A DNA stretch of 64,000 bases from Bradyrhizobium sp. SZCCHNS1050. Its GTDB lineage: Bacteria > Pseudomonadota > Alphaproteobacteria > Rhizobiales > Xanthobacteraceae. Positions 1-64,000 of the stretch are shown piece after piece. Below the pieces are notes generated by a model that saw only the letters and a program-made list of their open reading frames with translations, did not search any database and had not been told where the DNA came from. The DNA lies in contig NZ_JAUETR010000003.1 in NCBI RefSeq assembly GCF_032484785.1, positions 288,490 to 352,489 of the forward strand, in the 5' to 3' direction. Numbering within the stretch: the first letter of the stretch is position 1; each line of letters begins with the position of its first letter. The translations under genes were made by a program, and so were the position numbers.

Positions 1-2481
1 TTGTCGCTTCCGGTCGACGTCAATGCGATCGCCGCCGGCAACATCCTCGAGCTCGATGTCACGCTCACGTTCAGCCGCAATCCGCTGCTGGTCGACCCGG
101 CGGTGGCGGCGTTGCAGGGCGGCACCGGCGTGGCCGCGGCGATCCTGCCGCGTGCCGACGGCGACGGCAATGTATCCTACACGGAGTTCAGCAAGATCGT
201 CGAAACGGTCTTCGTCACCGCCGACTGGTATCTCAAGGTCGGGCAGGGCCTGTCCCGCGACGGTGAGGATGCGGCCGACGGCGCTCAGCAGCTCTGGGCC
301 GTCCGCTTCGGCAAGGCGGCCGGGCAGGGCATCCATTTCAAGCTGGGCACGTCACCGAGCTATTTCGCGCCGAAGCCGATCGCCAAGGCGCTTGCCAGCG
401 GCGATGCGACGATCACGCGCTATGACAGCGGCGACACCGACACGCTGCATCTCGACGGTGTCGATCTGAACCAATGGTTCCAGAGCGCGCTGGATGCCAT
501 CGATCAGTTCCTGTCGGCCGACTACGCGCCGCACGCGTTCATCCTCGACCGGATCGACGGGGTGACCGATCCGCTCAAGGACGGTTCGCTGGGAAGCGTG
601 CTGTCGACCAAGGAATCGCTGGCCGATACGATCAGCCTGAAGACGCTGCCGGTGCTGTCGACCAGCGCGGGCGATCCTTCAACCGGATTCGCCGCCAGCG
701 AGAAGCTGCGCCAGCAGCTGCTCAATCAGCTTGGCGCAGCCTATCGGGCCGGTGCGGCCGTCGTGTTCGGATTGACCGAGGTGACCGGCGGAGGCGATAG
801 CAACCCGGCCGGTCCGCCGAACCTCTACGGTCAGCCGGGCGGCAGCATCAAGGGCGCCGCGGACAATCAGAATTTCACGCTGACGCCGACGCGCGTCCCG
901 CTCGGCGAAGTCTACGATCCCGCCAGCAAGACCTGGTACGATTCGCGGCTGGCCTTCGTGTTCGCCACCAAGAACGTCGTCGACCAGGCCTATGTGCCGC
1001 TCGAGCTCACGCTCTCGCTCACTCATCTCGAATTCGAGCGGCGTACCGTCCCCGGAATCGACGGCTATGTCGATTCGCGATGGCTCGCCTTCGTCAACGG
1101 GCCGTTCAGCTATCCGCTGGGGACGCAGGTCACCAACATTCCCGTGGTCAACCGCGATCTGCCGACGCCGCCGACGGTCTCCGCGCAGCAGGCGCGGCAG
1201 CTCACCGGCGAGGGCACGACCGATCCATCGAAGCTGAATGCCTGGGGTTATTCGTTCGACTACCTCTATCAGCAGGCGGCAGCCGACGCAGTGTCCTGCA
1301 CGATGGAGTTCAACCGGCCGACCGAGCCGACGCTGCGCGGCTCGGCCAGGTTGAGCGGCGAGCCCGACCTGTTCACCGCGCTCGCTCAATTCGTCACCAA
1401 CTATCCGGCGATCCTGCGCGACCTCAACCAGTATCTGGTCGGCATCGATGGCGCTGAGCCGGATCCGGCGACACTGGCCGCCGCGCGCAAGGCGACCGCC
1501 GCCTTTGCGCTGGAGACCAGGCAGATCGCGGATGCCTATGTGCGGGAGACGGTTGGAGCCGCCAAGCTCGCGACGGCGCCCGCGCATGTGATCGTGAAGT
1601 TTCTGTCGACGCTCGACAGCACCAGCGACGGGCACGCGCGCACCAATCTCGTCAACATCACCATCGATGGAACGGCGGCGAGCTGGAATGCGGCGGCCAA
1701 CACGATCTCGAACGGCACCACCACGCTTCCGGCGCCTGCGATCGCGATTGCACCCGAGCTCTATACGCCCCAGGCCGTGCCTCCGGCAGAGCTGCCCGTC
1801 GGCGTGCAGATCGCCTACGTCTATGCGCGTCAGGTCGACGGCAAGACGGTTTATCTTGGCGAAGAGGAGGCACGTGGGTTGCCGGCCCGAACCGTTTCGA
1901 TCGCTCCGCTCGACGTGCTGCTATACCAGAGCGGCTGGGCGTCGGTGTTCGTGCAGCGCAATCTCGCGCTGTTCCCGCTGGCAGATCTCAAGACCACCAG
2001 CACCAACCCGGCGTTCCTGTTCCAGACGCCGGAGGTGCGGTTTGCGTCCACGGTGGTTCCGCAGCTGAACTACACGGCGTTCTCGCTCGACGCGATGTCG
2101 GGGGCGACCGGTGACCTCGATGCGCGCCTGACGACGTTCTTCGCGGGGCTCTATGCCGGCGGCAATGGCGGCACCAGCGACGAGGTCGCGATGCAGGGCA
2201 TGTACAGCTATGAGATCGTGGCCGGCCAGCCGTCGATCCCGCGCGTACGGCTGCCGATCAACCTGCTGACGCCGACCCCGTCAGCGGTCGATCCGGGCGT
2301 GAAGCCGCCCTTCGTGGCCCCGTTCGCGCAGATGATCGATACGTGGCGGGCGACGACGAAGCCAACGACGTCGGGCCGTGCCCGCGTCGAGATCGAGCTG
2401 AAGGTCTTCGGTGGGGTCGGCGATGCGACGCAGCCGTTGATCCAGGTCGGCCGGCTCACTCACGAGGTCACGACCGCTTGA
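1..2481 (+). CDS. Large orphan protein of unknown function (5' end possibly cut)
   Basis: An open frame of 826 codons begins at the first base of the window (TTG) and ends with TGA, so the true start may lie upstream. The composition is soluble, rich in Ala, Thr and Asp. I see no signal peptide, no membrane segment and no catalytic motif I can name. Conserved-looking stretches include a Gly/Pro-rich segment near residues 263-285 and a WLAFVNGPFSYPLG stretch near 361. Codon use is strongly GC3-biased throughout, which supports a real gene. No operon partner is visible; the next feature is a tRNA on the other strand. I do not recognise the family and assign no function. Confidence 0.7.
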   Translation: MSLPVDVNAIAAGNILELDVTLTFSRNPLLVDPAVAALQGGTGVAAAILPRADGDGNVSYTEFSKIVETVFVTADWYLKVGQGLSRDGEDAADGAQQLWAVRFGKAAGQGIHFKLGTSPSYFAPKPIAKALASGDATITRYDSGDTDTLHLDGVDLNQWFQSALDAIDQFLSADYAPHAFILDRIDGVTDPLKDGSLGSVLSTKESLADTISLKTLPVLSTSAGDPSTGFAASEKLRQQLLNQLGAAYRAGAAVVFGLTEVTGGGDSNPAGPPNLYGQPGGSIKGAADNQNFTLTPTRVPLGEVYDPASKTWYDSRLAFVFATKNVVDQAYVPLELTLSLTHLEFERRTVPGIDGYVDSRWLAFVNGPFSYPLGTQVTNIPVVNRDLPTPPTVSAQQARQLTGEGTTDPSKLNAWGYSFDYLYQQAAADAVSCTMEFNRPTEPTLRGSARLSGEPDLFTALAQFVTNYPAILRDLNQYLVGIDGAEPDPATLAAARKATAAFALETRQIADAYVRETVGAAKLATAPAHVIVKFLSTLDSTSDGHARTNLVNITIDGTAASWNAAANTISNGTTTLPAPAIAIAPELYTPQAVPPAELPVGVQIAYVYARQVDGKTVYLGEEEARGLPARTVSIAPLDVLLYQSGWASVFVQRNLALFPLADLKTTSTNPAFLFQTPEVRFASTVVPQLNYTAFSLDAMSGATGDLDARLTTFFAGLYAGGNGGTSDEVAMQGMYSYEIVAGQPSIPRVRLPINLLTPTPSAVDPGVKPPFVAPFAQMIDTWRATTKPTTSGRARVEIELKVFGGVGDATQPLIQVGRLTHEVTTA

Positions 2482-2594
2482 GGCCGTCGGTCCCGGCATC
2501 GAGACTGCGGCGGTCGCCGGAGATGATCTCGACATGCCGCCCGCAGCGTCGGGTGGTACGGGCTCAAGGGTCGAGTGCTGGGTCGGGTGATGAC

Positions 2595-2671
2595 TGGCGC
2601 GCTCGGAGAGATTCGAACTCCCGACCCTCGGAATCGAAATCCGATGCTCTATCCAGCTGAGCTACGAGCGC
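2595..2671 (-). tRNA. tRNA-Arg (anticodon TCG)
   Basis: Read on the minus strand, this forms a complete cloverleaf. The acceptor arms GCGCTCG and CGAGCGC pair perfectly, a D-arm contains AGCTGGATAGAGC, and a T-arm contains GTTCGAATC. The anticodon stem TCGGA/TCCGA closes the seven-base loop TTTCGAT, giving anticodon TCG, which reads CGA (Arg). The discriminator base is G, and the 3' CCA is encoded in the DNA at 2595-2597. Length is 77 nt including CCA. Confidence 0.95.
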
Positions 2672-2787
2672 GCGATGCGGGCCAAATCTCCCGCGTCACC
2701 GGGATACCAGACTTGGATGGCCAAGGCCAGCCTCCGCAGGACATGAACGGTCGTGCGCCGAAGCTGGCGGGGCGTCCATGGATGGCG

Positions 2788-3048
2788 TCAGAAGCAGGGA
2801 TGCCGGCGTCGGTCCTGGCCGATATAGGCCGCCGAGCTCTGGTAGCAGTGGTTGGTGGAAGGACCGTCATAGAACGCAAAGGTGCCGGGCAGCGGGCCGG
2901 GGCCATAATTGTGCAGAAAGCTGATGGCGTAGGGCAGCCCGTGGTGGTGGCGATGATGCCGATGATGGCTGCGCGCCTCGGACGTGGCCGGCACCAGGGC
3001 GGCAATTGACACGATCAAGGCGGCGGCGAGGGATGCGAGCTTGCTCAT
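2788..3048 (-). CDS. Small exported histidine-rich protein
   Basis: An 86-residue protein with a clear Sec signal peptide (residues 1 to about 25, hydrophobic core LASLAAALIVSIAALVPA, then TSEA). A basic His-rich stretch follows (SHHRHHRHHHG) and then a short C-terminal part with two cysteines. The ATG is preceded by a purine-rich GGAGAAG. The His cluster could bind a metal ion in the periplasm, but this is inference from composition only. It stands alone between tRNA-Arg and the next gene. Family not recognised. Confidence 0.7.
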   Translation of the reverse strand: MSKLASLAAALIVSIAALVPATSEARSHHRHHRHHHGLPYAISFLHNYGPGPLPGTFAFYDGPSTNHCYQSSAAYIGQDRRRHPCF

Positions 3049-3269
3049 GACTTTTCTTCTCCGGAAAACGACGTCAAGGCCGGCCGTCTGGCTGATAGCC
3101 TAACGCGGAAGTGGCGGAAAGGGTGCGCAAAAGGCGATAACCCGTCAAAATTTTGGCCTTTTCCGCGTGCTTAAGAAGATCATGACAAGGTCCGGCAAGT
3201 GCCGTCGTGCATTGGGCCCGAGCCGTTGTCGCGACAGCGCCAGAAAAGACCGGGTTTGCCGTCCGATCC

Positions 3270-3713
3270 ATGAATCGCCTGATCCCAAGCGTCGTGCTCC
3301 TGCTGGTCGCCGCTAGCCCGGCGTGTGCGGATTTGCACATTACGCGCGACCATGGTGGCTACATCGAAGAGTACAAGGCCAAGTACAGGCACGTCAGGGA
3401 AACGCGTCAGCGCGTCATCATCGACGGCATCTGCAATTCCGCCTGCACGCTCGTCTTCGGCTTCGTGCCGCTCAACAGGATCTGCGTCACGCCGAGGGCC
3501 AGCCTCGGCTTCCACCAGGCCTATTACGACAAGGCGTTCACGTTCGGCATCAAGGTCACCAGCATGGAGGGGACGTCCGAGCTGATGTCCTATTACCCCG
3601 ATTCGGTGAAGGACTGGATCCGGCGCAACGGCGGGCTCACCACCGAGATGAAGCGGATCAAGAACGGCATCGAGCTCTGGAAGATCGTCGACCCCTGTCC
3701 CGACGTCTGGTGA
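3270..3713 (+). CDS. Exported ClpP/crotonase-fold-like periplasmic protein
   Basis: A 147-residue protein with a signal peptide (MNRLIPSVVLLLVAASPACA). After it comes an RVIIDGICNSACTLVFG motif resembling the G-x-C-x-S-A-C core of COG3904-type predicted periplasmic proteins with a ClpP-like fold. A GFHQAYYD stretch follows in the expected place for the next core strand and helix. If the family assignment holds, the Ser of SAC and the His of FHQ are the candidate active residues. An upstream in-frame GTG at 3207 would put a long basic extension before the signal peptide, so I prefer ATG 3270. A near copy of the TGTCGC-N4-GCGACA palindrome (3227-3242) lies just upstream. Confidence 0.75.
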   Translation: MNRLIPSVVLLLVAASPACADLHITRDHGGYIEEYKAKYRHVRETRQRVIIDGICNSACTLVFGFVPLNRICVTPRASLGFHQAYYDKAFTFGIKVTSMEGTSELMSYYPDSVKDWIRRNGGLTTEMKRIKNGIELWKIVDPCPDVW

Positions 3714-3858
3714 GGGCACCGCCCGCACAGAATCTCTGTCCCAGCAGACCTCTGCCGGCAATCCGATCGCAAGCCGGCCCGGCGTCCGCGAGGCATCACC
3801 GGTCGCTGCGTCGCGCCGCGGATGCCAGGTCCCGGCTCCCAACCGCACGGCGACAAAC

Positions 3859-3908
3859 GAAACAATCCAGCGCCAGATCGTCCCCACTACCGGGCACTGG
3901 ATTGTTTC
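3859..3908. terminator. 12-bp perfect inverted repeat between convergent genes
   Basis: GAAACAATCCAG (3859-3870) is exactly repeated in inverted orientation (3897-3908), separated by 26 bases. It sits between two convergent genes and ends in a short T-rich run (ATTGTTTC), so it could act as a transcription stop in one or both directions. The long loop is atypical for a strong intrinsic terminator. Confidence 0.45.
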
Positions 3909-3962
3909 GCCAAGACCATCAGCGAAGGTGACGAGTCGCCTTCGGTCCCGAGCCAGGCAGAA

Positions 3963-4256
3963 TCAGCGCTTGGCCTTCTTCGTCTTCTTCGCCGCTTTCT
4001 TGGTGGCCTTCTTGGCCGTCTTCTTCGCAGCTTTCTTGGCCGCCTTCTTCACGGTCTTCTTGGCGGACTTCTTGGTCGCGACCTTCTTGGCCTTGGCGGC
4101 GGCCCGCTTGGGTGCAGCCCTCTTGGAGGTCTTCTTCGCGGTCTTCTTGGCCGCTCGTCGGGCCTTAGGCGCCGTCGTGATCACCGGATCCTTCGGCACC
4201 TCGGCGGGCATGCTGGTCTCGGTCGCGGTCGGATCAGAGAGTGGAGTGTCGTCCAT
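3963..4256 (-). CDS. Histone H1-like Lys/Ala-rich protein
   Basis: A protein of about 97 residues from ATG 4256. A short acidic N-terminus (MDDTPLSD) is followed by about 60 residues of tandem KKxAKK/AAKK repeats, typical of bacterial histone H1-like (HU-tail-like) proteins that coat DNA non-specifically. The open frame extends to 4328, but the 24 extra residues are unlike the family and abut the photolyase stop codon, so I choose the internal ATG. It lies directly downstream of the photolyase gene on the same strand. A role in nucleoid protection is inference from composition. The repeat makes length variation between strains likely. Confidence 0.75.
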
Positions 4257-4328
4257 ATCGGGTCCCCCGATTTGTTGGAAACCCTGCGACGATAGCTGGA
4301 TTCTCTGTACTGTCAAAGCGCGCCCCAA

Positions 4329-5774
4329 CTAATCACTTGTGCGCAAGCTTGCGTAGGCTGCCAGCGCGCGCTCCCGCCCGGGCTTGTGATCCACGATCGG
4401 CGCCGGGTAGGTGCGGCCGAGTTCAACCCCGGCCTCGGCGAGCTCGAGCGGCTTCGCCGCCCAGGGCTGGTGGATCAGCGTGGCCGGCAGGCGCGCCAGC
4501 TCCGGCACCCAGCGGCGGACATAGGTCCCGCGAGAATCGAATTTTTCGCCCTGCAGCACGGGATTGAAGACGCGGAAGTAGGGCGCGGCGTCGGCGCCCG
4601 ATCCCGCAACCCATTGCCAACTTGCCGGATTGCTGCCCGGGTCGGCGTCGACCAGCGTGTCCCAGAACCACTGTTCGCCGAGCCGCCAGTCGATCAGAAG
4701 GTGCTTCACGAGCAGCGAGGCGACCACCATGCGGACGCGGTTGTGCATGCTCCCGGTATGCCAGAGCTCGCGCATCCCGGCATCGACGATCGGATAACCG
4801 GTTCGCCCGCGCTGCCAGGCCTGCAGCGCTGAATGATCCTGCGCCCAGGGAAAGGCATCGAAGGCCGGCTGCAGATTGCTGGTTGCGAGGTCGGGATTGT
4901 TGTAGAGCAGGTGGCGGCTGAACTCGCGCCAGCCGAGCTCACTCAGGAACTTGTCGATGCCGGCGGCGGAAGCTGGACGCTCGGCGGCGGCAAATCGCGC
5001 CGCATGCCAGACCTGGCGCGGGCTGATCTCGCCGAAACGCAGATGCGGCGACAGCCGGGAGGTCGCCTCGATGTCGGGCCGGTCGCGATCGGCGGCATAG
5101 GTCTGCACGGCCGTTTCGAGAAAGCTGGCGAGGCGCGCCTGTGCCGCGCGCTCGCCGGCTTGCCATGACGCTCGCAGGCCGCCGGCCCAGTCGGGCTTGC
5201 GCGGCTCGAGCGCGAGCTCACCGATCGGCAAGCTTGCGCCGCCGGGGGCGTGCGACAGCCGGGCCGGCCGCGGCAGTGGCTTCGGCGGATCACCCAGAGC
5301 GAGCACACGCTTCCAGAACGGTGTGAACACGCGCGGGCCGCGCCCATCCTTGCCGCGCAACTCGGCCGGATCGACCAGAAGGTCATCGGGAAACACGCGT
5401 GAAGAGACGCCGATCTCGGCGAGCGCTGCTTCGACGCGGGCAGCCACGGCGCGGGGGCCGGCCTGCGCGACATCGTTCCAATACACCGCGCTGGCCCTGG
5501 TTTGGCGCGCCAGCTCGCCGAGCACCTTGGCCGCGGAGCCGCGCCGGATCACGAGCTCGGCGCCGAGCGCATGTAGTTCGGCCTGGAGTGCACGCAACGA
5601 TTGCGCGAGCCACCAGCGCGCCGCGCCGCCGAGCGGACGCAACCCAGGGCTTTCCTGATCGTGGACGTAACTACAAACGATCCGCGTGCCCGACTTCGCT
5701 GCTTCATGCAACGCGGGGTGGTCGGACAGCCGCAGGCTCTCGCGAAACCATACGATGATGGGGGAGGAGGACAT
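4329..5774 (-). CDS. phrB: Deoxyribodipyrimidine photolyase (CPD photolyase)
   Basis: A 481-residue class I photolyase/cryptochrome-family flavoprotein that uses blue light to split cyclobutane pyrimidine dimers. It has an N-terminal antenna domain (WFRESLRLSDHPALHEA at the start) and a C-terminal FAD domain. The FAD domain has TSRLSPHLRFGEISPRQVW, ELGWREFSRHLLYNNP, GYPIVDAGMRELWHTGSMHNRVRM and WFWDTLVDADPGSNPASWQWVAGSG-type blocks, which together are diagnostic. Length matches the family. The start ATG at 5774 gives the canonical N-terminus. It probably shares a transcript with the downstream histone-like gene. Confidence 0.95.
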   Translation of the reverse strand: MSSSPIIVWFRESLRLSDHPALHEAAKSGTRIVCSYVHDQESPGLRPLGGAARWWLAQSLRALQAELHALGAELVIRRGSAAKVLGELARQTRASAVYWNDVAQAGPRAVAARVEAALAEIGVSSRVFPDDLLVDPAELRGKDGRGPRVFTPFWKRVLALGDPPKPLPRPARLSHAPGGASLPIGELALEPRKPDWAGGLRASWQAGERAAQARLASFLETAVQTYAADRDRPDIEATSRLSPHLRFGEISPRQVWHAARFAAAERPASAAGIDKFLSELGWREFSRHLLYNNPDLATSNLQPAFDAFPWAQDHSALQAWQRGRTGYPIVDAGMRELWHTGSMHNRVRMVVASLLVKHLLIDWRLGEQWFWDTLVDADPGSNPASWQWVAGSGADAAPYFRVFNPVLQGEKFDSRGTYVRRWVPELARLPATLIHQPWAAKPLELAEAGVELGRTYPAPIVDHKPGRERALAAYASLRTSD

Positions 5775-5899
5775 GATCGGGTATCTTATTGCCGTCTTTA
5801 TCGAGAGTTCCGGTATTCTACGCTCCGGAAAATAACCGCTTTGAAACCAACTACGGGCAGTTTGAGATTCAGTTGCAGTTCCCCTGGAAGGTTTATCTC

Positions 5900-7603
5900 G
5901 TGTCCGTCAAATTGAAGCTCGGCACCAAGGCGCTGATCGGCGCCGTTGTCGTGATCGCTCTGAACACAGCTCTCGTGGTCGGCGCGGCGTACTGGTCGCT
6001 GTCCTCCGATTTCACGGATCGTGCCAAACGCGACATCGAAGGCAATCTGCGCACCTTCGCGCTGACGTTCACCGAAACGTTCGGCGACGCGAAAGTCAGC
6101 GTGCAGAACGGCGTCGTTACGCGCATCGAGATTCCGGCGATTCCCGAGATCAAGGATCACGCGATCGTCGATCGCGCGGTGTCCTATGTCGGCGGCAGCG
6201 CCACGCTGTTCGTGGTTGATGACAGCGGCCAGTTCGTCCGCCGTTCGACCAATGTGAAGAAGGAGAATGGCGACCGCGCCGTGGGCACCCAGCTTGCCGC
6301 GGATCATCCGGCGCAGGCGCTGCTGCGCCGCGGCGAGGCCTACAAGGGCCCCGCGACGCTGTTCGGCAAGTCGTTCATGACCGCTTATTTTCCTGTCACC
6401 AATCCGGCTGGAAAGGTGATCGGCATTCTCTATGTCGGCGTGCCCATGGCCGAGCTCGACGCCATGCTGTCGCAGGCGATGCGGACCATGGTCGTCGCCG
6501 CTGCGATCGCCGCGCTGCTGGTGCTCGGCTTGACCATGCTGGCGGTACGCCGCGTCACCAAGCCTCTCGCCGCGGTGACCGATGCGCTCACCGCCATCGC
6601 CGAGGGCCGCGAGGACGTTGCGATCAAGTCCGATGACCGCAGCGACGAGATCGGTGAGATCGCCCGCAGCCTGGTCGTGTTCCGCAGTGCCGCGAGCGAG
6701 CGGCGCCGGATGCGCGAGGAGCAGACCGCTGCGGCCGCAGCGGCTGTCGAGCAGTGCAAGGCCGAGCTGCAGCGTTTCGTCGATTCGTTCCAGGCCAGCA
6801 TCGGCGGCATCATCGAGAACGTCTTGACCTCGTCGGGCGAGTTCGAGCGCGAGGCGCGCCAGCTCACCCAGACGGCGCGCACCACCGCCGACCTGTCCGG
6901 CCACTCGGCCGGCGCGTCGGAGACCGCATCCGAGCACGTCCGCACTGCGGCTGCTGCATCGGACGAGCTGTCCGGCTCGATCGCCGAGATCATCCGCCGC
7001 GTGCAGGAGTCCAACGCCATCGCCGCTGAGGCGGTCAACCAGGCGACCGCGACCGACCAGCGCATCAAGGAGCTGTCCGACGCCGGCAACCGCATCGGCG
7101 ACGTCGTCAAGCTGATCACCTCGATCGCCGAGCAGACCAACCTGCTGGCGCTCAACGCCACCATCGAGGCCGCCCGTGCCGGTGATGCCGGCCGCGGCTT
7201 CGCGGTGGTCGCTCAGGAGGTCAAGACCCTGGCCGGCCAGACTGCCAAGGCGACGGAGGAGATCTCCAGCCAGATCGCCAACATGCAGACCGTGACCCAG
7301 GAATCGGTCGACGCCATCAAGGCGATCGGCTCGACCATCGAGCGCATCAACGGGATCGCCGCCTCGATCTCCGCCGCCGTCGAACAGCAGCGCGCCGCTA
7401 CGCAGAACATCACCCAGAGCGTCCGCTCGGCCGCAACCGGCACCGCAGAGGTCGTCGAGAACATCCGCAGCGCGGCGCGCGGGGCAGGCGAGACCGGCGA
7501 AAGCTCCAACCGGATGTTCGCCTCGGCCCAGGCGCTGTCCGGCGAGAGCCTGCGGCTGAAGGCCGAGGTGCAGAAGTTCCTCGACGGCATGCGCGCGGCC
7601 TGA
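5900..7603 (+). CDS. Methyl-accepting chemotaxis protein with periplasmic Cache-type sensor
   Basis: About 567 residues from GTG 5900, which has GGAAGG eight bases upstream; the open frame reaches back to 5789 but without a comparable ribosome site. Order of parts: TM1 near residues 8-30; a periplasmic ligand domain of about 150 residues of single-Cache type ([25 protein letters not shown] near its end); TM2 near 195-215; a HAMP linker ([20 protein letters not shown]); then the cytoplasmic coiled-coil signalling domain with the conserved hairpin tip ([16 protein letters not shown]...[13 protein letters not shown]). It signals through CheA/CheW. No che genes are nearby. The C-terminus has no CheR-tethering pentapeptide. 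Confidence 0.93.
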
Positions 7604-7612
7604 CACGGCTGC

Positions 7613-7760
7613 TCACCCGTAGAGCAATCGTGGCAGGATGGTCACGATGCCCGGAAACAGCGTGAGCAGAAGCACGAAGCCGATCATGATGACGAGGTAG
7701 GGGGCGGTCCCGCGCGCGATGTAGCCGAGACCGTCCTCCGTCAGGCCCAGGATCACGAAC
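7613..7760 (-). pseudogene. Remnant of TRAP transporter large permease (DctM) C-terminus
   Basis: The minus strand encodes about 45 residues (TEDGLGYIARGTAPYLVIMI, then a hydrophobic helix with FPGIVTILP, ending LLYG and a stop). This resembles the last transmembrane helix and terminus of DctM/TRAP-T large permeases. Nothing upstream in the same frame continues the protein; the sequence runs within about 100 bp into the dispersed repeat at 7850. I read this as the tail of a truncated transporter gene, perhaps broken by insertion of or recombination at the repeat. Recognition is from the C-terminal motif only. Confidence 0.55.
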
Positions 7761-7849
7761 AGTGCCCGGGACGACAACAGAGATCTGCGCAAGCGTCTCA
7801 AGACATGACCTCGCATTCCCGCGGCATGAGCAGCCCGAGTTCTGCGGCC

Positions 7850-8260
7850 TGTTTACCCTCCGCAAAACGAGAGGGCGCAGGGAATGCCGGGTGAAGGCCT
7901 CACCCATGGCCCGCCTGCGAAAAAAATGCAGGCGGCAGGTACCACAGGCAAAGCCGATCAACCGGCATTCCCTGCGCGATGTCTTCACGCTTATACGCAG
8001 TCTCCCTGGTGCGCCGAGCGTGTTGGCCACCATGATCCGCGCGGCGCGTTAGCGCCGTCGCGAACGTGACACCAGCTTCGGGGTGTCAGGACGCTGCGAC
8101 TTCACGTCCGCGATCATGCCGGTCGTCTGCGCGAAACGCGCGTCCGGCATGGTTCGCGGCCACCGCATCCCGCACCGACGTTCGTGACGACGCGTACGTC
8201 CCTCTGCATGGGGCAGGACGACGCGGATCATACACGATTTACGAGAAAACGAAAGAGAAG
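7850..8260. repeat. Dispersed multi-hairpin repeat element, copy 1
   Basis: About 400 bp shared with 37768-38175. Visible structure: a perfect 16-bp inverted repeat (7875-7890 with 7962-7977, GCGCAGGGAATGCCGG and its complement). Nested inside it is an 8-bp hairpin CCGCCTGC-GAAAAAAAT-GCAGGCGG, and a further hairpin TGACACC/GGTGTCA lies at 8067-8088. The shared 3' block includes CTTCACGTCCGC and GGCCACCGCATCCC. The open frames inside translate to THGPPAKKMQAAGTTG-type peptides, which are spurious. I infer a non-coding dispersed element typical of Bradyrhizobium. Confidence 0.8.
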
Positions 8261-8304
8261 AATTCGGCCTTTTCGAAATTGGCCGGGCGACCTCCCGGCG
8301 ACGG

Positions 8305-8814
8305 TCAGGCGTGATTGCTGTCTCCGCGGCCAGGCTCGATCTTCTGATCCGGTCTCTGCAGGGCCGCATACACGGCGCCCAGCACGACGCTATACGCCTC
8401 GACCATCGCCAGCGAAAGCAGCGCCGGGCCGGCGCCCAGGCCGAGCGACGTTGCGAACGGTCCAAGGCCGATGGCGGGAAACAACCCGATTCCGAGCAGC
8501 AGCCAGCCGGCAAGCCCGAGCAGGAAGCCTTTGGCGACACCGCTGCCGCCGGGCAGGCGGTGGAAGAAGCGCCCGAACAGCAGGCCGATCAGGAAGGCTC
8601 CGTTGAGCTGCGAGAGCAACCACAGCGGCGCCCCATCATGCATCGCTCGGGCGAACAGGGGCGAGAGCGTGTCGAGAAGCGCCGTGGCGGGATCGAACTG
8701 CGGCAACAGGTGAAGCCCGCTCTTGAGCTCCATCAGGCCGATATGCGCCAGCGTCCCGCAGCCCGATGCGACCGTCGATGTCCATATCCAGCGATAGCTG
8801 CGTATCGTTGTCAT
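8305..8814 (-). CDS. Small integral membrane protein of unknown function
   Basis: About 169 residues from the ATG at 8814. Four hydrophobic segments are visible: IWTSTVASGCGTLAHIGLM; LWLLSQLNGAFLIGLLFG; GFLLGLAGWLLLGIGLFPAIGLG; and LLSLAMVEAYSVVLGAVYAAL. The last two flank a Gly-rich loop. The frame stays open to 9306, but that part is antisense to the neighbouring Spy-like gene. GAGGAG directly abuts the ATG, which is closer than usual, so the start is uncertain. It is divergent from the Spy-like gene with about 110 bp between the two starts. Family not recognised. Confidence 0.65.
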   Translation of the reverse strand: MTTIRSYRWIWTSTVASGCGTLAHIGLMELKSGLHLLPQFDPATALLDTLSPLFARAMHDGAPLWLLSQLNGAFLIGLLFGRFFHRLPGGSGVAKGFLLGLAGWLLLGIGLFPAIGLGPFATSLGLGAGPALLSLAMVEAYSVVLGAVYAALQRPDQKIEPGRGDSNHA

Positions 8815-8926
8815 CTCCTCAGTTCGCCATGGCTCTGCAGTGATCCGTTGATCTTGCTCAAGCACGAAAGCTCGCCGCGCGCTTAGTTTGCGCAAACTCA
8901 TCGGTGCCACGTCAAGGAGTTCTGCC

Positions 8927-9433
8927 ATGCGATTAGATCCACGCGCGCTGGTCTTCGCGGCCGCAATCGTGACCGTCACCGCCGCACCGGCCTTTGCCCA
9001 GCCGGGCGCGGGCGGACCAGGGTGGGGCCCGGGCATGATGATGGGGCCGGGGATGATGGGCGGTCGGGGCTTCGGCTTCCTGTGCAATCCCCGCATGGCC
9101 GGATTTGCCGAATGGCGGATGTCGCAGATCGAGGCCGCCATCAAGCCGAACGACACGCAGCGGGCGCGGCTCGATGATCTCAAGGCGGCATCGGCCAAGG
9201 CCGCGGAGCTGATCACGAAGGACTGCCCGGCGACGCCGCCGGTCAAGGCGACCGACCGCCTCGCACTGGCGGAACAGCGCCTCGACACGATGCAGCAGGC
9301 GATCAAGATCGTCCGCCCGGCGTTTCAGGCGCTGTACGACTCGCTCGATGACAAGCAGAAGGCGGCCATGGACGCCAGCGGTCCGCGCAACTGGGGCTGG
9401 CATCACTGGCATTGGCCGTGGAGCGACGAGTAG
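8927..9433 (+). CDS. Spy/CpxP-like periplasmic protein (LTxxQ-type)
   Basis: 168 residues from ATG 8927, with AAGGAG seven bases upstream. The signal peptide ends APAFAQ. A Gly/Met-rich stretch with GPGMMMGPGMMGG follows, then an all-helical region (residues about 70-150: WRMSQIEAAIKPNDTQRARLDDLK...LQALYDSLDDKQKAAMD). This matches the LTxxQ/Spy family of periplasmic chaperone-like and metal-responsive proteins. The Met cluster and the terminal HHWHWPW suggest copper or nickel binding, but that is inference. An alternative upstream ATG at 8888 lacks a ribosome site. Confidence 0.8.
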   Translation: MRLDPRALVFAAAIVTVTAAPAFAQPGAGGPGWGPGMMMGPGMMGGRGFGFLCNPRMAGFAEWRMSQIEAAIKPNDTQRARLDDLKAASAKAAELITKDCPATPPVKATDRLALAEQRLDTMQQAIKIVRPAFQALYDSLDDKQKAAMDASGPRNWGWHHWHWPWSDE

Positions 9434-9613
9434 CCGAGACCTGGCGCGGCAGTGGCCGCGCGTCTCGCCGTCCCGGCCGCGCGGCCGTCGACCATCGGTG
9501 TCGTCCGGGCGGGCTGGGCGCACTGAGCAGGACGGCATTTGACCGTTCACGGCCCTCGTGTTCCGGCGCGGCATGGCGTAAAGCAGCCGGATCGAAACGA
9601 GGTTTCCCGTCAC

Positions 9614-11581
9614 TTGTCCTTTCCCACGACGAATCCGCCGCTCGCCCGCGCCCTGGCCGAGCGCAATTATGAGACTCCGACGCCCGTACAGCTCGCCGTG
9701 CTTGCACATGACGCCGTCGACCGTGACCTGCTGGTTTCGGCGCAGACCGGCTCGGGCAAGACCGTGGCCTATGGGCTGGCGCTTGCGAAGAACCTGCTCG
9801 GCGAGACCGAGCGGTTTGCGCGGGCGACCGCGCCGCTGGCGCTGATCGTGGCGCCGACGCGCGAGCTTGCCTTGCAGGTGCAGCGCGAGCTCGCATGGCT
9901 CTATCAGCACGCCGGCGCGCGCGTCGTCTCCTGCGTCGGCGGCATGGATCCGCGCCGCGAGCAGCGCGAGCTCGAGGCGGGCGCCCATATCGTGGTCGGC
10001 ACGCCCGGGCGGCTGTGCGACCATCTGCGGCGCGGGCGTCTCGACATCTCGGAATTGAAGGCCGTGGTGCTCGACGAGGCCGACGAGATGCTCAATCTCG
10101 GCTTTCGCGAGGACCTCGAGTTCATCCTCGAGACCACGCCGGAAACGCGCCGGACCCTGCTGTTCTCGGCGACCTTCCCGCGCGGCATCGTGGCGCTGGC
10201 CAAGCAGTATCAGGACGACGCGTTCCGGATCGAGGTCGAGGGCGACGAAGGCGGGCATGCCGACATCGAGTACCGCGCCATCCGCATCGCCGCCGACGAT
10301 GTCGAGCACGCGGTCGTCAACGTGCTGCGCTTCTACGAGTCGCCGAGCGCGATCGTATTCTGCAACACCCGCGAGAAGGTGCGCCATCTGCAGGCGGCGT
10401 TGCTGGAACGCGGTTTTTCCGTCGTCGCGCTGTCGGGTGAGCTGACCCAGAACGAGCGGACCACGGCGCTGCAGTCGCTGCGCGACGGGCGCGCGCGGGT
10501 GTGCGTGGCAACCGACGTCGCAGCACGCGGCATCGATCTCGCCAAGCTCGACCTCGTGGTCCACGCCGAGCTGCCGAACGATCCCGAGGTGATGCAGCAT
10601 CGCTCAGGCCGCACCGGCCGCGCCGGCCGCAAGGGCGTGAGCGTGCTGCTGGTGCCGCCGGCGCGGCGGCGGCGGGCGGAAACGCTGCTGAACCTCGCCG
10701 GCATCGAGGCCGCGTGGGGCGCGGCGCCGCAAGCTGATGAGATCCGCAAGCTCGATCAGGAGCGCATGCTCCACGACCAGGTGTTCACCGAGGAGACGAC
10801 GGCGGAGGATCTGGCGCTCGCGCAGGCGCTGCTGGCGGAGCGGTCGGCCGAGGACATCGCCGCCGCATTGGCGCGGCTCTATCGCGCGCGGCTGCCGTCG
10901 CCCGAGGACATTCTCGACCCGGGCCAGGATCGCGGCCGTGCGCGGGAGGATCGCGGTCGCGACACCGCCAGGCCGGCGCGCGGCGAGGAGCGGCCGCCGG
11001 CGCCCCGAACGAAGACAGGAAAGCCGTCGGCGCGCCACGGCATGGGCGAGCCGAGCGTCTGGTTCCGGGCGGCGATCGGGCGCAGGAAGAATGCGGAAGC
11101 GCGCTGGCTGCTGCCGATGATCTGCCGCCGCGGCGGCATCGACAAGCACGACATCGGCGCCATCAAGATCCAGGACACGACGACCGAGTTCGAGATCGCC
11201 GCGCGCGTCGCCGACGCTTTCACTGCGAACATCCGCCGTCCCGACAAGGAGGACAATATTCGGATCGAGCCGCTGGCGGGCGCGCCCTCGGGGCAGGCGT
11301 CGCCGGACAAGCCGCGCGCCGACAAGCGGCCGCCGCGGCGCGAGGCGGACGAGACGGCCTACCATCCGCTGCAGCGCGATGAGCCGCGCGGGGGAAGGGA
11401 CGCCAAGCCGCGCGGCAAGCCGCATCGCGAGGGGCCGGCGAAACCCGGCCAACAGCCGGCGTTCGCGAACAAAAAGCAGCATCGCGACAAGTCCAGCCAC
11501 GGCGGACAGACGTATTCAGACAGACCCTCGCGGGCGAAGGCGCCGGGTGGAAAGAAGGCCAAGGCCAAGCGCCGCGGCTGA
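9614..11581 (+). CDS. DEAD-box ATP-dependent RNA helicase with DbpA-type RNA-binding domain
   Basis: About 655 residues from TTG 9614 (GAGG upstream); an earlier TTG at 9539 is possible. The helicase core shows a Q-motif (YETPTPVQ), motif I AQTGSGKT, Ia PTRELALQVQ, Ib TPGRLCDHL, II DEAD, III SAT, IV AIVFCNTR, V ATDVAARGIDL and VI HRSGRTGRAGRKG. After it, GMGEPSVWFRAAIGRRKNAE begins a DbpA/CsdA-type RRM used in ribosome or RNA structure recognition. The last 100 residues are a Lys/Arg/Pro-rich disordered tail. Domain order matches DeaD/CsdA helicases, which remodel RNA during ribosome biogenesis and cold adaptation. Confidence 0.93.
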   Translation: MSFPTTNPPLARALAERNYETPTPVQLAVLAHDAVDRDLLVSAQTGSGKTVAYGLALAKNLLGETERFARATAPLALIVAPTRELALQVQRELAWLYQHAGARVVSCVGGMDPRREQRELEAGAHIVVGTPGRLCDHLRRGRLDISELKAVVLDEADEMLNLGFREDLEFILETTPETRRTLLFSATFPRGIVALAKQYQDDAFRIEVEGDEGGHADIEYRAIRIAADDVEHAVVNVLRFYESPSAIVFCNTREKVRHLQAALLERGFSVVALSGELTQNERTTALQSLRDGRARVCVATDVAARGIDLAKLDLVVHAELPNDPEVMQHRSGRTGRAGRKGVSVLLVPPARRRRAETLLNLAGIEAAWGAAPQADEIRKLDQERMLHDQVFTEETTAEDLALAQALLAERSAEDIAAALARLYRARLPSPEDILDPGQDRGRAREDRGRDTARPARGEERPPAPRTKTGKPSARHGMGEPSVWFRAAIGRRKNAEARWLLPMICRRGGIDKHDIGAIKIQDTTTEFEIAARVADAFTANIRRPDKEDNIRIEPLAGAPSGQASPDKPRADKRPPRREADETAYHPLQRDEPRGGRDAKPRGKPHREGPAKPGQQPAFANKKQHRDKSSHGGQTYSDRPSRAKAPGGKKAKAKRRG

Positions 11582-11655
11582 TCGGCCCGGCCCGGGCGGG
11601 GGGGCTGCCGTCGCTCCGCGTTATCGGCAGGTGAGCCACCAGGGAGGAGCCGCGC

Positions 11656-12057
11656 ATGAGCCGGTACGCCGTTCTGTATTTCGCGACACTGGCCGTGCTG
11701 CTCGGCTTCGACATCCCGTTCCTGAGCGTCGTCGCCAGGGGCTTCTTCCAGTCGCAGGTCGGCGAGATGCTGGGCGAGATCCGCCCCGTGCCGGCGGTGC
11801 TGTTCTATCTGCTCTATGTCGTGGGCGTGCTGATCTTCGTCAGCGGGACGGCCGACGCGACATGGCGCTCGACCTTGCTCTACGGCGCGCTGTTCGGGCT
11901 GTTCTGCTATGCGACCTTCGAGCTGACGTCGCTGGCGATGCTCAAGCAATGGACCTGGGCGGTGGTGGCGGTCGACATCAGCTGGGGCGTGTTCGTCACT
12001 GCGGTGTCGGCGACACTCGGGCTGCTGATCGCGGACTGGGCGACGCCACGGGGCTGA
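11656..12057 (+). CDS. DUF2177 family membrane protein
   Basis: 133 residues with four transmembrane helices: residues about 5-25, 46-63, 73-93 and 100-126. The FFQSQVGEMLG and YATFELTSLAMLKQWTW blocks are characteristic of DUF2177. AGGGAGGAG lies seven bases before the ATG, a strong ribosome site. Function in the family is unknown. It is followed by a long hairpin shared with the convergent peroxiredoxin gene. Confidence 0.85.
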   Translation: MSRYAVLYFATLAVLLGFDIPFLSVVARGFFQSQVGEMLGEIRPVPAVLFYLLYVVGVLIFVSGTADATWRSTLLYGALFGLFCYATFELTSLAMLKQWTWAVVAVDISWGVFVTAVSATLGLLIADWATPRG

Positions 12058-12104
12058 AGTGGCGTCGGCCCGAAGCGCTCAGAGTTCGAGCCCAGTCTAT
12101 CGAG

Positions 12105-12138
12105 ATCCCGGGTCCGCCTCTGCGAGGCGTCCCGGGAT
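12105..12138. repeat. REP-like hairpin between convergent genes, possible bidirectional terminator
   Basis: ATCCCGGG (12105-12112) pairs with CCCGGGAT (12131-12138), and CGCCTC pairs with GAGGCG around a TGC loop. The result is a near-continuous 14-bp stem followed by GACG. It sits between the convergent DUF2177 and peroxiredoxin genes. There is no T-run, so it may be a dispersed REP-like element rather than a classical terminator. Confidence 0.6.
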
Positions 12139-12165
12139 GACGTCGTTAAACGTCGTTTGCCGCCG

Positions 12166-12825
12166 TCACTTCGGCTGCGGCACCACGCGCAGATACGGCT
12201 TCGGCGCCTTCCAGCCATTCGGATAGATCGTCTTGGCCTCGTCGTCGGACACCGAGCCGGCGATGATGACGTCCTCACCCTGCTTCCAGTCGGCCGGGGT
12301 GGCGACGCGGTGCTTGGAGGTGAGCTGCAGCGAGTCGATGACGCGGAGAATTTCCTGGAAGTTGCGCCCGGTCGTCATCGGGTAGACCAGGATCAGCTTG
12401 ATCTTCTTGTCGGGCCCGATGATGAAGACGTTGCGGACGGTCTGGTTGTCGGCCGCGCTGCGCTTGGACGGGTCCCCGGAGATCGCCGCCGGCAGCATGT
12501 CGTAGAGCTTGGAGACGTTGTAGTCGGTGTCGCCGATCATCGGGTAGTTCGGCGCGGCACCCTGCGTCTCGCGAATGTCCTCGGACCACTTGGCGTGGTT
12601 CTCCACCGGGTCGACCGACAGGCCCATCAGCTTGACGCCGCGCTTGTCGAACTCCGGTTTCAGCCGCGCCAGCGCGCCGAGCTCGGTGGTGCAGACCGGG
12701 GTGAAATCCTTCGGATGCGAGAACAAGAGGGCCCAGCTGTCGCCGATCCAGTCGTGGAATTTGATCTTGCCTTCGGTGGTTTGCGCCTCGAAGTCCGGGG
12801 CAGTGGAGCCGATCTGGAGAGCCAT
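12166..12825 (-). CDS. 1-Cys peroxiredoxin (Prx6 type)
   Basis: 219 residues from ATG 12825, which gives the canonical MALQIGSTAPDFEAQTTEG start and has GAGGA upstream. The frame runs to 12873, but that extension is not family-like. The active-site motif FTPVCTTELG carries the peroxidatic Cys near residue 47. The long C-terminal domain (PADWKQGEDVIIAGSVSDDEAKTIYPNGW) is the dimerisation region of Prx6/AhpC-1Cys enzymes. It reduces hydrogen and alkyl peroxides in the cytoplasm. No oxyR lies next to it. Confidence 0.93.
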   Translation of the reverse strand: MALQIGSTAPDFEAQTTEGKIKFHDWIGDSWALLFSHPKDFTPVCTTELGALARLKPEFDKRGVKLMGLSVDPVENHAKWSEDIRETQGAAPNYPMIGDTDYNVSKLYDMLPAAISGDPSKRSAADNQTVRNVFIIGPDKKIKLILVYPMTTGRNFQEILRVIDSLQLTSKHRVATPADWKQGEDVIIAGSVSDDEAKTIYPNGWKAPKPYLRVVPQPK

Positions 12826-13190
12826 GGCAGTCCTCAATTCATTGCAGTGGCGGAAATAAATTCTTCTAAACACTATAGGAAATACTGCTCCTCAAGGGAA
12901 CTGTCTCACGAGAAAGAGAAAAAGATTTCCCTGGAACTCACGGAGCCAACAACTTCTTTTGAGTTTCCTGGCTGCGACGAAACATCCGTGAGACGACCGG
13001 TTGCCCAGATTTCGCCATCTGGCGGTCGCAACACGCCGCCCCCTGACGCCCCTCGGCATTGAACCGTGATCGAGGTCACTGCGGCAAATCGGCAACCGAT
13101 ACAAAAACCCACAGCACCGTTTCGAACCGTTAACCACTCGTTCAGACGCGCGCCGACAAGGTGGGTCAACACAGCAACTGAGAAGAGAAC
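12826..13190. other. Intergenic region, divergent promoters expected
   Basis: 365 bp between the divergent starts of the peroxiredoxin gene and the gene at 13191. The part nearest the peroxiredoxin gene is AT-rich for this genome (around 12855-12885), consistent with a promoter. I see no repeat, no hairpin and no palindrome I would call an operator. The long minus-strand frame through here is a shadow. Confidence 0.5.
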
Positions 13191-13760
13191 ATGGCTACCT
13201 CTGCACCAAAAACCATCGGCATCGATGGTCTCGAACCGTCCTCCTGTGAGACCGCTGCTTTCGCGCTCGGCATCGTGCGCGACGGCGTGATCACCGGCGA
13301 GGGCCCGACCACCGCGGGACGCGTGCATTTCTCCCGGGTGCTCGATGCCGATGACGCGGCCTGGTGCGCGCGCATCCTCACCGCCGCTGCGGTGAACGAT
13401 GCCCCGGTGAGCCGTGCCGAAGCCGAGGCCCTGTTCGCGATCGACCAGGCCGCGACCGAACGCAACGATAACGGCCGGTTCGAGGACCTGCTCGCCAAGG
13501 CGATTGCGCATCACACCGCCTCCGCATCCGGCCTGCCGGTGCCGCCGCGCAGCGTCGCGCTGGCCGCCGAGACCGACATCGCGAGCTGGGCGCCGGCCAA
13601 TGCGCGCGGCGTCCGCACCGACGTGCTGGAATGGGTCGCCAAGCAGATGCGCGGCAAGCGCCAGGGCAACCGCGTCCTGAGAGCCATGGTCGCGACGCTC
13701 GTCGGCGTCACCGTGCTGCCGCTGGCGCAACTGCCGTCGATGATCGACATCGGGATGTAA
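13191..13760 (+). CDS. Conserved hypothetical cytoplasmic protein
   Basis: 189 residues, Ala-rich and helical, without a signal peptide. The middle part (PVSRAEAEALFAIDQAATERNDNGRFEDLLAKAIAHH) looks like a pair of EF-hand- or TerB-like helices, but the match is too weak to name. A hydrophobic C-terminal stretch (MVATLVGVTVLPLAQL) could be a membrane tail. The ATG at 13191 follows a weak AGAAGAGAA site. A strong terminator follows the gene, so it is probably monocistronic. Confidence 0.65.
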   Translation: MATSAPKTIGIDGLEPSSCETAAFALGIVRDGVITGEGPTTAGRVHFSRVLDADDAAWCARILTAAAVNDAPVSRAEAEALFAIDQAATERNDNGRFEDLLAKAIAHHTASASGLPVPPRSVALAAETDIASWAPANARGVRTDVLEWVAKQMRGKRQGNRVLRAMVATLVGVTVLPLAQLPSMIDIGM

Positions 13761-13794
13761 GCGCGTCGCGTTCATCCCACGGCACGAGTTAGAC

Positions 13795-13828
13795 GAGCGC
13801 GATGATCTCATCGCGCTCTTTTCGTTTT
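13795..13828 (+). terminator. Intrinsic terminator after the 13191 gene
   Basis: GAGCGCGATGA and TCATCGCGCTC form an 11-bp perfect stem with a two-base TC spacer, followed by TTTTCGTTTT. This is a textbook rho-independent terminator 35 bp past the stop codon. Confidence 0.85.
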
Positions 13829-13919
13829 GACCGGCGGCGGTCGCATCACGGCTCTTGATGGCGCCGCCCGGCCGGTGAATCAATCGGCGGTGATGCGACC
13901 GAACACGGAGATGTCGAAG

Positions 13920-15044
13920 ATGAGCCGATGGAGCTTCGCCGCGCGTCTGTTCGCGGTGGCGGCGACGGCGCTGCTGCTCATGATGGCCTGGCAGACCTTT
14001 CCGCTGATCCAGGCCGAGCTGCTCGGCCTCCGCGCCAAGCCGCGCGAGATCACGCCGCGCGGCGACCTCGCCGCCGACGAGAAGAGTACGATCGCACTGT
14101 TCGAGAGCCGCAGCGGCTCGGTCGTGTTCATCACGACCGTCCAACAATCGGTCAACCCGTGGACCGGCAACGCGCAGCAGGAGCGCTCCGGCACCGGCTC
14201 CGGTTTCGTGTGGGACGACCTTGGCCACGTCGTCACCAATTATCACGTCATCGAGGGCGCGACCGAGGCGCTGGTCAGCCTGACCGATGGACGCTCGTTC
14301 CGCGCAGCGCTGGTCGGCGCCAGTCCGGAAAACGATCTGGCGGTGCTGGTGATCGGCGTCGGCGTCGACCGGCCTAAGCCGCTGCCGATCGGCACCAGCG
14401 CCGACCTCAAGGTCGGGCAGAAGGTGTTCGCGATCGGCAATCCCTTCGGCCTCAGCAGCACGCTGACCACAGGCATCGTCTCGGCGCTCAATCGGAACCT
14501 GCAGGTCACACAGGACCGGGTCTTGAATGGACTGATCCAGACCGATGCCGCGATCAATCCCGGCAATTCCGGCGGACCGCTGCTCGACAGCGCGGGGCGG
14601 CTGATCGGCGTCAACACCGCGATCTACAGCCCCTCGGGCGCGTCCGCCGGCATCGGCTTCGCGGTGCCCGTCGACAAGGTCAACCGCATCGTGCCGCGCC
14701 TGATCGCCAGCGGCCGCTACGTCACGCCGAGCCTCGGCATCCGCACCGATCCGAAGGCCAACGAGGCGCTGTCGGCGCGTCTCGGCCTGTCCGGTGTGTT
14801 CGTGCTCGACGTCGAACAGGATTCCGCGGCCGACAAGGCCGGGTTGGTCCCGGCGCGGCTGACCCGCGACGGCGGCTTTGCGCTCGGCGACGTCGTGCTG
14901 GCGATCGATGGACAGGCGGTGGAGTCGCCCGAGGACATGACGCGCGCACTGGAGAACAAGAACCCGGGCGATCGGGTGGTGCTGCGCGTGCTCCGCGGCG
15001 GCAAGACGATCGAGGTCCGGGTGACGCTCGATGTCGCGCGGTGA
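13920..15044 (+). CDS. HtrA/DegS-like periplasmic serine protease
   Basis: About 374 residues from ATG 13920 (ACGGAG nine bases upstream; ATG 13911 is too close to that site). An N-terminal membrane anchor or signal (LFAVAATALLLMMAWQTFPLI) precedes a trypsin-like domain with the full triad: His in NYHVIEG, Asp in ENDLAVL, and Ser in NPGNSGGPLL. A single C-terminal PDZ domain follows (GVFVLDVEQDSAADKAGL...GDVVLAIDGQAVESPEDM). One PDZ domain plus a membrane anchor fits DegS-like or HhoA-like envelope quality-control proteases. It lies behind a terminator and is monocistronic. Confidence 0.92.
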   Translation: MSRWSFAARLFAVAATALLLMMAWQTFPLIQAELLGLRAKPREITPRGDLAADEKSTIALFESRSGSVVFITTVQQSVNPWTGNAQQERSGTGSGFVWDDLGHVVTNYHVIEGATEALVSLTDGRSFRAALVGASPENDLAVLVIGVGVDRPKPLPIGTSADLKVGQKVFAIGNPFGLSSTLTTGIVSALNRNLQVTQDRVLNGLIQTDAAINPGNSGGPLLDSAGRLIGVNTAIYSPSGASAGIGFAVPVDKVNRIVPRLIASGRYVTPSLGIRTDPKANEALSARLGLSGVFVLDVEQDSAADKAGLVPARLTRDGGFALGDVVLAIDGQAVESPEDMTRALENKNPGDRVVLRVLRGGKTIEVRVTLDVAR

Positions 15045-15075
15045 GGTGGTCGTGAAGCAGCGGGATGTTTCCACG

Positions 15076-15151
15076 CGTCATTGCGAGCGCAGCGAAGCAA
15101 TCCAGAGTGGTGGGCGGGACTCTGGATTGCTTCGCTGCGCTCGCAATGACG
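15076..15151. repeat. Perfect 33-bp palindromic element
   Basis: The left arm 15076-15108, beginning CGTCATTGCGAGCGCAGCGA, is exactly repeated in inverse at 15119-15151 around a 10-base loop. This is the common rhizobial intergenic palindrome. It follows the htrA-type gene and could terminate transcription or act as a REP/MITE-like unit. A degenerate relative lies at 28891-29041. Confidence 0.85.
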
Positions 15152-15249
15152 TGGAGAAAGTAGTGGCTCGCAAGGCGAAACAGTATGCGGGACGACGTCC
15201 CCGGGTTTGCTTCCGCTCGCCCGGGGAGGAATGTATTCGCGTTGTCTGA

Positions 15250-17106
15250 CTACCTCATCACCGCCGTCTTCTTCGGCGCCTCGTCGTCGAGCCCCACGGT
15301 GCGGCCGGGGAAGCCGGCGACGTCGAAATAGCGCTGGGCGCCGACGCGCTGCAGCTTCAGCACGGTGCGCAGGCCGCCGGCGGCCGGGTCCGACTTGATG
15401 ACGTCCGACGTCGCCTTCGGCGTTGTGCCGTTCGGCATCGCCTCGGTCATGATGCGGCCGATCAGTCTTCCCTTCGGCGCGACCTTGAGGTCGAGCAGCC
15501 TGGCCGCGGTGATGCCGACATCGGCATTGCTGACGGGCAGGGGATCGACGAAGCCGGCCTTGAAGTCGGGTCCGATGGCCGCCATGAAGTTGTAGGTGTC
15601 GCCGCGGCCGAACGAGCCGTGCATGCCCTGGCCCTGGCGCAGCACGGTGTCGGCGACCTCGACCTGGCAGTTGGACGGCTGGTCGCAGCCCGGCGCGACG
15701 TAGGAGCGGAAATTGACCACGATCGCCGGGTGCGGCGTCACCGCCTTGCCCTGCAGGTTGATCCGCGACAGCGGCAGCGTGCCGGGAATCTCGCCAAGCT
15801 TGTCGTCGACGAAGATGCCGGAGACGTAGTCCTGCGCCAGCAGCGCCTTGACGGTGCGGCGGGCGAGCTTCCTGTCGTTGTTGGGCAGATAGATCAGGTC
15901 GGAGCCGCCATTGGTGGCGACGACGAGGTCGGGCTTGGCGGGATCCTTGCCGAGTACGCCGTTGCCGGCCTTCGGGTGCTTGCCCTCAGGTACGGCCGCG
16001 TTCTTGTCGTTGGGATCGAACAGCGGCAGGTCGAGCGCCTTGGCGAGGTCGATCGCCAGGAAGCCCATCGGCAGGAAATCCTTCGGCGTGTCGTCGTAGC
16101 TGACCTTGGCCGATGGCGAGGTCTTGCTCTCCTTGGAGATGGTCGAGAAGCCGTGGTCGGCCTGGACCATGATGTTGGTCGAGGCGGCGAGCCCGAGATC
16201 GTCGAGCGCCTTGCGCAGCGCCGCCAGATTGTCGTCGGCATTCCTGATGCCGGCCATCGACGTCGGGCCATTGATGCCCGGCGTGATGGTGTTGAGGCTG
16301 TCGCCGTGATTGTGCTGGCTGCCGTCCGGGTCGCGCGACCAGAACACCAGAACGAACGGCTTGTTGCGGGCCTTGAACATCGGCAGCACCGCCTTGGTGG
16401 CGACGTCGACCATGTAGGCCTGCTGCGCGACGTTGGCCGAGGTCGTGCCCGGCGTCTTGGCGTCGCCCGCCTTTCCGTTGTCGCCGCGCGACGGCGTCGC
16501 CAGCGGCAGGCCGGCCTTGGTCATGGCGTCCTTGACCTCGTCGGTCACCGGCACGCCATTCTTGTTGCCGGTGGAGTCGTCGATCACGATCGAGGAGGTC
16601 GCGCCGGGCTTGCAAGGGCAGCCGGTGTGGTCGAACAGATAGGTCGGGCCGAGCTTGCCGATCGCGGCGGTCGAATAACCGGCCTTGCGGGCAAGCTTCA
16701 GGATCGTGTCCTCGTTGAGGTAGTCGCCGTTGAAATGCTCGTCGATGTCGCCGAGCACGGCGTCGTTCTCGATGAAGGGCACGACGGTATCGCCGGCCGG
16801 CGCCGAGGTGTAGCCCGTGAAGATCGTGTTCGAGAATGTGCCGGTGTCGCCGAGATAGTGGCCGGTCGCCATGGCCGAGCCGTTGGCCATCGTGAAGGTC
16901 GGAAACAGCGAGTGCGAATTCTTGAAGTTGACGCCCTTGTCGCGGACGGCGGCCATGGCCGGGGCGGTCTCCGGCGTCACCTTGAGCGCACGCAGGCCGT
17001 CGGGAATGAACAGGATGAGATTATGGGGGGTGGCGTTCTGCGCAAATGCGGCTCCAGACGACAGCAAGGTCAGTCCGGCGCACAGCAGCACGAGCGGGCG
17101 GCGCAT
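15250..17106 (-). CDS. Exported alkaline-phosphatase-superfamily phosphodiesterase
   Basis: 618 residues with a cleavable signal peptide (ends GAAFAQ). The N-terminal part has LILFIPDGLRA, a metal-ligand Asp motif, then SLFPTFTMANGSAMATGH with the nucleophilic Thr typical of nucleotide pyrophosphatase/phosphodiesterases. VFWSRDPDGSQHNHGDS and VQADHGFS carry the remaining Asp/His metal ligands. This is the type I phosphodiesterase/nucleotide pyrophosphatase fold. The natural substrate (phosphodiester, nucleotide or phospholipid head group) is not evident. AGGAG lies seven bases before the ATG. Monocistronic. Confidence 0.88.
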   Translation of the reverse strand: MRRPLVLLCAGLTLLSSGAAFAQNATPHNLILFIPDGLRALKVTPETAPAMAAVRDKGVNFKNSHSLFPTFTMANGSAMATGHYLGDTGTFSNTIFTGYTSAPAGDTVVPFIENDAVLGDIDEHFNGDYLNEDTILKLARKAGYSTAAIGKLGPTYLFDHTGCPCKPGATSSIVIDDSTGNKNGVPVTDEVKDAMTKAGLPLATPSRGDNGKAGDAKTPGTTSANVAQQAYMVDVATKAVLPMFKARNKPFVLVFWSRDPDGSQHNHGDSLNTITPGINGPTSMAGIRNADDNLAALRKALDDLGLAASTNIMVQADHGFSTISKESKTSPSAKVSYDDTPKDFLPMGFLAIDLAKALDLPLFDPNDKNAAVPEGKHPKAGNGVLGKDPAKPDLVVATNGGSDLIYLPNNDRKLARRTVKALLAQDYVSGIFVDDKLGEIPGTLPLSRINLQGKAVTPHPAIVVNFRSYVAPGCDQPSNCQVEVADTVLRQGQGMHGSFGRGDTYNFMAAIGPDFKAGFVDPLPVSNADVGITAARLLDLKVAPKGRLIGRIMTEAMPNGTTPKATSDVIKSDPAAGGLRTVLKLQRVGAQRYFDVAGFPGRTVGLDDEAPKKTAVMR

Positions 17107-17310
17107 TGAAAACTCCTGAAGGCAATCGGCGGAATCGCGGCGTCTCGCCGCAGGGAAGAGCTTTAGTTTTGCCGGGTGACAGTTTTGTTACAAGAGGCTC
17201 GGAGGCCGCCGACAGCGCTCCGGGCAGGATTTTCTTGCGGCGGGCTCGTCGGTGGCAGGAACTAGGGTATGGCTTTCTGGTTGTCGGCTCACAATCAACA
17301 GGAGCACACC

Positions 17311-17805
17311 ATGCCTGCCGACAAAGACCTCAACGAGCTCTTCCTCGATACCCTCAAGGACATCTACTACGCCGAGAAGCAGATCCTGAAGACGCTGCCG
17401 AAAATGGCCAAGGCGGCGCAGTCGGAGAAGCTGGCGGCGGCGTTCGAGAAGCACCAGGAGGAGACCGAAGGCCAGATCGAGCGGCTCGAGCAGATTTTCG
17501 AGCTGATCGGCAAGCCCGCCCGCGGCAAGAAGTGCGATGCGATCGAGGGCATCATCGATGAGGGCAAGGAGATCATGGACGAGTACAAGGGGACCCAGGC
17601 GCTCGACGCCGGCCTTCTTGCTGCAGCGCAGGCGGTCGAGCACTACGAGATGTCGCGCTATGGCACCCTGAAGGCCTGGGCCCTCAAGCTCAACCTGCCG
17701 AAAGCCGCCAAGCTGCTCGACCAGACGCTGAATGAAGAGCGGAAGACCGACGAGACGCTGACCAAGATCGCTGAGACCGCGGTCAACTACGAAGCTGCGG
17801 CCTGA
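17311..17805 (+). CDS. Ferritin-like DUF892 (YciE/YciF family) protein
   Basis: 164 residues from ATG 17311 with AGGAG upstream; the longer frame from 17269 is unlikely. It is an all-helical four-helix bundle starting LNELFLDTLKDIYYAEKQILKTLPKMAKAA. It has the family's E...HxxE pattern (EKHQEETEGQIERLEQIFELIG) and AAQAVEHYEMSRYGTLKAWA. Members are stress-induced proteins with a possible di-metal site; their chemistry is not settled. Monocistronic. Confidence 0.92.
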   Translation: MPADKDLNELFLDTLKDIYYAEKQILKTLPKMAKAAQSEKLAAAFEKHQEETEGQIERLEQIFELIGKPARGKKCDAIEGIIDEGKEIMDEYKGTQALDAGLLAAAQAVEHYEMSRYGTLKAWALKLNLPKAAKLLDQTLNEERKTDETLTKIAETAVNYEAAA

Positions 17806-17986
17806 TCGTCAGGTCGATCGTGACCCCAACGCCGCCGCCAGCGTGCCACCAGCGCCGGCGGCGTCGTCACGAGTCGCACCTTTGGAGGCTGGTTGGAGCC
17901 TGCCAAGGTGCCGACCTCGATCTTCTCCCGCCGGTTTGCGTCTTTCCCTGCGTTCTGACGAGACAGGGGTGCGAGTCAGCCGCTGC

Positions 17987-18658
17987 CTATCGGATGGTCC
18001 CGATCCCGGCCAGGATGAGGTCGATGCCGGCAAGAAACTGCTCGCGGTCGTCGTGCTCGCGCAGGTCCGTCGCCACGCGATGGACGAACGGGTACTCGGC
18101 GGAATCGAGCTGCGCCCATTGCGCGGCGACCGATCCGAGGAACGCCGCGCGGTCCGTCTCGCGCGGCAGCAGGCGGGCGTTCGCGGCGTTCTGCCCGGCC
18201 ACGCCGAGGATGTAGTTCACGAGCGCAGACGCGGCATCGAACAGGGCTCTTTCGGGGACACCGAGCGTCTGGAGCCGTCCGCCGACGCTTTCGACGATCT
18301 GCAGCATCGCGGACCGCCACGGTTCACGGAAAAGCTGGGCACCCACCCACGGGTGGGCGTCGATCGCATCGAACACCCCGAGCGCAACGACACGGATCGC
18401 CTGTCGCGGCTCGGCATCGCCGCCGACGCCGGTCATGACACGGGCAATGACGTCATCGGTGGCCGCTGCGAGCAAGTCGCTCTTGTTGGCGACGTGCCAG
18501 TAGATCGCCCCGCTCCCGGTTGCCAGCCGAGCCGCGAGCGCGCGGAAGGTCAGAGCGCTTTCGCCGCCGGCGTCCAGGATCTCGATCGCCGCCTCGACGA
18601 TCTTCTCCTTCGAGAGCGCGTCCGCGCGCCGTTCCGTCCGTATTGATCTGGTCGCCAT
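17987..18658 (-). CDS. TetR-type transcriptional regulator
   Basis: About 223 residues from ATG 18658 (ATGs at 18664/18667 are alternatives). The N-terminal helix-turn-helix reads IVEAAIEILDAGGESALTFRALAARLATGSGAIYWHVANKSDLL. The YWHVxNK recognition stretch resembles TetR itself rather than AcrR. The C-terminal ligand domain is helical. It is divergent from the FAD monooxygenase, and two palindromic operators lie in the 78-bp gap, so it most likely represses both genes and is released by a substrate of the oxygenase. The frame extending beyond to 19705 is antisense to the oxygenase. Confidence 0.9.
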   Translation of the reverse strand: MATRSIRTERRADALSKEKIVEAAIEILDAGGESALTFRALAARLATGSGAIYWHVANKSDLLAAATDDVIARVMTGVGGDAEPRQAIRVVALGVFDAIDAHPWVGAQLFREPWRSAMLQIVESVGGRLQTLGVPERALFDAASALVNYILGVAGQNAANARLLPRETDRAAFLGSVAAQWAQLDSAEYPFVHRVATDLREHDDREQFLAGIDLILAGIGTIR

Positions 18659-18676
18659 GACCATCATCTTGACATG

Positions 18677-18695
18677 ATTGGAACGTTGTTCCAAT
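18677..18695. promoter_or_regulatory. Palindromic operator 1 for TetR-type regulator
   Basis: ATTGGAACGTTGTTCCAAT is a perfect inverted repeat with 8-bp arms around three bases. It lies between the divergent regulator and oxygenase genes, immediately downstream of a TTGACA hexamer (18669-18674) directed toward the oxygenase. Confidence 0.8.
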
Positions 18696-18704
18696 CCACT
18701 TCTA

Positions 18705-18719
18705 TGGAACGGTGTTCCA
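18705..18719. promoter_or_regulatory. Palindromic operator 2 for TetR-type regulator
   Basis: TGGAACGGTGTTCCA repeats the GGAAC-N3-GTTCC core of operator 1. The centres are 26 bp apart, so two dimers would bind side by side on the DNA upstream of the oxygenase start. Confidence 0.8.
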
Positions 18720-18736
18720 GGCCGATTGAAAGGCAG

Positions 18737-19864
18737 ATGATGACGACACCCGTCACGATCGTCGGTGCGGGCCTCGGTGGCCTCACGCTCGCACGCGTCC
18801 TCCATGTCCACGGCGTCCCGGTGACGATCTATGAGGCGGAGCCGTCCGCGGAAGCTCGGACGCAAGGCGGCCAGCTCGATATTCACGAGCACGACGGGCA
18901 ACGTGCCCTCGCAGACGCCGGCCTCATCGACGCGTTCCGTGCGATCATCCATGAGGGCGGCGCGGCTTCGCGCGTGCTCGACCCGCATGGCACGGTGCTG
19001 CTCGCACAGGCCGATGACGGTCGACGCCCCGAGGTGTTGCGCGGCGATCTGCGGCGGCTTCTTCTCGATTCCCTTCCAGATGAGACGATCCGGTGGGGCA
19101 AGAAGCTGACCGGCGCCGTGCCCCTCGGCGACCACAGGCATGAACTGAGATTCGCGGACGGGTCGAGCGTGGTCACGAGCCTCCTGGTCGGCGCCGACGG
19201 CGCCTGGTCGAAGGTTCGGCCGCTGTTGTCGGCCGCCAAGCCGGAATATGTCGGCACGACGTTCATTGAGACCTACCTGCATGACGCCGACGAGCGGCAC
19301 ACCGCGGCGGCCGAGGCGGTCGGCGGCGGCGCATTGTTCGCGCTCGCTCCGGGACAGGGGATCTTCGCGCACCGCGAGGCGGATCGCGTTCTTCACGCCT
19401 ACGTCGCGCTGAACCGCTCCGCCGCGTGGATCGCCGGCATCGACTTCACGGACGCTGCCGCTGCGACCGCCCGGATCGCGGCCGAGTTCGACGGATGGGC
19501 GCCCGCGCTCACCGCGCTGATCACCGACGGCGAAACCCCGCCGGTCCCGCGTATGATCCACACGCTTCCGAACGACCATCGATGGGACCGTGTGCCCGGA
19601 GTGACGCTTCTCGGTGATGCCGCGCACCTGGCGCCGCCGGCGGGCGAGGGCGCGAACCTGGCGATGTTTGACGGCGCCGAGCTCGGCAAGGCAATTGCCG
19701 CCCACCCCGGCGACATCGAAGCGGCACTCACCGTCTACGAAGAGGCGTTATTCCCGCGCAGCGAGTCGGCGGCCGCGGGCGCGCACATGATCCTCGAACT
19801 CTGCCTCGGCGACAGCGCGCCATTCGGGCTCGTCGACTTCTTCAACGGAGCCCTGGAGCGGTAG
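18737..19864 (+). CDS. TetX-like FAD-dependent monooxygenase
   Basis: 375 residues from ATG 18737 (GAAAGG just upstream; ATG 18740 is equivalent). The FAD-binding GxGxxG reads VTIVGAGLGGLTLARVLHVHGVPVTIYEAE. The QGGQLDIHEHDGQRALADAGL block and RGDLRRLLLDSLPDETIRWGKKL correspond to TetX positions. The second FAD motif is VTLLGDAAHLAPPAGEGANLAMFD, including the GD motif. Length and order match class A flavin monooxygenases of the TetX type, which hydroxylate tetracyclines or other small aromatics. A TetR-like partner strengthens a role in inactivating an exogenous compound. The substrate is unproven. Confidence 0.88.
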   Translation: MMTTPVTIVGAGLGGLTLARVLHVHGVPVTIYEAEPSAEARTQGGQLDIHEHDGQRALADAGLIDAFRAIIHEGGAASRVLDPHGTVLLAQADDGRRPEVLRGDLRRLLLDSLPDETIRWGKKLTGAVPLGDHRHELRFADGSSVVTSLLVGADGAWSKVRPLLSAAKPEYVGTTFIETYLHDADERHTAAAEAVGGGALFALAPGQGIFAHREADRVLHAYVALNRSAAWIAGIDFTDAAAATARIAAEFDGWAPALTALITDGETPPVPRMIHTLPNDHRWDRVPGVTLLGDAAHLAPPAGEGANLAMFDGAELGKAIAAHPGDIEAALTVYEEALFPRSESAAAGAHMILELCLGDSAPFGLVDFFNGALER

Positions 19865-19912
19865 GGGCGGGCTCCCACACTCATCAACGTGCCCATCGCA
19901 AATCAATCGATG

Positions 19913-21163
19913 TCAGATCGCTGCCGCCAGCGCCGCGATCAGCGCCGGCGGCGTTGCGACGAGTCCGATCTTGAGAAACTGCCAGGCGGTTACCTCGATC
20001 TTCTCGCGCCGTAACGCCGTCAGCCAAAGGATGGTGGCAAGCGAGCCTGTGACCGAGATGTTCGGGCCGAGATCGACCCCGATCAGGATGGCCCGGATGA
20101 CCTCATGCGGCAGGTGGTCGCTGGCGGCGACGGAGCCCGCAACCAGGCCGACCGGCAGGTTGTTGGCGATGTTGTCGGCCACCGCGGTGATCAGGCCTGC
20201 GGCCCACGCCGTGCCGTGCGGCGACGACGTCACGCCCTGGTGCAACCAGGCGCTGAGCTGTCCGGTCGCGCCGGCGCGGCTTAGACCCTCCACCATCACG
20301 AACAGGCCGCCGACCAGTGGCAGCACACCCCATGAGATGCCGCGGATCACTGGCCAAGGCGATTGCCGGCTGACCAGCAGGATCGCGGTCGCCGTGACGA
20401 CGCCACAGACGAAGGTCGGCAGGCCGAGTTGCACGTCGAGCGCCGAGGCAGTCAGAAGCACCGCTGCGATGGCGCCGATCCCGAACGCGGCGAGCCGGCC
20501 CTCGCGGCTCAGGTGCGGCTTCTCGACATCGGTGCGCAGCGTCTCCTCACGGAGCGCGCGGCGCTGGGTCAGCCACAGCGCGACATAGGTCAGGGCGATC
20601 GCGGCCATCGAGGGCAGGGTGAACTGGCGCAGCCATTCGGTGAGATGCGGCATGCGTTCGCCGAACACGACCAGATTGGCCGGATTGGAGATCGGCAGCA
20701 CGAAGCTCGCGGCATTGGCGATGAAGGCGCAGACGTACAGATAAGGCAGCGGCGAGGCGCCGGCGGCGCGGGTGGCGGCATAGACGGCCGGCGTCAGCAC
20801 GATCGCGGTGGCATCGTTGGAGAGCAGCACGGTGACCAGGGTGCCGACCGCATAGACCAGCAGGAACAGGAGCTGCGGCGAGCCGCGCGCATGCTCCACC
20901 GCATAGGCCGCCAGATAGTCGAACAGGCCCTCGCGGCGCGCCAGCTCGGCAATCAGCATCATGCCGATCAGGAACAGATAGACGTCGACGCCCTTGCGGA
21001 TGCCGGTGAGCGCTTCAGCGACAGGCAGCAGGCCGAGCGCGACCAGCAGGATCGCGCCGGCGACGGCCCACACGGCCTCGGGCAGCCGGAAGGGGCGGAT
21101 GATGACGCCAGCGGTGGCGGGAATGATAATGGCGTAGGCGAGCCAGGTATCGTGCAGGAACAT
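19913..21163 (-). CDS. ArsB/NhaD-superfamily membrane transporter
   Basis: About 416 residues with some 11 hydrophobic segments. LLSNDATAIVLTPAVYA and ANAASFVLPISNPANLVVFG are the paired inverted motifs of the ion-transporter superfamily that includes ArsB arsenite pumps. VADNIANNLPVGLVAG and GVDLGPNISVTGSLATILWL are their second-half equivalents. The start ATG 21163 gives MFLHDTWLAYAIIIPAT; the frame to 21244 overlaps the MFS gene. It follows the MFS transporter with a 22-bp gap, so the two are probably co-transcribed. No arsR or arsC is nearby, so arsenite as substrate is not certain. Confidence 0.85.
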   Translation of the reverse strand: MFLHDTWLAYAIIIPATAGVIIRPFRLPEAVWAVAGAILLVALGLLPVAEALTGIRKGVDVYLFLIGMMLIAELARREGLFDYLAAYAVEHARGSPQLLFLLVYAVGTLVTVLLSNDATAIVLTPAVYAATRAAGASPLPYLYVCAFIANAASFVLPISNPANLVVFGERMPHLTEWLRQFTLPSMAAIALTYVALWLTQRRALREETLRTDVEKPHLSREGRLAAFGIGAIAAVLLTASALDVQLGLPTFVCGVVTATAILLVSRQSPWPVIRGISWGVLPLVGGLFVMVEGLSRAGATGQLSAWLHQGVTSSPHGTAWAAGLITAVADNIANNLPVGLVAGSVAASDHLPHEVIRAILIGVDLGPNISVTGSLATILWLTALRREKIEVTAWQFLKIGLVATPPALIAALAAAI

Positions 21164-21185
21164 GATCAGGGATCGATAGAGCAAA

Positions 21186-22511
21186 TCATTCGGCGGGGAT
21201 AGCGGGCGAGGGCGCCGCATTCGAGTGCGCGGCCTCTGCTCCACCGGTCTCGGGAAGCAGCAGCCAGCATACGATCACGGCGAGCGCGGCCGCCGCGCCG
21301 AGCACCAGGAATGCGGCGCTGTAGCCGCTATGGACGACGACCAGGCCCGCCAGCGCGGTCGACAGCGCCGCGCCAATGCTCTGCGCTGTGATCACAGCGC
21401 CCTGGGCGATGTTGAAGCGTCCGGTGCCGCGCATCAGGTCCGCGACGATCACCGGCATGATCGCGCCGAAGATGCCGGCGCCGACGCCGTCCAGCAGCTG
21501 CACGCCGACCAGCCACGCCTTGTCGTCCGATAGCGTATAGAGCACCGCGCGCAGCGGCAGGATCAGCAGCGCCGTCAGGAAGAAGCGCTTGTGGCCCCAG
21601 CGGTCGGCGCGGACGCCGACCAGCAGCGCCATCGGTACCATCACGAGCTGGGCCGCGGCGATGCAGGCCGACATCAGGCTGGTGCCGAGATTCTTGTCCT
21701 GCAGCGCCAGCTTCTGGCCGACCAGCGGCAGCATGGCGGCGTTGGCGAGGTGAAACAGCGCGACGCAGACCGCGAAGATCAGCAGCGGACGGCAGGTCAG
21801 GAGAATGCTGAGGCCCGAGGGCTGCTCGCCCCGCTTCGGGCGATTGCCCTCCGCCTGATGCGCCAGTCCGCGCGCGACGTCATGGTCGATGGCGCGTTCG
21901 GGGATGGCGAGCACGCTGATGAGGCTACCGGCCGACGTCACCGCCATCAGATAGAACACCGCCGACGGTCCGAGCGCGTAGGCGGCAGCGCCGGCGATGA
22001 CGGCGCCGACCGTGTTGCCGGCATGGTTGAAGGTCTCGTTGCGGCCGACCCGCGCGGTGAAGGCTTTGGCGCCGACGATCCCGAGCGACACCGCCGCGAT
22101 CGCCGGCGCGAAGATCACGCCGGCGGCATAGGCGATGCTCTGCGAGATCGCGACCGGCCAGAAGCTGGTCATGAGAGGTAACAGCAGCGAAGCGGCCGTG
22201 ACGACGATCGCGGCTGATATCATGACCAGCCGTTTTGCCCTGGTGGCGTCGACCAGCGCGCCGGCGGGCGTCTGCGCGACGATGCCCGCGATCGTTGCGA
22301 GCGACATCACGACGCCGATCGAGGCCTCGTCCCATTTCTGCTCGGTCAGGAGATAGATCGCGAGATAAGGGCCGAGCCCGTCACGCACATCGGCCAGGAA
22401 GAAATTGGTGGTGTCGAGTGCATGGCCGGCGCGGGCCAGGTCCTTGCCGCTATCGAAGTCCGCCATGCCGCCTCGTTGCGCGTGATCCATCGCAACAGCG
22501 GTGTACGCCAT
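21186..22511 (-). CDS. Major facilitator superfamily transporter
   Basis: 441 residues with 12 predicted helices. The motif-A-like loop GALVDATRAKRLVM lies between helices 2 and 3, and its second-half equivalent VGVRADRWGHKRFFL lies between 8 and 9. The N-terminal DTTNFFLADVRDGLGPYLAIYL block is typical of a proteobacterial MFS subgroup of unknown substrate. ATG 22466 has GAGG closer upstream and could be the real start. It is the first gene of a probable pair with the ArsB-type transporter. Confidence 0.88.
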   Translation of the reverse strand: MAYTAVAMDHAQRGGMADFDSGKDLARAGHALDTTNFFLADVRDGLGPYLAIYLLTEQKWDEASIGVVMSLATIAGIVAQTPAGALVDATRAKRLVMISAAIVVTAASLLLPLMTSFWPVAISQSIAYAAGVIFAPAIAAVSLGIVGAKAFTARVGRNETFNHAGNTVGAVIAGAAAYALGPSAVFYLMAVTSAGSLISVLAIPERAIDHDVARGLAHQAEGNRPKRGEQPSGLSILLTCRPLLIFAVCVALFHLANAAMLPLVGQKLALQDKNLGTSLMSACIAAAQLVMVPMALLVGVRADRWGHKRFFLTALLILPLRAVLYTLSDDKAWLVGVQLLDGVGAGIFGAIMPVIVADLMRGTGRFNIAQGAVITAQSIGAALSTALAGLVVVHSGYSAAFLVLGAAAALAVIVCWLLLPETGGAEAAHSNAAPSPAIPAE

Positions 22512-22588
22512 TTGGTTCCGCAGGGCCCTCGGTGTGACCCACTCCGTCCACGTGGCATTCCGGGGCGCGCGAAGCGCGCACTACCTAC

Positions 22589-25054
22589 TCAGCGCGGCAG
22601 CGGCGCCTTCTCGGCCATCGCCTTGCGCAGGATGCGCGACAGCGACTCCACCGAATAGGGCTTCTTGATCAGCTCGAAGCCGTGATGGGCGTTCTCCGCG
22701 AGCACGTGGCTGTAGCCGGATGTCAGCACCACCGGCAGGCCGGGATAGCGGTCGCGGATGATGCCGGCGAGCTCCAGGCCGTTGATGCCGGGCATGATGA
22801 CGTCGGAGAACACGAGGTCGACCGCGAATTCGTCGTTCGCCAGGATTGCCAGCGCATCGGCGGCATTGGCGACGCGGCGCGTCACATAGCCGAGATCCTC
22901 GAGCAGCTCGGTCGAGAACTGCCCCACCTCGTCATTGTCCTCGACCACGAGCACGCGGTAGCCGCGCCCGATGGTCGCCGGCTCGATGCGCGCGGAGCCG
23001 GCTTCCGTGCCGGATTGCGGAGCCGTGGCCTGCGGCAGATAGATCGTGAAGGTCGCGCCGTCGCCGATGCGGCTGTCGACCGCGATGTCGCCTTCGGACT
23101 GCTTGGCGAAGCCGAACGCCTGGCTGAGGCCGAGACCCGTGCCCTTGCCGACCTCCTTGGTGGTGAAGAAGGGTTCGAAGATTGCGTTGAGATGTTGAGG
23201 CGCGATGCCGCCCCCGGTGTCGGCGACCGAAATCGCGATGAAGGCACCGGGCCGGGTGCTCTGGCCACGCAAGGCCGGGATGCTCTCGGTCCGCTGCACG
23301 CCGATCTTCAGATGTCCTTCACCGTTCATGGCGTCGCGCGCATTGACGGCGAGATTGATGAGCGCGGTCTGGAATTGCGCGACGTCGGCGAGGGTGAACA
23401 GCCCGCTGTCCGTGACCGCGAGCTCGATCTGGATGCGGCTGCCGACGAGAGGACGGATCAGTTGCACGACGCTCTCGACCTGCTCGCCAACATTGAACAC
23501 CTGCGGCGCCAAGGGTTGTCGCCGCGCGAAGGCCAGGAGCTGCGCGGTCAGCTTCGAGGCGCGCTCCACCGTCTCCGAGATCGCATCGACATAGCGCCGG
23601 CGCCGCTCCTCGGGAAGATCGCGGCGGCGCAGGAAGTCGGTGGCCGAGCGGATGATGGTGAGCAGGTTGTTGAAGTCGTGTGCGACGCCGCCGGTGAGCT
23701 GGCCGATCGCCTCCATCTTCTGCGACTGCCGCAACAGCTCCTCACCCTGGATGCGCTCGGTCACGTCGATCGCCTCGGCGACCGCGCCGGTCACGACATC
23801 ATGCTGGTCGAACAGCGGCCGCATCGAAAGCTCGAAATGCCGCTGGCCGCTGGCGAAGTCGAGCCGCATCTCGGTCCGAAAGCTCTCGCCGGCGAGAACG
23901 CGGGCGAACGCCTTGCGCAGCATCTCGGTCACGCCCGGCGTATGGGTGAACCAGGGCGCATCCCAGAGCGGCTGGCCGATGACGTTCACTTCACCGGCGC
24001 GCATGCCGGCGACCGCGATGCGGTTGGCATGCATCACGCGGCCCTCGACGTCGAGGATGGCCTGATACTGATTGCTGGTGTCGAAGATCGCGCGCATGCG
24101 CGCTTCATTGGCCTCGAGCTGGGCGGTGCGCTCCCTGATCCGCTCTTCGAGGGTCTCGTTGATGCGGCGCAGCTCGATCTCGGCCTGCTTGGCGGCCGTG
24201 ACGTCGTGAGCGACGCCGATGAAACCGACATGTTTGCCGTTCGCATCCCAGCGCGGCTGCGATTCCGATCGCAGCCAGCGCCATTCCCCGTCGGCGCGCC
24301 GGTAGCGTGCCTCGAGGAAGAACGGCTTCAGCGAGCGCTCTCCCGACTGCTGCTGCTCGAGGATGCGCGGAAGGTCCTCGGGATGCAGCACCTTGCGCCA
24401 GTCGAAGGCCAGCGCCTCGTCAGGGGACATGCCGAGGAAATCGATATAGGCGCGATTGACGAAGGAGCGGGTGCGGTCGAGCTTCGTCACCCAGATCGGC
24501 ACCGGCGCGCTGTCGGCGATCAGCCGGAAGCGTTCCTCGCTCTCGCGCAGCTTGGCTTGCGCCAGCATCTGGTCGGTGACATCGATATGCGCGCCGACCA
24601 GACGGATCGCGCGGCCGTTCCAGTCACGCTCGATGCGGGCGATGACGCGGACCCAGCGGATCTCGCCGTCGCTGGGACGGATGATGCGGTATTCGGTGGT
24701 GTAGTCCTCCTGCTTACTCTTGACTGCAGCAATGAAGTCCTGCTCGGCCTTGACGCGGTCGTCGGGATGCACGCGTCTGACCCAGTCTTCGTGAGTCTCG
24801 TGGACAGCCTCCGGCGGCAGGCCGTGAATGATCAGGTATTCGGGGGAGCGGCGGTTGCGGTAGCCTTCGCGCAGGTCGACCTCGACGCCGCCGACCCGGG
24901 CGATCCGCTGGATGCGCGCGAGCTCCGCCTCGCGTTCCTGCAGCGCGCGATAGGCCTCATCGCGATCGCGCGCAATCTCCTCGATATGCTGGCGCAGCGC
25001 ATCGGCGGCAGCCTCCGGCCTCACTTCGTCTCTGGGCGCATCCGCGCTGTTCAT
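22589..25054 (-). CDS. Multi-PAS hybrid sensor histidine kinase/response regulator
   Basis: About 821 residues from ATG 25054. Order: a coiled coil; three or four PAS/PAC sensor units (PAC-like tails at YTTEYRIIRPSDGEIRWVRV and EARYRRADGEWRWLRSESQP); a HisKA domain with the phospho-acceptor His in GGVAHDFNNLLTIIRS; and HATPase_c with DTGGGIAPQHLNAIFEPFFTT and GTGLGLSQ. A C-terminal receiver follows (VLVVEDNDEVGQ, phospho-Asp in LVFSDVIMPGING). There is no transmembrane helix, so it senses a cytoplasmic cue, perhaps redox or light via PAS. No separate response regulator is adjacent. Confidence 0.92.
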   Translation of the reverse strand: MNSADAPRDEVRPEAAADALRQHIEEIARDRDEAYRALQEREAELARIQRIARVGGVEVDLREGYRNRRSPEYLIIHGLPPEAVHETHEDWVRRVHPDDRVKAEQDFIAAVKSKQEDYTTEYRIIRPSDGEIRWVRVIARIERDWNGRAIRLVGAHIDVTDQMLAQAKLRESEERFRLIADSAPVPIWVTKLDRTRSFVNRAYIDFLGMSPDEALAFDWRKVLHPEDLPRILEQQQSGERSLKPFFLEARYRRADGEWRWLRSESQPRWDANGKHVGFIGVAHDVTAAKQAEIELRRINETLEERIRERTAQLEANEARMRAIFDTSNQYQAILDVEGRVMHANRIAVAGMRAGEVNVIGQPLWDAPWFTHTPGVTEMLRKAFARVLAGESFRTEMRLDFASGQRHFELSMRPLFDQHDVVTGAVAEAIDVTERIQGEELLRQSQKMEAIGQLTGGVAHDFNNLLTIIRSATDFLRRRDLPEERRRRYVDAISETVERASKLTAQLLAFARRQPLAPQVFNVGEQVESVVQLIRPLVGSRIQIELAVTDSGLFTLADVAQFQTALINLAVNARDAMNGEGHLKIGVQRTESIPALRGQSTRPGAFIAISVADTGGGIAPQHLNAIFEPFFTTKEVGKGTGLGLSQAFGFAKQSEGDIAVDSRIGDGATFTIYLPQATAPQSGTEAGSARIEPATIGRGYRVLVVEDNDEVGQFSTELLEDLGYVTRRVANAADALAILANDEFAVDLVFSDVIMPGINGLELAGIIRDRYPGLPVVLTSGYSHVLAENAHHGFELIKKPYSVESLSRILRKAMAEKAPLPR

Positions 25055-25280
25055 GCTGACCTGCACTGATGTGGCGAGCAGTCGCCCGAGCATTCCATCG
25101 CGGGTGTTCGGAAGCGTGGCGACATTGGGACCAAGGAAAGCAAACTGACCAGAGATTATGGCGGGCAAACGCCGGCATGACGTGAACGTGAGGGCAGATA
25201 AAAAGTTCCGTGCTCCCGGAACGGACTGTTACTGTCGTGCGTCGTCAGGCCCTGAACACCGCAACACGAAGGTCCACGCT

Positions 25281-26408
25281 GTGAAGCTCTTCGTCTGTCA
25301 GGCCTGCAAGAACATCCTGTATTTCGAGAATCGCAGCTGCGGGCGCTGCGGCCACCGCCTCGCCTTCATGCCGGAGCGCCAGATCCTGTCGGCGATCGAG
25401 CCGGCGGAGGAGGGCTTTCGGACGCTCGCCGACCACGGGACGGGGCGCTTCTTCTGCGCCAATGCCGAGCACGACGCCTGCAACTGGCTGCTCGAGATCG
25501 GCGAGACTTCGGGCTTCTGCCGCGCCTGCCGGCACAACGGTACGATTCCCAATCTGTCTGATCCCGCGCAACTCGCCGGATGGCGAGAGCTGGAGGTGGC
25601 CAAGCACCGGCTGTTCTATTCGCTGATCCGCTGGAAACTCCCTGTGAAGACACGGATCGAGGATCCTGGGCACGGGTTGATCTTCAACTTCCTTGCCGAT
25701 GACCCCGCGGGCCAACAGAAGGTCCTGACCGGCCACGACAACGGCCTCATCACCATCGCTCTGGCCGAGGCCGACGATTTCGAGCGCGAGCGGCGCCGGC
25801 TCGAAATGGGCGAGCCGTACCGGACCTTGCTCGGTCATTTTCGCCACGAGGTCGGGCACTACTTCTGGGACGTGCTGGTGCGCGATGCCGGCAGGCTCGA
25901 GGAATGCCGGGCCATGTTCGGCGACGATACCCAGGACTACGGCGCGGCGCTGAGGCGGCATTACGAGCAGGGGCCGCCGGTGGACTGGCAGGACAGTTTC
26001 GTTTCGGCCTACGCCACCACACATCCGTGGGAGGATTTTGCCGAGACCTGGGCGCACTACCTCCACATCGTCGATACGCTGGAGATGGCCTCCGAGTTCG
26101 GTATCGAGATCGATCCGCCCGCCGACCAGATCGGCGGGCTGACGGCGCGCGTCACCTTCGATCCGTACGTCGCGGAGGACTTCGACACCATCGTCAACGC
26201 CTGGCTGCCGTTCACCTTTGCGATGAACAGCGTCGCGCGAGCGATGGGCGCGCGGGAGCTCTATCCCTTCATCCTGACGCCGCCGGTCATCGGCAAGCTG
26301 GGCTTCATCCACCGCCTGGTGCGGCAGGGTGCACAGCAAGAGTCTGTCGCTCTGGCTCCCGAAAAGCCACAGGCCGAGCCGCAGCAGGAAGAGATCGGGG
26401 CGGCGTGA
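25281..26408 (+). CDS. Putative zinc-binding metallopeptidase (zinc-ribbon plus HExxH-like)
   Basis: 375 residues from GTG 25281, with GAAGG eight bases upstream. The N-terminus carries a zinc ribbon (CQACKNILYFENRSCGRCGH) and a second Cys set (FFCANAEHDACNW...CRAC). The middle has LLGHFRHEVGHYFWDVLV, an HExGH metal site, with a downstream Glu-rich PWEDFAETWAHYLHIVDTLEMA as the likely third-ligand region. This is the family annotated as putative zinc-binding peptidase. Substrate unknown. It is divergent from the PAS kinase. Confidence 0.88.
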   Translation: MKLFVCQACKNILYFENRSCGRCGHRLAFMPERQILSAIEPAEEGFRTLADHGTGRFFCANAEHDACNWLLEIGETSGFCRACRHNGTIPNLSDPAQLAGWRELEVAKHRLFYSLIRWKLPVKTRIEDPGHGLIFNFLADDPAGQQKVLTGHDNGLITIALAEADDFERERRRLEMGEPYRTLLGHFRHEVGHYFWDVLVRDAGRLEECRAMFGDDTQDYGAALRRHYEQGPPVDWQDSFVSAYATTHPWEDFAETWAHYLHIVDTLEMASEFGIEIDPPADQIGGLTARVTFDPYVAEDFDTIVNAWLPFTFAMNSVARAMGARELYPFILTPPVIGKLGFIHRLVRQGAQQESVALAPEKPQAEPQQEEIGAA

Positions 26409-26476
26409 TCCGCCTTGACTCTTGAGAACATAAAGTGAACATGAAGGCGTGACCGGAGCGAGGACCGTCATCGCGC

Positions 26477-26704
26477 ATGCAGCCCAGATCGCAATCCAAG
26501 ACCGATGCGCAAGCCGCGGACAGCGAAGACCTCGCGCTGGAGGCCGCCGTGGACCAGGCCATCGCTGCCTGCGAAGGCGATCCGCGGGCGGCCATTCGTG
26601 CCCTGATCGTTGCGAACGATTTCCTCGAGACCGAGGTCGGCGAGCTGATGAAGGCGGTGTCGCACGCCTATGCCCGCGGACGTTTCCACAGCTATTCCGG
26701 CTGA
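26477..26704 (+). CDS. Small conserved hypothetical protein
   Basis: 75 residues, acidic and helical, with the central stretch AACEGDPRAAIRALIVANDFLETEVGELMKAVSHAYARGRF. This small protein looks like one conserved across Rhizobiales. No domain of known function is evident. It ends 158 bp before the acyl-CoA carboxylase gene and may be read in the same direction from its own promoter. Confidence 0.7.
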   Translation: MQPRSQSKTDAQAADSEDLALEAAVDQAIAACEGDPRAAIRALIVANDFLETEVGELMKAVSHAYARGRFHSYSG

Positions 26705-26861
26705 CGGCTGGGGACACGGCTGGCATGCCTCGCCGGACGGCAGGGGCGGAAACGAGAGGCGGGTTGCGCGCGGGCGATTTTGGTATAGACGAACCGGTCA
26801 AGCTCGCGGTGTTACGCCTGTGCCACGAGCGGGGAGCCCGCCCAAAGGTATCAAGCAAGAA

Positions 26862-28877
<2,016 letters not shown>

Positions 28878-28890
28878 GCTCAGAAGTCGA

Positions 28891-29041
28891 CGTCGTTGCG
28901 AACGAAGCGACTTTGTCCGACGAAGCCTGTAGGCGAAGGCGGAAGCAATCCGGGGGCGGCAGATAACTCTGGATTGCTTGGTCGCGGAGCCTGTCATCCG
29001 GGCCGCGCTTTGCGCGGACCCGTTGGCTCTTCGCAATGACG
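28891..29041. repeat. Degenerate palindromic intergenic repeat
   Basis: This carries split copies of the 15076-15151 element: CGTCGTTGCGAACGAAGCG at the left, GGAAGCAATCC and TCTGGATTGCTT in the middle, and TCGCAATGACG at the right. A second hairpin (CCGCGCTTTGCGCGG) is inserted within it. It fills the gap between pccA and oadC. Confidence 0.6.
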
Positions 29042-29058
29042 GGAGAGAGGAGGCGAGG

Positions 29059-29925
29059 ATGACTTTCCGTGCACGTCGAGAGGCGCTCCGTGCGATCCTC
29101 GCCGGCGATCGCTGCATCCATCCGGGATCGGTATACGACGCGATTTCGATCCGGATCGCCGAGGACCTCGGCTTCGAGCTCGGCATGTTCGGCGGCTCGG
29201 CTGCTTCGCTCGCCGTGCTCGGCGACCCCGACATTGCCTTAATCACCTTGACCGAGCTCGCCGAGCAGATGCGGCGAATGTCGCGCGCTGCCGCGCTGCC
29301 GGTGCTGGTCGATGCCGATCACGGCTACGGCAACGCGATGAACGTGCGCCGCACGGTGCAGGAACTGGAAGCGGCCGGTGCCGCGGGTCTCACCATCGAG
29401 GATACGCTGCTGCCGCAGGCTTTCGGCGAAGCGAAGCCGCAACTGATCTCGCTTGCCGAAGGGGTCGGCAAGGTGAAGGCCGCGCTCGATCGCCGCGACG
29501 ATCCCGCGCTGGTCATCCTGGGACGGACGGGCGCCGTTTCCATCACCTCGCTCGACGACGCGATCGCGCGAGCCAGGGCGTATGAGGCCTGCGGCGTCGA
29601 CGGCCTGTTCTTCACCGGCATTGCCGCGCGCGACCAACTCGATGCGGTCGCGGCAGCGACGACGCTGCCGATCGTGCTCGGCGGCGCGCCGGAGGAGATG
29701 TCCGATCCCGGCTATCTCGCCTCGCGCCGTGTCCGCGTCGCGCTACAGGGCCATGCGCCGATCGCCGCGGCGGCGCAGGCGGTGTATGAGACGCTGAAGG
29801 CGCTCCGCGACGGCGCCTCGCCGAAGCAGCTCAAGGGGCTGCCGTCGGCGGAGCTGACGGCACGCGTGATGCGCGAGGCGGATGTGAAGAAGCGCCTGCG
29901 CGATTTTCTGGGGCTCGGATCATGA
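29059..29925 (+). CDS. oadC: Oxaloacetate decarboxylase (PEP mutase/isocitrate lyase superfamily)
   Basis: 288 residues from ATG 29059, preceded by a GAGAGGAGG site. The sequence follows the Bradyrhizobium-type oxaloacetate decarboxylase family closely: [59 protein letters not shown] and [19 protein letters not shown]. It also has the metal-binding Glu/Asp loop [14 protein letters not shown]. It is a soluble TIM-barrel Mg2+ enzyme converting oxaloacetate to pyruvate and CO2. It overlaps the acylphosphatase start by four bases (ATGA), implying translational coupling. Confidence 0.92.
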
Positions 29926-30224
29926 TCGATCGCGCCATCGTCCACGTCTTGGTGCGCGGCCGCGTCCAGGGAGTGGGTTATCGCGCCTGGGTCGAGGACC
30001 AGGCCATCCTGAACGGCCTCGAAGGCTGGGTCCGCAACCGCACCGATGGCAGTGTCGAGGCGTTGTTCGCGGGTCCCTCGGACGACGTTGCCGCCGTGTT
30101 GGCAGCTTGCCGCGAGGGACCGCCAGCAGCGCATGTCGATGCCGTGATGGAAAACCCGGCGACGGCCGATCAGCTCAAACCGCGCCGGCCGGGCGAGGCG
30201 TTCTCCGTGTTGCCGACGCTCTAA
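29922..30224 (+). CDS. acyP: Acylphosphatase
   Basis: 100 residues. The active-site loop [18 protein letters not shown] carries the catalytic Arg, and [17 protein letters not shown] carries the catalytic Asn. Both motifs and the length are diagnostic. It hydrolyses acyl phosphates such as carbamoyl or acetyl phosphate in the cytoplasm. The start ATG overlaps the oadC stop. Confidence 0.93.
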
Positions 30225-30248
30225 CGACACGGCGCGCGAGCCCGCCGC

Positions 30249-31058
30249 TCACCCCGCCGAGATCACCAGCGCCTGGATGCGGCCCTCGATCGGTCCGTTG
30301 CCGAACCGGCGCGCCAGCGCGTCCGCGGTCGCCTGCGTCACGGCGGCGAGGCCGGGCGTGCCGCGTGCTTCGATCTCGCCGCGCATCGGTGTGCCCTGGC
30401 AAAATGCCGTGGCCGGGTCCTGAGGCGACGCCGCGCGGCTGCGATGCGTCACCGTCTCGATCGCGATGTCGGTGAAGCCCGCTGCGGTCAGATCGGCCTC
30501 GATCCGCCCGGCATCGAAATAGCCGTGCGGAGTCCGGGTGAAGAACTGCGGCGGGCTTTCGGGGAAGACCTGCTGCAACGTCTCGTGAACGACGTGAGGG
30601 ATTTCATTCTCCTCGATCCGGTCCCAGACGTTGAAGACGAAACGTCCGCCGGGCCTGAGCACGCGGCGGGCCTCCGCATAGCCCTTGACGCGATCGGGGA
30701 AGAACATCGCGCCGAACTGACATGCGACGGCATCGAAGCTCGCGTCGGCAAAGGGCAGGGCCAGCGCATCGGCTTGATGAAATGCGATGCGGTCCGCAGC
30801 GGCGAGATGGGTCTTCGCCTGCGCGAGCATCGGCTCGTTGAGGTCGGTGGCGGTGATCCGGACCTCCGGCGGCAGTTGAGCATGCAGGGCCCGCGTAACC
30901 ACGCCGGTGCCCGCCGCCGTCTCCAGCACGTCGCGCGGCAGGTACGCCGCGATGCGCCGCGCGAGGTCCAGCGCATAGGGCACGAAGATCAAGGGGACCA
31001 TCAGTTGATCGTAGATCTGTGGGATCGATCCAGTGAACGCCTTGTCGGATGCCGTCAT
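30249..31058 (-). CDS. SAM-dependent class I methyltransferase
   Basis: 269 residues from ATG 31058, with AGGAG six bases upstream; the frame to 31178 is unlikely. Motif I is VLETAAGTGVVTRAL, followed by ITATDLNEPMLAQAK, then DALALPFADASFDAVACQFGAMFFPD, then EARRVLRPGGRFVFNVWD. This matches UbiE/methyltransferase-11 enzymes acting on small molecules. It is divergent from the GbsR-type regulator, which may control it. Substrate unknown. Confidence 0.9.
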   Translation of the reverse strand: MTASDKAFTGSIPQIYDQLMVPLIFVPYALDLARRIAAYLPRDVLETAAGTGVVTRALHAQLPPEVRITATDLNEPMLAQAKTHLAAADRIAFHQADALALPFADASFDAVACQFGAMFFPDRVKGYAEARRVLRPGGRFVFNVWDRIEENEIPHVVHETLQQVFPESPPQFFTRTPHGYFDAGRIEADLTAAGFTDIAIETVTHRSRAASPQDPATAFCQGTPMRGEIEARGTPGLAAVTQATADALARRFGNGPIEGRIQALVISAG

Positions 31059-31171
31059 GGCTTGCTCCTGTTGCAGAGGGGGCAGGCGGGGAACCGGGCG
31101 GTCGGCAGGCGCAAAATGGGCGCCGTAACATCCGTCGGGCCAGCCCCCAGCCCGGTTCAAGAGCGGGTCTC

Positions 31172-31200
31172 TTGACATTCATCCTCGTACGTCAGATATT
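31172..31200 (+). promoter_or_regulatory. Sigma-70-type promoter of the GbsR-type gene
   Basis: TTGACA (31172-31177), a 17-base spacer, then GATATT (31195-31200). With standard spacing, transcription would begin at about 31207, which is the A of the start codon of the next gene. This predicts a leaderless message. Confidence 0.65.
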
Positions 31201-31217
31201 TCTGTCATGACAGAAAT
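31198..31217. promoter_or_regulatory. 20-bp palindromic operator over promoter and start codon
   Basis: ATTTCTGTCATGACAGAAAT is a perfect 20-bp palindrome. It covers the end of the -10 hexamer, the predicted start of transcription and the ATG. A bound dimer would block RNA polymerase, so autoregulation by the GbsR-type protein is likely. Confidence 0.75.
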
Positions 31218-31767
31218 TACAGGTCATCGAAAACTTCCGCCCGCCGTCGAGCGTTTCATCCTCAACTGGGGCGACATGGGCGACCGGTGGGGCGTGAACC
31301 GCTCGGTGAGCCAGATCCACGGGCTGCTGTACCTCGCCGAGAAGCCGATGACGGCGGAGGACATCGCCGACACGCTCGGCATGGCCCGCTCCAATGTCTC
31401 GAACTCGCTGAAGGAGCTGCTCGCCTGGGGCTTGATCCGGCGCGTGCCGATCCTCGGCGACCGCCGCGATCATTTCGAGGCCGAGACCGACATCTGGGAG
31501 GTCGCACAGCGGATCGCGGCCGGCCGCAAGGAGCGCGAGATCGATCCCGCGATCGCTGCGCTGCGCGCCTGCGTCGCGGAAGCGACCGGCGATCTCGCGA
31601 TCAGCACGGTCGCAGCCAGGCGGCTGAAAGACATGCTGGCGTTCACCGAGCTGGTCGACCGCTGGTACGTGCAGATGCTGAAGGTGCCGCGGCCGCGTCT
31701 CGTCGCGCTGATCAAGCTCGGCGAGAAGATCGCAAATCTGCTGCCGTCGGGAAGATCAAGGTCGTAG
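31207..31767 (+). CDS. GbsR/MarR-family transcriptional regulator
   Basis: 186 residues. The winged helix-turn-helix reads SVSQIHGLLYLAEKPMTAEDIADTLGMARSNVSNSLKELLAWGLIRRVPILGDRRDHFEAE, matching the GbsR subgroup of MarR regulators. The helical C-terminal part mediates dimerisation. There is no Shine-Dalgarno sequence before the ATG, and the promoter places transcription initiation at the ATG itself. It heads a run with DUF4166 and TIGR01777 genes (16-bp gap, then a 4-bp overlap), which it probably regulates together with itself. Confidence 0.9.
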   Translation: MTEITGHRKLPPAVERFILNWGDMGDRWGVNRSVSQIHGLLYLAEKPMTAEDIADTLGMARSNVSNSLKELLAWGLIRRVPILGDRRDHFEAETDIWEVAQRIAAGRKEREIDPAIAALRACVAEATGDLAISTVAARRLKDMLAFTELVDRWYVQMLKVPRPRLVALIKLGEKIANLLPSGRSRS

Positions 31768-31783
31768 ATGAGCGGAGGGCGTC

Positions 31784-32443
31784 ATGGTGACCATGGGACA
31801 TCTCGGACTTTCAACGCCCTCCAACGCCCGGCTTCATGACGATCACAGGTTTCGTGCGCTGTTGTCCGCCGAGGATTGGGGGCGGCTGCCGGTGTCGATC
31901 TGGCGCCGCTTCTCCAAGAAACTCGCCGACGGCGCGACCGTCGTCTATGTCGGCGAGGTCGATCAGGCCGAGATCAGTCGTGCCGGCTTCTGGTTCGCGC
32001 ATCTGGCGCGGCTGATCGGCGGGCCGCTGCCGACGCACGCAGACATCGGTGTGCCGATGATCGTCGCGGTGACGGAGGACGCGGCGAGAGGCGGCCAGAT
32101 CTGGACGCGCATCTGCGGACGCCCGCATGGCTTCCCGCAGGTGATCCATTCCGCCAAGCGCTTCGCCGGTCCGACGGGGCTCGAGGAATATCTCGGCTGG
32201 GGCCTTAGCATGAGCCTGCGCGTCGGCGTCGCCGATGGCGCGCTTCATTTCCATAGCGCCGGCTACACGTTCGACTTCGCGGGCCGGCGCTGGGCGCTGC
32301 CGGCATGGCTCACGCCCGGCGACCTCACCGTCACCCATTCAGATCTCGGCAGCGGCGTCTTTCGCTTCTCGCTCGAGATCATCCATCCGCGCTTCGGGCG
32401 CATCATCCGCCAGAGCGCAATGTTCCGGGAGTCCGCACCATGA
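31784..32443 (+). CDS. DUF4166 domain protein
   Basis: 219 residues, soluble. The blocks RLPVSIWRRFSKKLADG, GFWFAHLARLIGGPLPTHADIGVPMIVAVTED and GLEEYLGWGLSMSLRVGVADGALHFHSAGYTF are typical of DUF4166. This domain is often found fused or adjacent to NAD-dependent epimerase-like proteins, as here. GGAGGG lies just before the ATG. The stop codon overlaps the next start. The biochemical role is unknown. Confidence 0.85.
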   Translation: MVTMGHLGLSTPSNARLHDDHRFRALLSAEDWGRLPVSIWRRFSKKLADGATVVYVGEVDQAEISRAGFWFAHLARLIGGPLPTHADIGVPMIVAVTEDAARGGQIWTRICGRPHGFPQVIHSAKRFAGPTGLEEYLGWGLSMSLRVGVADGALHFHSAGYTFDFAGRRWALPAWLTPGDLTVTHSDLGSGVFRFSLEIIHPRFGRIIRQSAMFRESAP

Positions 32444-33876
32444 CGCCGCTGCTCTGGTCCCTGATTGCGCTTCAGATCGTGATGGGCGTGTTCGACACCG
32501 TCTATCACCATGAGTTCACCGAGCGCCTGGCCTGGCGCCCGTCACAGCAGGGCGAGCTCAAGCTGCACGGCGTCCGCAATATGCTCTATGCGCTGCTGTT
32601 CGCCGTCATCGGCTGGTGCGAGGTGCATGGATTGTTCGCAATCCTCGTGCTCGCGGTGCTCGTGGCCGAGATCGGCATCACCCTGACCGATTTCGTCGAG
32701 GAGGATCTGACGCGCAAGCTGCCGCCGAGCGAACGCGTGAATCACACGCTGCTCGCCATCAACTACGGCGCGATCCTCATGCTGCTGGTGCCGCTGCTGA
32801 TCGGCTGGGCGATGCAGCCCTCGGCGATCGTGCCGGCCTTTGCCGGCTTGCTGAGCTGGATTGCGGCTGCCGCCGCGGTTGGCGCTGCCCTGTGCGGCCT
32901 GCGCGACTTCACCGCGGCACGGCGCCTTGCGCGGATGTCGCAGCCGGATGCGGCCGGGCTGGTCGCGGCGCTGCCGCCGGCGCAGACCATCCTCATCACC
33001 GGCGCGACCGGCTTCATCGGCGCGCGGCTGACGGCCGGTCTCGCCGCGGCCGGTCATCACGTCGTCGCCCTGGTCCGCGATCCGGCCAAGGCCGCAATGT
33101 TGCCGGCGCCGCTGACCTTGATCACCAATCTCGATCAGCTCGCGTCCGACACCCGTATCGACGCGATCGTCAATCTTGCCGGTGAACCGATCGGCAATGC
33201 GCCGTGGACCGCGGCCAGGCGCGCGACGATCCTGCAGTCCCGGCTGGCTACGACGGAAGCCGTCTTATCCCTGATTGCGCGGCTCGACCGTAAGCCGAAG
33301 GTCTTGGTCAACGGTTCGGCGATCGGCTGGTACGGCCTGTGGCAGGACCAGCCGCTGACCGAATCCGCCAAGTCGCATGCCTGCTTCAGCCATGACCTCT
33401 GCGACGCCTGGGAGCAAGCGGCTCGCGGTGCCGAAGCGCACGGCGTCCGCGTCGCACTGCTGAGGATCGGGCTCGTGGTCGGCCGCGACGGCGGCTTCCT
33501 GGCGCGGATGCTGACGCCGTTCGAATTCGGCCTCGGCGGGCCATTCGGCTCCGGTCTGCAATGGATGTCCTGGATCGAGCGCGACGATCTCGTTCGGCTG
33601 ATCGCGCATGTGATCGCGACCGAGGCCATCACCGGGCCGGTCAATGCGACGGCGCCGCTGCCGGTGCGCAATCTCGCCTTCACCGCCGAACTCGCGCGCT
33701 GCCTGCGGCGTCCGGCGCTGCTGCGCGTCCCCGCCGGCCTGCTGCGCCGGATCGGCGGCGACTTCGCCGAGGAGCTTTTGCTCGGCGGCCAGCGCGTGGT
33801 GCCGAACAAGGCGCTGTCGAGCGGCTTCGTGTTCCGGCATCAGAGCCTGCGTAGCGCGCTCGAAGCCATCCTGTGA
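32440..33876 (+). CDS. Membrane-anchored TIGR01777-family NAD(P)-dependent oxidoreductase
   Basis: 478 residues from ATG 32440, which overlaps the DUF4166 stop. Residues 1-160 hold four hydrophobic helices (LLWSLIALQIVMGVFDTVY; NMLYALLFAVIGWCEVHGL; ILMLLVPLLIGWAM; LLSWIAAAAAVGAALCGL). From residue 185 comes a Rossmann epimerase-like domain (TILITGATGFIGARLTAGLAAAGHHVVALVR) with the TIGR01777 signatures NLAGEPIGNAPWTAARRATILQSRLATTEAV, GSAIGWYG and WMSWIERDDLVRLI. The YfcH-like C-terminal ELLLGGQRVVPNKALSSGF is present. The fused membrane part is less common. It probably modifies a membrane-associated substrate with the DUF4166 protein. Confidence 0.88.
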   Translation: MTPLLWSLIALQIVMGVFDTVYHHEFTERLAWRPSQQGELKLHGVRNMLYALLFAVIGWCEVHGLFAILVLAVLVAEIGITLTDFVEEDLTRKLPPSERVNHTLLAINYGAILMLLVPLLIGWAMQPSAIVPAFAGLLSWIAAAAAVGAALCGLRDFTAARRLARMSQPDAAGLVAALPPAQTILITGATGFIGARLTAGLAAAGHHVVALVRDPAKAAMLPAPLTLITNLDQLASDTRIDAIVNLAGEPIGNAPWTAARRATILQSRLATTEAVLSLIARLDRKPKVLVNGSAIGWYGLWQDQPLTESAKSHACFSHDLCDAWEQAARGAEAHGVRVALLRIGLVVGRDGGFLARMLTPFEFGLGGPFGSGLQWMSWIERDDLVRLIAHVIATEAITGPVNATAPLPVRNLAFTAELARCLRRPALLRVPAGLLRRIGGDFAEELLLGGQRVVPNKALSSGFVFRHQSLRSALEAIL

Positions 33877-33892
33877 GCGGTCGAAAAAAGCG

Positions 33893-34939
33893 TCACGGTT
33901 GCTCGGCGCGTGCCATCGTCGCCGATGGCAGCTCGCCGAACGTGGCGCGGTAGTAGCGGGCGAAGTGTCCGGCATTGGCAAAGTTGCAGGCGGCGGCGGC
34001 CGCTGCCACCGTGATGTCGGGATCGCCGGAGCGCAGCATCTCGCGGGCGCGCCGCAGGCGCACCGATTTGGCGAAGGCCATCGGCGAATAGCCGCGCACG
34101 CGCTCGAACAGACGGAAGATCGAGCGGGCGCTGACGCCGGCTTCGCGCGCCAGGTGCTCGATCGTGATCGGCTCGCGCCAGTTCGCCTCGATGTAGTCCT
34201 CGAGCCGCTTGACCAGGCCGAAATCCGGCATCGGAGAGGGATCCAGGAGCGTGTCGCGGAAACGATGACGGCTGGCGCAGAGGAAGGCGACATGCACCGC
34301 ATCCTCCAGCTCGCGATAGACCGCGGCGGGGAACGCCGCATCCTGCTCGTTGAGCTGGGTCGTCAGGAAATCCAGCAGCCGCATCAGGTTGCGGGCCTGC
34401 GGATCGGCGGCCGGAATGGCAGGGTCGATCGTAAAGTCGGCGCGCGGCTGCACGCCGACCAGCGCCGTCAGGCGCCGTCGCAGCGCCTGCGGATCGAGCC
34501 GCAGAGTCAGTCGCCGATGGCCACCCTGGCACGCCATCTGCCATGGCACGCCGGCCGGCGCGACTGCGAACTGATGCTCATTGACGTCGGTCGCCTCGCC
34601 GGGAGTGCAACTGACCGCGCGTCCCTTCAGGGCGATCTGCACTCTCATGAGATCGGCGGCGCGATGGTCGCAGACCATGTCGCAGGTCGTGGTGCCGAAC
34701 GCGAGGCCGATGGTCTCGAGCTCGATCAGGTTGACGATCGCCTCGAAGCGCTCGGCGTTCCTGAAGTCGACGCGCTCGGCGCCGAGCCGGCGCCCCGCGA
34801 GGTCGCGCAGCACGTCGGCGTTCGAGGTTCGGATCAGCGCGTGGCGATGCAATGGTTCGAGGCCGGTCGCGCCGGTCGAGGCCGGGCTCGGCTTTGCTGG
34901 GGCGCTGACGAGGTCAGCTGCGGTCAAGAGACGGTTCAA
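33893..34939 (-). CDS. AraC-family transcriptional regulator
   Basis: 348 residues. The start is TTG with AGGAG seven bases upstream. The N-terminal 200 residues form an AraC-binding-like sensor domain. The C-terminal double helix-turn-helix reads LEDYIEANWREPITIEHLAREAGVSARSIFRLFERVRGYSPMAFAKSVRLRRAREML and FANAGHFARYYRATFGELPSA. The target genes and effector cannot be read from the context; the gene converges on the TIGR01777 gene and is followed upstream by a LysR gene on the same strand. Confidence 0.9.
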   Translation of the reverse strand: MNRLLTAADLVSAPAKPSPASTGATGLEPLHRHALIRTSNADVLRDLAGRRLGAERVDFRNAERFEAIVNLIELETIGLAFGTTTCDMVCDHRAADLMRVQIALKGRAVSCTPGEATDVNEHQFAVAPAGVPWQMACQGGHRRLTLRLDPQALRRRLTALVGVQPRADFTIDPAIPAADPQARNLMRLLDFLTTQLNEQDAAFPAAVYRELEDAVHVAFLCASRHRFRDTLLDPSPMPDFGLVKRLEDYIEANWREPITIEHLAREAGVSARSIFRLFERVRGYSPMAFAKSVRLRRAREMLRSGDPDITVAAAAAACNFANAGHFARYYRATFGELPSATMARAEQP

Positions 34940-34998
34940 GCCGCTGCTCCTGAACTCCGATTATTCATCCATGCTACATCAGGCTCCGCGGGCGTCAA

Positions 34999-35856
34999 TT
35001 ACTTCGAGATCGCGGCGCTTCGGAATGCTGCGGCCAGCGTGCGCAAGGCTGCGCGCTTGGCCGCATCGCCCGCCTTCGCATGCAGCATCACCTTGGAGCG
35101 GCCGAGCTTGGGCAGGCCGAGATCCGTTCCGACATCGATCAGTCCGCTGGGCGCGATCCGGCGGGCCAGCGGCGCAATCGCAAGACCGGCCCGCGCGGCG
35201 GCCGCAACGGCCGTCACTCCGCCGCCGACGAACGTCTCGCTGAAGCTGATTCGGGCGCGCTCGAGCGCGCGGACCGCGATGCTGCGCACGCCACAGGGCG
35301 GCGCGAGCGTGGCGAGCGGCAGCGTGCCGGCCGCCGGCAGACGAAATCTGGGAGCTGCGAACCAGCCGAACTCGTCCGTGATCAACGCCTCGCCACCGCG
35401 GCGGCTCGCCTCCTGGCGGACGATCACGGCGTCGAGCTTGCCGGCATCGTAGCGGTCGAGCAGGTCGCGCGAGAAGCCGATGCTGACCGACAGGACGAGG
35501 TCCGCAATGGCAGCATGCAACTGCTCGAGCATCGGCACCAGCTCGGGGCCGGCGACGTGATCGCTGATCCCCAGCGACAACAGCGGCCGGGCACGAGGAG
35601 CGCCGGTCAGCGCGAGGTCATGTGCGGCAACCAGCGCGCGGGCGTTCTCGGCGAAGGCCGCGCCGTCGGCGGTGAGCCGGACCGCGCGCGGCGAGCGTTC
35701 GACCAGCCGCTTTCCGAGCAGCGCTTCCAGGCGCTGCAGCTTCAGGCTGACCGCGGCCTGCGTGGTGCCGAGCGTCTCGGCCGCCCGGGTGAAGCTGTGC
35801 AGCTCGCTCACCAGCAGAAAGGCGCGGACGGTCGCGATGTCGAGCGTGGCTGTCAT
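34999..35856 (-). CDS. LysR-family transcriptional regulator
   Basis: 285 residues. The N-terminal helix-turn-helix reads VRAFLLVSELHSFTRAAETLGTTQAAVSLKLQRLEALLGKRLVER. The C-terminal effector domain follows (PLLSLGISDHVAGPELVPMLEQL...). It is divergent from the tautomerase gene with 108 bp between the starts, the usual arrangement for a LysR regulator and its target. The gap contains AT-rich GTTATCATTGATATCC sequence that may include its binding site. Confidence 0.92.
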   Translation of the reverse strand: MTATLDIATVRAFLLVSELHSFTRAAETLGTTQAAVSLKLQRLEALLGKRLVERSPRAVRLTADGAAFAENARALVAAHDLALTGAPRARPLLSLGISDHVAGPELVPMLEQLHAAIADLVLSVSIGFSRDLLDRYDAGKLDAVIVRQEASRRGGEALITDEFGWFAAPRFRLPAAGTLPLATLAPPCGVRSIAVRALERARISFSETFVGGGVTAVAAAARAGLAIAPLARRIAPSGLIDVGTDLGLPKLGRSKVMLHAKAGDAAKRAALRTLAAAFRSAAISK

Positions 35857-35964
35857 ATGCGATCGTTATCATTGATATCCATCCCGATAAGATACCAAAA
35901 TGGCAGGCGCGCGGCTAGCTTTGCTGTCGAGGCGCAGTCACGCGCTGGATACCGGGAGCCAACC

Positions 35965-36393
35965 ATGCCGTTGATCAACATCGTCTATGCCAGCCAGCGC
36001 CGCTCGCCGTCGCTGAAAAAGGCCATCGCGGACGCCGTCACCGAATTGACGGCGCGGATCCTGCGCAAGGATCCCAAGGTCACCGCCGTCATCGTCTCGG
36101 AAGCGGATGCCGCGGACTGGTTCGCCGGCGGCGCCTCGCTGGCGGAGCAGGGGCTTGCCAGCTACTGGATCGACGTTCACGTCAGCGAGGGCACCAACAC
36201 CAAGGACGAGAAGGCCGCCTATCTGGCCGCGGTGTTCGCGCGCATGGCCGAGCTGATCGGCCCGCTGCATCACGAGACCTACCTTCATGTCGACGAGGTC
36301 AAGGCGGATGCCTACGGCTTCGGTGGCTTGAGCCAGGAGCGCCGCTATGTCGCGGCGAAGCTCGACGTGCCGCCGCAGCAGGGCGGCGCGTGA
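35965..36393 (+). CDS. Tautomerase-superfamily protein
   Basis: 142 residues from ATG 35965 (GGGAG upstream). The mature protein begins with Pro (MPLINIVYASQRRSPSLKKAIADAVTELTARIL), the catalytic base of 4-oxalocrotonate tautomerase-like enzymes. The length is double the 62-residue class, closer to MSAD/CHMI-type or fused members. Control by the divergent LysR gene is likely. The substrate is probably an enol or keto acid; this is inference from the family. Confidence 0.85.
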   Translation: MPLINIVYASQRRSPSLKKAIADAVTELTARILRKDPKVTAVIVSEADAADWFAGGASLAEQGLASYWIDVHVSEGTNTKDEKAAYLAAVFARMAELIGPLHHETYLHVDEVKADAYGFGGLSQERRYVAAKLDVPPQQGGA

Positions 36394-36395
36394 GC

Positions 36396-37118
36396 TCATG
36401 CCGTCTCCGGCTGCGCGACGCTGACGGCGCCGAAGACGCTCTCGAACGCCTGCCGGAACGCGATGTCGACATCGGCGAGCGTCACCGGCAGGCCGAGATC
36501 AACCAGGCTGGTGACGCCGTAGCGCGGATCGGTCACGCCGCAGGGCACGATGGCCTGAAAGTGCGACAGGTCCGGCTCGACATTGATGGCGATGCCGTGA
36601 AAGGTGACCCAGCGCTTCAGCCGCACGCCGATCGCGGCGATCTTGTCCTCATGGCCCTCGCCCTTGTCGGGCCGTTTGACCCAGACGCCGACGCGATCCT
36701 CGCGCCGCTCGCCGCGCACGTTGAAGGCATCGAGGGTGCGGATGATGGTCTCCTCGAGCGCCGCGACATAGGCTCGCACATCCGGCCGGCGCCGCTTGAG
36801 GTCGAGCATGACATAGGCCACCCGCTGGCCGGGCCCATGATAGGTGACCTGGCCGCCGCGCCCGGTCGGCACCAGCGGAAAGCGCGGATCGCGCAGGTCT
36901 TCGGCCTTGCCCGACGTACCGGAGGTGTAGACCGGCGGGTGCTCGAGCAGCCAGACCATCTCCGCGGCCTCGTGAGCGGCGATCGCGGCCGCCCGCGCCT
37001 CCATGAACTCGGTGGCCTGGGCGTAGTCGATCAGCGAATCGGAGATGCGCCACGCCACGGCGTTGCCGGGGGGGCCAGCAAAGGTGGTCAGGTCGAGTGT
37101 TTCGCGGCTGTTAACCAT
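36396..37118 (-). CDS. lipB: Octanoyl-[ACP]-protein N-octanoyltransferase LipB
   Basis: 240 residues. Diagnostic blocks are [81 protein letters not shown] and [19 protein letters not shown]. The last carries the catalytic Cys, and the Lys lies in KIAAIG. It moves octanoyl from acyl carrier protein to lipoyl domains. Its start codon lies against the divergent FliN-like frame. No lipA is nearby. Confidence 0.95.
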
Positions 37119-37132
37119 TGGCTAACCACAAC

Positions 37133-37432
37133 ATGGTGATGTCTGGGCAACGAAAATCCAGTCGTGACTTCGGTGGTCCTGCAGTGTCAACCCTCGATAA
37201 AGTGACAGTCGACCTGATGGTCGTTCTCGGCACCTGCTCCATGCCCATCCACCAGGTTCTGCGCCTGTCCCGCGGCGCCATCATCGAGCTGGACGCCACC
37301 GAGGCCGACGACGTCAAGGTGCTCGCCAACAATCTGCCGATCGCAAATGGGGTGGTGCTGGTCGACCGCAACCGCATCGCGGTCGAGGTCAAGCAGATGC
37401 TGCCGCGCTCGCCGACGCCGACGTCGCGATAG
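37133..37432 (+). CDS. Orphan FliN/FliM C-terminal (SpoA) domain protein
   Basis: About 99 residues. The SpoA domain VTVDLMVVLGTCSMPIHQVLRLSRGAIIELDATEADDVKVLANNLPIANGVVLVDRNRIAVEV matches FliN of the flagellar motor switch C-ring. The start is uncertain: ATG 37133, ATG 37139 and GTG 37184 are all in frame, and TTG 37118 overlaps the lipB start codon. No other flagellar gene is nearby. It could complete a flagellar set located elsewhere in the genome or serve as a second FliN. Confidence 0.85.
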   Translation: MVMSGQRKSSRDFGGPAVSTLDKVTVDLMVVLGTCSMPIHQVLRLSRGAIIELDATEADDVKVLANNLPIANGVVLVDRNRIAVEVKQMLPRSPTPTSR

Positions 37433-37567
37433 CGCGCCCCGGCCAAGCCAAAACCGTCCACAATCCGGTATTTTAGGGCAGGGCGGGCCTTGTCCCCCCG
37501 ACATCGATTTGATACACGGGCGCCACTGATCCGGTGCCGCCCTTCCTCTGGCTCCGGCTTCTTCTTC

Positions 37568-37652
37568 GCGCTCGTGGCGGAATTGGTAGACGCGCTGCCT
37601 TGAGGTGGCAGTGGGTAACACCGTGGGGGTTCGAGTCCCTCCGAGCGCACCA
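37568..37652 (+). tRNA. tRNA-Leu (anticodon GAG)
   Basis: An 85-nt class II tRNA. The acceptor stem GCGCTCG/CGAGCGC is perfect, discriminator A is followed by an encoded CCA, and the anticodon stem is CTGCC/GGCAG. Loop TTGAGGT gives anticodon GAG (reads CUC/CUU). A long variable arm GTGGGTAACACCGTG and T-loop TTCGAGTCC are present. Confidence 0.95.
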
Positions 37653-37767
37653 TCCCTCTCTCCCCAAAACTTCAAATCTGTTTGCGGTTTGTTCCGGCCT
37701 CGCGCCCTTTGTTCGGGCGATGGGCTGCGATCCCGCGGCGCGATGGCGTCCGAGTTGTGCCGGTCGT

Positions 37768-38175
37768 TCCGCCCTCGAGAATGAGAGGGCGCAGGGAATG
37801 CCGGGCGCTGGCCGCACCCATGGCCCGCCTGCGAAAAAAATGCAGGCGGCAGGAACCACGGGTTCAGCCGAGACATCCCGGCATTCCCCGCGCGATGGTT
37901 TTCACGCTTATGTCGCGATCTCCCCGGTGTCCGGCTCTTTAGCCACCGTCGCCCTCGGGATCATCGCCCGACGACTTGGCGCCAGCATCGGGGCGCCAGG
38001 ACCACGCGTCTTCACGTCCGCAAACCTGCCGTTCGTCGGCGAGCCCGTGAGCCCGCTGCAGCACGCCTGCGGCCACCGCATCCCCAGACCCCACGTCTCG
38101 TGACGATCGCGAAGCGCCCCTCTCGGCGGGTCCAGGATGGCGATACACAAACACGTATTCGGAAAAATAGCAACA
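37768..38175. repeat. Dispersed multi-hairpin repeat element, copy 2
   Basis: A homologue of 7850-8260. It keeps the CGCCCTC/GAGGGCG hairpin, the GCGCAGGGAATGCCGG inverted repeat (one mismatch in the right arm), the CCGCCTGC-GAAAAAAAT-GCAGGCGG hairpin and a hairpin TGGCGCC/GGCGCCA at 37977-37998. Relative to copy 1, the last hairpin has changed on both sides so that pairing is kept. It lies 116 bp downstream of tRNA-Leu. Confidence 0.8.
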
Positions 38176-38518
38176 AGATTATTTTCTTCAGAAGGTCTGG
38201 ACGGGGCCAAATCAGCTTGATGACGCTGACGGAGTCCGTCGCGCCGTGCACCCCGACTCCGCCGCACGTGACGCTGCCATGGGACGGCAAAGCGACGCCG
38301 AAGGCGACGCGTGCCACCATTGGCGCCAGTGGGGCGGGCGGTGGGCACGGCTCGTGCGAGATCGTGCACGACACCATCGTTGTTGGCGCGCCTTTGCCCG
38401 CCCTGCGGCGCCTGCGTGGCGTCATCGCTCAACCATGATCACCAGATGAGCGGGGGCGTGCCGCTATCACGTCTGATGGAGTTCGGCCGTCAAATCAGCA
38501 AGCCTGAGTTCGTGCAGC
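38176..38518. other. Intergenic region without recognised feature
   Basis: About 340 bp between the repeat and the SnoaL-like gene. The first 40 bases are AT-rich. No frame has convincing codon bias, and I see no strong hairpin or palindrome. Confidence 0.5.
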
Positions 38519-39016
38519 TCACGACTGGGCCGGCTTGGTTGCGGCCGCAGCTTCCCAGTCGGGCTCGACCGGGACCATGTACCAGGTCGTCAGTACGACT
38601 TTCGAGAACAGCCAACGGCCGCTTTCTCTGACATATTCATCATCGAACCGGCCGCCGACCATGAGGCTCTTGCCGTTGAGAACGGGACGGCCGTCGAGAT
38701 GGCTGTAGCCTCTGCCGCGGTCGCCATCGATTTCGACGACGTGCGCGTGGATGAACTGGCGCGCCCATTTGATCGGGAAATTGAGGAAGAAGTCGCGGAT
38801 CGCCTCGCGGCCGGTGACCGGTGGCCGTCCGCCATAGGACACCGTGGCGTTCTCCGCGAAAAGATCGGCCAGATCGGCGACGCGCTCCTGGTTGACGTAT
38901 TCGTGGTACGTGCAGCGCAGTGTCCGGATCGCCTCGCGATCGTCATGTTCGGCGAGGCGCTTCTCGAGCGCCTCGATCCTGGCTCTGAGATCGACGTTGT
39001 CGTCTGAGTTGCTCAT
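38519..39016 (-). CDS. SnoaL/NTF2-like fold protein
   Basis: 165 residues. An N-terminal coiled coil (LRARIEALEKRLAEHDDREAIRTLRCTYHEYVNQERVADLADLFAENATVSYGG) leads into a small cone-like alpha+beta fold. PPVTGREAIRDFFLNF and RWARQFIHAHVVEIDGDRGRGYSHLDG-like strands match SnoaL-like dehydratase/isomerase proteins such as bile-acid 7-alpha-dehydratase relatives. The ATG overlaps the stop of the upstream SDR by four bases. It probably dehydrates or isomerises the product of the two SDRs. Confidence 0.85.
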   Translation of the reverse strand: MSNSDDNVDLRARIEALEKRLAEHDDREAIRTLRCTYHEYVNQERVADLADLFAENATVSYGGRPPVTGREAIRDFFLNFPIKWARQFIHAHVVEIDGDRGRGYSHLDGRPVLNGKSLMVGGRFDDEYVRESGRWLFSKVVLTTWYMVPVEPDWEAAAATKPAQS

Positions 39017-39867
39017 GGTTCATCCGTCTCGGCAGGGAGGCCGTCTGGCTGGAGGTGCTGGTGATCACCGATGATGTTGCGGAGCCGCTCCTCGACGCGG
39101 AGCCGTACCGCTGGATGCGGAAGGACGTAGAATTCGTCGTCGTGGATGGCCTGGATCGTCATCCGGGCCACATCGGCGGCGCTGACCTCGGATGCCGCCA
39201 TTCCCGCTCTGACGCGCAGATCATACGCTGCAGTGTCGGGGTTTGTTGAAGCCAGATGTATGGGGCGATGTCGGCCTGAGTCGGCGATGGCAGTCTTGAC
39301 GAGCGAGGGGCACAGCACGTTGACCTTGAGAGGAGAGCCGGCGAGCTGAAGGTCCTTCAAGAGGCACTCGGACAAGGCGACGACCGCGTGCTTGCTGGCG
39401 CAGTAGACGCCGGAGCCCGCAACGGCGGTCAACCCCGCGGCTGACGCCGTGTTGACGATGTGGCCCTCGTCGCCTGCAGCCATCATGCGCGGCACGAAGC
39501 TGCGAATGCCGTTGGCGACGCCCAGGAGGTTGACTCCGAGCACCCATTTCCAGTCCTCGGGAGTTGCGGACCAGAGCGGGCCAAGCGCCGCGACACCGGC
39601 GTTGTTGAAGAGCAGGTGAACGTTGCCGAACTCCTCAAATGCAAGGTCGGCGAGGCGCTGAACCGCCTCGACGCTGGACACGTCGCACTGTGCGGTGCGC
39701 ACGGCGATCCCGCTCGGCATCAGGTCTTTCGTGGCTGATAGTCCGTCGCGATCGACGTCGGCGACAACGAGCTTCATTCCTTGCGCGGCGCAGGCCGCAG
39801 CCAGCTCGCGGCCGATGCCGCTCGCAGCTCCCGTGATCACCGCGACCTTGCCCCCGAGCTGCTTCAT
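39013..39867 (-). CDS. Short-chain dehydrogenase/reductase (second gene of operon)
   Basis: 284 residues from ATG 39867, which overlaps the previous SDR stop by four bases. The cofactor motif is VAVITGAASGIGRELAAACAAQGMKLVVADVD, then NNAG, then the active-site VNTASAAGLTAVAGSGVYCASKHAV with catalytic Ser/Tyr/Lys. The C-terminal extension after residue 200 resembles SDRs acting on hydrophobic alcohols. An oxidoreductase of a small catabolic pathway with the neighbouring SDR and SnoaL genes is the best reading. Confidence 0.92.
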   Translation of the reverse strand: MKQLGGKVAVITGAASGIGRELAAACAAQGMKLVVADVDRDGLSATKDLMPSGIAVRTAQCDVSSVEAVQRLADLAFEEFGNVHLLFNNAGVAALGPLWSATPEDWKWVLGVNLLGVANGIRSFVPRMMAAGDEGHIVNTASAAGLTAVAGSGVYCASKHAVVALSECLLKDLQLAGSPLKVNVLCPSLVKTAIADSGRHRPIHLASTNPDTAAYDLRVRAGMAASEVSAADVARMTIQAIHDDEFYVLPHPAVRLRVEERLRNIIGDHQHLQPDGLPAETDEP

Positions 39868-40652
39868 GCCGCGCTGATTCCGCCGTCCACGGTGAACACC
39901 GATCCGGTGATATAGCTCGCGGCCGGCGATGCCAGCAGCAGGCTGACGCCGGCAATCTCGTCGGGCATCCCAAGCCGGTTCATCGGCACCATGGCCTGGA
40001 GCGGCGCTGTCGCGGCCTCGTCCAGCAGGCGGCCACCGCCGAGCCCTGTCCGGAAGAAGCCGGGCGCAATGGCGTTGACCTTGACGTCGAATGTGGCGAG
40101 CTCGAGCGCGGCTTGCCTGACCAGGTTCACGACCGCGGCCTTGGCGGCCGCATACGCATAGGCGGTCGCTGCCGAGCCTCGCAATCCTCCGACCGATGCC
40201 GTTACCACGATCCGGCCGCTGCGCTGCACCTTCATGTGTCGCGCCGCAGCCTGGATGGTCGCGAATGCACCGGTCTGGTTGATGGCGAGAACCTCGCTCC
40301 ATGCAGCGAAATCGACGTTCTCGATGTGGCCCTGCGGCAATCGAATTCCGGCTCCCCCGCTGATTCCGGCGTTCGCGAACATCACGTCGAGCCGGCCCTT
40401 GCGCGTGACGACGTCATCGACCGTCCGCCGGATGGCGTCTGGATCTGCGACATCGACCGTCGCGATATCTGCCCCCGGGATGATCTCCTCGCCGATCCGC
40501 CTCAGTTCCTTCTCGTTCCTGTCAACCAGGATCAAATCGGCGCCGTTGGCCGCCATGGTCCGGGAAATGGCCAGGCCAAGTCCGCTCGCGGCCCCGGTCA
40601 CAATGGTGACGAGGCCGTTGACTGCGAAGAGGCGTTCGGCCGTCAGCGACAT
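39864..40652 (-). CDS. Short-chain dehydrogenase/reductase (first gene of operon)
   Basis: 262 residues from ATG 40652, with GAGGAG upstream. VTIVTGAASGLGLAISRTMAANGADLILVDRN is the nucleotide site, FANAG the structural motif, and VTASVGGLRGSAATAYAYAAAKAAV the active site with YxxxK. The terminal ASYITGSVFTVDGGISAA is typical of classical FabG-like SDRs. It leads an operon of three genes joined by two ATGA overlaps. A Crp/Fnr-like palindrome lies 95 bp upstream. Confidence 0.92.
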   Translation of the reverse strand: MSLTAERLFAVNGLVTIVTGAASGLGLAISRTMAANGADLILVDRNEKELRRIGEEIIPGADIATVDVADPDAIRRTVDDVVTRKGRLDVMFANAGISGGAGIRLPQGHIENVDFAAWSEVLAINQTGAFATIQAAARHMKVQRSGRIVVTASVGGLRGSAATAYAYAAAKAAVVNLVRQAALELATFDVKVNAIAPGFFRTGLGGGRLLDEAATAPLQAMVPMNRLGMPDEIAGVSLLLASPAASYITGSVFTVDGGISAA

Positions 40653-40747
40653 GAGGGGCTCCTCGTTTCGACATGGCCGCCCGTTGCGCCTCCGGCCGAG
40701 CCGCGTCGTGACGCCGCCAAGAGACAAGCGCAGATCATGGCCGAGAC

Positions 40748-40763
40748 TGTCGCAATCGCGACA
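40748..40763. promoter_or_regulatory. Candidate Crp/Fnr-type operator upstream of SDR operon
   Basis: TGTCGCAATCGCGACA has 6-bp inverted arms with a 4-base centre, the geometry of Fnr-type boxes but with a GTCGC half-site. The same arms occur at 41430-41445 before the Crp/Fnr gene. It lies in the 351-bp gap between the SDR operon and the divergent ABM gene; nothing else in that gap stands out. Confidence 0.6.
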
Positions 40764-41003
40764 ATCGATGCACAAAATCACCCTAGCTTTGAGCCGGCGA
40801 GGGGGCCGGGACGCAGGTCGCCGCGCGCAAGAACATCAACAATTTCGAGGGGGACGGGCGGTCCATGACAACCGAGGCAACGAATGTTGTGGTGTCCATC
40901 CCAGGCGTCGAGTCTCGACGTCCGGACGATCCCGCTCATGCCATTCGCCGAGGGCAGCCATCCGGCGCCTGCTGAAGAAGACAAAGTGAGAGGATGAGAG
41001 CCG

Positions 41004-41300
41004 ATGATCATCGTTGTGGGATCTGTGGATGGGCTTGGCGAAAGCTTTGATCGTCTGATGAAGATCTGCCTGGCGCATGTGCATCGTTCGCGTGCGGAAG
41101 ACGGCTGCGTGGAGCACACCGTGCAGGTTGATTGCGAAAACTCCCTCCGTCTGCGCTTCTTCGAGCGCTGGCGTGACGCCGTCGCGCTCAAGGCGCATTT
41201 CGCCCGACCCGAGTCACGGGCGTTCGTGCAGGAGGTCGCCAAGCTGTGCGCGAGACCGCCAGTCATGACCATCTATGAGGCCGAGGAAAAATCGTTCTAG
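41004..41300 (+). CDS. ABM-family (quinol/antibiotic biosynthesis-type) monooxygenase
   Basis: 98 residues, a ferredoxin-like fold. MIIVVGSV at the start, HRSRAEDGCVEHTVQVDCENSLRLRFFERWRDAVALKAHFARPESRAFVQEVAKL with the conserved E-x-W helix, then a final IYEAEE strand match the ABM domain. Family members oxidise quinols or are dye/heme-handling dimers without cofactor. It is divergent from the SDR operon and may act in the same pathway. Confidence 0.85.
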   Translation: MIIVVGSVDGLGESFDRLMKICLAHVHRSRAEDGCVEHTVQVDCENSLRLRFFERWRDAVALKAHFARPESRAFVQEVAKLCARPPVMTIYEAEEKSF

Positions 41301-41429
41301 CGCCAGCCGGCCCACAGGTCTGACGCGCATCATTTTACCCCACCCGGCGACTCGCGCTGGGGTGGGCCTGCACCGCAGCGAACCCGACCGCCTCGATTGA
41401 TCTCCGCTAGACTGATATGGGATCACAGA

Positions 41430-41445
41430 TGTCGCGACAGCGACA
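41430..41445. promoter_or_regulatory. Candidate Crp/Fnr-type operator before the Crp/Fnr gene
   Basis: TGTCGCGACAGCGACA repeats the arms of the 40748 site (TGTCGC-N4-GCGACA). It ends 26 bp before the start codon of the regulator, consistent with autoregulation. Confidence 0.6.
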
Positions 41446-41471
41446 AAGCCCGTCTTCATGTGTGGCGACGA

Positions 41472-42176
41472 ATGAACAAAGCGGTGCTCAAGGCTGTTCT
41501 GCGCAGGAACAAGTGGTTTGCCGGCCTTCCTTCGTCATTGGCGGACAGCATTCTTCGTCTGGGTCGCATCCGAAACGTGGACAACTCCCTGATCTATTCC
41601 GCGAGCGACTCCCGGGACGGATTGATTGCCCTGGTGTCGGGGCAGGTGCGACTGACCAGCTTTTCGCTGTCCGGCAATCCCTCCTTCCTGCTGATCTCTT
41701 CGCCTGGATCTTGGATCGGCGTCACCTCGGCCCTCGACGGGCGCCCCTATGGCTACGATGCGTTCGCCGTTGGCAGGGCGGTGCTGTTTCACGTGAGCCA
41801 GGAGCGGTTCGAGGCGCTCATCAGCGAGAGCAATGAGTATTATTCTGCGTTCGTCCGAATGGTCTGCGATCATCTGCGCGTCTCGATGCAGAACCTGATC
41901 ATTCTGCGCAATCGGCGTCCACTTCACCGGCTTGCGCAGGAATTGCAGAGGCTCGCAGAGAGTCACGGGCGCCAGACCGAGAAGGGGATGATCATCGATT
42001 TGCGATTGTCGCAGGAGGACCTCGCGGTGATGATCGGGGTCGGCCGGCAGACGATCAATCGACTGCTCAAGAGTCTCGAGCAGGATGGAATTGCGACGGC
42101 AAAGTACGCGTCGGTCACGATTCACGACCTGGAGGCGATCGAACGTCTCAGTTCGAGCGACCCCGCGGAGAGCTAG
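41472..42176 (+). CDS. Crp/Fnr-family transcriptional regulator
   Basis: 234 residues from ATG 41472. The N-terminal cyclic-nucleotide-binding-like domain spans residues about 15-125 and lacks Fnr iron-sulfur cysteines. A dimer helix follows, then a winged helix with LSQEDLAVMIGVGRQTINRLLKSLEQDGI. In the recognition helix the usual Glu of R-E-x-x-x-R is Gln193 (R192-Q193...R197), so it is unlikely to read the standard TGTGA or TTGAT half-site. The effector is unknown. Confidence 0.9.
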   Translation: MNKAVLKAVLRRNKWFAGLPSSLADSILRLGRIRNVDNSLIYSASDSRDGLIALVSGQVRLTSFSLSGNPSFLLISSPGSWIGVTSALDGRPYGYDAFAVGRAVLFHVSQERFEALISESNEYYSAFVRMVCDHLRVSMQNLIILRNRRPLHRLAQELQRLAESHGRQTEKGMIIDLRLSQEDLAVMIGVGRQTINRLLKSLEQDGIATAKYASVTIHDLEAIERLSSSDPAES

Positions 42177-42618
42177 GCATCACCAGGCCAAAGGCGAGCT
42201 TTGCGCTCGGGTCCTGTCTGGCGCCGAGCCCTGCGTATTCCAGCGGGCGGCGCGTCTGAACTAAAAGATGCCGCCGTTCGGTCCGGGTTGTTCAAGGCGT
42301 CATCTCGAGAGCGACGGCTTCCCTCGCTGTGGCGACCGCGAGGACGCCGGGCGGCCACGAGACCGCACAGCAGAAGCGCGCCTCGTTCATCATGGCGATA
42401 ACGATCCTTCCGCCCGCAGGTCATGGAATTCCGGTAAGTCGCTGAAAGGGCGCGATAATCGGCGTTCAACCCCGATCCCCTGCGCCTACTACCTTCCGCC
42501 TATGAGAGCCGGGCGGAGCTGATGCTGTAATCGCCCCGTTGCTTGCAGCGCGACTGCTCATCTTGGGGCTGGCGCACGCGCCATACGACCACAACAAAGA
42601 CATAAGCGGAGGGAACTG
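42177..42618 (+). promoter_or_regulatory. 442-bp upstream region of the PQQ alcohol dehydrogenase gene
   Basis: A long non-coding region leading to the dehydrogenase start, with a strong ribosome site GGAGGGA at 42608-42614. Small frames here lack coding signatures. An AC/CT-rich stretch around 42478-42505 (CCTACTACCTTCCGCC) may belong to the promoter. I see no clear -35/-10 pair. Confidence 0.45.
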
Positions 42619-44334
42619 ATGAACTTCACAAGCAGGAGATTCTTGGCTGGCATCTCGACGGTTGCCTTCCTTGTCGCCGGCACGTTAGGCGTCCGCGCCA
42701 ACGACTCGGCGCTGAAGGCCGCCAGCGAGCCCGGCGCCTGGGCGATGGCCGGGCATGACTACGGCAACACCCGGTTCAGCCCGCTCAAGGAGATCAACAC
42801 CGAGAACGCCAGCAAGCTGTCGCTGGTCTATTCGTTCTCGCTGGCCTCGCTACGCTCGAACGAGGCCTCGCCGATCGTGATCGGCAACACGCTCTACGTC
42901 TCGACGTCGTGGGGGCCGAAATACGTCTATGCGCTGGATGCCGCGACCGGCGCGCGCAAATGGACCTATGAGCCGGACATTCCGGACGATACGCTGCAAT
43001 ATGCCTGCTGCGACGTGAACAGCCGCGGCATCTCCTATGCCGACGGCAAGCTGTTCGTCGGCCGGCTCGACGGCAAGCTGACCGCGCTCGATGCCGCCAC
43101 CGGCAAGGAGCTGTGGACGTCCAAGGTGGTGGACTACAAGCAGGGCTCGGTGATCACCTCGCCGCCGCTGGTCGTGCGCGACAAGGTCATCACCGGCTTC
43201 GGCGGCGGCGAGTACGGCGTGCGCGGCTCGCTGCAGGCCTACGACATCAACTCCGGCAAGATGGTCTGGCAGACCTACACGGTGCCTGCGCCCGGCGAGC
43301 CCGGCAGCGAGACCTGGAAGGGTGACACCGGCCTGCATGGTGGCGGCGCGGCCTGGCTGGTCGGCTCCTACGATCCGAAGAGCGACACGGTCTATTGGGG
43401 CACCAGCAATCCAGGTCCCTGGAACACCGCCGTGCGCTCGACCGGCAATGGCGATTTCGGCAAGCTGACCAATCTGTATACGGCATCCACGCTGGCGCTC
43501 GATCCGAACACCGGCAAGATCAAGTGGCACATCCAGACCACGCCTGCCGATGCCTGGGACTATGACGGCGTCAACGAGGCTATTCTCGCCGATCTCAAGG
43601 TTGGCGGTGCGGCTGTCCCGACGCTGATGAAGGCCGACCGCAATGGCTTCTTCTTCGTGGCCAACCGCGAGACCGGCAAGGTGATCTCGGCCGAGAAATA
43701 CGTCTTCGCCAACTGGGCGCAGAAATGGGACACCTCGACGTTGCGCGCGGTCGAGGATCCGGACAAACGGCCGGGCCCCGGACATCCCGTCAAGGACGTC
43801 TGCCCGAACCTGATCGGCGGCAAGAACTGGCAGCCGATGTCGTACAATCCGGACACCGGCCTGGTCTACATCCCGGCGAACAATGTCTGCATGGACTGGT
43901 CGGTCAGCGACGTCTCGTACAAGCGCGGCGTGTTCTATCTCGGTGCGGAATTCCCGACCAAGGAAGGCCCCGGCGGGTTCCTCGGTGAACTCATCGCCTG
44001 GGATCCCGTGAACAACAAGAAGGTCTGGTCGATCCAGGAAGACCTTCCGTTCAACGGCGGCACGCTGAGCACCGCCGGCGGCTTGGTGTTCTCCGGCAAT
44101 CTTCACGGCGACTTCCGCGCCATCGACGCCAAGACCGGCAAGATCCTGTGGAAGAAGAATCTCGGCTCCGGCATCGGCGCCGGTCCGGTGACCTATTCGG
44201 TCGACGGCAAGCAATACGTCGCCGTCGTCGTCGGCCGCACCGCCTCGATCCCGGCGTTCCTGGGCGAGATCGGCAAGAAGATGACGAACGCTGCTCCCGA
44301 AGGCGGCGCTCTGTTCGTGTTCGCGGTCCAATAA
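42619..44334 (+). CDS. PQQ-dependent alcohol dehydrogenase, lanthanide-type signature
   Basis: 571 residues with a signal peptide (to VRAND). The eight-bladed propeller of methanol/ethanol quinoprotein dehydrogenases is evident from repeated W-motifs (ALDAATGARKWTYE, ALDAATGKELWTSK, AIDAKTGKILWKKN). A vicinal disulfide is present at Cys130-Cys131 (QYACCDV). The metal site reads AWDYDGVNE: the catalytic Asp314 is followed by Asp316, the extra Asp of lanthanide-dependent XoxF/ExaF enzymes, where calcium-dependent MxaF has Ala. It oxidises alcohols in the periplasm and passes electrons to a cytochrome c, probably the fused protein encoded next. The metal preference is inferred from Asp316. Confidence 0.93.
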   Translation: MNFTSRRFLAGISTVAFLVAGTLGVRANDSALKAASEPGAWAMAGHDYGNTRFSPLKEINTENASKLSLVYSFSLASLRSNEASPIVIGNTLYVSTSWGPKYVYALDAATGARKWTYEPDIPDDTLQYACCDVNSRGISYADGKLFVGRLDGKLTALDAATGKELWTSKVVDYKQGSVITSPPLVVRDKVITGFGGGEYGVRGSLQAYDINSGKMVWQTYTVPAPGEPGSETWKGDTGLHGGGAAWLVGSYDPKSDTVYWGTSNPGPWNTAVRSTGNGDFGKLTNLYTASTLALDPNTGKIKWHIQTTPADAWDYDGVNEAILADLKVGGAAVPTLMKADRNGFFFVANRETGKVISAEKYVFANWAQKWDTSTLRAVEDPDKRPGPGHPVKDVCPNLIGGKNWQPMSYNPDTGLVYIPANNVCMDWSVSDVSYKRGVFYLGAEFPTKEGPGGFLGELIAWDPVNNKKVWSIQEDLPFNGGTLSTAGGLVFSGNLHGDFRAIDAKTGKILWKKNLGSGIGAGPVTYSVDGKQYVAVVVGRTASIPAFLGEIGKKMTNAAPEGGALFVFAVQ

Positions 44335-44354
44335 CCGCAACGCTCGCGACGGCT

Positions 44355-44384
44355 GCGCGTGGCCCCGGCCGCGGGGACACGCGC
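44355..44384 (+). other. GC-rich hairpin between dehydrogenase and XoxJ-cytochrome genes
   Basis: GCGCGTG and CACGCGC (7 bp) plus CCCCG and CGGGG (5 bp) form an extended stem 20 bp after the dehydrogenase stop. It has no T-run. It could stabilise the upstream message or reduce read-through, giving more enzyme than electron acceptor. Confidence 0.5.
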
Positions 44385-44476
44385 GGCGTTCAGCCAATCC
44401 GCATCAAGCGGACGAAGACGGCCCGGCCGCGAGACCGAGCCGTACAAGCAGATAAACAAGACCTGAGGGATCGAGG

Positions 44477-45688
44477 ATGCGCCTGAATCGCCGTCAGACT
44501 GGCTCGAATTGGCGGGCCGCCGCCGAACTGGCAGCAAGCGCGACGGCTCTCGTCGCCTTGGTGGCCTCCACCGTGCTGGCCGCGTCGGCGGCGGGCCTGG
44601 CCAACGAGGCGGAGCCGCTGCGGCTTTGTGCGGATCCGACCAATCTTCCGTTTTCGAGCGACAATCCAACGCAGCCGGGATTCTATCTCGAGGTCGGCCA
44701 GGCGCTGTCGCGTGAGCTCGGCCGCCCCGTGACGTATGATTGGTACAAATCCTATTTCGGCAAGCGAACCGTGCGCGTGACGCTGCTGGGCAAGCAGTGC
44801 GACGCGATGATCGGCCTGCCGCTGTCAGCGGACTTCATGGGACCGGCAGTGATCTTCTCGCAGAAGATCGCAACCGAAACCTACGCGCTCGTCAGCCGCG
44901 GAACGTTGGTCGTCCATGGCATCGACGACCTCCGAGGCAAGCGGGTCGCGGTGCAATACCAGACCACGCCGCAAAATCTGCTGGCCCAGCGCGACGACAT
45001 CGAGAAGGTGACGGTGCTGACACCGGACGAAGGCTTGGCGGCGCTGGCCCACGGCAGGGCCGACATCGCCTTCGTCTGGGGGCCGGTTGCAGGCTGGCTG
45101 AACAAGACGATCTACCAGAGCAGCTTCCGGATCCAGCCGGTCGAGGGCGACGGTCTGTCCTGGGATGCCGCGATCGGCCTTGCCAAGAGCTCCACGCAAT
45201 TGCGCGATCAGATCGACGCCGCGCTGCCGCAGCTCGCACCGCGGATCGCCGAGCTGGCGGTCAAATACGGGCTGCCGCGCGAGCCGTCGATCAGGCTCGG
45301 CGCCGTGCCGCGCCCGATCAGGCTGGCGTCGGCGACTGACCCTGCTCAGCTTCTCCGCCAGCCGGTCGCCGAGGCCGCCGTGATGAGGGTTTCGGACTCG
45401 ACTGCGAGCGAGTCGAAGACCGAGGCGGTGACGCTGGGCAAAGAGATCTTCAACGGCACCTGCGCGCATTGTCACGGACCAGACGCCGTGCAGGCGGAAC
45501 GGCGCATCGACCTGCGACGGCTGCGGACCCGCTACGGCGAGGACATGCGCGACAAATTTTGGACCACCGTGCATGAAGGCCGTCCCTCCAAGGGCATGCC
45601 CGCCTGGAAGGAGGTCTTTACCGACGACCAGTTCGAGAGCATCTATACGTTCCTGCTGACCGTGCAGTCGTCAGAAACGGCAAATTGA
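44477..45688 (+). CDS. Fusion of XoxJ-like periplasmic binding protein and cytochrome c
   Basis: 403 residues. After a long signal sequence, residues about 45-285 form a periplasmic solute-binding fold of the XoxJ/MxaJ type (LRLCADPTNLPFSSDNPTQPGFYLEVGQALSRELGRPVTYDW...). Residues about 315-395 form a class I cytochrome c with one heme site CAHCH, then an axial Met in the GMPAWKEVFTDDQFESIYTFLL block. Separate xoxJ and xoxG genes normally serve lanthanide methanol dehydrogenases, as assembly factor and electron acceptor; here one polypeptide seems to do both. It directly follows the dehydrogenase. Confidence 0.85.
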   Translation: MRLNRRQTGSNWRAAAELAASATALVALVASTVLAASAAGLANEAEPLRLCADPTNLPFSSDNPTQPGFYLEVGQALSRELGRPVTYDWYKSYFGKRTVRVTLLGKQCDAMIGLPLSADFMGPAVIFSQKIATETYALVSRGTLVVHGIDDLRGKRVAVQYQTTPQNLLAQRDDIEKVTVLTPDEGLAALAHGRADIAFVWGPVAGWLNKTIYQSSFRIQPVEGDGLSWDAAIGLAKSSTQLRDQIDAALPQLAPRIAELAVKYGLPREPSIRLGAVPRPIRLASATDPAQLLRQPVAEAAVMRVSDSTASESKTEAVTLGKEIFNGTCAHCHGPDAVQAERRIDLRRLRTRYGEDMRDKFWTTVHEGRPSKGMPAWKEVFTDDQFESIYTFLLTVQSSETAN

Positions 45689-45758
45689 AGGAGGGGCACC
45701 GGCCGACACGATCTGCCGGATCCACCCGGCACGTGCTGGCGGCGAGTGAAGGTCGGAC

Positions 45759-46448
45759 ATGACGCGCTTTCTGATCATCGACGATCATCCGCTATTTCGC
45801 GAAGCTCTCGGCAATGCGGTGCGTCTGGCGCATCCCGACGCCGAGATCTTCGAGGCGCTGTCGATTGCCGATGCGCTCACCACCCTCGCAATGAAACCCG
45901 ACATCGACCTGGCGCTGCTCGACCTGACGCTGCCCGATGCCATGGGCTTCTCGGGATTCCAGCGGCTTCGCGCCGCGTATCCGCGGCTTCCGGTCGCGAT
46001 CGTCTCGAGTGAAGAGGACCAGAACGTCGTGCGCGAGGCGCTTTCGCTCGGCGCGGCCGGCTATCTGCCGAAGTCGACCTCGAAGCGTGAGCTGACGTCC
46101 GCGATCGAGCGCGTGCTCAGCGGCTCGATCTCGGTCCCGAAAGACTTCGTGCCCGTCGTCGAGCGCCACGGGAAGGGGTCATCTCGCGCGCTGCAGGCGC
46201 GTCTCGAGGAGCTGACGCCACAACAGCTTCGCGTCCTCGACCTGATCAGGCGTGGCTATCAGAACCGGGAAATCGCCAGCGAGCTTCAGCTTGCGGAGTC
46301 GACCGTCAAGGCGCACATCACCGAGATCCTGAGAAAACTCCGTCTGTTCAGCCGCAACAAGGCCGTCATCGAGATCGGCAAGATCGCGCTGAACGTGCCG
46401 GCCGACCGGCAGGGATCGCGCACCGCTTCGAGTCGAAAGCACCCGTAG
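45759..46448 (+). CDS. LuxR/NarL-type response regulator (paralogue 1)
   Basis: 229 residues. The receiver has LIIDDHPLFREALGNAV, phospho-Asp in ALLDLTLPDAMG, and a Lys in AAGYLPKSTSKREL. The LuxR helix-turn-helix reads LTPQQLRVLDLIRRGYQNREIASELQLAESTVKAHITEILRKL. It resembles the ErbR/EraR regulators of ethanol oxidation in pseudomonads. The next regulator is a close paralogue. It lies 70 bp after the XoxJ-cytochrome gene. The likely input kinase is encoded at 47344-48696. Confidence 0.93.
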   Translation: MTRFLIIDDHPLFREALGNAVRLAHPDAEIFEALSIADALTTLAMKPDIDLALLDLTLPDAMGFSGFQRLRAAYPRLPVAIVSSEEDQNVVREALSLGAAGYLPKSTSKRELTSAIERVLSGSISVPKDFVPVVERHGKGSSRALQARLEELTPQQLRVLDLIRRGYQNREIASELQLAESTVKAHITEILRKLRLFSRNKAVIEIGKIALNVPADRQGSRTASSRKHP

Positions 46449-46655
46449 CGAATTGTTGCGCCGCACGACTCCACGGCCACCGCAGGCGTGGCGACGTCGA
46501 TGGCGTCGTGGTCGTTGATTGATGCCAACCAACGCGGTATCGCTGATGCTCCGGTTCTGACGTTCCTTCGAAGACGCAGCCCGCACGCTGGTTGAATGTC
46601 GGATCCGCGACACTGAATGATCCGGATCTTCGATCCGGCCGGGGGAGGCAGGCAC

Positions 46656-47390
46656 GTGGCTCGATTGCTCATCGTCGAGGACCATCCGCTGTTTCGGGAG
46701 GCGCTGGAGAGCGCGATCCGCGCCGCTCTGGCTGATGCCGAGATGTGCGAGGCGACGTCCGTCGACATGGCCGTCGGGCTTCTTTCATCTCCGCCGAGAT
46801 TCGACCTGATCCTGCTCGACCTCTCGACACCCGGAACGACCGGACTCTCCGGCGTCATCCGCATCCGCAAGACCGCGCCGCGCACACCGATCCTGGTGGT
46901 TTCCGCGCATCGGGACCCGGACCTCGTCGCCCATGTTCTCGCGCTGGGTGTCTCCGGCTACATCTCGAAGTCGACTTCGAAGCAGCAACTTGCCGACGCG
47001 ATCAAGGCCGTGCTGCGGGGCGAGGTCCATGTTGAAGGCGGCTCCCTCTGCGCCAGTGCGCGCCGTGGCCGACTTCCTGCTCAGGACCTCCTGAAGCGTC
47101 TTCACGAGCTGACGCCGCAGCAACTGCGCGTGCTCGACCTGATCCGCCGCGGACTGCAGAACAAGCAGATCGCCTATGAGCTCGGGATCTGCGAGACGAC
47201 GGTGAAGGTCCACGTCTCGGAGATCCTGCGCAAGCTTCGCGTCATGAGCAGGACCAAGGCCATCATCGAGATGGAAAAGATCGACTTCGTGAACCTCATC
47301 GGCGAGCCGCGCACGCCGGCTCGGGCAAACGGCGCTGAGGCGCTCAAGACAGCAAGAACGACAACAGCGCGCGAAGCTCCGCAGGCCTGA
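46656..47390 (+). CDS. LuxR/NarL-type response regulator (paralogue 2)
   Basis: 244 residues from GTG 46656, with GGGGAGG seven bases upstream, giving VARLLIVEDHPLFREAL; the frame from 46617 is less likely. Phospho-Asp in LILLDLSTPGTTG, then SGYISKSTSKQQLADAI and LTPQQLRVLDLIRRGLQNKQIAYELGICETTVKVHVSEILRKLRVMSRTKAII. It shares most motif positions with paralogue 1, which indicates duplication. Its 3' end overlaps the convergent kinase gene by 47 bp. Confidence 0.93.
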   Translation: MARLLIVEDHPLFREALESAIRAALADAEMCEATSVDMAVGLLSSPPRFDLILLDLSTPGTTGLSGVIRIRKTAPRTPILVVSAHRDPDLVAHVLALGVSGYISKSTSKQQLADAIKAVLRGEVHVEGGSLCASARRGRLPAQDLLKRLHELTPQQLRVLDLIRRGLQNKQIAYELGICETTVKVHVSEILRKLRVMSRTKAIIEMEKIDFVNLIGEPRTPARANGAEALKTARTTTAREAPQA

Positions 47391-48696
47391 CCGGCTTGGT
47401 CAAGATCTCGAGCCCGTATTGGCTTGCTTCCCTGGCTGCGTCTTCGGAATAGTCGGCGGTCACGATCATGGCCGCAACATCTCGGCCGAGGAATTGCCTG
47501 ATGTCCCGGATGGCGGCAAGCCCGCTCTCGTCGCCATCCAGGTGGAGATCCGCGATGATCGTCTCGGGGACCGCCCCGAGCGCACTCAAACGCTGCAAAG
47601 CGTCATTCAACGACGCCGTCGCCACGACGTCGCAGCCCCATTTTTCCAACAGACTGACCATGGCCTCGGCGGTGGCCAGGTCGTTTTCGATCAGCAGGAT
47701 CTTGGCGCCTTCGAGCCCGCCATAGTCGTGGTCGACGTGATCCGCAGGATGCGGATCCGGCAGTACGGCTGCCGGGTCGGCGCGGTCGAGCTCGAGCTTG
47801 AACGTGGACCCATGTCCAACCCGCGAAGCCAGCCCGACCTCATGGTCCAATGCCTTGGCGAAGCGACGGACGATCGACAGGCCCAGCCCGAAGCCGGCTT
47901 GATCCTCGGCGCTCGGCTGACCGCGCTGGAATTCGAGAAAGATCGCTTCTTGTTGCGGTTTGGGAATACCCGGGCCGGTGTCGTGGACCTCGATGCGAAC
48001 CCGGCCTGCTCCCGGCCCCGGCCGGCATCCCATGACGACGCCGCCTCGCCGCGTGTAGCGCAGAGAGTTGGCGAGGAGGTTCTGCAAGATGCGCCGCAAC
48101 ATCATGGCATCCGAGACCACGGCGATCGAGCACGGACAAATGCGCAGGGACAACCCGCGTTTGGCCGCGATCGGGGCGAATTCGCGTTCGAGCGGCTCGA
48201 ACAGGGTCGAGAGCAGAACGGGCCTGACATCGGGGCGCAGGGCTCCGGCATCGAGCTTGGCAATCTCCAGCAGGGACCGCAGTAGATCCTCGAGCATGGC
48301 CAGCGAATGGTCGACCTGGCCGACCATGGCCGTTCCGCGATCGGACGAGACTTCGTCCGCCAAGGTCGAGAGCGTGAGCCGCGCGGCGTTGAGCGGCTGA
48401 AGCAGATCATGCGTAACGGAGATGAGAACCGAGGATTTCAGGGAGCTGGCCGCTTCAGCCTGCTGCTTGGCCCGAAAGAGGTCCTTGTTGGCGGTTTCGA
48501 TCGAACGCAGCGCATCACGCAGCTGGCGCGTCCGCTCGCGCACCTGCTGATCGAGCGCGATCGCCGTTTCGAACAGCGAGAACGCATTGAACTGCTGGTC
48601 CATCGAGCGTTCGACCCGGGACATCAGCGCGGCGTTGATCTTCCTGAGCTTGGCCGCCTCGCGCTGCAGGTCTTCCGGAGACCCCGCGGCGGTCAT
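47344..48696 (-). CDS. NahK/ErcS'-like cytoplasmic hybrid histidine kinase
   Basis: 450 residues with no membrane segment. An N-terminal coiled coil (LFETAIALDQQVRERTRQLRDALRSIETANKDLFRAKQQAEAASSLK) leads to HisKA with VTHDLLQPLNAARLTLSTL, the HDLLQPLNAARL signature of the NahK/ErcS' group. HATPase_c (LLANSLRYT, DTGPGIPKP, GFGLGLSIVRR) is followed by a receiver (IADLHLDGDESG). Its start overlaps the stop of the FIST gene by four bases, the same pairing as nosP-nahK in Pseudomonas. It probably phosphorylates the neighbouring LuxR-type regulators. Confidence 0.9.
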   Translation of the reverse strand: MTAAGSPEDLQREAAKLRKINAALMSRVERSMDQQFNAFSLFETAIALDQQVRERTRQLRDALRSIETANKDLFRAKQQAEAASSLKSSVLISVTHDLLQPLNAARLTLSTLADEVSSDRGTAMVGQVDHSLAMLEDLLRSLLEIAKLDAGALRPDVRPVLLSTLFEPLEREFAPIAAKRGLSLRICPCSIAVVSDAMMLRRILQNLLANSLRYTRRGGVVMGCRPGPGAGRVRIEVHDTGPGIPKPQQEAIFLEFQRGQPSAEDQAGFGLGLSIVRRFAKALDHEVGLASRVGHGSTFKLELDRADPAAVLPDPHPADHVDHDYGGLEGAKILLIENDLATAEAMVSLLEKWGCDVVATASLNDALQRLSALGAVPETIIADLHLDGDESGLAAIRDIRQFLGRDVAAMIVTADYSEDAAREASQYGLEILTKPVRPAELRALLSFLLS

Positions 48697-49865
48697 GGCT
48701 GCGCCGCTCCACGTTTGCCGATCGCGACCCCGGTCAGCGTCTGATTGACGTGCATTGAACCGTACTGCTCGCCATAGGTATGGAATCCGACGATCCGGTT
48801 GTCGCGATAGAGATCGGACATTTCCCGCGCAAACTGATGCTGCTCTGCGTCAAGACGCCTGAGGATGCACTCGAAACCGATGAAGATCGAGACCTCGCCG
48901 ATCTCGTCGCGGACCTCGGCCAGCATCTCGCGGGCGGCCGCCACGGAGTTGCGTGACCTCGCCGCCGTCAGCACCATTCCTTCGTCGATCGCGCAGAAGA
49001 ACCGGAGCGAGCCGTCAGGGCTGACGCGCTGAATCGAGCGCGCGAAATAGGAGCCTCCCACGCGCACCAGGACCGGATGGGCCGCAAACAGGAACGGGTC
49101 GAGCTCGGAATCGGCTATTCCGATCGCGCGACAATATTCCTCCGCCGCCGGCTCGGCATTGAGCTGCTTGACGATACGCTGCTCGAGATCGGCCTCCGTC
49201 ACCACCATCTTGGTCGAGGTCGGCTCGAAATTGTCGCATTTGAACAGCCGGAACGGCAATGACGTCCTGATCAGGATCAGCACGGCCATGTCCGTGTGGG
49301 CCTTGCCGTCGTGAAAGACCCAGGTGCGCTCGAACCGCAGACCGTCGCCGGCCGACCCGCCAACCAGGGGAATATTGTCGAGCGAGGCGTAGATCGCCGA
49401 CATGATCGCCTCTTCGCGCTGGCACATGCCGTCGATCAGGACGAGCCCGAATACGCCGTCGTCGTCGCGACCACCGTGCCGCGACAGGTCCTGCCTCATC
49501 TGGTTGCCGAGGCGACGTCCTTCATCGACGCGAAAGCCCGACAACCCGAAGATGGGCTGTGCGAATACCGTGAAATCCTCGGCGGCAAATCCGAGAGCGA
49601 CGACGCTGTTGTCGTCCCAGCCATCGGGCGACAGCTCTCCGGCCGTCGTACAGCCGTATACGGGGACGTCCGCAAGACGGGTCGTCACCTCCACCATGAA
49701 CTCGTTTGGATCGTAGTGGGGCGACAGGAAGATCAGCACCATCGCCAACCCCTCGGCCGGCAACTGGCCGCAGATGTCGGCCGCCGCAGCGGCCTCCGTC
49801 GCAGCCTTGGACTTTGCAGCAGTCACGCCAGACGGACGCGGGGGCCGAGGATCGGCGTCTCCCAT
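48693..49865 (-). CDS. FIST-domain sensor protein (NosP-like)
   Basis: 390 residues from ATG 49865, with GGGAGG six bases upstream; the frame to 49949 is unlikely. FIST N domain: MVLIFLSPHYDPNEFMVEVTTRLADVPVYGCTTAGELSPDGWDDNSVVALGF. FIST C domain: DPFLFAAHPVLVRVGGSYFARSIQRVSPDGSLRFFCAIDEG, and the end FIGFECILRRLDAEQHQFAREMSDLYRDNRIVGFHTYGEQYG. In Pseudomonas this protein (NosP) binds heme and nitric oxide and controls NahK. Here it is translationally coupled to a NahK-like kinase. Heme and NO binding are inferred. Confidence 0.9.
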   Translation of the reverse strand: MGDADPRPPRPSGVTAAKSKAATEAAAAADICGQLPAEGLAMVLIFLSPHYDPNEFMVEVTTRLADVPVYGCTTAGELSPDGWDDNSVVALGFAAEDFTVFAQPIFGLSGFRVDEGRRLGNQMRQDLSRHGGRDDDGVFGLVLIDGMCQREEAIMSAIYASLDNIPLVGGSAGDGLRFERTWVFHDGKAHTDMAVLILIRTSLPFRLFKCDNFEPTSTKMVVTEADLEQRIVKQLNAEPAAEEYCRAIGIADSELDPFLFAAHPVLVRVGGSYFARSIQRVSPDGSLRFFCAIDEGMVLTAARSRNSVAAAREMLAEVRDEIGEVSIFIGFECILRRLDAEQHQFAREMSDLYRDNRIVGFHTYGEQYGSMHVNQTLTGVAIGKRGAAQP

Positions 49866-50079
49866 CGGGCACCTCCCAGAACGACACTTTGGTTTGTTGG
49901 CGATCGTTCGTTTTTTTAGAAGATTAAGCCAATTGAGCAGCAACGGCAACCGCGCGGCTTGATCCAGGACAAGGACTTGGGCCGGGCTGTCGTCCGATCA
50001 TCCGCGCGGATCTGCTCACCGCGCCTGGCCCGGGGGGCTAGCCCGCGCCCGCTCCGGATCGAAAAGGGAAAGATTTCGC

Positions 50080-50451
50080 ATGCTCCGCCGCATCGCTCTT
50101 GTCGCCGTTCTCGCCTGCCTGGCACCGAGCGCCCGCGCGCTCGACGGAAATCCGGCCGCCGGGAAAAGCATCTTCCAGCGCATCTGCCAGAACTGCCACT
50201 CTGCCGAGATCGGCGTCAACAAGGTCGGCCCGAGCCTCTGGAACATCGTTGGACGGCAGCCAGCGGCTGTGCCGGACTACGCCTATTCGGAGAGCATGAA
50301 AAAGAACAATGCGCCTTGGACCGCGACGGCACTGGATGCCTATATCGCCGATCCTCGCGGGGACGTTCACGGCGTCAAGATGTATTTCAAAGGATTGGCG
50401 GACGCGAAGGAGCGGGCCGACGTCGTCGCCTATCTGTCGACTCTGAAATAG
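50080..50451 (+). CDS. Small soluble class I cytochrome c
   Basis: 123 residues with a signal peptide (ends PSARAL). One heme site, CQNCH, near residue 36, then GVNKVGPSLWNIVGRQPA. The axial Met lies near residue 97 in VKMYFKGL, where the family has K-M-x-F. This is the c2/c550 type. It could carry electrons from the PQQ dehydrogenase to an oxidase; position beside that cluster suggests but does not prove this. Confidence 0.9.
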   Translation: MLRRIALVAVLACLAPSARALDGNPAAGKSIFQRICQNCHSAEIGVNKVGPSLWNIVGRQPAAVPDYAYSESMKKNNAPWTATALDAYIADPRGDVHGVKMYFKGLADAKERADVVAYLSTLK

Positions 50452-50630
50452 CGTAGCCGGGGAAGCTGGCGACTTTGCCGACGCTGCAGGCCGCGCCGTT
50501 GGAAAAGAGCCGCTCACCGATTACGACTGGCATCGTTGGCGCGCTGGCCCAGGGCATCATCGCTATGAGCGGGTTGGGTGTCGGGCCGGCGTTTCTGCAA
50601 GCGGTTTCGAGGCTGCGGGTACCAGGCATG

Positions 50631-52004
50631 TCACGATGAGCTTGGATCACCCTTCTTTCGAAGCGAAAGCTTCAGGGCGGCGCCTCCAATTCGCGAATCC
50701 TCGATCCATAGTCGGCCATCATAGAGGCTGGTCAGGTCGCGGGCGATCGCCAGACCGAGCCCAGTGCCGGGCTTCGCGTCGTCAAGTCTCGTGCCCACGT
50801 CGAACACGCGCATTCGATGCTCGACTGGAATGCCGGGCCCGTCGTCCTCAACCGTGATCAAGACGGTGCTGTCGAGATCCTCGATCGAAATCACGACGCG
50901 GTCACGTGCCCATTTTGCCGCATTGTCGAGCAGGTTGCCGAAGAGTTCGGTCAGATCGTTGGTATCGCAGGCAACGACGACGTCGGTTGCTCCTTCGACT
51001 TCGAACCGCCGGTCGTGCCCCGGGCTGAATCGCGAGTAGGTATTGATGACGCTCCTCAAGACGTCTGCGACGACCGTAAACGCACCTGCATTCGCGATCG
51101 TGGAGGCCTTTGCGCGCGCCGTCTGGTAGTCGATGAGCAGCGCCATTCGCGAGCACTGCTCCGACAGAATCTGAGCGTGGATCTCCTGACCGGACGCTTT
51201 CAGCCGTGCTGCCTCCTCGTCGAGAATTGCCAGAGGTGTCTTCAGCGCGTGTGCAAAACTTCCTGCGAGTACGCGAGCGCGATCGACCATGTTGAGATTT
51301 GCCGCAATCATTCCGTTCAGCTCGGTGACGAGCGGCATGATTTCCTCCGGCAGGTCCTCAGGCAGCCTTGAGGTCTTGCCGCTACGCACGTCCACGATGG
51401 CGCGACTCATGCGCTGGAGCGGCCGCAGGCCGTAAACGACCTGAGCGTAGGCGGTGCCAACCATGGCGAGGGCCATGATACCAAGCGTCGCTATCAGCGT
51501 CAGATTGAGGTGCTGCATCTCGTCACTAATCAGTCGCTCGTCTGCACCGACACGGATTTCGACGGGTTGCCCGAGGCGAGACGGCTCGCTGATGTTTCGG
51601 ACCATGCGCATCGGCCCAGTCGGTCCCTCCACACTAAGCGCCGTGGAGGAGGGCAGGGAACCCTCGCGACTCTGGTCGGGCGTGAATGAAAGGAAAAGGT
51701 CATCCTGCAACGACGGCGAGCGCGCGCTTTCGCCGTTCTGCAGGATGACCTGCCAATACATTCCGGACCGGGCAGGGGAGAAACGCGGATCGCTCAGATC
51801 GCGGGCGATGAACAGCCGCTGCGTGGCGTCGAGTTCCACGAGATCGGCGAGCTCGCGGGCGTGATCCAGCAGGTCATGATCGAAGTGGGCCTCGACGACA
51901 CGGCGAATGACGATCGAGAGCCCGAGCCCGCTGGCGAACAAGACGATGGAAATCCAGATCGCGGCGACCGCGAGCATCCGGGCTCGGAAGTTGCGGCTGA
52001 ACAT
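50631..52004 (-). CDS. Membrane sensor histidine kinase
   Basis: 457 residues from ATG 52004, four bases after the regulator stop. TM1 residues about 8-33, a periplasmic domain of about 130 residues, and TM2 near 172-192 are followed by HAMP. HisKA has SFAHALKTPLAILDEEAARL (phospho-His in AHALKTPL, PhoQ-like), then HATPase_c with LLDNAAKWARDRV, EDDGPGIPVEHRMRVFDVGTRLDD and GTGLGLAIARDL. It forms a two-component pair with the preceding OmpR-type regulator. Its place behind ccmFGHI suggests control of that locus or of the multiheme cytochromes. Confidence 0.93.
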   Translation of the reverse strand: MFSRNFRARMLAVAAIWISIVLFASGLGLSIVIRRVVEAHFDHDLLDHARELADLVELDATQRLFIARDLSDPRFSPARSGMYWQVILQNGESARSPSLQDDLFLSFTPDQSREGSLPSSTALSVEGPTGPMRMVRNISEPSRLGQPVEIRVGADERLISDEMQHLNLTLIATLGIMALAMVGTAYAQVVYGLRPLQRMSRAIVDVRSGKTSRLPEDLPEEIMPLVTELNGMIAANLNMVDRARVLAGSFAHALKTPLAILDEEAARLKASGQEIHAQILSEQCSRMALLIDYQTARAKASTIANAGAFTVVADVLRSVINTYSRFSPGHDRRFEVEGATDVVVACDTNDLTELFGNLLDNAAKWARDRVVISIEDLDSTVLITVEDDGPGIPVEHRMRVFDVGTRLDDAKPGTGLGLAIARDLTSLYDGRLWIEDSRIGGAALKLSLRKKGDPSSS

Positions 52005-52008
52005 TGCT

Positions 52009-52668
52009 CTACCCGAAGCGATATCCCATGCCTCTGACGGTGCGAATGCAGTCACGCCCCAGCTTCCTCCTGAGCCGGGCAATGTAGACTTCGACCGTAT
52101 TGGAGTCGCGATGGTCGCTGCTCGGATAGATGTGCTCCAGCAGCTCGGTCTGCGACACGATATGATCGGCGCGGCGCATGAGGAGTTCGAGAACGCGCAA
52201 CTCGAGTGCAGTCAGGTCGACGATCTCCCCGTCCTTCTTGACCAGGCCGGCCGCCGCGTTGAATTCGATCTGCCGGAGGCGGAGCACGGCGTCCGGTCTG
52301 CTGGAGACCCGACGGAGCAGCGATTTGACCCGCGCGACGAGCTCCTGCGCCTTGAAGGGCTTTTCGAGATAGTCGTCCGCGCCTGCGTTCAGGCCGTTCA
52401 CACGCTCGACCCAGCCGCTGCGGGCGGACAGGATCAGCACCGGCAGCGTGTGCCCGGTATGACGCCAGCGTTGCAGCACGTCGAGGCCCGAAATGCACGG
52501 CAGGCCGAGGTCGAGCACCGCGGCATCATAGGGCTGGCTGTTGCCCAGCATCCAGCCCTGCTTGCCATCGGTGGCGAGATCCGCCTCGAAACCGGCATCG
52601 GCCAGGCTTTCCCTGATGCGCTCCGCGTAGATGGGCTCGTCCTCTATGAGCAGAATGCGCATTGCCAT
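52009..52668 (-). CDS. OmpR/PhoP-type response regulator
   Basis: 219 residues. The receiver has ILLIEDEPIYAERIRESL, phospho-Asp in AAVLDLGLPCISG, and Lys in GADDYLEKPFKAQELVARV. The winged helix is LTALELRVLELLMRRADHIVSQTELLEHIYPSSDHRDSNTVEVYIARLRRKL. It lies 57 bp after ccmI on the same strand and directly before its kinase, so it may be the fifth gene of the ccm operon. OmpR-type proteins bind 10-11-bp spaced direct repeats such as those at 62936-62955. Confidence 0.94.
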   Translation of the reverse strand: MAMRILLIEDEPIYAERIRESLADAGFEADLATDGKQGWMLGNSQPYDAAVLDLGLPCISGLDVLQRWRHTGHTLPVLILSARSGWVERVNGLNAGADDYLEKPFKAQELVARVKSLLRRVSSRPDAVLRLRQIEFNAAAGLVKKDGEIVDLTALELRVLELLMRRADHIVSQTELLEHIYPSSDHRDSNTVEVYIARLRRKLGRDCIRTVRGMGYRFG

Positions 52669-52725
52669 TCCTCCGGTTGCCGAACGGGTTCCGACGATGC
52701 GGACACGCTGATCGGGCCTCGAACG

Positions 52726-54045
52726 CTATGGATTGATCCCGAGCTCTCTGGCTGCGTCAGCGATGCGCGTGCGCTCCGGGACGTCCTCCGCAAAGACCGA
52801 CAGTGCGCGTTGCAGCGACTGTTTCGCCGCCTCGACATCGCCCAACACCACCCGCGAGCGGATCAACTTGATCCAGCCTTCTGCATCGCGCGGTGATTGC
52901 TCGAGTCGGCTCGCAAGGCCATCCACCATGCCCCGGATCATGAGGTTGCGGTCCTGTGTGGACATGCTTTCCGCCTTGCGGATGTCCTCGGCGCGGGGGC
53001 CGCGCGGCTCCGCCGGCTCGGTCGCGGAGGTCTTGCCGGAGCGCAGGAGTTCCTGCATGCGCTCGGCGGACAGGTTCGGCCGGGCAGGCGATGGCGAGCC
53101 GCCGTCCTCTCCGAGCTCGCGACGAAGCGCGCCGAGCCGCTGCTTGAGATCGGGCAGCCACGGCTCGTTCGGATCGGCCTCCGATACGATCGCCGCCCAG
53201 TCGGCCATCGCACCCCGTTTGTCTCCCTCCTGTTCTTTCACGACGCCGATGAAGAAGCGGGCGCGCGCGTCCTTGGGATCCAGTTTGAGTGCTTCGTCGA
53301 AGTCCGCGCGGGCTTCGGACGTGACGGTGCCGTCCGCCGCCCGCACCAGCGCTTCGCCGCGTGCGCTGCGGTATTCTGCCGAGCTTGGCCGCAGCTCCAT
53401 TGCGCGCGCATAGGCCTGTGCCGCCTCTGCAAAGCGCTCGATGTTGAACAGCGACCAGCCCAGCAGCCGCCATCCGTCGGCATCCTTGGGATTCCGCTCC
53501 AGTCTCGTCTGCACACGCTGGATCATCTCTTCGACCGGCGGCAGTCCGCTGCTCTGCTGCGGTCGGTCGCGACCGTCCTGGCTGGTCATCTGCTCCAGCG
53601 AGGCAATGGCCTGGGTGCCGGCGTCGGATCGCGCCTCGCCAACCGACCTCGCCGTGGTGCTGCTGGCGGTCTGGCCCGGTCCGGCCGCGGGGACATCCGG
53701 ATTTCCGACAACCGCATACAGACCGACGGAGCCGAACACCACCGTCAGCGTGACGACACTGAGCGCAAATTTTCGTTCGGAGCTGGCGAGGGAGGGCGCC
53801 GGCGGCTGTTCGGCGGCCGCTGCGGCGAGAATGCGCCGCTTGATCTCGCTGGCCGCGTTCTCGCCATCCGACTTGTCGATCAGGCCGCGTGCGGTTTCGT
53901 TCTCGATCTCGCGGAGCTGGTCGTGGTGGACGGCAAGTCCCTGAGCCGAAGCCAACCGTCTCCGCTCGTAGCTGCGGATGAATGGCGTCGATATGAGCAC
54001 GGCGGCCACGGAAATCATCGCCGTCAGGATCAGCCACAGCATCAT
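52726..54045 (-). CDS. ccmI: Cytochrome c maturation protein CcmI (TPR)
   Basis: 439 residues from ATG 54045, overlapping the ccmH stop. Two membrane helices (LILTAMISVAAVLISTPF; FALSVVTLTVVFGSVGLYAVV) flank a cytoplasmic leucine-zipper-like loop (RRRLASAQGLAVHHDQLREIENETARGLIDKSD). The periplasmic part has TPR units (NPKDADGWRLLGWSLFNIERFAEAAQAYARAMELRP; DPKDARARFFIGVVKEQEGDKRGAMADW). CcmI delivers apocytochrome c to the CcmF/H heme lyase. It is longer than typical and carries a disordered Pro/Glu insert around residue 300. Confidence 0.9.
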   Translation of the reverse strand: MMLWLILTAMISVAAVLISTPFIRSYERRRLASAQGLAVHHDQLREIENETARGLIDKSDGENAASEIKRRILAAAAAEQPPAPSLASSERKFALSVVTLTVVFGSVGLYAVVGNPDVPAAGPGQTASSTTARSVGEARSDAGTQAIASLEQMTSQDGRDRPQQSSGLPPVEEMIQRVQTRLERNPKDADGWRLLGWSLFNIERFAEAAQAYARAMELRPSSAEYRSARGEALVRAADGTVTSEARADFDEALKLDPKDARARFFIGVVKEQEGDKRGAMADWAAIVSEADPNEPWLPDLKQRLGALRRELGEDGGSPSPARPNLSAERMQELLRSGKTSATEPAEPRGPRAEDIRKAESMSTQDRNLMIRGMVDGLASRLEQSPRDAEGWIKLIRSRVVLGDVEAAKQSLQRALSVFAEDVPERTRIADAARELGINP

Positions 54046-54554
54046 GAAAGGCTCCGTCGATCGAGGATCGCCTCGATGGCTTCGAGTTCGTCGGCGCTGA
54101 GCGGAGCGACGTGCTCCGCCTCGGGCGCACTCGCATTGGCTGCCGCCCGGCGCACGTAGCGGCCGAAGCCGACGGCGGCCGTGAGCAGGGCGAGCAGGGG
54201 ACCGATCCACAGCGCGATGGTATTCCACTGCAAGGGAGGCTTGAGCAGGACGAAGTTGCCGTAGCGTGCGACCAGGAAGTCCACCGCCTGCCGGTCGCTG
54301 TCGCCGGCCTGCAGGCGATCGCGCAGCAGCACCCTCAGATCATGCGCCAATGGAGCGTTGGAGTCGTCAATGCTCTGATTTTGACAAACGACGCAGCGCA
54401 GCTCCTGGCCCAGCGCGCGCGCGCGGGCCTCCAGTCCCTCGTCGCGCAACATTTCGTCGGGAAGCACCGCACGAGATGGCGACCATGTCGCCGTCAGCAC
54501 GAGCGAGCTGACGAGCAGCGCTTCGGCCGCGCGCTTGATCCGCCGGCAGTTCAT
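54042..54554 (-). CDS. ccmH: Cytochrome c maturation protein CcmH
   Basis: 170 residues. A signal/anchor is followed by the redox motif LRCVVCQNQSIDDSNAPLAHDLR (CxxC), then LVARYGNFVLLKPPLQWNT and a C-terminal membrane helix (IGPLLALLTAAVGFGRYV). It reduces or holds the apocytochrome CxxCH thiols for heme attachment in the periplasm. The start overlaps ccmG by four bases and the end overlaps ccmI by four, so the three are translationally coupled. Confidence 0.94.
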   Translation of the reverse strand: MNCRRIKRAAEALLVSSLVLTATWSPSRAVLPDEMLRDEGLEARARALGQELRCVVCQNQSIDDSNAPLAHDLRVLLRDRLQAGDSDRQAVDFLVARYGNFVLLKPPLQWNTIALWIGPLLALLTAAVGFGRYVRRAAANASAPEAEHVAPLSADELEAIEAILDRRSLS

Positions 54555-55087
54555 GACTCGCTCCTGAGTGCCTTCAGCAGAGGTTCGAAATCGTCACGCC
54601 ATACATCTTCGGTCAGCGGGCCGGGATAGCGGAAGCGGATGCGGCCGGCCCGATCGATCACGAAGGTTTCGGGAACGCCGGTCACGCCAAGATCGATGCC
54701 GGCCCGGCCGGACTCATCGGAGCCGACACGGGCATAGGGACTGCCATGCTTGGCAAGCCAACGTTTGCCGTCGTTCCGATCGTCCTTCCAGTTCAGCCCA
54801 TAGATCGGGATCGCGGAGCTCTCTGCGAGCTTGAGCAGCATGGGATGCTCGACGCGGCATCCAGGGCACCAGGATGCGAAAACGTTGAGCAGGACCACGT
54901 CGCCCTGCAGGTCGGTATTGGCAAGACCGCCGCCCTTGCCGTCGAGCGACGCGAGCTGGAAACGCGGCGTCGGCTTGTCGATCAGGGTCGAGGGCATTCG
55001 CTGCGGATCGTTGGTCAGGCTGAAAGCCAGTCCAGCGGCCAGTGCGGCGAAAGCCACGAGAGGTATGAGATAGGGGAGGCGCGGCAT
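54551..55087 (-). CDS. ccmG: Thiol:disulfide oxidoreductase CcmG/DsbE
   Basis: 178 residues. An N-terminal membrane anchor (YLIPLVAFAALAAGLAFSL) precedes a thioredoxin fold with active site NVFASWCPGCRVEHPMLLKLA and cis-Pro region GVTGVPETFVIDRAGRIRFRYPGPL. It keeps apocytochrome cysteines reduced. It begins 8 bp after ccmF. Confidence 0.95.
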   Translation of the reverse strand: MPRLPYLIPLVAFAALAAGLAFSLTNDPQRMPSTLIDKPTPRFQLASLDGKGGGLANTDLQGDVVLLNVFASWCPGCRVEHPMLLKLAESSAIPIYGLNWKDDRNDGKRWLAKHGSPYARVGSDESGRAGIDLGVTGVPETFVIDRAGRIRFRYPGPLTEDVWRDDFEPLLKALRSES

Positions 55088-55095
55088 ATCTCGTC

Positions 55096-57084
55096 CTATT
55101 CAGCAGGAACGGCAGTCGGTACGGCCCGCATCGCCCGTCGCGGAGCACCGACACGAAATCTCCGGTCGGCCAGCGAGATGAAGCCGCCGAAAGCCATCAT
55201 CAGTGCGCCGATCCAGACCAGCGGCACCAGAGGGTGATAGTAGCAGCGCACCGCCCACGCGCCCTTGTCGTCGGGATCACCGAGCGTCACGTAGACGTTC
55301 CAGATCAGGTTGGTTCGAATGCCAGCGGCGGTCGTCTGCTGCTGTCTGACGGGATAGAAGCGGCGCTCGCTGGAAAGCTGCGTGAACGGCTTGCCGTTCC
55401 GCGTGATGTCGAACGTGCCACGCTCGGCTTCGTAGTTGGGGCCTGGAAATTTTCCGATCGAGCGCAGCTTAATGTCGTAGCCCGCGAGCTGCAGGCTCTG
55501 GCCCGGCCGCAGCATTTGCACCTTCTCGCTGGCCCACGCGGTCATCCCGGTAATGCCTGCGACGGTGACGCCCATTCCCGCATGGGCCAGCACCAGGCCG
55601 TAGACCGCGAGCGGGGTGGTGCGCGCGAGGTTGAGCGAGGTCGCCAAGGGAGTCGTCATGCCGAGGCGGACGCGATGAGCCAGCACCATTAGCGAGCCGA
55701 TCACGAGCCAGACGGCGATGCCGAAGAAGAACGCAACCAGGAAACGCTGTCCGAACGTCGCGACGAGGATCGCGACGGCAATGAATGCCGCAAGTCCCCC
55801 GGCCAGGCGGAGTCGTTGCAGGGCCGCAACGAGGAGATCGCGCTTCCATTTCAGAACCGGGCCGATCACCATGGCAAGCAGCAGCGGAACCATGATCGGA
55901 ACGAACGTCAAGTTGTAGTAGGGAGGACCGACGGAGATCTTGTCGTTTCCGAGCATGTCGACGAGGAGCGGGTAGAACGTGCCGAGAAACACGGTGGCCA
56001 CGGCTGCCGTGAGCAGCACATTGTTGAGGACGAGGCCGCTCTCCCGGCTGACGGCTGCGAACAGCGCACCGTGCTTCAGGCTTGGGGCTCTGATCGCATA
56101 CAGCGTCAACGCCCCGCCGGTCGCCACCAGGATGAGCGCCAGGATGAATGCGCCACGCGACGGGTCCTGTGCGAAGGCATGAACGCTGGTGAGCACGCCG
56201 GACCTCACCAGGAAAGTCCCGATCAGGCTCAATGAGAAGGTCACGATCCCCAGCAGGATCGTCCAGCTCTGGAGGGCGCTCCGACGTTCGACCACCAGGG
56301 CGGAATGCAGGAGCGCAGTCCCCGCAAGCCACGGCATGAAGGAGGCGTTCTCGACGGGGTCCCAGAACCACCAGCCGCCCCAGCCGAGCGTGTAGTACGC
56401 CCATGCGCTGCCCAGCGTGATTCCAATCGTGAGAAAGCACCAGGCCGCGAGCACCCACGGTCGGACCCAGCGGGCCCAGCTGGCATCGACCTTTCCCTCG
56501 ATCAGCGCGGCGACCGAGAACGAGAACGCCATCGAGAAGCCGACGTAACCCAGATACAGAAACGGTGGATGAAAGGCGAGGCCAGGATCCTGCAAAATCG
56601 GATTCAGTCCGTTGCCTTCGAGGGGAGCATCGACCAGCCGCGCGAACGGATTCGACGTCGAGACGATGAACGCCAGAAAGCCGAGGCCGATCATGCCGTG
56701 CACGCCGAGAACGTTGCTCTGCAGCCGCTCCGGAAGGTTCGTTCCGAACAATGCAACTGCCGCGCCGAACAAGGAGAGGATCAGGACCCACAGCAGCATG
56801 GATCCCTCATGGTTTCCCCAGACTCCGGAGACCTTGTAAAGCAGCGGCTTCAGCGTGTGCGAATTCGCTGCGACGACCTGGACCGAAAAGTCGGAGTGGA
56901 CGAACAGCGACGTCAGGCATGCGAATGCGATCGCGACAAACAGAAACTGAGTCAAGGCAGCGTGACGAACGAAGCCGGCGATCATCGCGGATTGGCGGCG
57001 CAGCGCTGCGAACGGAACGATCGACTGCACCAGCGATACGAGGAGCGCGAGAATGAGCGCAAACGATCCGACCTCCGCTGTCAT
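55096..57084 (-). CDS. ccmF: Heme lyase CcmF
   Basis: 662 residues from ATG 57084 with about 14-15 membrane helices. The tryptophan-rich WWD motif is GWGGWWFWDPVENASFMPWLAGTALLHS, and GVWGNHEGSMLLWVLILSLFG precedes it. Conserved periplasmic His residues lie in the expected loops, and the C-terminal domain before the last helix (YPVRQQQTTAAGIRTNLIWNVYVTLGDPD) is complete. It ligates heme to CxxCH with CcmH and CcmI. Canonical rhizobial order is cycHJKL (ccmI-E-F-H); here it is F-G-H-I and ccmE is missing, so this looks like an additional, dedicated set. Confidence 0.94.
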   Translation of the reverse strand: MTAEVGSFALILALLVSLVQSIVPFAALRRQSAMIAGFVRHAALTQFLFVAIAFACLTSLFVHSDFSVQVVAANSHTLKPLLYKVSGVWGNHEGSMLLWVLILSLFGAAVALFGTNLPERLQSNVLGVHGMIGLGFLAFIVSTSNPFARLVDAPLEGNGLNPILQDPGLAFHPPFLYLGYVGFSMAFSFSVAALIEGKVDASWARWVRPWVLAAWCFLTIGITLGSAWAYYTLGWGGWWFWDPVENASFMPWLAGTALLHSALVVERRSALQSWTILLGIVTFSLSLIGTFLVRSGVLTSVHAFAQDPSRGAFILALILVATGGALTLYAIRAPSLKHGALFAAVSRESGLVLNNVLLTAAVATVFLGTFYPLLVDMLGNDKISVGPPYYNLTFVPIMVPLLLAMVIGPVLKWKRDLLVAALQRLRLAGGLAAFIAVAILVATFGQRFLVAFFFGIAVWLVIGSLMVLAHRVRLGMTTPLATSLNLARTTPLAVYGLVLAHAGMGVTVAGITGMTAWASEKVQMLRPGQSLQLAGYDIKLRSIGKFPGPNYEAERGTFDITRNGKPFTQLSSERRFYPVRQQQTTAAGIRTNLIWNVYVTLGDPDDKGAWAVRCYYHPLVPLVWIGALMMAFGGFISLADRRFRVGAPRRAMRAVPTAVPAE

Positions 57085-57168
57085 TTGGTATCTCCGACTG
57101 CAGCGGATATTCCTGCAGCTAACTATCAAGTGTCTGTGATGCGCCGACAATCAATGCGCCGAATGAGG

Positions 57169-57189
57169 CATCATTCGTACGGAATGATG
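57169..57189. promoter_or_regulatory. Inverted repeat upstream of ccmF
   Basis: CATCATTC and GAATGATG are perfect 8-bp inverted arms around GTACG, 85 bp upstream of the ccmF start. It is a candidate operator for the ccm operon. The 299-bp gap between ccmF and the ankyrin gene is AT-rich around 57270-57300 but holds nothing else I can name. Confidence 0.5.
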
Positions 57190-57383
57190 ATGATCCATCG
57201 ACGTGCATCGTAGTGTAACTGCAACTCATTCGCACCCACGGCCGGAGAGCGGTATCATCGGGGCGTCTTGGTACTTAGTGTTATATTCATTGAGATATAG
57301 CGCGCGAATCATCTGCCGCGCCGTCGAGCGGCGAACGCGAGGTCGACGGCATGATAGGCAGAAAGGCGAGACGAAATCGTCCG

Positions 57384-58886
57384 CTATTCCAGAAGCTTGG
57401 CGATATCGCCGTGACCGCTGGCAGCGGCGATGTCCGTGGCACGTTCGCGGCGCTTGTTCCTCAACTGCTTTTCGGCACCGGCGGCGAGAAGGCTGTGCGC
57501 AATGCCGATGTTCCCCTCATGGGCCGCCATCATCAGCGCGCTCATGCCCTGGCCGTTGCGCATGTTCGGGTCGGCCTTGCGCCTGAGAAGCTCACTGACG
57601 ACATCCGCAAGCCCGGCACGCGCGGCGAGGATGAGAGCGGTATTTCCGCCTCTTGTCGCGCGTTTCGGGTCGGCCCCATGGTCCAACAGAAGCAGCGAGG
57701 CCGCGGCGCTGCGGCCCTCGATGGCATTCAGCAACGGCGTCTTGTCGTCGGTGTCCGCGCGGTTGACGTCCGCACCTGCGCGGATCAGTTGTCCGATCGC
57801 GTGCGTATTGCCATTGCCGGCCGCGTGCCAGAGTGCGGTGCGGCCCTGCCCATCGGCGGCGTTGAGGTCGGATCTCTGAACGAGTTGCCGATCGAGCGGG
57901 CCATTGGGGCACGACGCGACCGCGACCATGAGTGGGGTCCGGCCGTCTGCCAACGCGGGCAGACTGCCGGAGGCGCCGTCGAGGAGCGCGGCGATAGCGG
58001 CGCCGTTGCAGCGGCTGAGCGCCATCAGTAGTGCGGTCGCGCCATCTGCACGCGCTGCAGACGGGTCGGCCGCCTTGGTCAGCAGCAGTCTGATGATGTC
58101 TCCATGATCCTTGTCCGCTGCCAGCATCAATGGCGTGTCGCCGCGCCGGTTGCTGGTGTTCGGATTGGCTCCCGAGGCGAGCAGGAGCTCCACCAGCCGA
58201 AGATGCCCGGCGGCCGCAGCGATCGCCAGAGGCGTATCGCCGTCCTCGTTGACCGCGTTGACGTCAGCCTTCGCAGCGATGAGCTGGCGCATCGGATCGA
58301 ACTGGCCGCGCAGGGCGGCGTCGATGATGGCCGGATGGCCGTTTCGCATGGCTGCCTGCGCATCGAGCGTCGGGGGCGGCCTGCGCGCAGCTTCGCGCGC
58401 CGGCTCCCCGGCGCGCGGGCGCACATTTCGGTTGACCATGTCGGCCAGCAACTGCTCGGCGGGCTGATAGCCGGCCGCCGCCGACTTGCGTAGCCAGTCC
58501 CGCGCCCGGTCGGGATCGGCCGGCGTTCCGCGGCCCGCAAGCCACATCGCTGCGACATTATACTGCGCCTTGACGTGTCCCTTCCTTGCGCTTGCCTCCA
58601 TCCATTTGAACGCCAGCGTGTCGTCTGCTCTGGTGCCGAGACCGGCGCGGTAAAGTGATGCAAGCCGGTACTGCGCCTCCGGATTGCCGGCGCTGGCGGC
58701 GCGCTCGAGCAGCTTCAGTGCGTCCTCGGGATGTCCGGCGCGGATCGCGGCATCGGCCGCCTGGCTCGCGGATGCTTCGGAGCTCACGCCGGCCGGCGTT
58801 TCGCCGGCCGGGGCGACCGACGGCACGGTCGAGCCGACGAGACAGATCAGGGGGATGATGACGTGAGAGGACTTAAGCCGTGCCAT
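57384..58886 (-). CDS. Exported Sel1-like plus ankyrin-repeat protein
   Basis: 500 residues with a signal peptide (ends SVAPAG). Residues about 40-150 carry Sel1-like repeats (AQYRLASLYRAGLGTRADDTLAFKWMEASARKGHVKAQYNVAAMWLAGRG). Residues about 180-500 carry around nine ankyrin repeats (DGDTPLAIAAAAGHLRLVELLLASGANPN and relatives). Both are protein-binding scaffolds. The start overlaps the end of the flavoprotein gene by 14 bp, so it is co-translated and likely serves the same periplasmic complex. No enzymatic domain is present. Confidence 0.88.
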   Translation of the reverse strand: MARLKSSHVIIPLICLVGSTVPSVAPAGETPAGVSSEASASQAADAAIRAGHPEDALKLLERAASAGNPEAQYRLASLYRAGLGTRADDTLAFKWMEASARKGHVKAQYNVAAMWLAGRGTPADPDRARDWLRKSAAAGYQPAEQLLADMVNRNVRPRAGEPAREAARRPPPTLDAQAAMRNGHPAIIDAALRGQFDPMRQLIAAKADVNAVNEDGDTPLAIAAAAGHLRLVELLLASGANPNTSNRRGDTPLMLAADKDHGDIIRLLLTKAADPSAARADGATALLMALSRCNGAAIAALLDGASGSLPALADGRTPLMVAVASCPNGPLDRQLVQRSDLNAADGQGRTALWHAAGNGNTHAIGQLIRAGADVNRADTDDKTPLLNAIEGRSAAASLLLLDHGADPKRATRGGNTALILAARAGLADVVSELLRRKADPNMRNGQGMSALMMAAHEGNIGIAHSLLAAGAEKQLRNKRRERATDIAAASGHGDIAKLLE

Positions 58887-60174
58887 ATTTCGTCTCGACC
58901 TCGATACCCATGCTCTTCAGGAATGCGGTGGGCAGAATGCCGCCGACACACACGATGACGGCATCGTTTGGGATCGTGCTCGTGCTGCCATTGGCATCGA
59001 TCTCGACGTCGTCATCGCCGATCCGTTTGACTGACGAATTGTAGATGACGCGGAGCCGGCCCGATTGCGCGGCTGCTTCCGTCCGTTGACGGTTCTTCAG
59101 CTTGGCGCGACCGAACGACTCGCTGCGATGCGACAGGGTCACCGTCGTTCCAGGCTCATCGGCGATGGAGCATGCGGCCTCCAATGCAGCGTCGCCGCCG
59201 CCGACGACGAGCACGTGCTGGCCGCGATACTGCTCGGGGTCGACCAGTCGATAGACGACCTTGGTCTGCTCTTCGCCTGGAGCCTCCAGCTTGCGCGGCG
59301 TTCCGCGGCGCCCGATCGCCAGGAGCACGGCATGCGTTCTGTAGCTGCCGCGGTTCGTCCTGACGTCGAAGCCTTCTCCGACTCGCGTGACGGCCTCGAC
59401 GCGCTCGCCGACGTTCACCTTGAGGCGGGATTTGCGCACGATGCTCATGAAGAAGGCGATCAACTGCTCCTTGCTGAGCTCTCTGAAGTTGAACTTGCCC
59501 GCGAGCGGCAGCGTGAAAGGTGCCGTCATCACCAGCTTGCCGCGGGGAAAGTGCGCGACGGTGCCGCCGAGCGAGTCCTGCTCGAGCGTGACGAAGCGCA
59601 GCCGATGCTGCAGGCAGGCGAGACTGGCGGAGAGTCCGGCCGGACCGCAGCCGACGACCACGACGTCGAGCATATCGGACTTGCCGATGTTCTTGACCTT
59701 GCGGACGGAGTCGATCGCCTGGCGTCCCTGCTCGATGGCGTTGCGGACCAGCCCCATCCCGCCGAGCTCTCCGGCGATGAAGATGCCGGGCACGTTGGTC
59801 TGGAACGCCTCGTCCACGTTCGGAATGTCGATGCCGCGCGTTTCGGTGCCGAACACCAGCGTGATGGCGTTCACGGGGCACACCGCCTTGCAGGCGCCGT
59901 GTCCGATGCAATGCGAAGGCTCGACCAGCGACGCCTTGCCGCCGATCAGGCCGAGAATGTCGCCCTCCGGACACGCCCTGACGCATGAGCCACAGCCGAT
60001 GCACAAGGCAGGATCGATGATGGGATGGAGCGATGCCGGCTCGAGAAGACCGGCGTCCTTGGCGGCCGAGAGCTTCGCGACGCTCTTTATTTCCTTCCGC
60101 TTGCGCACGGCCATGTAAGTGGCCCAGACGCCGAGCATTGGCGCGGCGTAGACAATCAGGAGATCGATCGCCAT
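58873..60174 (-). CDS. Membrane-anchored 2x[4Fe-4S] FAD/NAD(P) oxidoreductase
   Basis: 433 residues. An N-terminal membrane helix (LLIVYAAPMLGVWATYMAV) is followed at about 52-95 by two ferredoxin clusters (CIGCGSCVRACPEGD and CIGHGACKAVCPVNA). Next comes a linker with GIFIAGELGGMGLVRNAIEQG, then a thioredoxin-reductase-like pair of nucleotide domains (VVVVGCGPAGLSASLACLQ for FAD and VLVVGGGDAALEAACSIA for NAD(P)). There is no CxxC redox pair, so it is not a thioredoxin reductase. It probably moves electrons between NAD(P)H and quinone or cytochrome partners. Divergent from the cytochrome b gene. Confidence 0.88.
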   Translation of the reverse strand: MAIDLLIVYAAPMLGVWATYMAVRKRKEIKSVAKLSAAKDAGLLEPASLHPIIDPALCIGCGSCVRACPEGDILGLIGGKASLVEPSHCIGHGACKAVCPVNAITLVFGTETRGIDIPNVDEAFQTNVPGIFIAGELGGMGLVRNAIEQGRQAIDSVRKVKNIGKSDMLDVVVVGCGPAGLSASLACLQHRLRFVTLEQDSLGGTVAHFPRGKLVMTAPFTLPLAGKFNFRELSKEQLIAFFMSIVRKSRLKVNVGERVEAVTRVGEGFDVRTNRGSYRTHAVLLAIGRRGTPRKLEAPGEEQTKVVYRLVDPEQYRGQHVLVVGGGDAALEAACSIADEPGTTVTLSHRSESFGRAKLKNRQRTEAAAQSGRLRVIYNSSVKRIGDDDVEIDANGSTSTIPNDAVIVCVGGILPTAFLKSMGIEVETKYGTA

Positions 60175-60532
60175 GTCGTCTCTCTCTTTCTTACGAACTA
60201 ACAGCGGAAGATAGAGAGTCGCCGACCGCGAACTCCGCGTGAAAAGGTCGGATGCGGTGCTAGATGCAAATTCCTCTCAAGAGATGCCGACATAGAAATT
60301 CCAGAATGATCTGACGTCTTGGAGACCAGGATTGGATCATTCGTTGAACAGATGCCGTCGGCGGAAATATGGCTCGCACTGATTTCGGACTAATGACGTC
60401 GGTGTCGGAAGACGGAGAGGGTTGTTGCAAGTGGTTATCACTAAGTTCTCTCTCGACTGAGATCCGGGGCTCCGCGAACGGGTCTGGCTTCCGCCGATCC
60501 GGCATTCGGGATTCACAGGAAACGTCGAGGTC
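60175..60532. promoter_or_regulatory. Divergent promoter region of the multiheme cluster
   Basis: 358 bp between the flavoprotein gene and the b-type cytochrome gene, with no convincing frame. It is less GC-rich than its surroundings, as expected for two divergent promoters. A short AGGAAAC precedes the cytochrome b start. I see no perfect palindrome. Confidence 0.45.
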
Positions 60533-61411
60533 ATGAGCAGAGCAGCGGTCGCTCGCGCGAGCGGCAATCCTCTTCGAGGAACCATTCCGGTCGTCATCAC
60601 GGTCATCGTCCTCGGAGCGATTGCCGTCGGGTGGCTGCAGAAGGAGGAGGAGTATATTACGCCGGGCTCCGGCACCGGATACTGGCTCGGGATCTACGGC
60701 AGCGTCGCCATGCTGTCGCTGCTGGCCTATTCGATGCGTAAGCGCTTCAAGTCGCTGCGCGGCATCGGCTCGGTGCCGTTCTGGTTCAGGACCCACATGC
60801 TGCTCGGCGTCATTGGTCCCGTGCTCATCCTATTCCATGCGAATTTCCAACTGGGGGCGCTCAACAGCAACGTGGCATTCTTCACCATGCTGATCGTGGC
60901 GATCAGCGGCGTGATCGGCCGTTACATCTATGGCAAGATCCATATGGGCCTCCATGGCGGGAGAGCGCGTGTCAAGGAGCTGCTCGCCGAGGCCGAGGCA
61001 ATGCGAACGGAGCTCGGTGAGGAGATGCAGGCCGTCTCGTTCGTGTCGCGGGAGCTGGCTGCCTTCAGCAAGGGGCTCGACAACAAGGTGCCGCGAACTG
61101 CGCTGGGCAGCCTGCGAACCGGCGCGGTCATCGCAGCGCGGACGAGGCGGCTGCGCGCCAATGTGGTTGCGGAAGCGCGCCGCCTCATTCGCGCCGAAGC
61201 CAAGCGCGCGCGATGGTCGTGGTCCGAGCGACGGCGTCGCGAGAAGCGAATCGAGGAGGTGGTGCGGCGCTACGCCGCCGCAGTGCGCAAGGCCGCTGAG
61301 CTGACGTTCTTCGAACGATTGTTTTCGCTGTGGCATGTGCTTCATCTGCCGCTGTTTTTTCTCATGCTGCTGGCGGGCGTCGTTCATGTCTGGGCCGTCC
61401 ATCACTATTGA
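60533..61411 (+). CDS. b-type membrane cytochrome-like protein
   Basis: 292 residues with about five membrane helices: residues 16-36, 50-68, 83-106, 110-130 and 264-290. Candidate heme-ligand His lie in FRTHMLLGVIGPVLILFHANF and LWHVLHLPLFFLMLLAGVVHVWAVHHY. A long charged coiled coil (about 140-262) separates helices 4 and 5 and probably faces the cytoplasm. It ends 9 bp before the 18-heme gene. It could link the membrane quinone pool, or the flavoprotein, to the periplasmic hemes. The heme content is inferred from paired histidines. Confidence 0.75.
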   Translation: MSRAAVARASGNPLRGTIPVVITVIVLGAIAVGWLQKEEEYITPGSGTGYWLGIYGSVAMLSLLAYSMRKRFKSLRGIGSVPFWFRTHMLLGVIGPVLILFHANFQLGALNSNVAFFTMLIVAISGVIGRYIYGKIHMGLHGGRARVKELLAEAEAMRTELGEEMQAVSFVSRELAAFSKGLDNKVPRTALGSLRTGAVIAARTRRLRANVVAEARRLIRAEAKRARWSWSERRRREKRIEEVVRRYAAAVRKAAELTFFERLFSLWHVLHLPLFFLMLLAGVVHVWAVHHY

Positions 61412-61420
61412 CGGAGTTGC

Positions 61421-62782
61421 GTGATGCGGTGGCGTGTTGCGGTCGTTGTCGCCGTCCTGGCCGGCGTTGCCATGCTGTCGGCCGGAGTTCGAGCACAGAC
61501 GTTGCTGGAAAAGCTGGTCATGCCCGGCCCGCTGGCCGAGAAGCATGCCAAGCTCGAGAGCGAATGCGGAAAGTGCCACGAAGCCTATACCCGGAAGGCA
61601 CAGTCGGGCCTCTGCCTCGATTGCCACAAGGAGATTGCCGTCGATCGCAGGCAGCGTGAGCGCCTGCACGGACGCGACCAGGCGGCGCTGAGCCAGGAGT
61701 GCAGGCAGTGTCACACCGACCACAAGGGGCGTGGAACCGACATCGTCCAGCTCGACAAGGAAACCTTCAACCACGATATGACGAACTACCGGCTGGTCGA
61801 TGCGCACAAGACCGTGCCTTGTGCGGGATGTCACGTCGCGAAGGTGAAGTTCCGCAACACGCCCTCGACCTGCTTCGAGTGTCACAAGGCGCTCGATCCG
61901 CATCGCGGCCGGCTTGGTGAACGCTGCGAGAACTGCCACACGGCGGTGAAATGGCGCGCGACCAAGGAGTTCGACCACACGAAGACCCGGTTTCCCCTCG
62001 TGGGCGCTCACAAGTCGGTCGCTTGTGCGACGTGCCACTCCGGCGAGCAATACAAGGATCTGCAGACGTCGTGCGGCTCATGCCACCGTCTTCAGGACGT
62101 CCATGGCGGCCGCTTCGGCGACAAGTGCGAGACGTGTCACGATCAGGAGAAATGGAAGACGGTCCGCTTCAATCACGACAAGACCCGCTTCCCGCTGCGA
62201 AATGCGCATGCCAAGGTGAAGTGTGAGAGCTGCCATACGGGTGATCTCTATCGGGACAAGCTCGCGACGTCATGCGTGTCCTGTCACCGCAAGCAGGATC
62301 CGCATCAGGGCAAGCTCGGCGAACGCTGCGAGACGTGCCATAGCGATGCGGGCTGGCGGAAGAAGCTCACCTTCGATCATGAGATTACGCGTTTTCCGTT
62401 GATAGGTCTGCACAAGTCGGTGCCTTGCGAGGAGTGCCACCGGACGCCGACCTACAAGAATACGCCGATGGCCTGCGAAAGCTGCCACAAGGATTTCCAC
62501 CAGGGGAAGCTTGGAGGGCGGTGCGCCAGCTGTCACAATCCGAATGGGTGGCGGCTTTGGCGTTTCGATCACGCGCGGCAGACACGATTCCCGCTGGTCG
62601 GTGTCCACCAGAAGATCACGTGCGAGGCCTGTCACAAGGCCAAGTCGCCGCCGGATCTGAAGTTGCCGATGGATTGCTTCAGCTGTCATCGCAGCTCGGA
62701 CGTGCACAATGGCACCTTCGGTCAGACGTGCGAGCGCTGCCATGTCGCAACGGGATGGCGCAACGTTCAGATCAGGAACTGA
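61421..62782 (+). CDS. 18-heme c-type cytochrome made of six triheme modules
   Basis: 453 residues with a signal peptide (ends GVRAQ). I count 18 CxxCH sites. They fall into six successive units of about 65 residues. Each unit has three sites spaced about 13 and 15 residues apart and (except the last) ends in an F-[DN]-H-x-x-T-R-F-P-L-x-x-x-H-K-like linker. The linker His residues can supply second axial ligands. Such strings of hemes act as periplasmic electron wires. It follows the b-type cytochrome at 9 bp. I do not know a named homologue. Confidence 0.92.
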   Translation: MMRWRVAVVVAVLAGVAMLSAGVRAQTLLEKLVMPGPLAEKHAKLESECGKCHEAYTRKAQSGLCLDCHKEIAVDRRQRERLHGRDQAALSQECRQCHTDHKGRGTDIVQLDKETFNHDMTNYRLVDAHKTVPCAGCHVAKVKFRNTPSTCFECHKALDPHRGRLGERCENCHTAVKWRATKEFDHTKTRFPLVGAHKSVACATCHSGEQYKDLQTSCGSCHRLQDVHGGRFGDKCETCHDQEKWKTVRFNHDKTRFPLRNAHAKVKCESCHTGDLYRDKLATSCVSCHRKQDPHQGKLGERCETCHSDAGWRKKLTFDHEITRFPLIGLHKSVPCEECHRTPTYKNTPMACESCHKDFHQGKLGGRCASCHNPNGWRLWRFDHARQTRFPLVGVHQKITCEACHKAKSPPDLKLPMDCFSCHRSSDVHNGTFGQTCERCHVATGWRNVQIRN

Positions 62783-63272
62783 TTCGAACGGCTGCGTTGG
62801 CCGCACACGGCGTCTGAGATCGTGTCGAGCTGACATCGGCTCGCAGCGGCTATCAGTTCGCATGCAGATCAATAGCTTGCGTGATGAGCTTGCGGGACCA
62901 TTGCGCGCGCGCGACGTCAGAAACCTTAACCTCCATTCAGCTTGAGTTCAGCTTGGCCCAGTTTTGGGCCAGCTTTGCGCGTCTCTGGAAGCCCTGTCGT
63001 AGGCGTAGCGAAGGCTGCGTGATCTGGCCGATGACGCCGTCGTCGCCCGATCGATGCAGCGCTCGATCAAGGGAGCACGGAGCGTTCCGAGTATTCGGTG
63101 GCTGGGGAAGACGTGCCGCCGGGCCGTAGGGGAAATCCGCAAGGGTGTCTTGGATTTGTCGGGGCGACCGCCGAGCAGCGGACGCTCAACGGTCTCGGCT
63201 GGATTGGGGTCGGCCGGTCTCCGTCGGATGTCCGGCTGGCGATCGAGTCGAGAGTGAAGAGCGGAGTTGGAG
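62783..63272 (+). promoter_or_regulatory. 490-bp region between the two multiheme cytochrome genes
   Basis: No convincing gene; the frames here lack codon bias and heme sites. It holds the TTCAGCTTG direct repeats at 62936-62955, described separately, and leads to the second cytochrome. The length suggests that the second gene has its own promoter. Confidence 0.45.
62936..62955. promoter_or_regulatory. Direct repeat TTCAGCTTG with 11-bp period
   Basis: TTCAGCTTG occurs at 62936-62944 and 62947-62955, one helical turn apart, preceded by AACCTTAACC. The spacing fits tandem half-sites of an OmpR/PhoP-type regulator, such as the one encoded at 52009. It is about 320 bp before the next cytochrome gene. 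Confidence 0.5.
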
Positions 63273-64000
63273 TTGAGCAGCTGCTACAGCAAGCTGGGGC
63301 TGGTGGCGCGAGCCTCGCACCGTATGGTGCAGTGGCTGCTCGCCTGTATGCTGCTCGCTCTCGTGTTGGCAGGGCATGCTGCCGCGCAGAGCTCATTCGA
63401 CCATGCCTCGACAGGTTTTCCGCTGACCGGAAGCCATGTCGGGGTGGAGTGCTCGTCCTGTCACGTCGGCGGGCGGTTCAAGGGCACGCAGACGCAGTGC
63501 GCCAGTTGCCACAACGGCGCGCAGACGGCGGGCATGTCGGTCAACCACCCGATGTCCACGAGGCGATGTGAGAGCTGCCACCAGACCTCGACATGGAAGG
63601 ACGTTCGGGCGATCGATCATACCCAGGCGAAGGCGTCATGTACGACCTGCCATAACGGCGTGATGGCACGAGGCAAGTCGAAGAATCACATCACGACGAC
63701 GGCGCCATGCGATGTGTGCCACAGGTCGACGGCGAGCTTTCGCATCAGAATGAAGATGGACCACGCCGGCATTGTCGCCGGTTGCGCCAACTGCCACAAC
63801 GGGACGACGGCGCGCGGCAAGTCCAGCAACCATCTCCAGACCAATCTGCCGTGCGAGTCCTGTCACACCAGCACGGCGAGCTTCGGCGGTGCGGCGTTCA
63901 AGCACGCCGCGACCGACACCAATTGCGCGACCTGCCACAACGGCAAGACCGCGCAGGGCATGACCACGCCGCCGCACATCCCGACCGGGACGCTGCAGTG
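63273..64000 (+). CDS. Multiheme c-type cytochrome, at least eight hemes (3' end beyond window)
   Basis: The frame is open from TTG 63273 (GGAG six bases upstream; ATG 63324 is the alternative) to the window end. A signal peptide with core WLLACMLLALVLAGHAAAQ is followed by SSFDHASTGFPLTGSHVGVECSSCH, which resembles a linker and heme of the 18-heme protein. Eight CxxCH sites are visible, alternating CxxCHNG and CxxCH-x-S types roughly every 17 residues. It continues the cluster on the same strand. The start choice and the total heme number are unresolved. Confidence 0.85.
   Translation, partial: MSSCYSKLGLVARASHRMVQWLLACMLLALVLAGHAAAQSSFDHASTGFPLTGSHVGVECSSCHVGGRFKGTQTQCASCHNGAQTAGMSVNHPMSTRRCESCHQTSTWKDVRAIDHTQAKASCTTCHNGVMARGKSKNHITTTAPCDVCHRSTASFRIRMKMDHAGIVAGCANCHNGTTARGKSSNHLQTNLPCESCHTSTASFGGAAFKHAATDTNCATCHNGKTAQGMTTPPHIPTGTLQ

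Follow-up and report, generated by a model that had tools for sequence, protein, structure and literature searches.

A Bradyrhizobium PCC3 locus for putative extracellular electron transfer with a probable heme-attachment module of its own

The putative porin-cytochrome conduit PCC3 takes its name from He et al. (2017, PMC5566968). They describe an inner-membrane protein of about 300 amino acids with two WX3HX13H motifs and SGXXG, together with a periplasmic multiheme cytochrome carrying a median of 21 hemes. The same authors report no homology between PCC3 and MtrCAB/MtoAB, and the PCC3 bacteria on their list include Bradyrhizobium sp. STM 3843, which is closely related to the strain studied here. 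In a separate line of work, second dedicated heme lyases, namely NrfEFG (PMC12285233) and SirEFG (PMC6976685), have so far been explained by odd heme motifs.

The window analysed here is a stretch of 64,000 nucleotides from Bradyrhizobium sp. SZCCHNS1050 (assembly GCF_032484785.1, contig NZ_JAUETR010000003.1, positions 288,490 to 352,489). Its right-hand end holds the known, little-studied PCC3 core, and beside it a private heme-attachment set that recurs in many related bacteria. We consider that the locus is probably a PCC3 conduit for extracellular electron transfer with its own heme-attachment module.

The electron-transfer core and its neighbours

The gene list and gene order given in a preliminary description of this DNA were all borne out by Pfam and NCBIfam matches and CxxCH counts (Table 1). 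The window edge is also the contig end (contig C3 stops at 352489), so the assembly truncates the last gene. Outside the view of that description, at the end of contig C4, lie genes for a porin and a 5-aminolevulinate synthase.

Table 1. Features of the locus, with window positions unless contig C4 is named
Feature	Coordinates	Strand	Basis
Sensor histidine kinase (PhoQ-like)	50631..52046	-	PF02518; best NCBIfam match below cut-off
OmpR-type response regulator	52009..52668	-	PF00072 and PF00486
ccmI, apocytochrome c chaperone, PCC3-linked	52726..54045	-	TIGR03142 and PF23914 above cut-off; CcmI tree
ccmH	54042..54554	-	PF03918; thiol motif LRCVVCQ
ccmG (dsbE-family thioredoxin)	54551..55087	-	TIGR00385 above cut-off; WCPGC
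ccmF (cytochrome c heme lyase), PCC3-linked clade, WGGWWFWDPVEN	55096..57105	-	PF01578 and PF16327; TIGR00353 above cut-off; trees
Secreted Sel1 and ankyrin repeat protein	57384..58886	-	PF08238, PF12796; export signal read from sequence
Fe-S/FAD pyridine-nucleotide oxidoreductase (YpdA/TrxR-like)	58873..60174	-	PF13738, PF13237; alignment of 32; PDB relatives
PCC3 inner-membrane protein, predicted di-heme b	60533..61411	+	WX3HX13H and SGxxG motifs
Periplasmic (predicted) 18-heme cytochrome, six triheme units	61421..62782	+	18 CxxCH, spacing pattern; PF14522
Outer giant multiheme cytochrome, 5' part	63327..64000	+	8 CxxCH; PF14522; cut by contig end
Outer cytochrome, apparent 3' part	L244:12137-12760, end of contig C4		CX3CH and 6 CxxCH
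Porin	L244:8871-12140, contig C4		next to apparent 3' part of outer cytochrome
5-aminolevulinate synthase	L244:7573-8982, contig C4		beyond porin

The electron-transfer system had been put forward as a candidate for an undescribed one. Judged from its sequences, however, its core is PCC3, already named as a putative conduit by He et al. (2017, PMC5566968). The strain STM 3843 of those authors corresponds to one of the loci collected here (L019), and Amphritea atlantica DSM 18887, for which they give 63 and 21 hemes, matches another (L050). The inner-membrane protein of our locus has 292 amino acids and every PCC3 inner-membrane motif, W84-x3-H88-x13-H102, SGxxG at 125-129 and W267-x3-H271-x13-H285 being invariant (20/20). 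The b-type cytochrome proposed for this gene stands insofar as the motifs fit a predicted di-heme b; the assignment is one by motif, the protein having no Pfam or NCBIfam match at E ≤ 0.001. All 36 cysteines of the 18-heme cytochrome, presumably periplasmic, lie within CxxCH, and cytochrome ORFs adjoining the b protein have 18 (28 ORFs), 21 (28) or 24 (5) hemes, all 61 being counted after ORFs cut by a left contig edge were dropped and with STM 3843 counted twice. The two apparent pieces of the outer cytochrome lie on separate contigs, with eight CxxCH before the contig end and six plus a CX3CH on C4; near kin have outer cytochromes of 43-83 hemes. The porin, an intact ORF of 1089 amino acids with weak Pfam matches, is 71% identical to that of locus L083. 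In other words, all four parts by which PCC3 can be recognised are represented: the inner-membrane protein, the periplasmic cytochrome, the outer cytochrome and a predicted porin. Among 32 loci with full flanks, the b protein was found in 29, a multiheme cytochrome in 30 and a porin in 27; these loci were gathered with the Fe-S/FAD protein as query, so that the counts run only from that protein to the PCC3 parts.

The two-component system is ruled out as a fixed part of the cluster, since close homologs of the histidine kinase lie inside the flanks of only 6 of 80 loci, all Bradyrhizobium. The kinase has two near paralogs in the SZCCHNS1050 genome (211 and 204 bits; next best 67), one of which adjoins the ccmE-bearing ccm cluster of that genome. 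In 55 of the 80 loci, homologs of the Sel1-ankyrin protein, possibly an envelope scaffold, lie close to the Fe-S/FAD gene.

The Fe-S/FAD protein had been described as a membrane-anchored 2x[4Fe-4S] flavoprotein. The protein is present and an N-terminal membrane anchor can be read from its sequence, but its second Fe-S motif is C89-x2-H92-x2-C95-x3-C99 in all 32 aligned sequences, and because an invariant His occupies the second-Cys position (32/32) an all-Cys 2x[4Fe-4S] assignment is not safe. In a plasmid search with this protein, 139 records matched and two covered at least 80% of it (Emticicia, 44.6% identity; Azospirillum, 25.7%). Its flavin half is closest to YpdA/thioredoxin reductases according to NCBIfam and PDB relatives, as might be expected if it supplied the Ccm proteins with thiol reductant and stood outside the conduit. 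TrxR-type enzymes have a redox CxxC motif. This motif is absent from the alignment of 32, and the protein also lies beside PCC3 where no ccm gene was detected in the locus; such a role is thus very improbable.

As part of a PCC3 conduit, the cytoplasmic Fe-S/FAD protein, with its pyridine-nucleotide site, would exchange electrons with the di-heme b membrane protein, which may also meet quinone, and from there the path would lead through the 18-heme periplasmic wire to the giant outer cytochrome held by the porin. A conduit between NAD(P)H or quinone and a periplasmic or external partner had been proposed earlier; the sequences establish PCC3 membership, whereas the biochemistry and the direction of electron flow are what we infer. 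We lean, by a little, towards outward flow from NADPH or quinol. Inward flow, in which an outside donor such as Fe(II) would pass electrons to quinone and the Fe-S/FAD protein, has a real though somewhat less than even chance: in the scheme drawn by He et al. (2017, PMC5566968) an outside donor feeds the quinone pool, although both PCC3 clusters of Sideroxydans ES-1 were down on Fe(II) (PMC8788666). Inward flow would be compatible with the remainder of our explanation. PCC3, whose function is putative, would gain in the Fe-S/FAD protein a candidate inner end and in the Ccm set a candidate maturation partner.

The linked Ccm set and its relatives

The genome of SZCCHNS1050 carries a ccmI-E-F-H set on contig C1, with one CcmE in the genome as a whole. 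A search for a second ccmF, ccmH and ccmI and for ccmE, suggested in the preliminary description, thus had a positive outcome, and the linked genes are not the only ccmF-I genes of the genome. They have the make-up of a dedicated partial System I lyase, that is, CcmF/H/I paralogs beside the gene of the putative substrate, a general Ccm elsewhere and no CcmE of their own.

The linked CcmF proteins form a single clade of 25 (SH-aLRT 99.9) in an unrooted tree whose deep branches are weak, and 24 of the 25 come from alphaproteobacterial records. The other CcmF of two-copy genomes lies outside this clade in 17 of 17 cases. In several alphaproteobacterial orders the module is distinct from the ordinary Ccm set that these genomes also carry. 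A tree enlarged with class-survey rows gave a 28-row clade, every row from a genome with the Fe-S/FAD protein. Rows for these trees were limited to two-copy genomes and best-scoring matches; the first omits L074, a short sequence, and 21 of the 29 additional CcmF of the family, and the enlarged one omits L074, the long-branch L187 and 23 of the 29. One member of the linked clade (L065) is a MAG titled Deltaproteobacteria, and it groups with Marinicaulis.

CcmE was found in none of the linked sets. A CcmE match was seen in 3 of the 80 loci, outside the linked clade: in two Ideonella loci (L089, L096) the Fe-S/FAD gene has beside it a CcmF that is the sole one found in the genome, is accompanied by CcmE and groups with ordinary CcmF, and a gammaproteobacterial MAG (L058, absent from the tree) has a ccmE-bearing set beside that gene. 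In four linked sets (L025, L046, L083, L144) ccmG was not detected. A solo CcmI in three loci (L023, L053, L086) branches within the linked CcmI group (support 86), in a tree with no row from L067 and L075, whose ccmI is weak, or from most unlinked loci; L071 is not counted as a further case because ccmI there lies 560 bases from the start of the contig. Gammaproteobacterial loci, whose genes were labelled by their best phmmer match, gave weak ccmI matches of 25-28 bits, and in the one examined (L030) Ig_CycH was above and TPR_CcmH_CycH just below the cut-off.

It had been asked whether the Ccm set and the multiheme genes co-occur or whether the set is widespread without them. A linked-clade CcmF was present in 4 of 4 genomes with the Fe-S/FAD protein and found in none of the 244 without it in a family survey (248 genomes; part of the 244 tree-tested), and in 4 of 4 and none of 381 in a class survey (385 genomes), where the best three or fewer CcmF candidates per genome were scored and the best-scoring matches and two-copy genomes entered the tree. 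It should be mentioned that PCC3-positive here means carrying the Fe-S/FAD protein and that the positives are few, one in the class survey being the SZCCHNS1050 genome itself and another the same as a genome included before. Possible counter-examples came from two genomes without the Fe-S/FAD protein, namely the second CcmF of G064 and the two CcmF of G052; these were rejected, since all three fall outside the linked clade and are accompanied by CcmE. Two further genomes (G097, G246) had two CcmF matches each, three of the four partial and none in the tree.

No second full-length CcmF was found in the gammaproteobacterial PCC3 genomes searched, or in five alphaproteobacterial ones (those of loci L023, L043, L051, L053 and L086; three of them MAGs); PCC3 in general therefore does not need the set, and the ordinary Ccm can evidently be enough. 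By this distribution the linked Ccm set is a lineage trait. Since the gammaproteobacterial PCC3 genomes searched manage without it, the lyase motifs of the linked set are canonical and the wire sites are nearly all of a kind that ordinary Ccm handles, one might regard the set as a general-purpose second copy, kept for dosage or different regulation and serving all cytochromes c. We find this unlikely, as a separate clade is kept with PCC3 across orders, the set was unseen without the Fe-S/FAD protein in the surveys, and a solo CcmI is kept in three PCC3 loci. The dedicated CcmFGHI set of the preliminary description is well supported at the level of sequence by its separate clade, its co-occurrence and the ccmE-bearing set elsewhere. 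Of the two outcomes named in that description as speaking against such a set, neither was obtained.

Heme sites and the possible substrate

The heme sites of the PCC3 wires are nearly all standard CxxCH, and CXXCK occurred in 0 of 123 multiheme ORFs. Heme number is rejected as the cause of the dedicated set because cytochromes of 63 and 75/76 hemes occur without it. An atypical site, the terminal CX3CH of the outer cytochrome, is found in 12 of the 14 rows with an intact 3' end in full-set loci, as well as in the C4 fragment, and the set might serve this one site as NrfEFG serves CXXCK; for NrfA, binding of CcmI/NrfG chaperones to the C-terminal helix has been reported (PMC12285233). However, the motif is also present in 9 of 26 rows lacking ccm genes altogether and in 4 of 8 rows that either have a ccmI-like gene or come from Ideonella, and two Limimaricola loci (L045, L047) have the set and lack the motif. 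Occurring in loci without the set, CX3CH is rejected as its sole cause, and a set devoted to this site, a narrower form of our preferred explanation, is rather improbable.

We prefer a module serving both wires of the conduit, in which CcmF-G-H-I would receive heme from early Ccm steps shared with the ordinary set and attach it to the two cytochromes, with the linked CcmI choosing the substrate. It would draw on a shared CcmABCD; of the early components, the search covered CcmE. To go further, I speculate that alphaproteobacterial PCC3 is a self-supplied heme-wire factory, whose CcmFGHI clade evolved for extremely long CxxCH wires and not for an odd active-site heme, whose CcmI reads the conserved, CX3CH-capped C-terminal tail of the outer cytochrome, and in which the 5-aminolevulinate synthase of the Bradyrhizobium cluster feeds heme synthesis; this picture is tentative and may well be wrong. 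A separate lyase clade that tracks very heme-rich wires with nearly all-standard sites makes it possible to test whether lyases specialise by the length of the substrate or by its terminal tail, and may hint at a factor that other hosts lack when they express such wires.

Comparison with known systems

MtrCAB and MtoAB share with this locus a porin and a periplasmic multiheme cytochrome, and MtrCAB also an outer multiheme cytochrome; their cytochromes have about ten hemes each. With the PCC3 of He et al. (2017, PMC5566968) the locus shares the porin, the giant outer cytochrome, the periplasmic multiheme cytochrome, which has 18, 21 or 24 hemes in the loci collected here, and the inner-membrane protein, and to these it adds ccmFGHI, the Fe-S/FAD protein, the Sel1-ankyrin protein, the two-component system and 5-aminolevulinate synthase. 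The terms "ccm", "FAD", "ankyrin", "maturation" and "flavoprotein" do not occur in the main text of that paper, and no published link between ccm genes and PCC3 was found in the open-access literature, supplements excluded.

NrfEFG of E. coli is likewise a partial set, CcmF/H/I-like and devoted to a single multiheme protein, in a genome with a general Ccm elsewhere, but it serves a CXXCK site (PMC12285233), which the locus here lacks, and most linked sets, unlike NrfEFG, include CcmG. The window CcmF passes NF007691 of the NrfE subfamily (447.5 against a cut-off of 394) and falls under that of TIGR03145 (NrfE; 638.5 against 927.3), and the window set is also below the TIGR03147 (NrfF) cut-off (92.1 against 159.2). 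SirEFGH of Shewanella oneidensis is similar in placing a second CcmF/H/I and a thioredoxin-like protein in the cluster of one multiheme cytochrome, and serves the CX12NKGCH site of an octaheme enzyme (PMC6976685), whereas the putative substrates in PCC3 are long wires of CxxCH sites that often end in a single CX3CH.

A PCC3-type locus at the end of contig C3

All of the genes that the preliminary description had listed at the right edge of the window were confirmed, in the order given. Its view that they form an undescribed electron-transfer system is wrong for the core, because the layout, the inner-membrane motifs, and the strains match PCC3, a putative porin-cytochrome conduit (He et al. 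2017, PMC5566968). That paper describes PCC3 as a porin with an outer cytochrome, a periplasmic cytochrome carrying a median of 21 hemes, and an inner-membrane protein in which WX3HX13H occurs twice alongside an SGXXG motif. It names both Bradyrhizobium STM 3843 and a cluster of Amphritea atlantica with heme counts of 63 and 21, our loci L019 and L050. These motifs are invariant in the b protein of the window and in 19 homologs. In other words, the core is of a known kind.

The 18-heme protein of 453 amino acids contains 18 CxxCH sites, spaced as repeating triplets, and no cysteine beyond them. Among the c7 triheme models, it scores above the cut-off for PF14522 and under that for TIGR04257. 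The intact cytochromes adjoining the b protein have CxxCH counts of 18 (n = 28), 21 (n = 28), and 24 (n = 5), every one a multiple of three. The second cytochrome gene is cut, because contig C3 terminates at the window's right edge. Adjoining the PCC3 locus is a block that looks like one for alcohol oxidation, encoding a PQQ dehydrogenase, a protein with a C-terminal cytochrome c domain, a small cytochrome c, two LuxR-type regulators, a hybrid kinase, and a FIST protein.

Coordinates of features in the window and elsewhere in the same genome
Feature	Location	Strand	Remark
Alcohol-oxidation-like block	window 42619-50451		adjoins PCC3 locus
Two-component pair	window 50631-52668		PCC3 locus
Paralogs of the two-component pair	L003:11729-13854		beside the ccmE-bearing ccm cluster
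Fe-S/FAD protein	window 58873-60174	minus	
b protein	window 60533-61411	plus	
5-aminolevulinate synthase gene	L244:7573-8982 (contig C4)	minus	674.4 bits against a cut-off of 338.55; directly after PCC3 porin

The Fe-S/FAD protein is present in four of 248 family genomes (E <= 1e-40). An alignment of these four proteins retrieved 202 relatives from the genome collection, and the best 80 of the 202 were kept, with record titles from alpha-, beta-, gamma-, and a few deltaproteobacteria. The nearest named loci, by identity of this protein, are those of B. aeschynomenes (95%), Bradyrhizobium sp. SSBR45G (94%), and STM 3843 (85%). One recurring cluster surrounds the gene in the loci collected: in the 32 with flanks of 8 kb and 5 kb or more, there was a b protein in 29, a multiheme cytochrome in 30, a porin in 27, a Sel1-ankyrin protein in 22, and ccmF, G, and H in 15, two of the 15 being Ideonella. 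Since the loci were gathered through the Fe-S/FAD protein, these counts indicate that it adjoins PCC3, not that every PCC3 has one. One locus, L080, carries a doubled PCC3 neighbourhood with two Fe-S/FAD genes, two ankyrin genes, and a ccm set in between.

A separate CcmF lineage and its association with PCC3

The CcmFGHI set had been proposed to be dedicated to the heme-dense cytochromes, and a second ccm set does exist elsewhere in the genome, on contig C1, where the only CcmE adjoins a further CcmF and CcmH. The two-component pair of the PCC3 locus also has paralogs at that site, a hint that a ccm-regulator block is shared or that a block was duplicated.

A second CcmF co-occurs with the Fe-S/FAD protein, which served as marker of the locus. 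At least two CcmF_C matches occur in eight of the 248 family genomes, namely, in 4/4 with the Fe-S/FAD protein and 4/244 others; among these others (G052, G064, G097, and G246), the trees covered G052 and G064, whose copies fall outside the linked clade. A survey at class level covered 385 genomes, with a threshold of E <= 1e-90 for the Fe-S/FAD protein; two CcmF were present in 4/4 positives versus 4/381 others. Of the three new positives, G651 is identical to a genome already in use and G533 has 8% contamination. Fisher tests gave 6.5e-9 and 1.1e-9; these values assume independent genomes, an assumption that does not hold. Among 48 genomes from which the Fe-S/FAD loci came, there were two CcmF in 17 (all from alphaproteobacterial records), one in 26, none in four, and two fragments in G288. 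In a 77-row tree, the 25 PCC3-linked CcmF form a single clade (SH-aLRT 99.9), and the other CcmF of all 17 two-copy genomes lies outside it; in a 114-row tree, the three new positives add exactly one row apiece to this clade and the placed negatives add none. The second CcmF can be distant from the Fe-S/FAD gene: in G228, it lies 17 kb away, beyond the giant cytochrome and porin, and in G021, it is on a different contig, behind a cytochrome and a porin. Because the trees are unrooted and their deep branches weak, an early split and a later transfer with PCC3 are indistinguishable.

The association has limits. Five alphaproteobacterial PCC3 genomes (those of L023, L043, L051, L053, and L086, three of them MAGs) have one CcmF, outside the linked clade; L023, L053, and L086 retain a CcmI that branches within the linked CcmI group (support 86). 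Among the gammaproteobacterial genomes searched, CcmF is single, absent, or represented by two fragments. In some of their clusters (Amphritea included), an ORF with a weak ccmI match lies between the b protein and Fe-S/FAD genes; the one example checked, in L030, scored above the cut-off for Ig_CycH, and in the CcmI tree these ORFs fall outside the linked group. In Ideonella and the MAG of L058, the adjacent ccm set is ccmE-bearing. Together, these cases suggest that the chaperone (CcmI) is the more constant component and that the lyase was added in a lineage.

We consider it likely that the locus is a PCC3 conduit with its own heme-attachment module. That the linked CcmFGHI is a general second copy is improbable, but three points shift the balance slightly towards it and away from the dedicated module: positives were defined through the Fe-S/FAD protein, the window CcmF passes one NrfE model, and no ccmG was seen in the linked sets of L025, L046, L083, and L144.

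In literature searches and in the open-access PCC3 papers searched, we found no statement linking ccm genes or the Fe-S/FAD protein to it, though subscription papers, figures, or supplements may mention them; words for ccm and flavoproteins are also absent from a further paper on outer-membrane cytochromes. PMC10734462 includes CcmH/NrfF and CcmH/NrfG among the gene clusters that set iron-oxidising Gallionellaceae apart, with no PCC3 link in the passages covered. The separate CcmFGHI with PCC3 in many Alphaproteobacteria, together with 5-aminolevulinate synthase in Bradyrhizobium, is new, in that we did not find it in print.

The probable missing half and a 5-aminolevulinate synthase

With the porin of L083, from a near relative, as query, a homolog of 71% identity was found at the end of contig C4 of the same genome. 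Its 1089-amino-acid ORF is open, the two flagged stops lying where the match extends beyond the ORF start. On the minus strand, this end carries, in order, the 3' end of a giant cytochrome (six CxxCH, then a final CTGACH motif), the porin, and a 5-aminolevulinate synthase gene. These pieces probably belong with the cut gene of the window, because near kin have the same gene order: cytochrome, porin, and synthase are contiguous in L247 and L248, as are porin and synthase in L245 and L246. The order in G228 (L143) is porin, ccmF, G, H, I, and synthase.

The synthase is present in 6/6 same-genus PCC3 clusters on contigs that extend far enough, and absent from the stretch after ccmI in G021 (L251) and from stretches L249 and L250. 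Its absence from all of the best 80 of 202 Fe-S/FAD loci is a weak negative, because the flanks of L018, L020, L021, and L083, the same Bradyrhizobium clusters, end before the synthase position. Other PCC3 synthases are 76-87% identical to that of this genome, and two beside other ccm sets 57-63%. G064 (L145) and G052 (L146), which lack the Fe-S/FAD protein, have other, ccmE-bearing ccm sets with an aminolevulinate synthase nearby, perhaps as a different accessory heme module; single-CxxCH ORFs lie close to that of G064.

Heme sites and a proposed electron entry

None of 123 multiheme ORFs contains CXXCK. The outer cytochrome frequently has a single CX3CH as its last heme motif, in a conserved tail (e.g., L018, L020, L083, and L244). 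Among rows that include some non-outer cytochromes, the terminal CX3CH was seen in 12/14 with a full ccm set, 9/26 without any ccm gene, and 4/8 with a ccmI-like gene or from Ideonella, and seven further rows end in CX4CH. The tail is a candidate recognition end for CcmI or an anchoring cap. In the available part of PMC5566968, CX3CH is counted in the methods and a terminal CX3CH is not discussed.

In an alignment of 32 Fe-S/FAD proteins, the glycine motifs for FAD and nucleotide, R350, and R356 are invariant, and there is no TrxR-type CxxC. Most of the proteins have CxxCxxCxxxCP as their first cluster motif, with its second Cys replaced in several homologs, and the second motif, in the window protein and its homologs, is CxxHxxCxxxC, with the His invariant in 32/32. 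By comparison with TrxR motifs, the protein may prefer NADPH. In its logic, the pair of Fe-S/FAD and b proteins would resemble a ferric reductase or NADPH oxidase split in two, passing electrons to the cytochrome wire.
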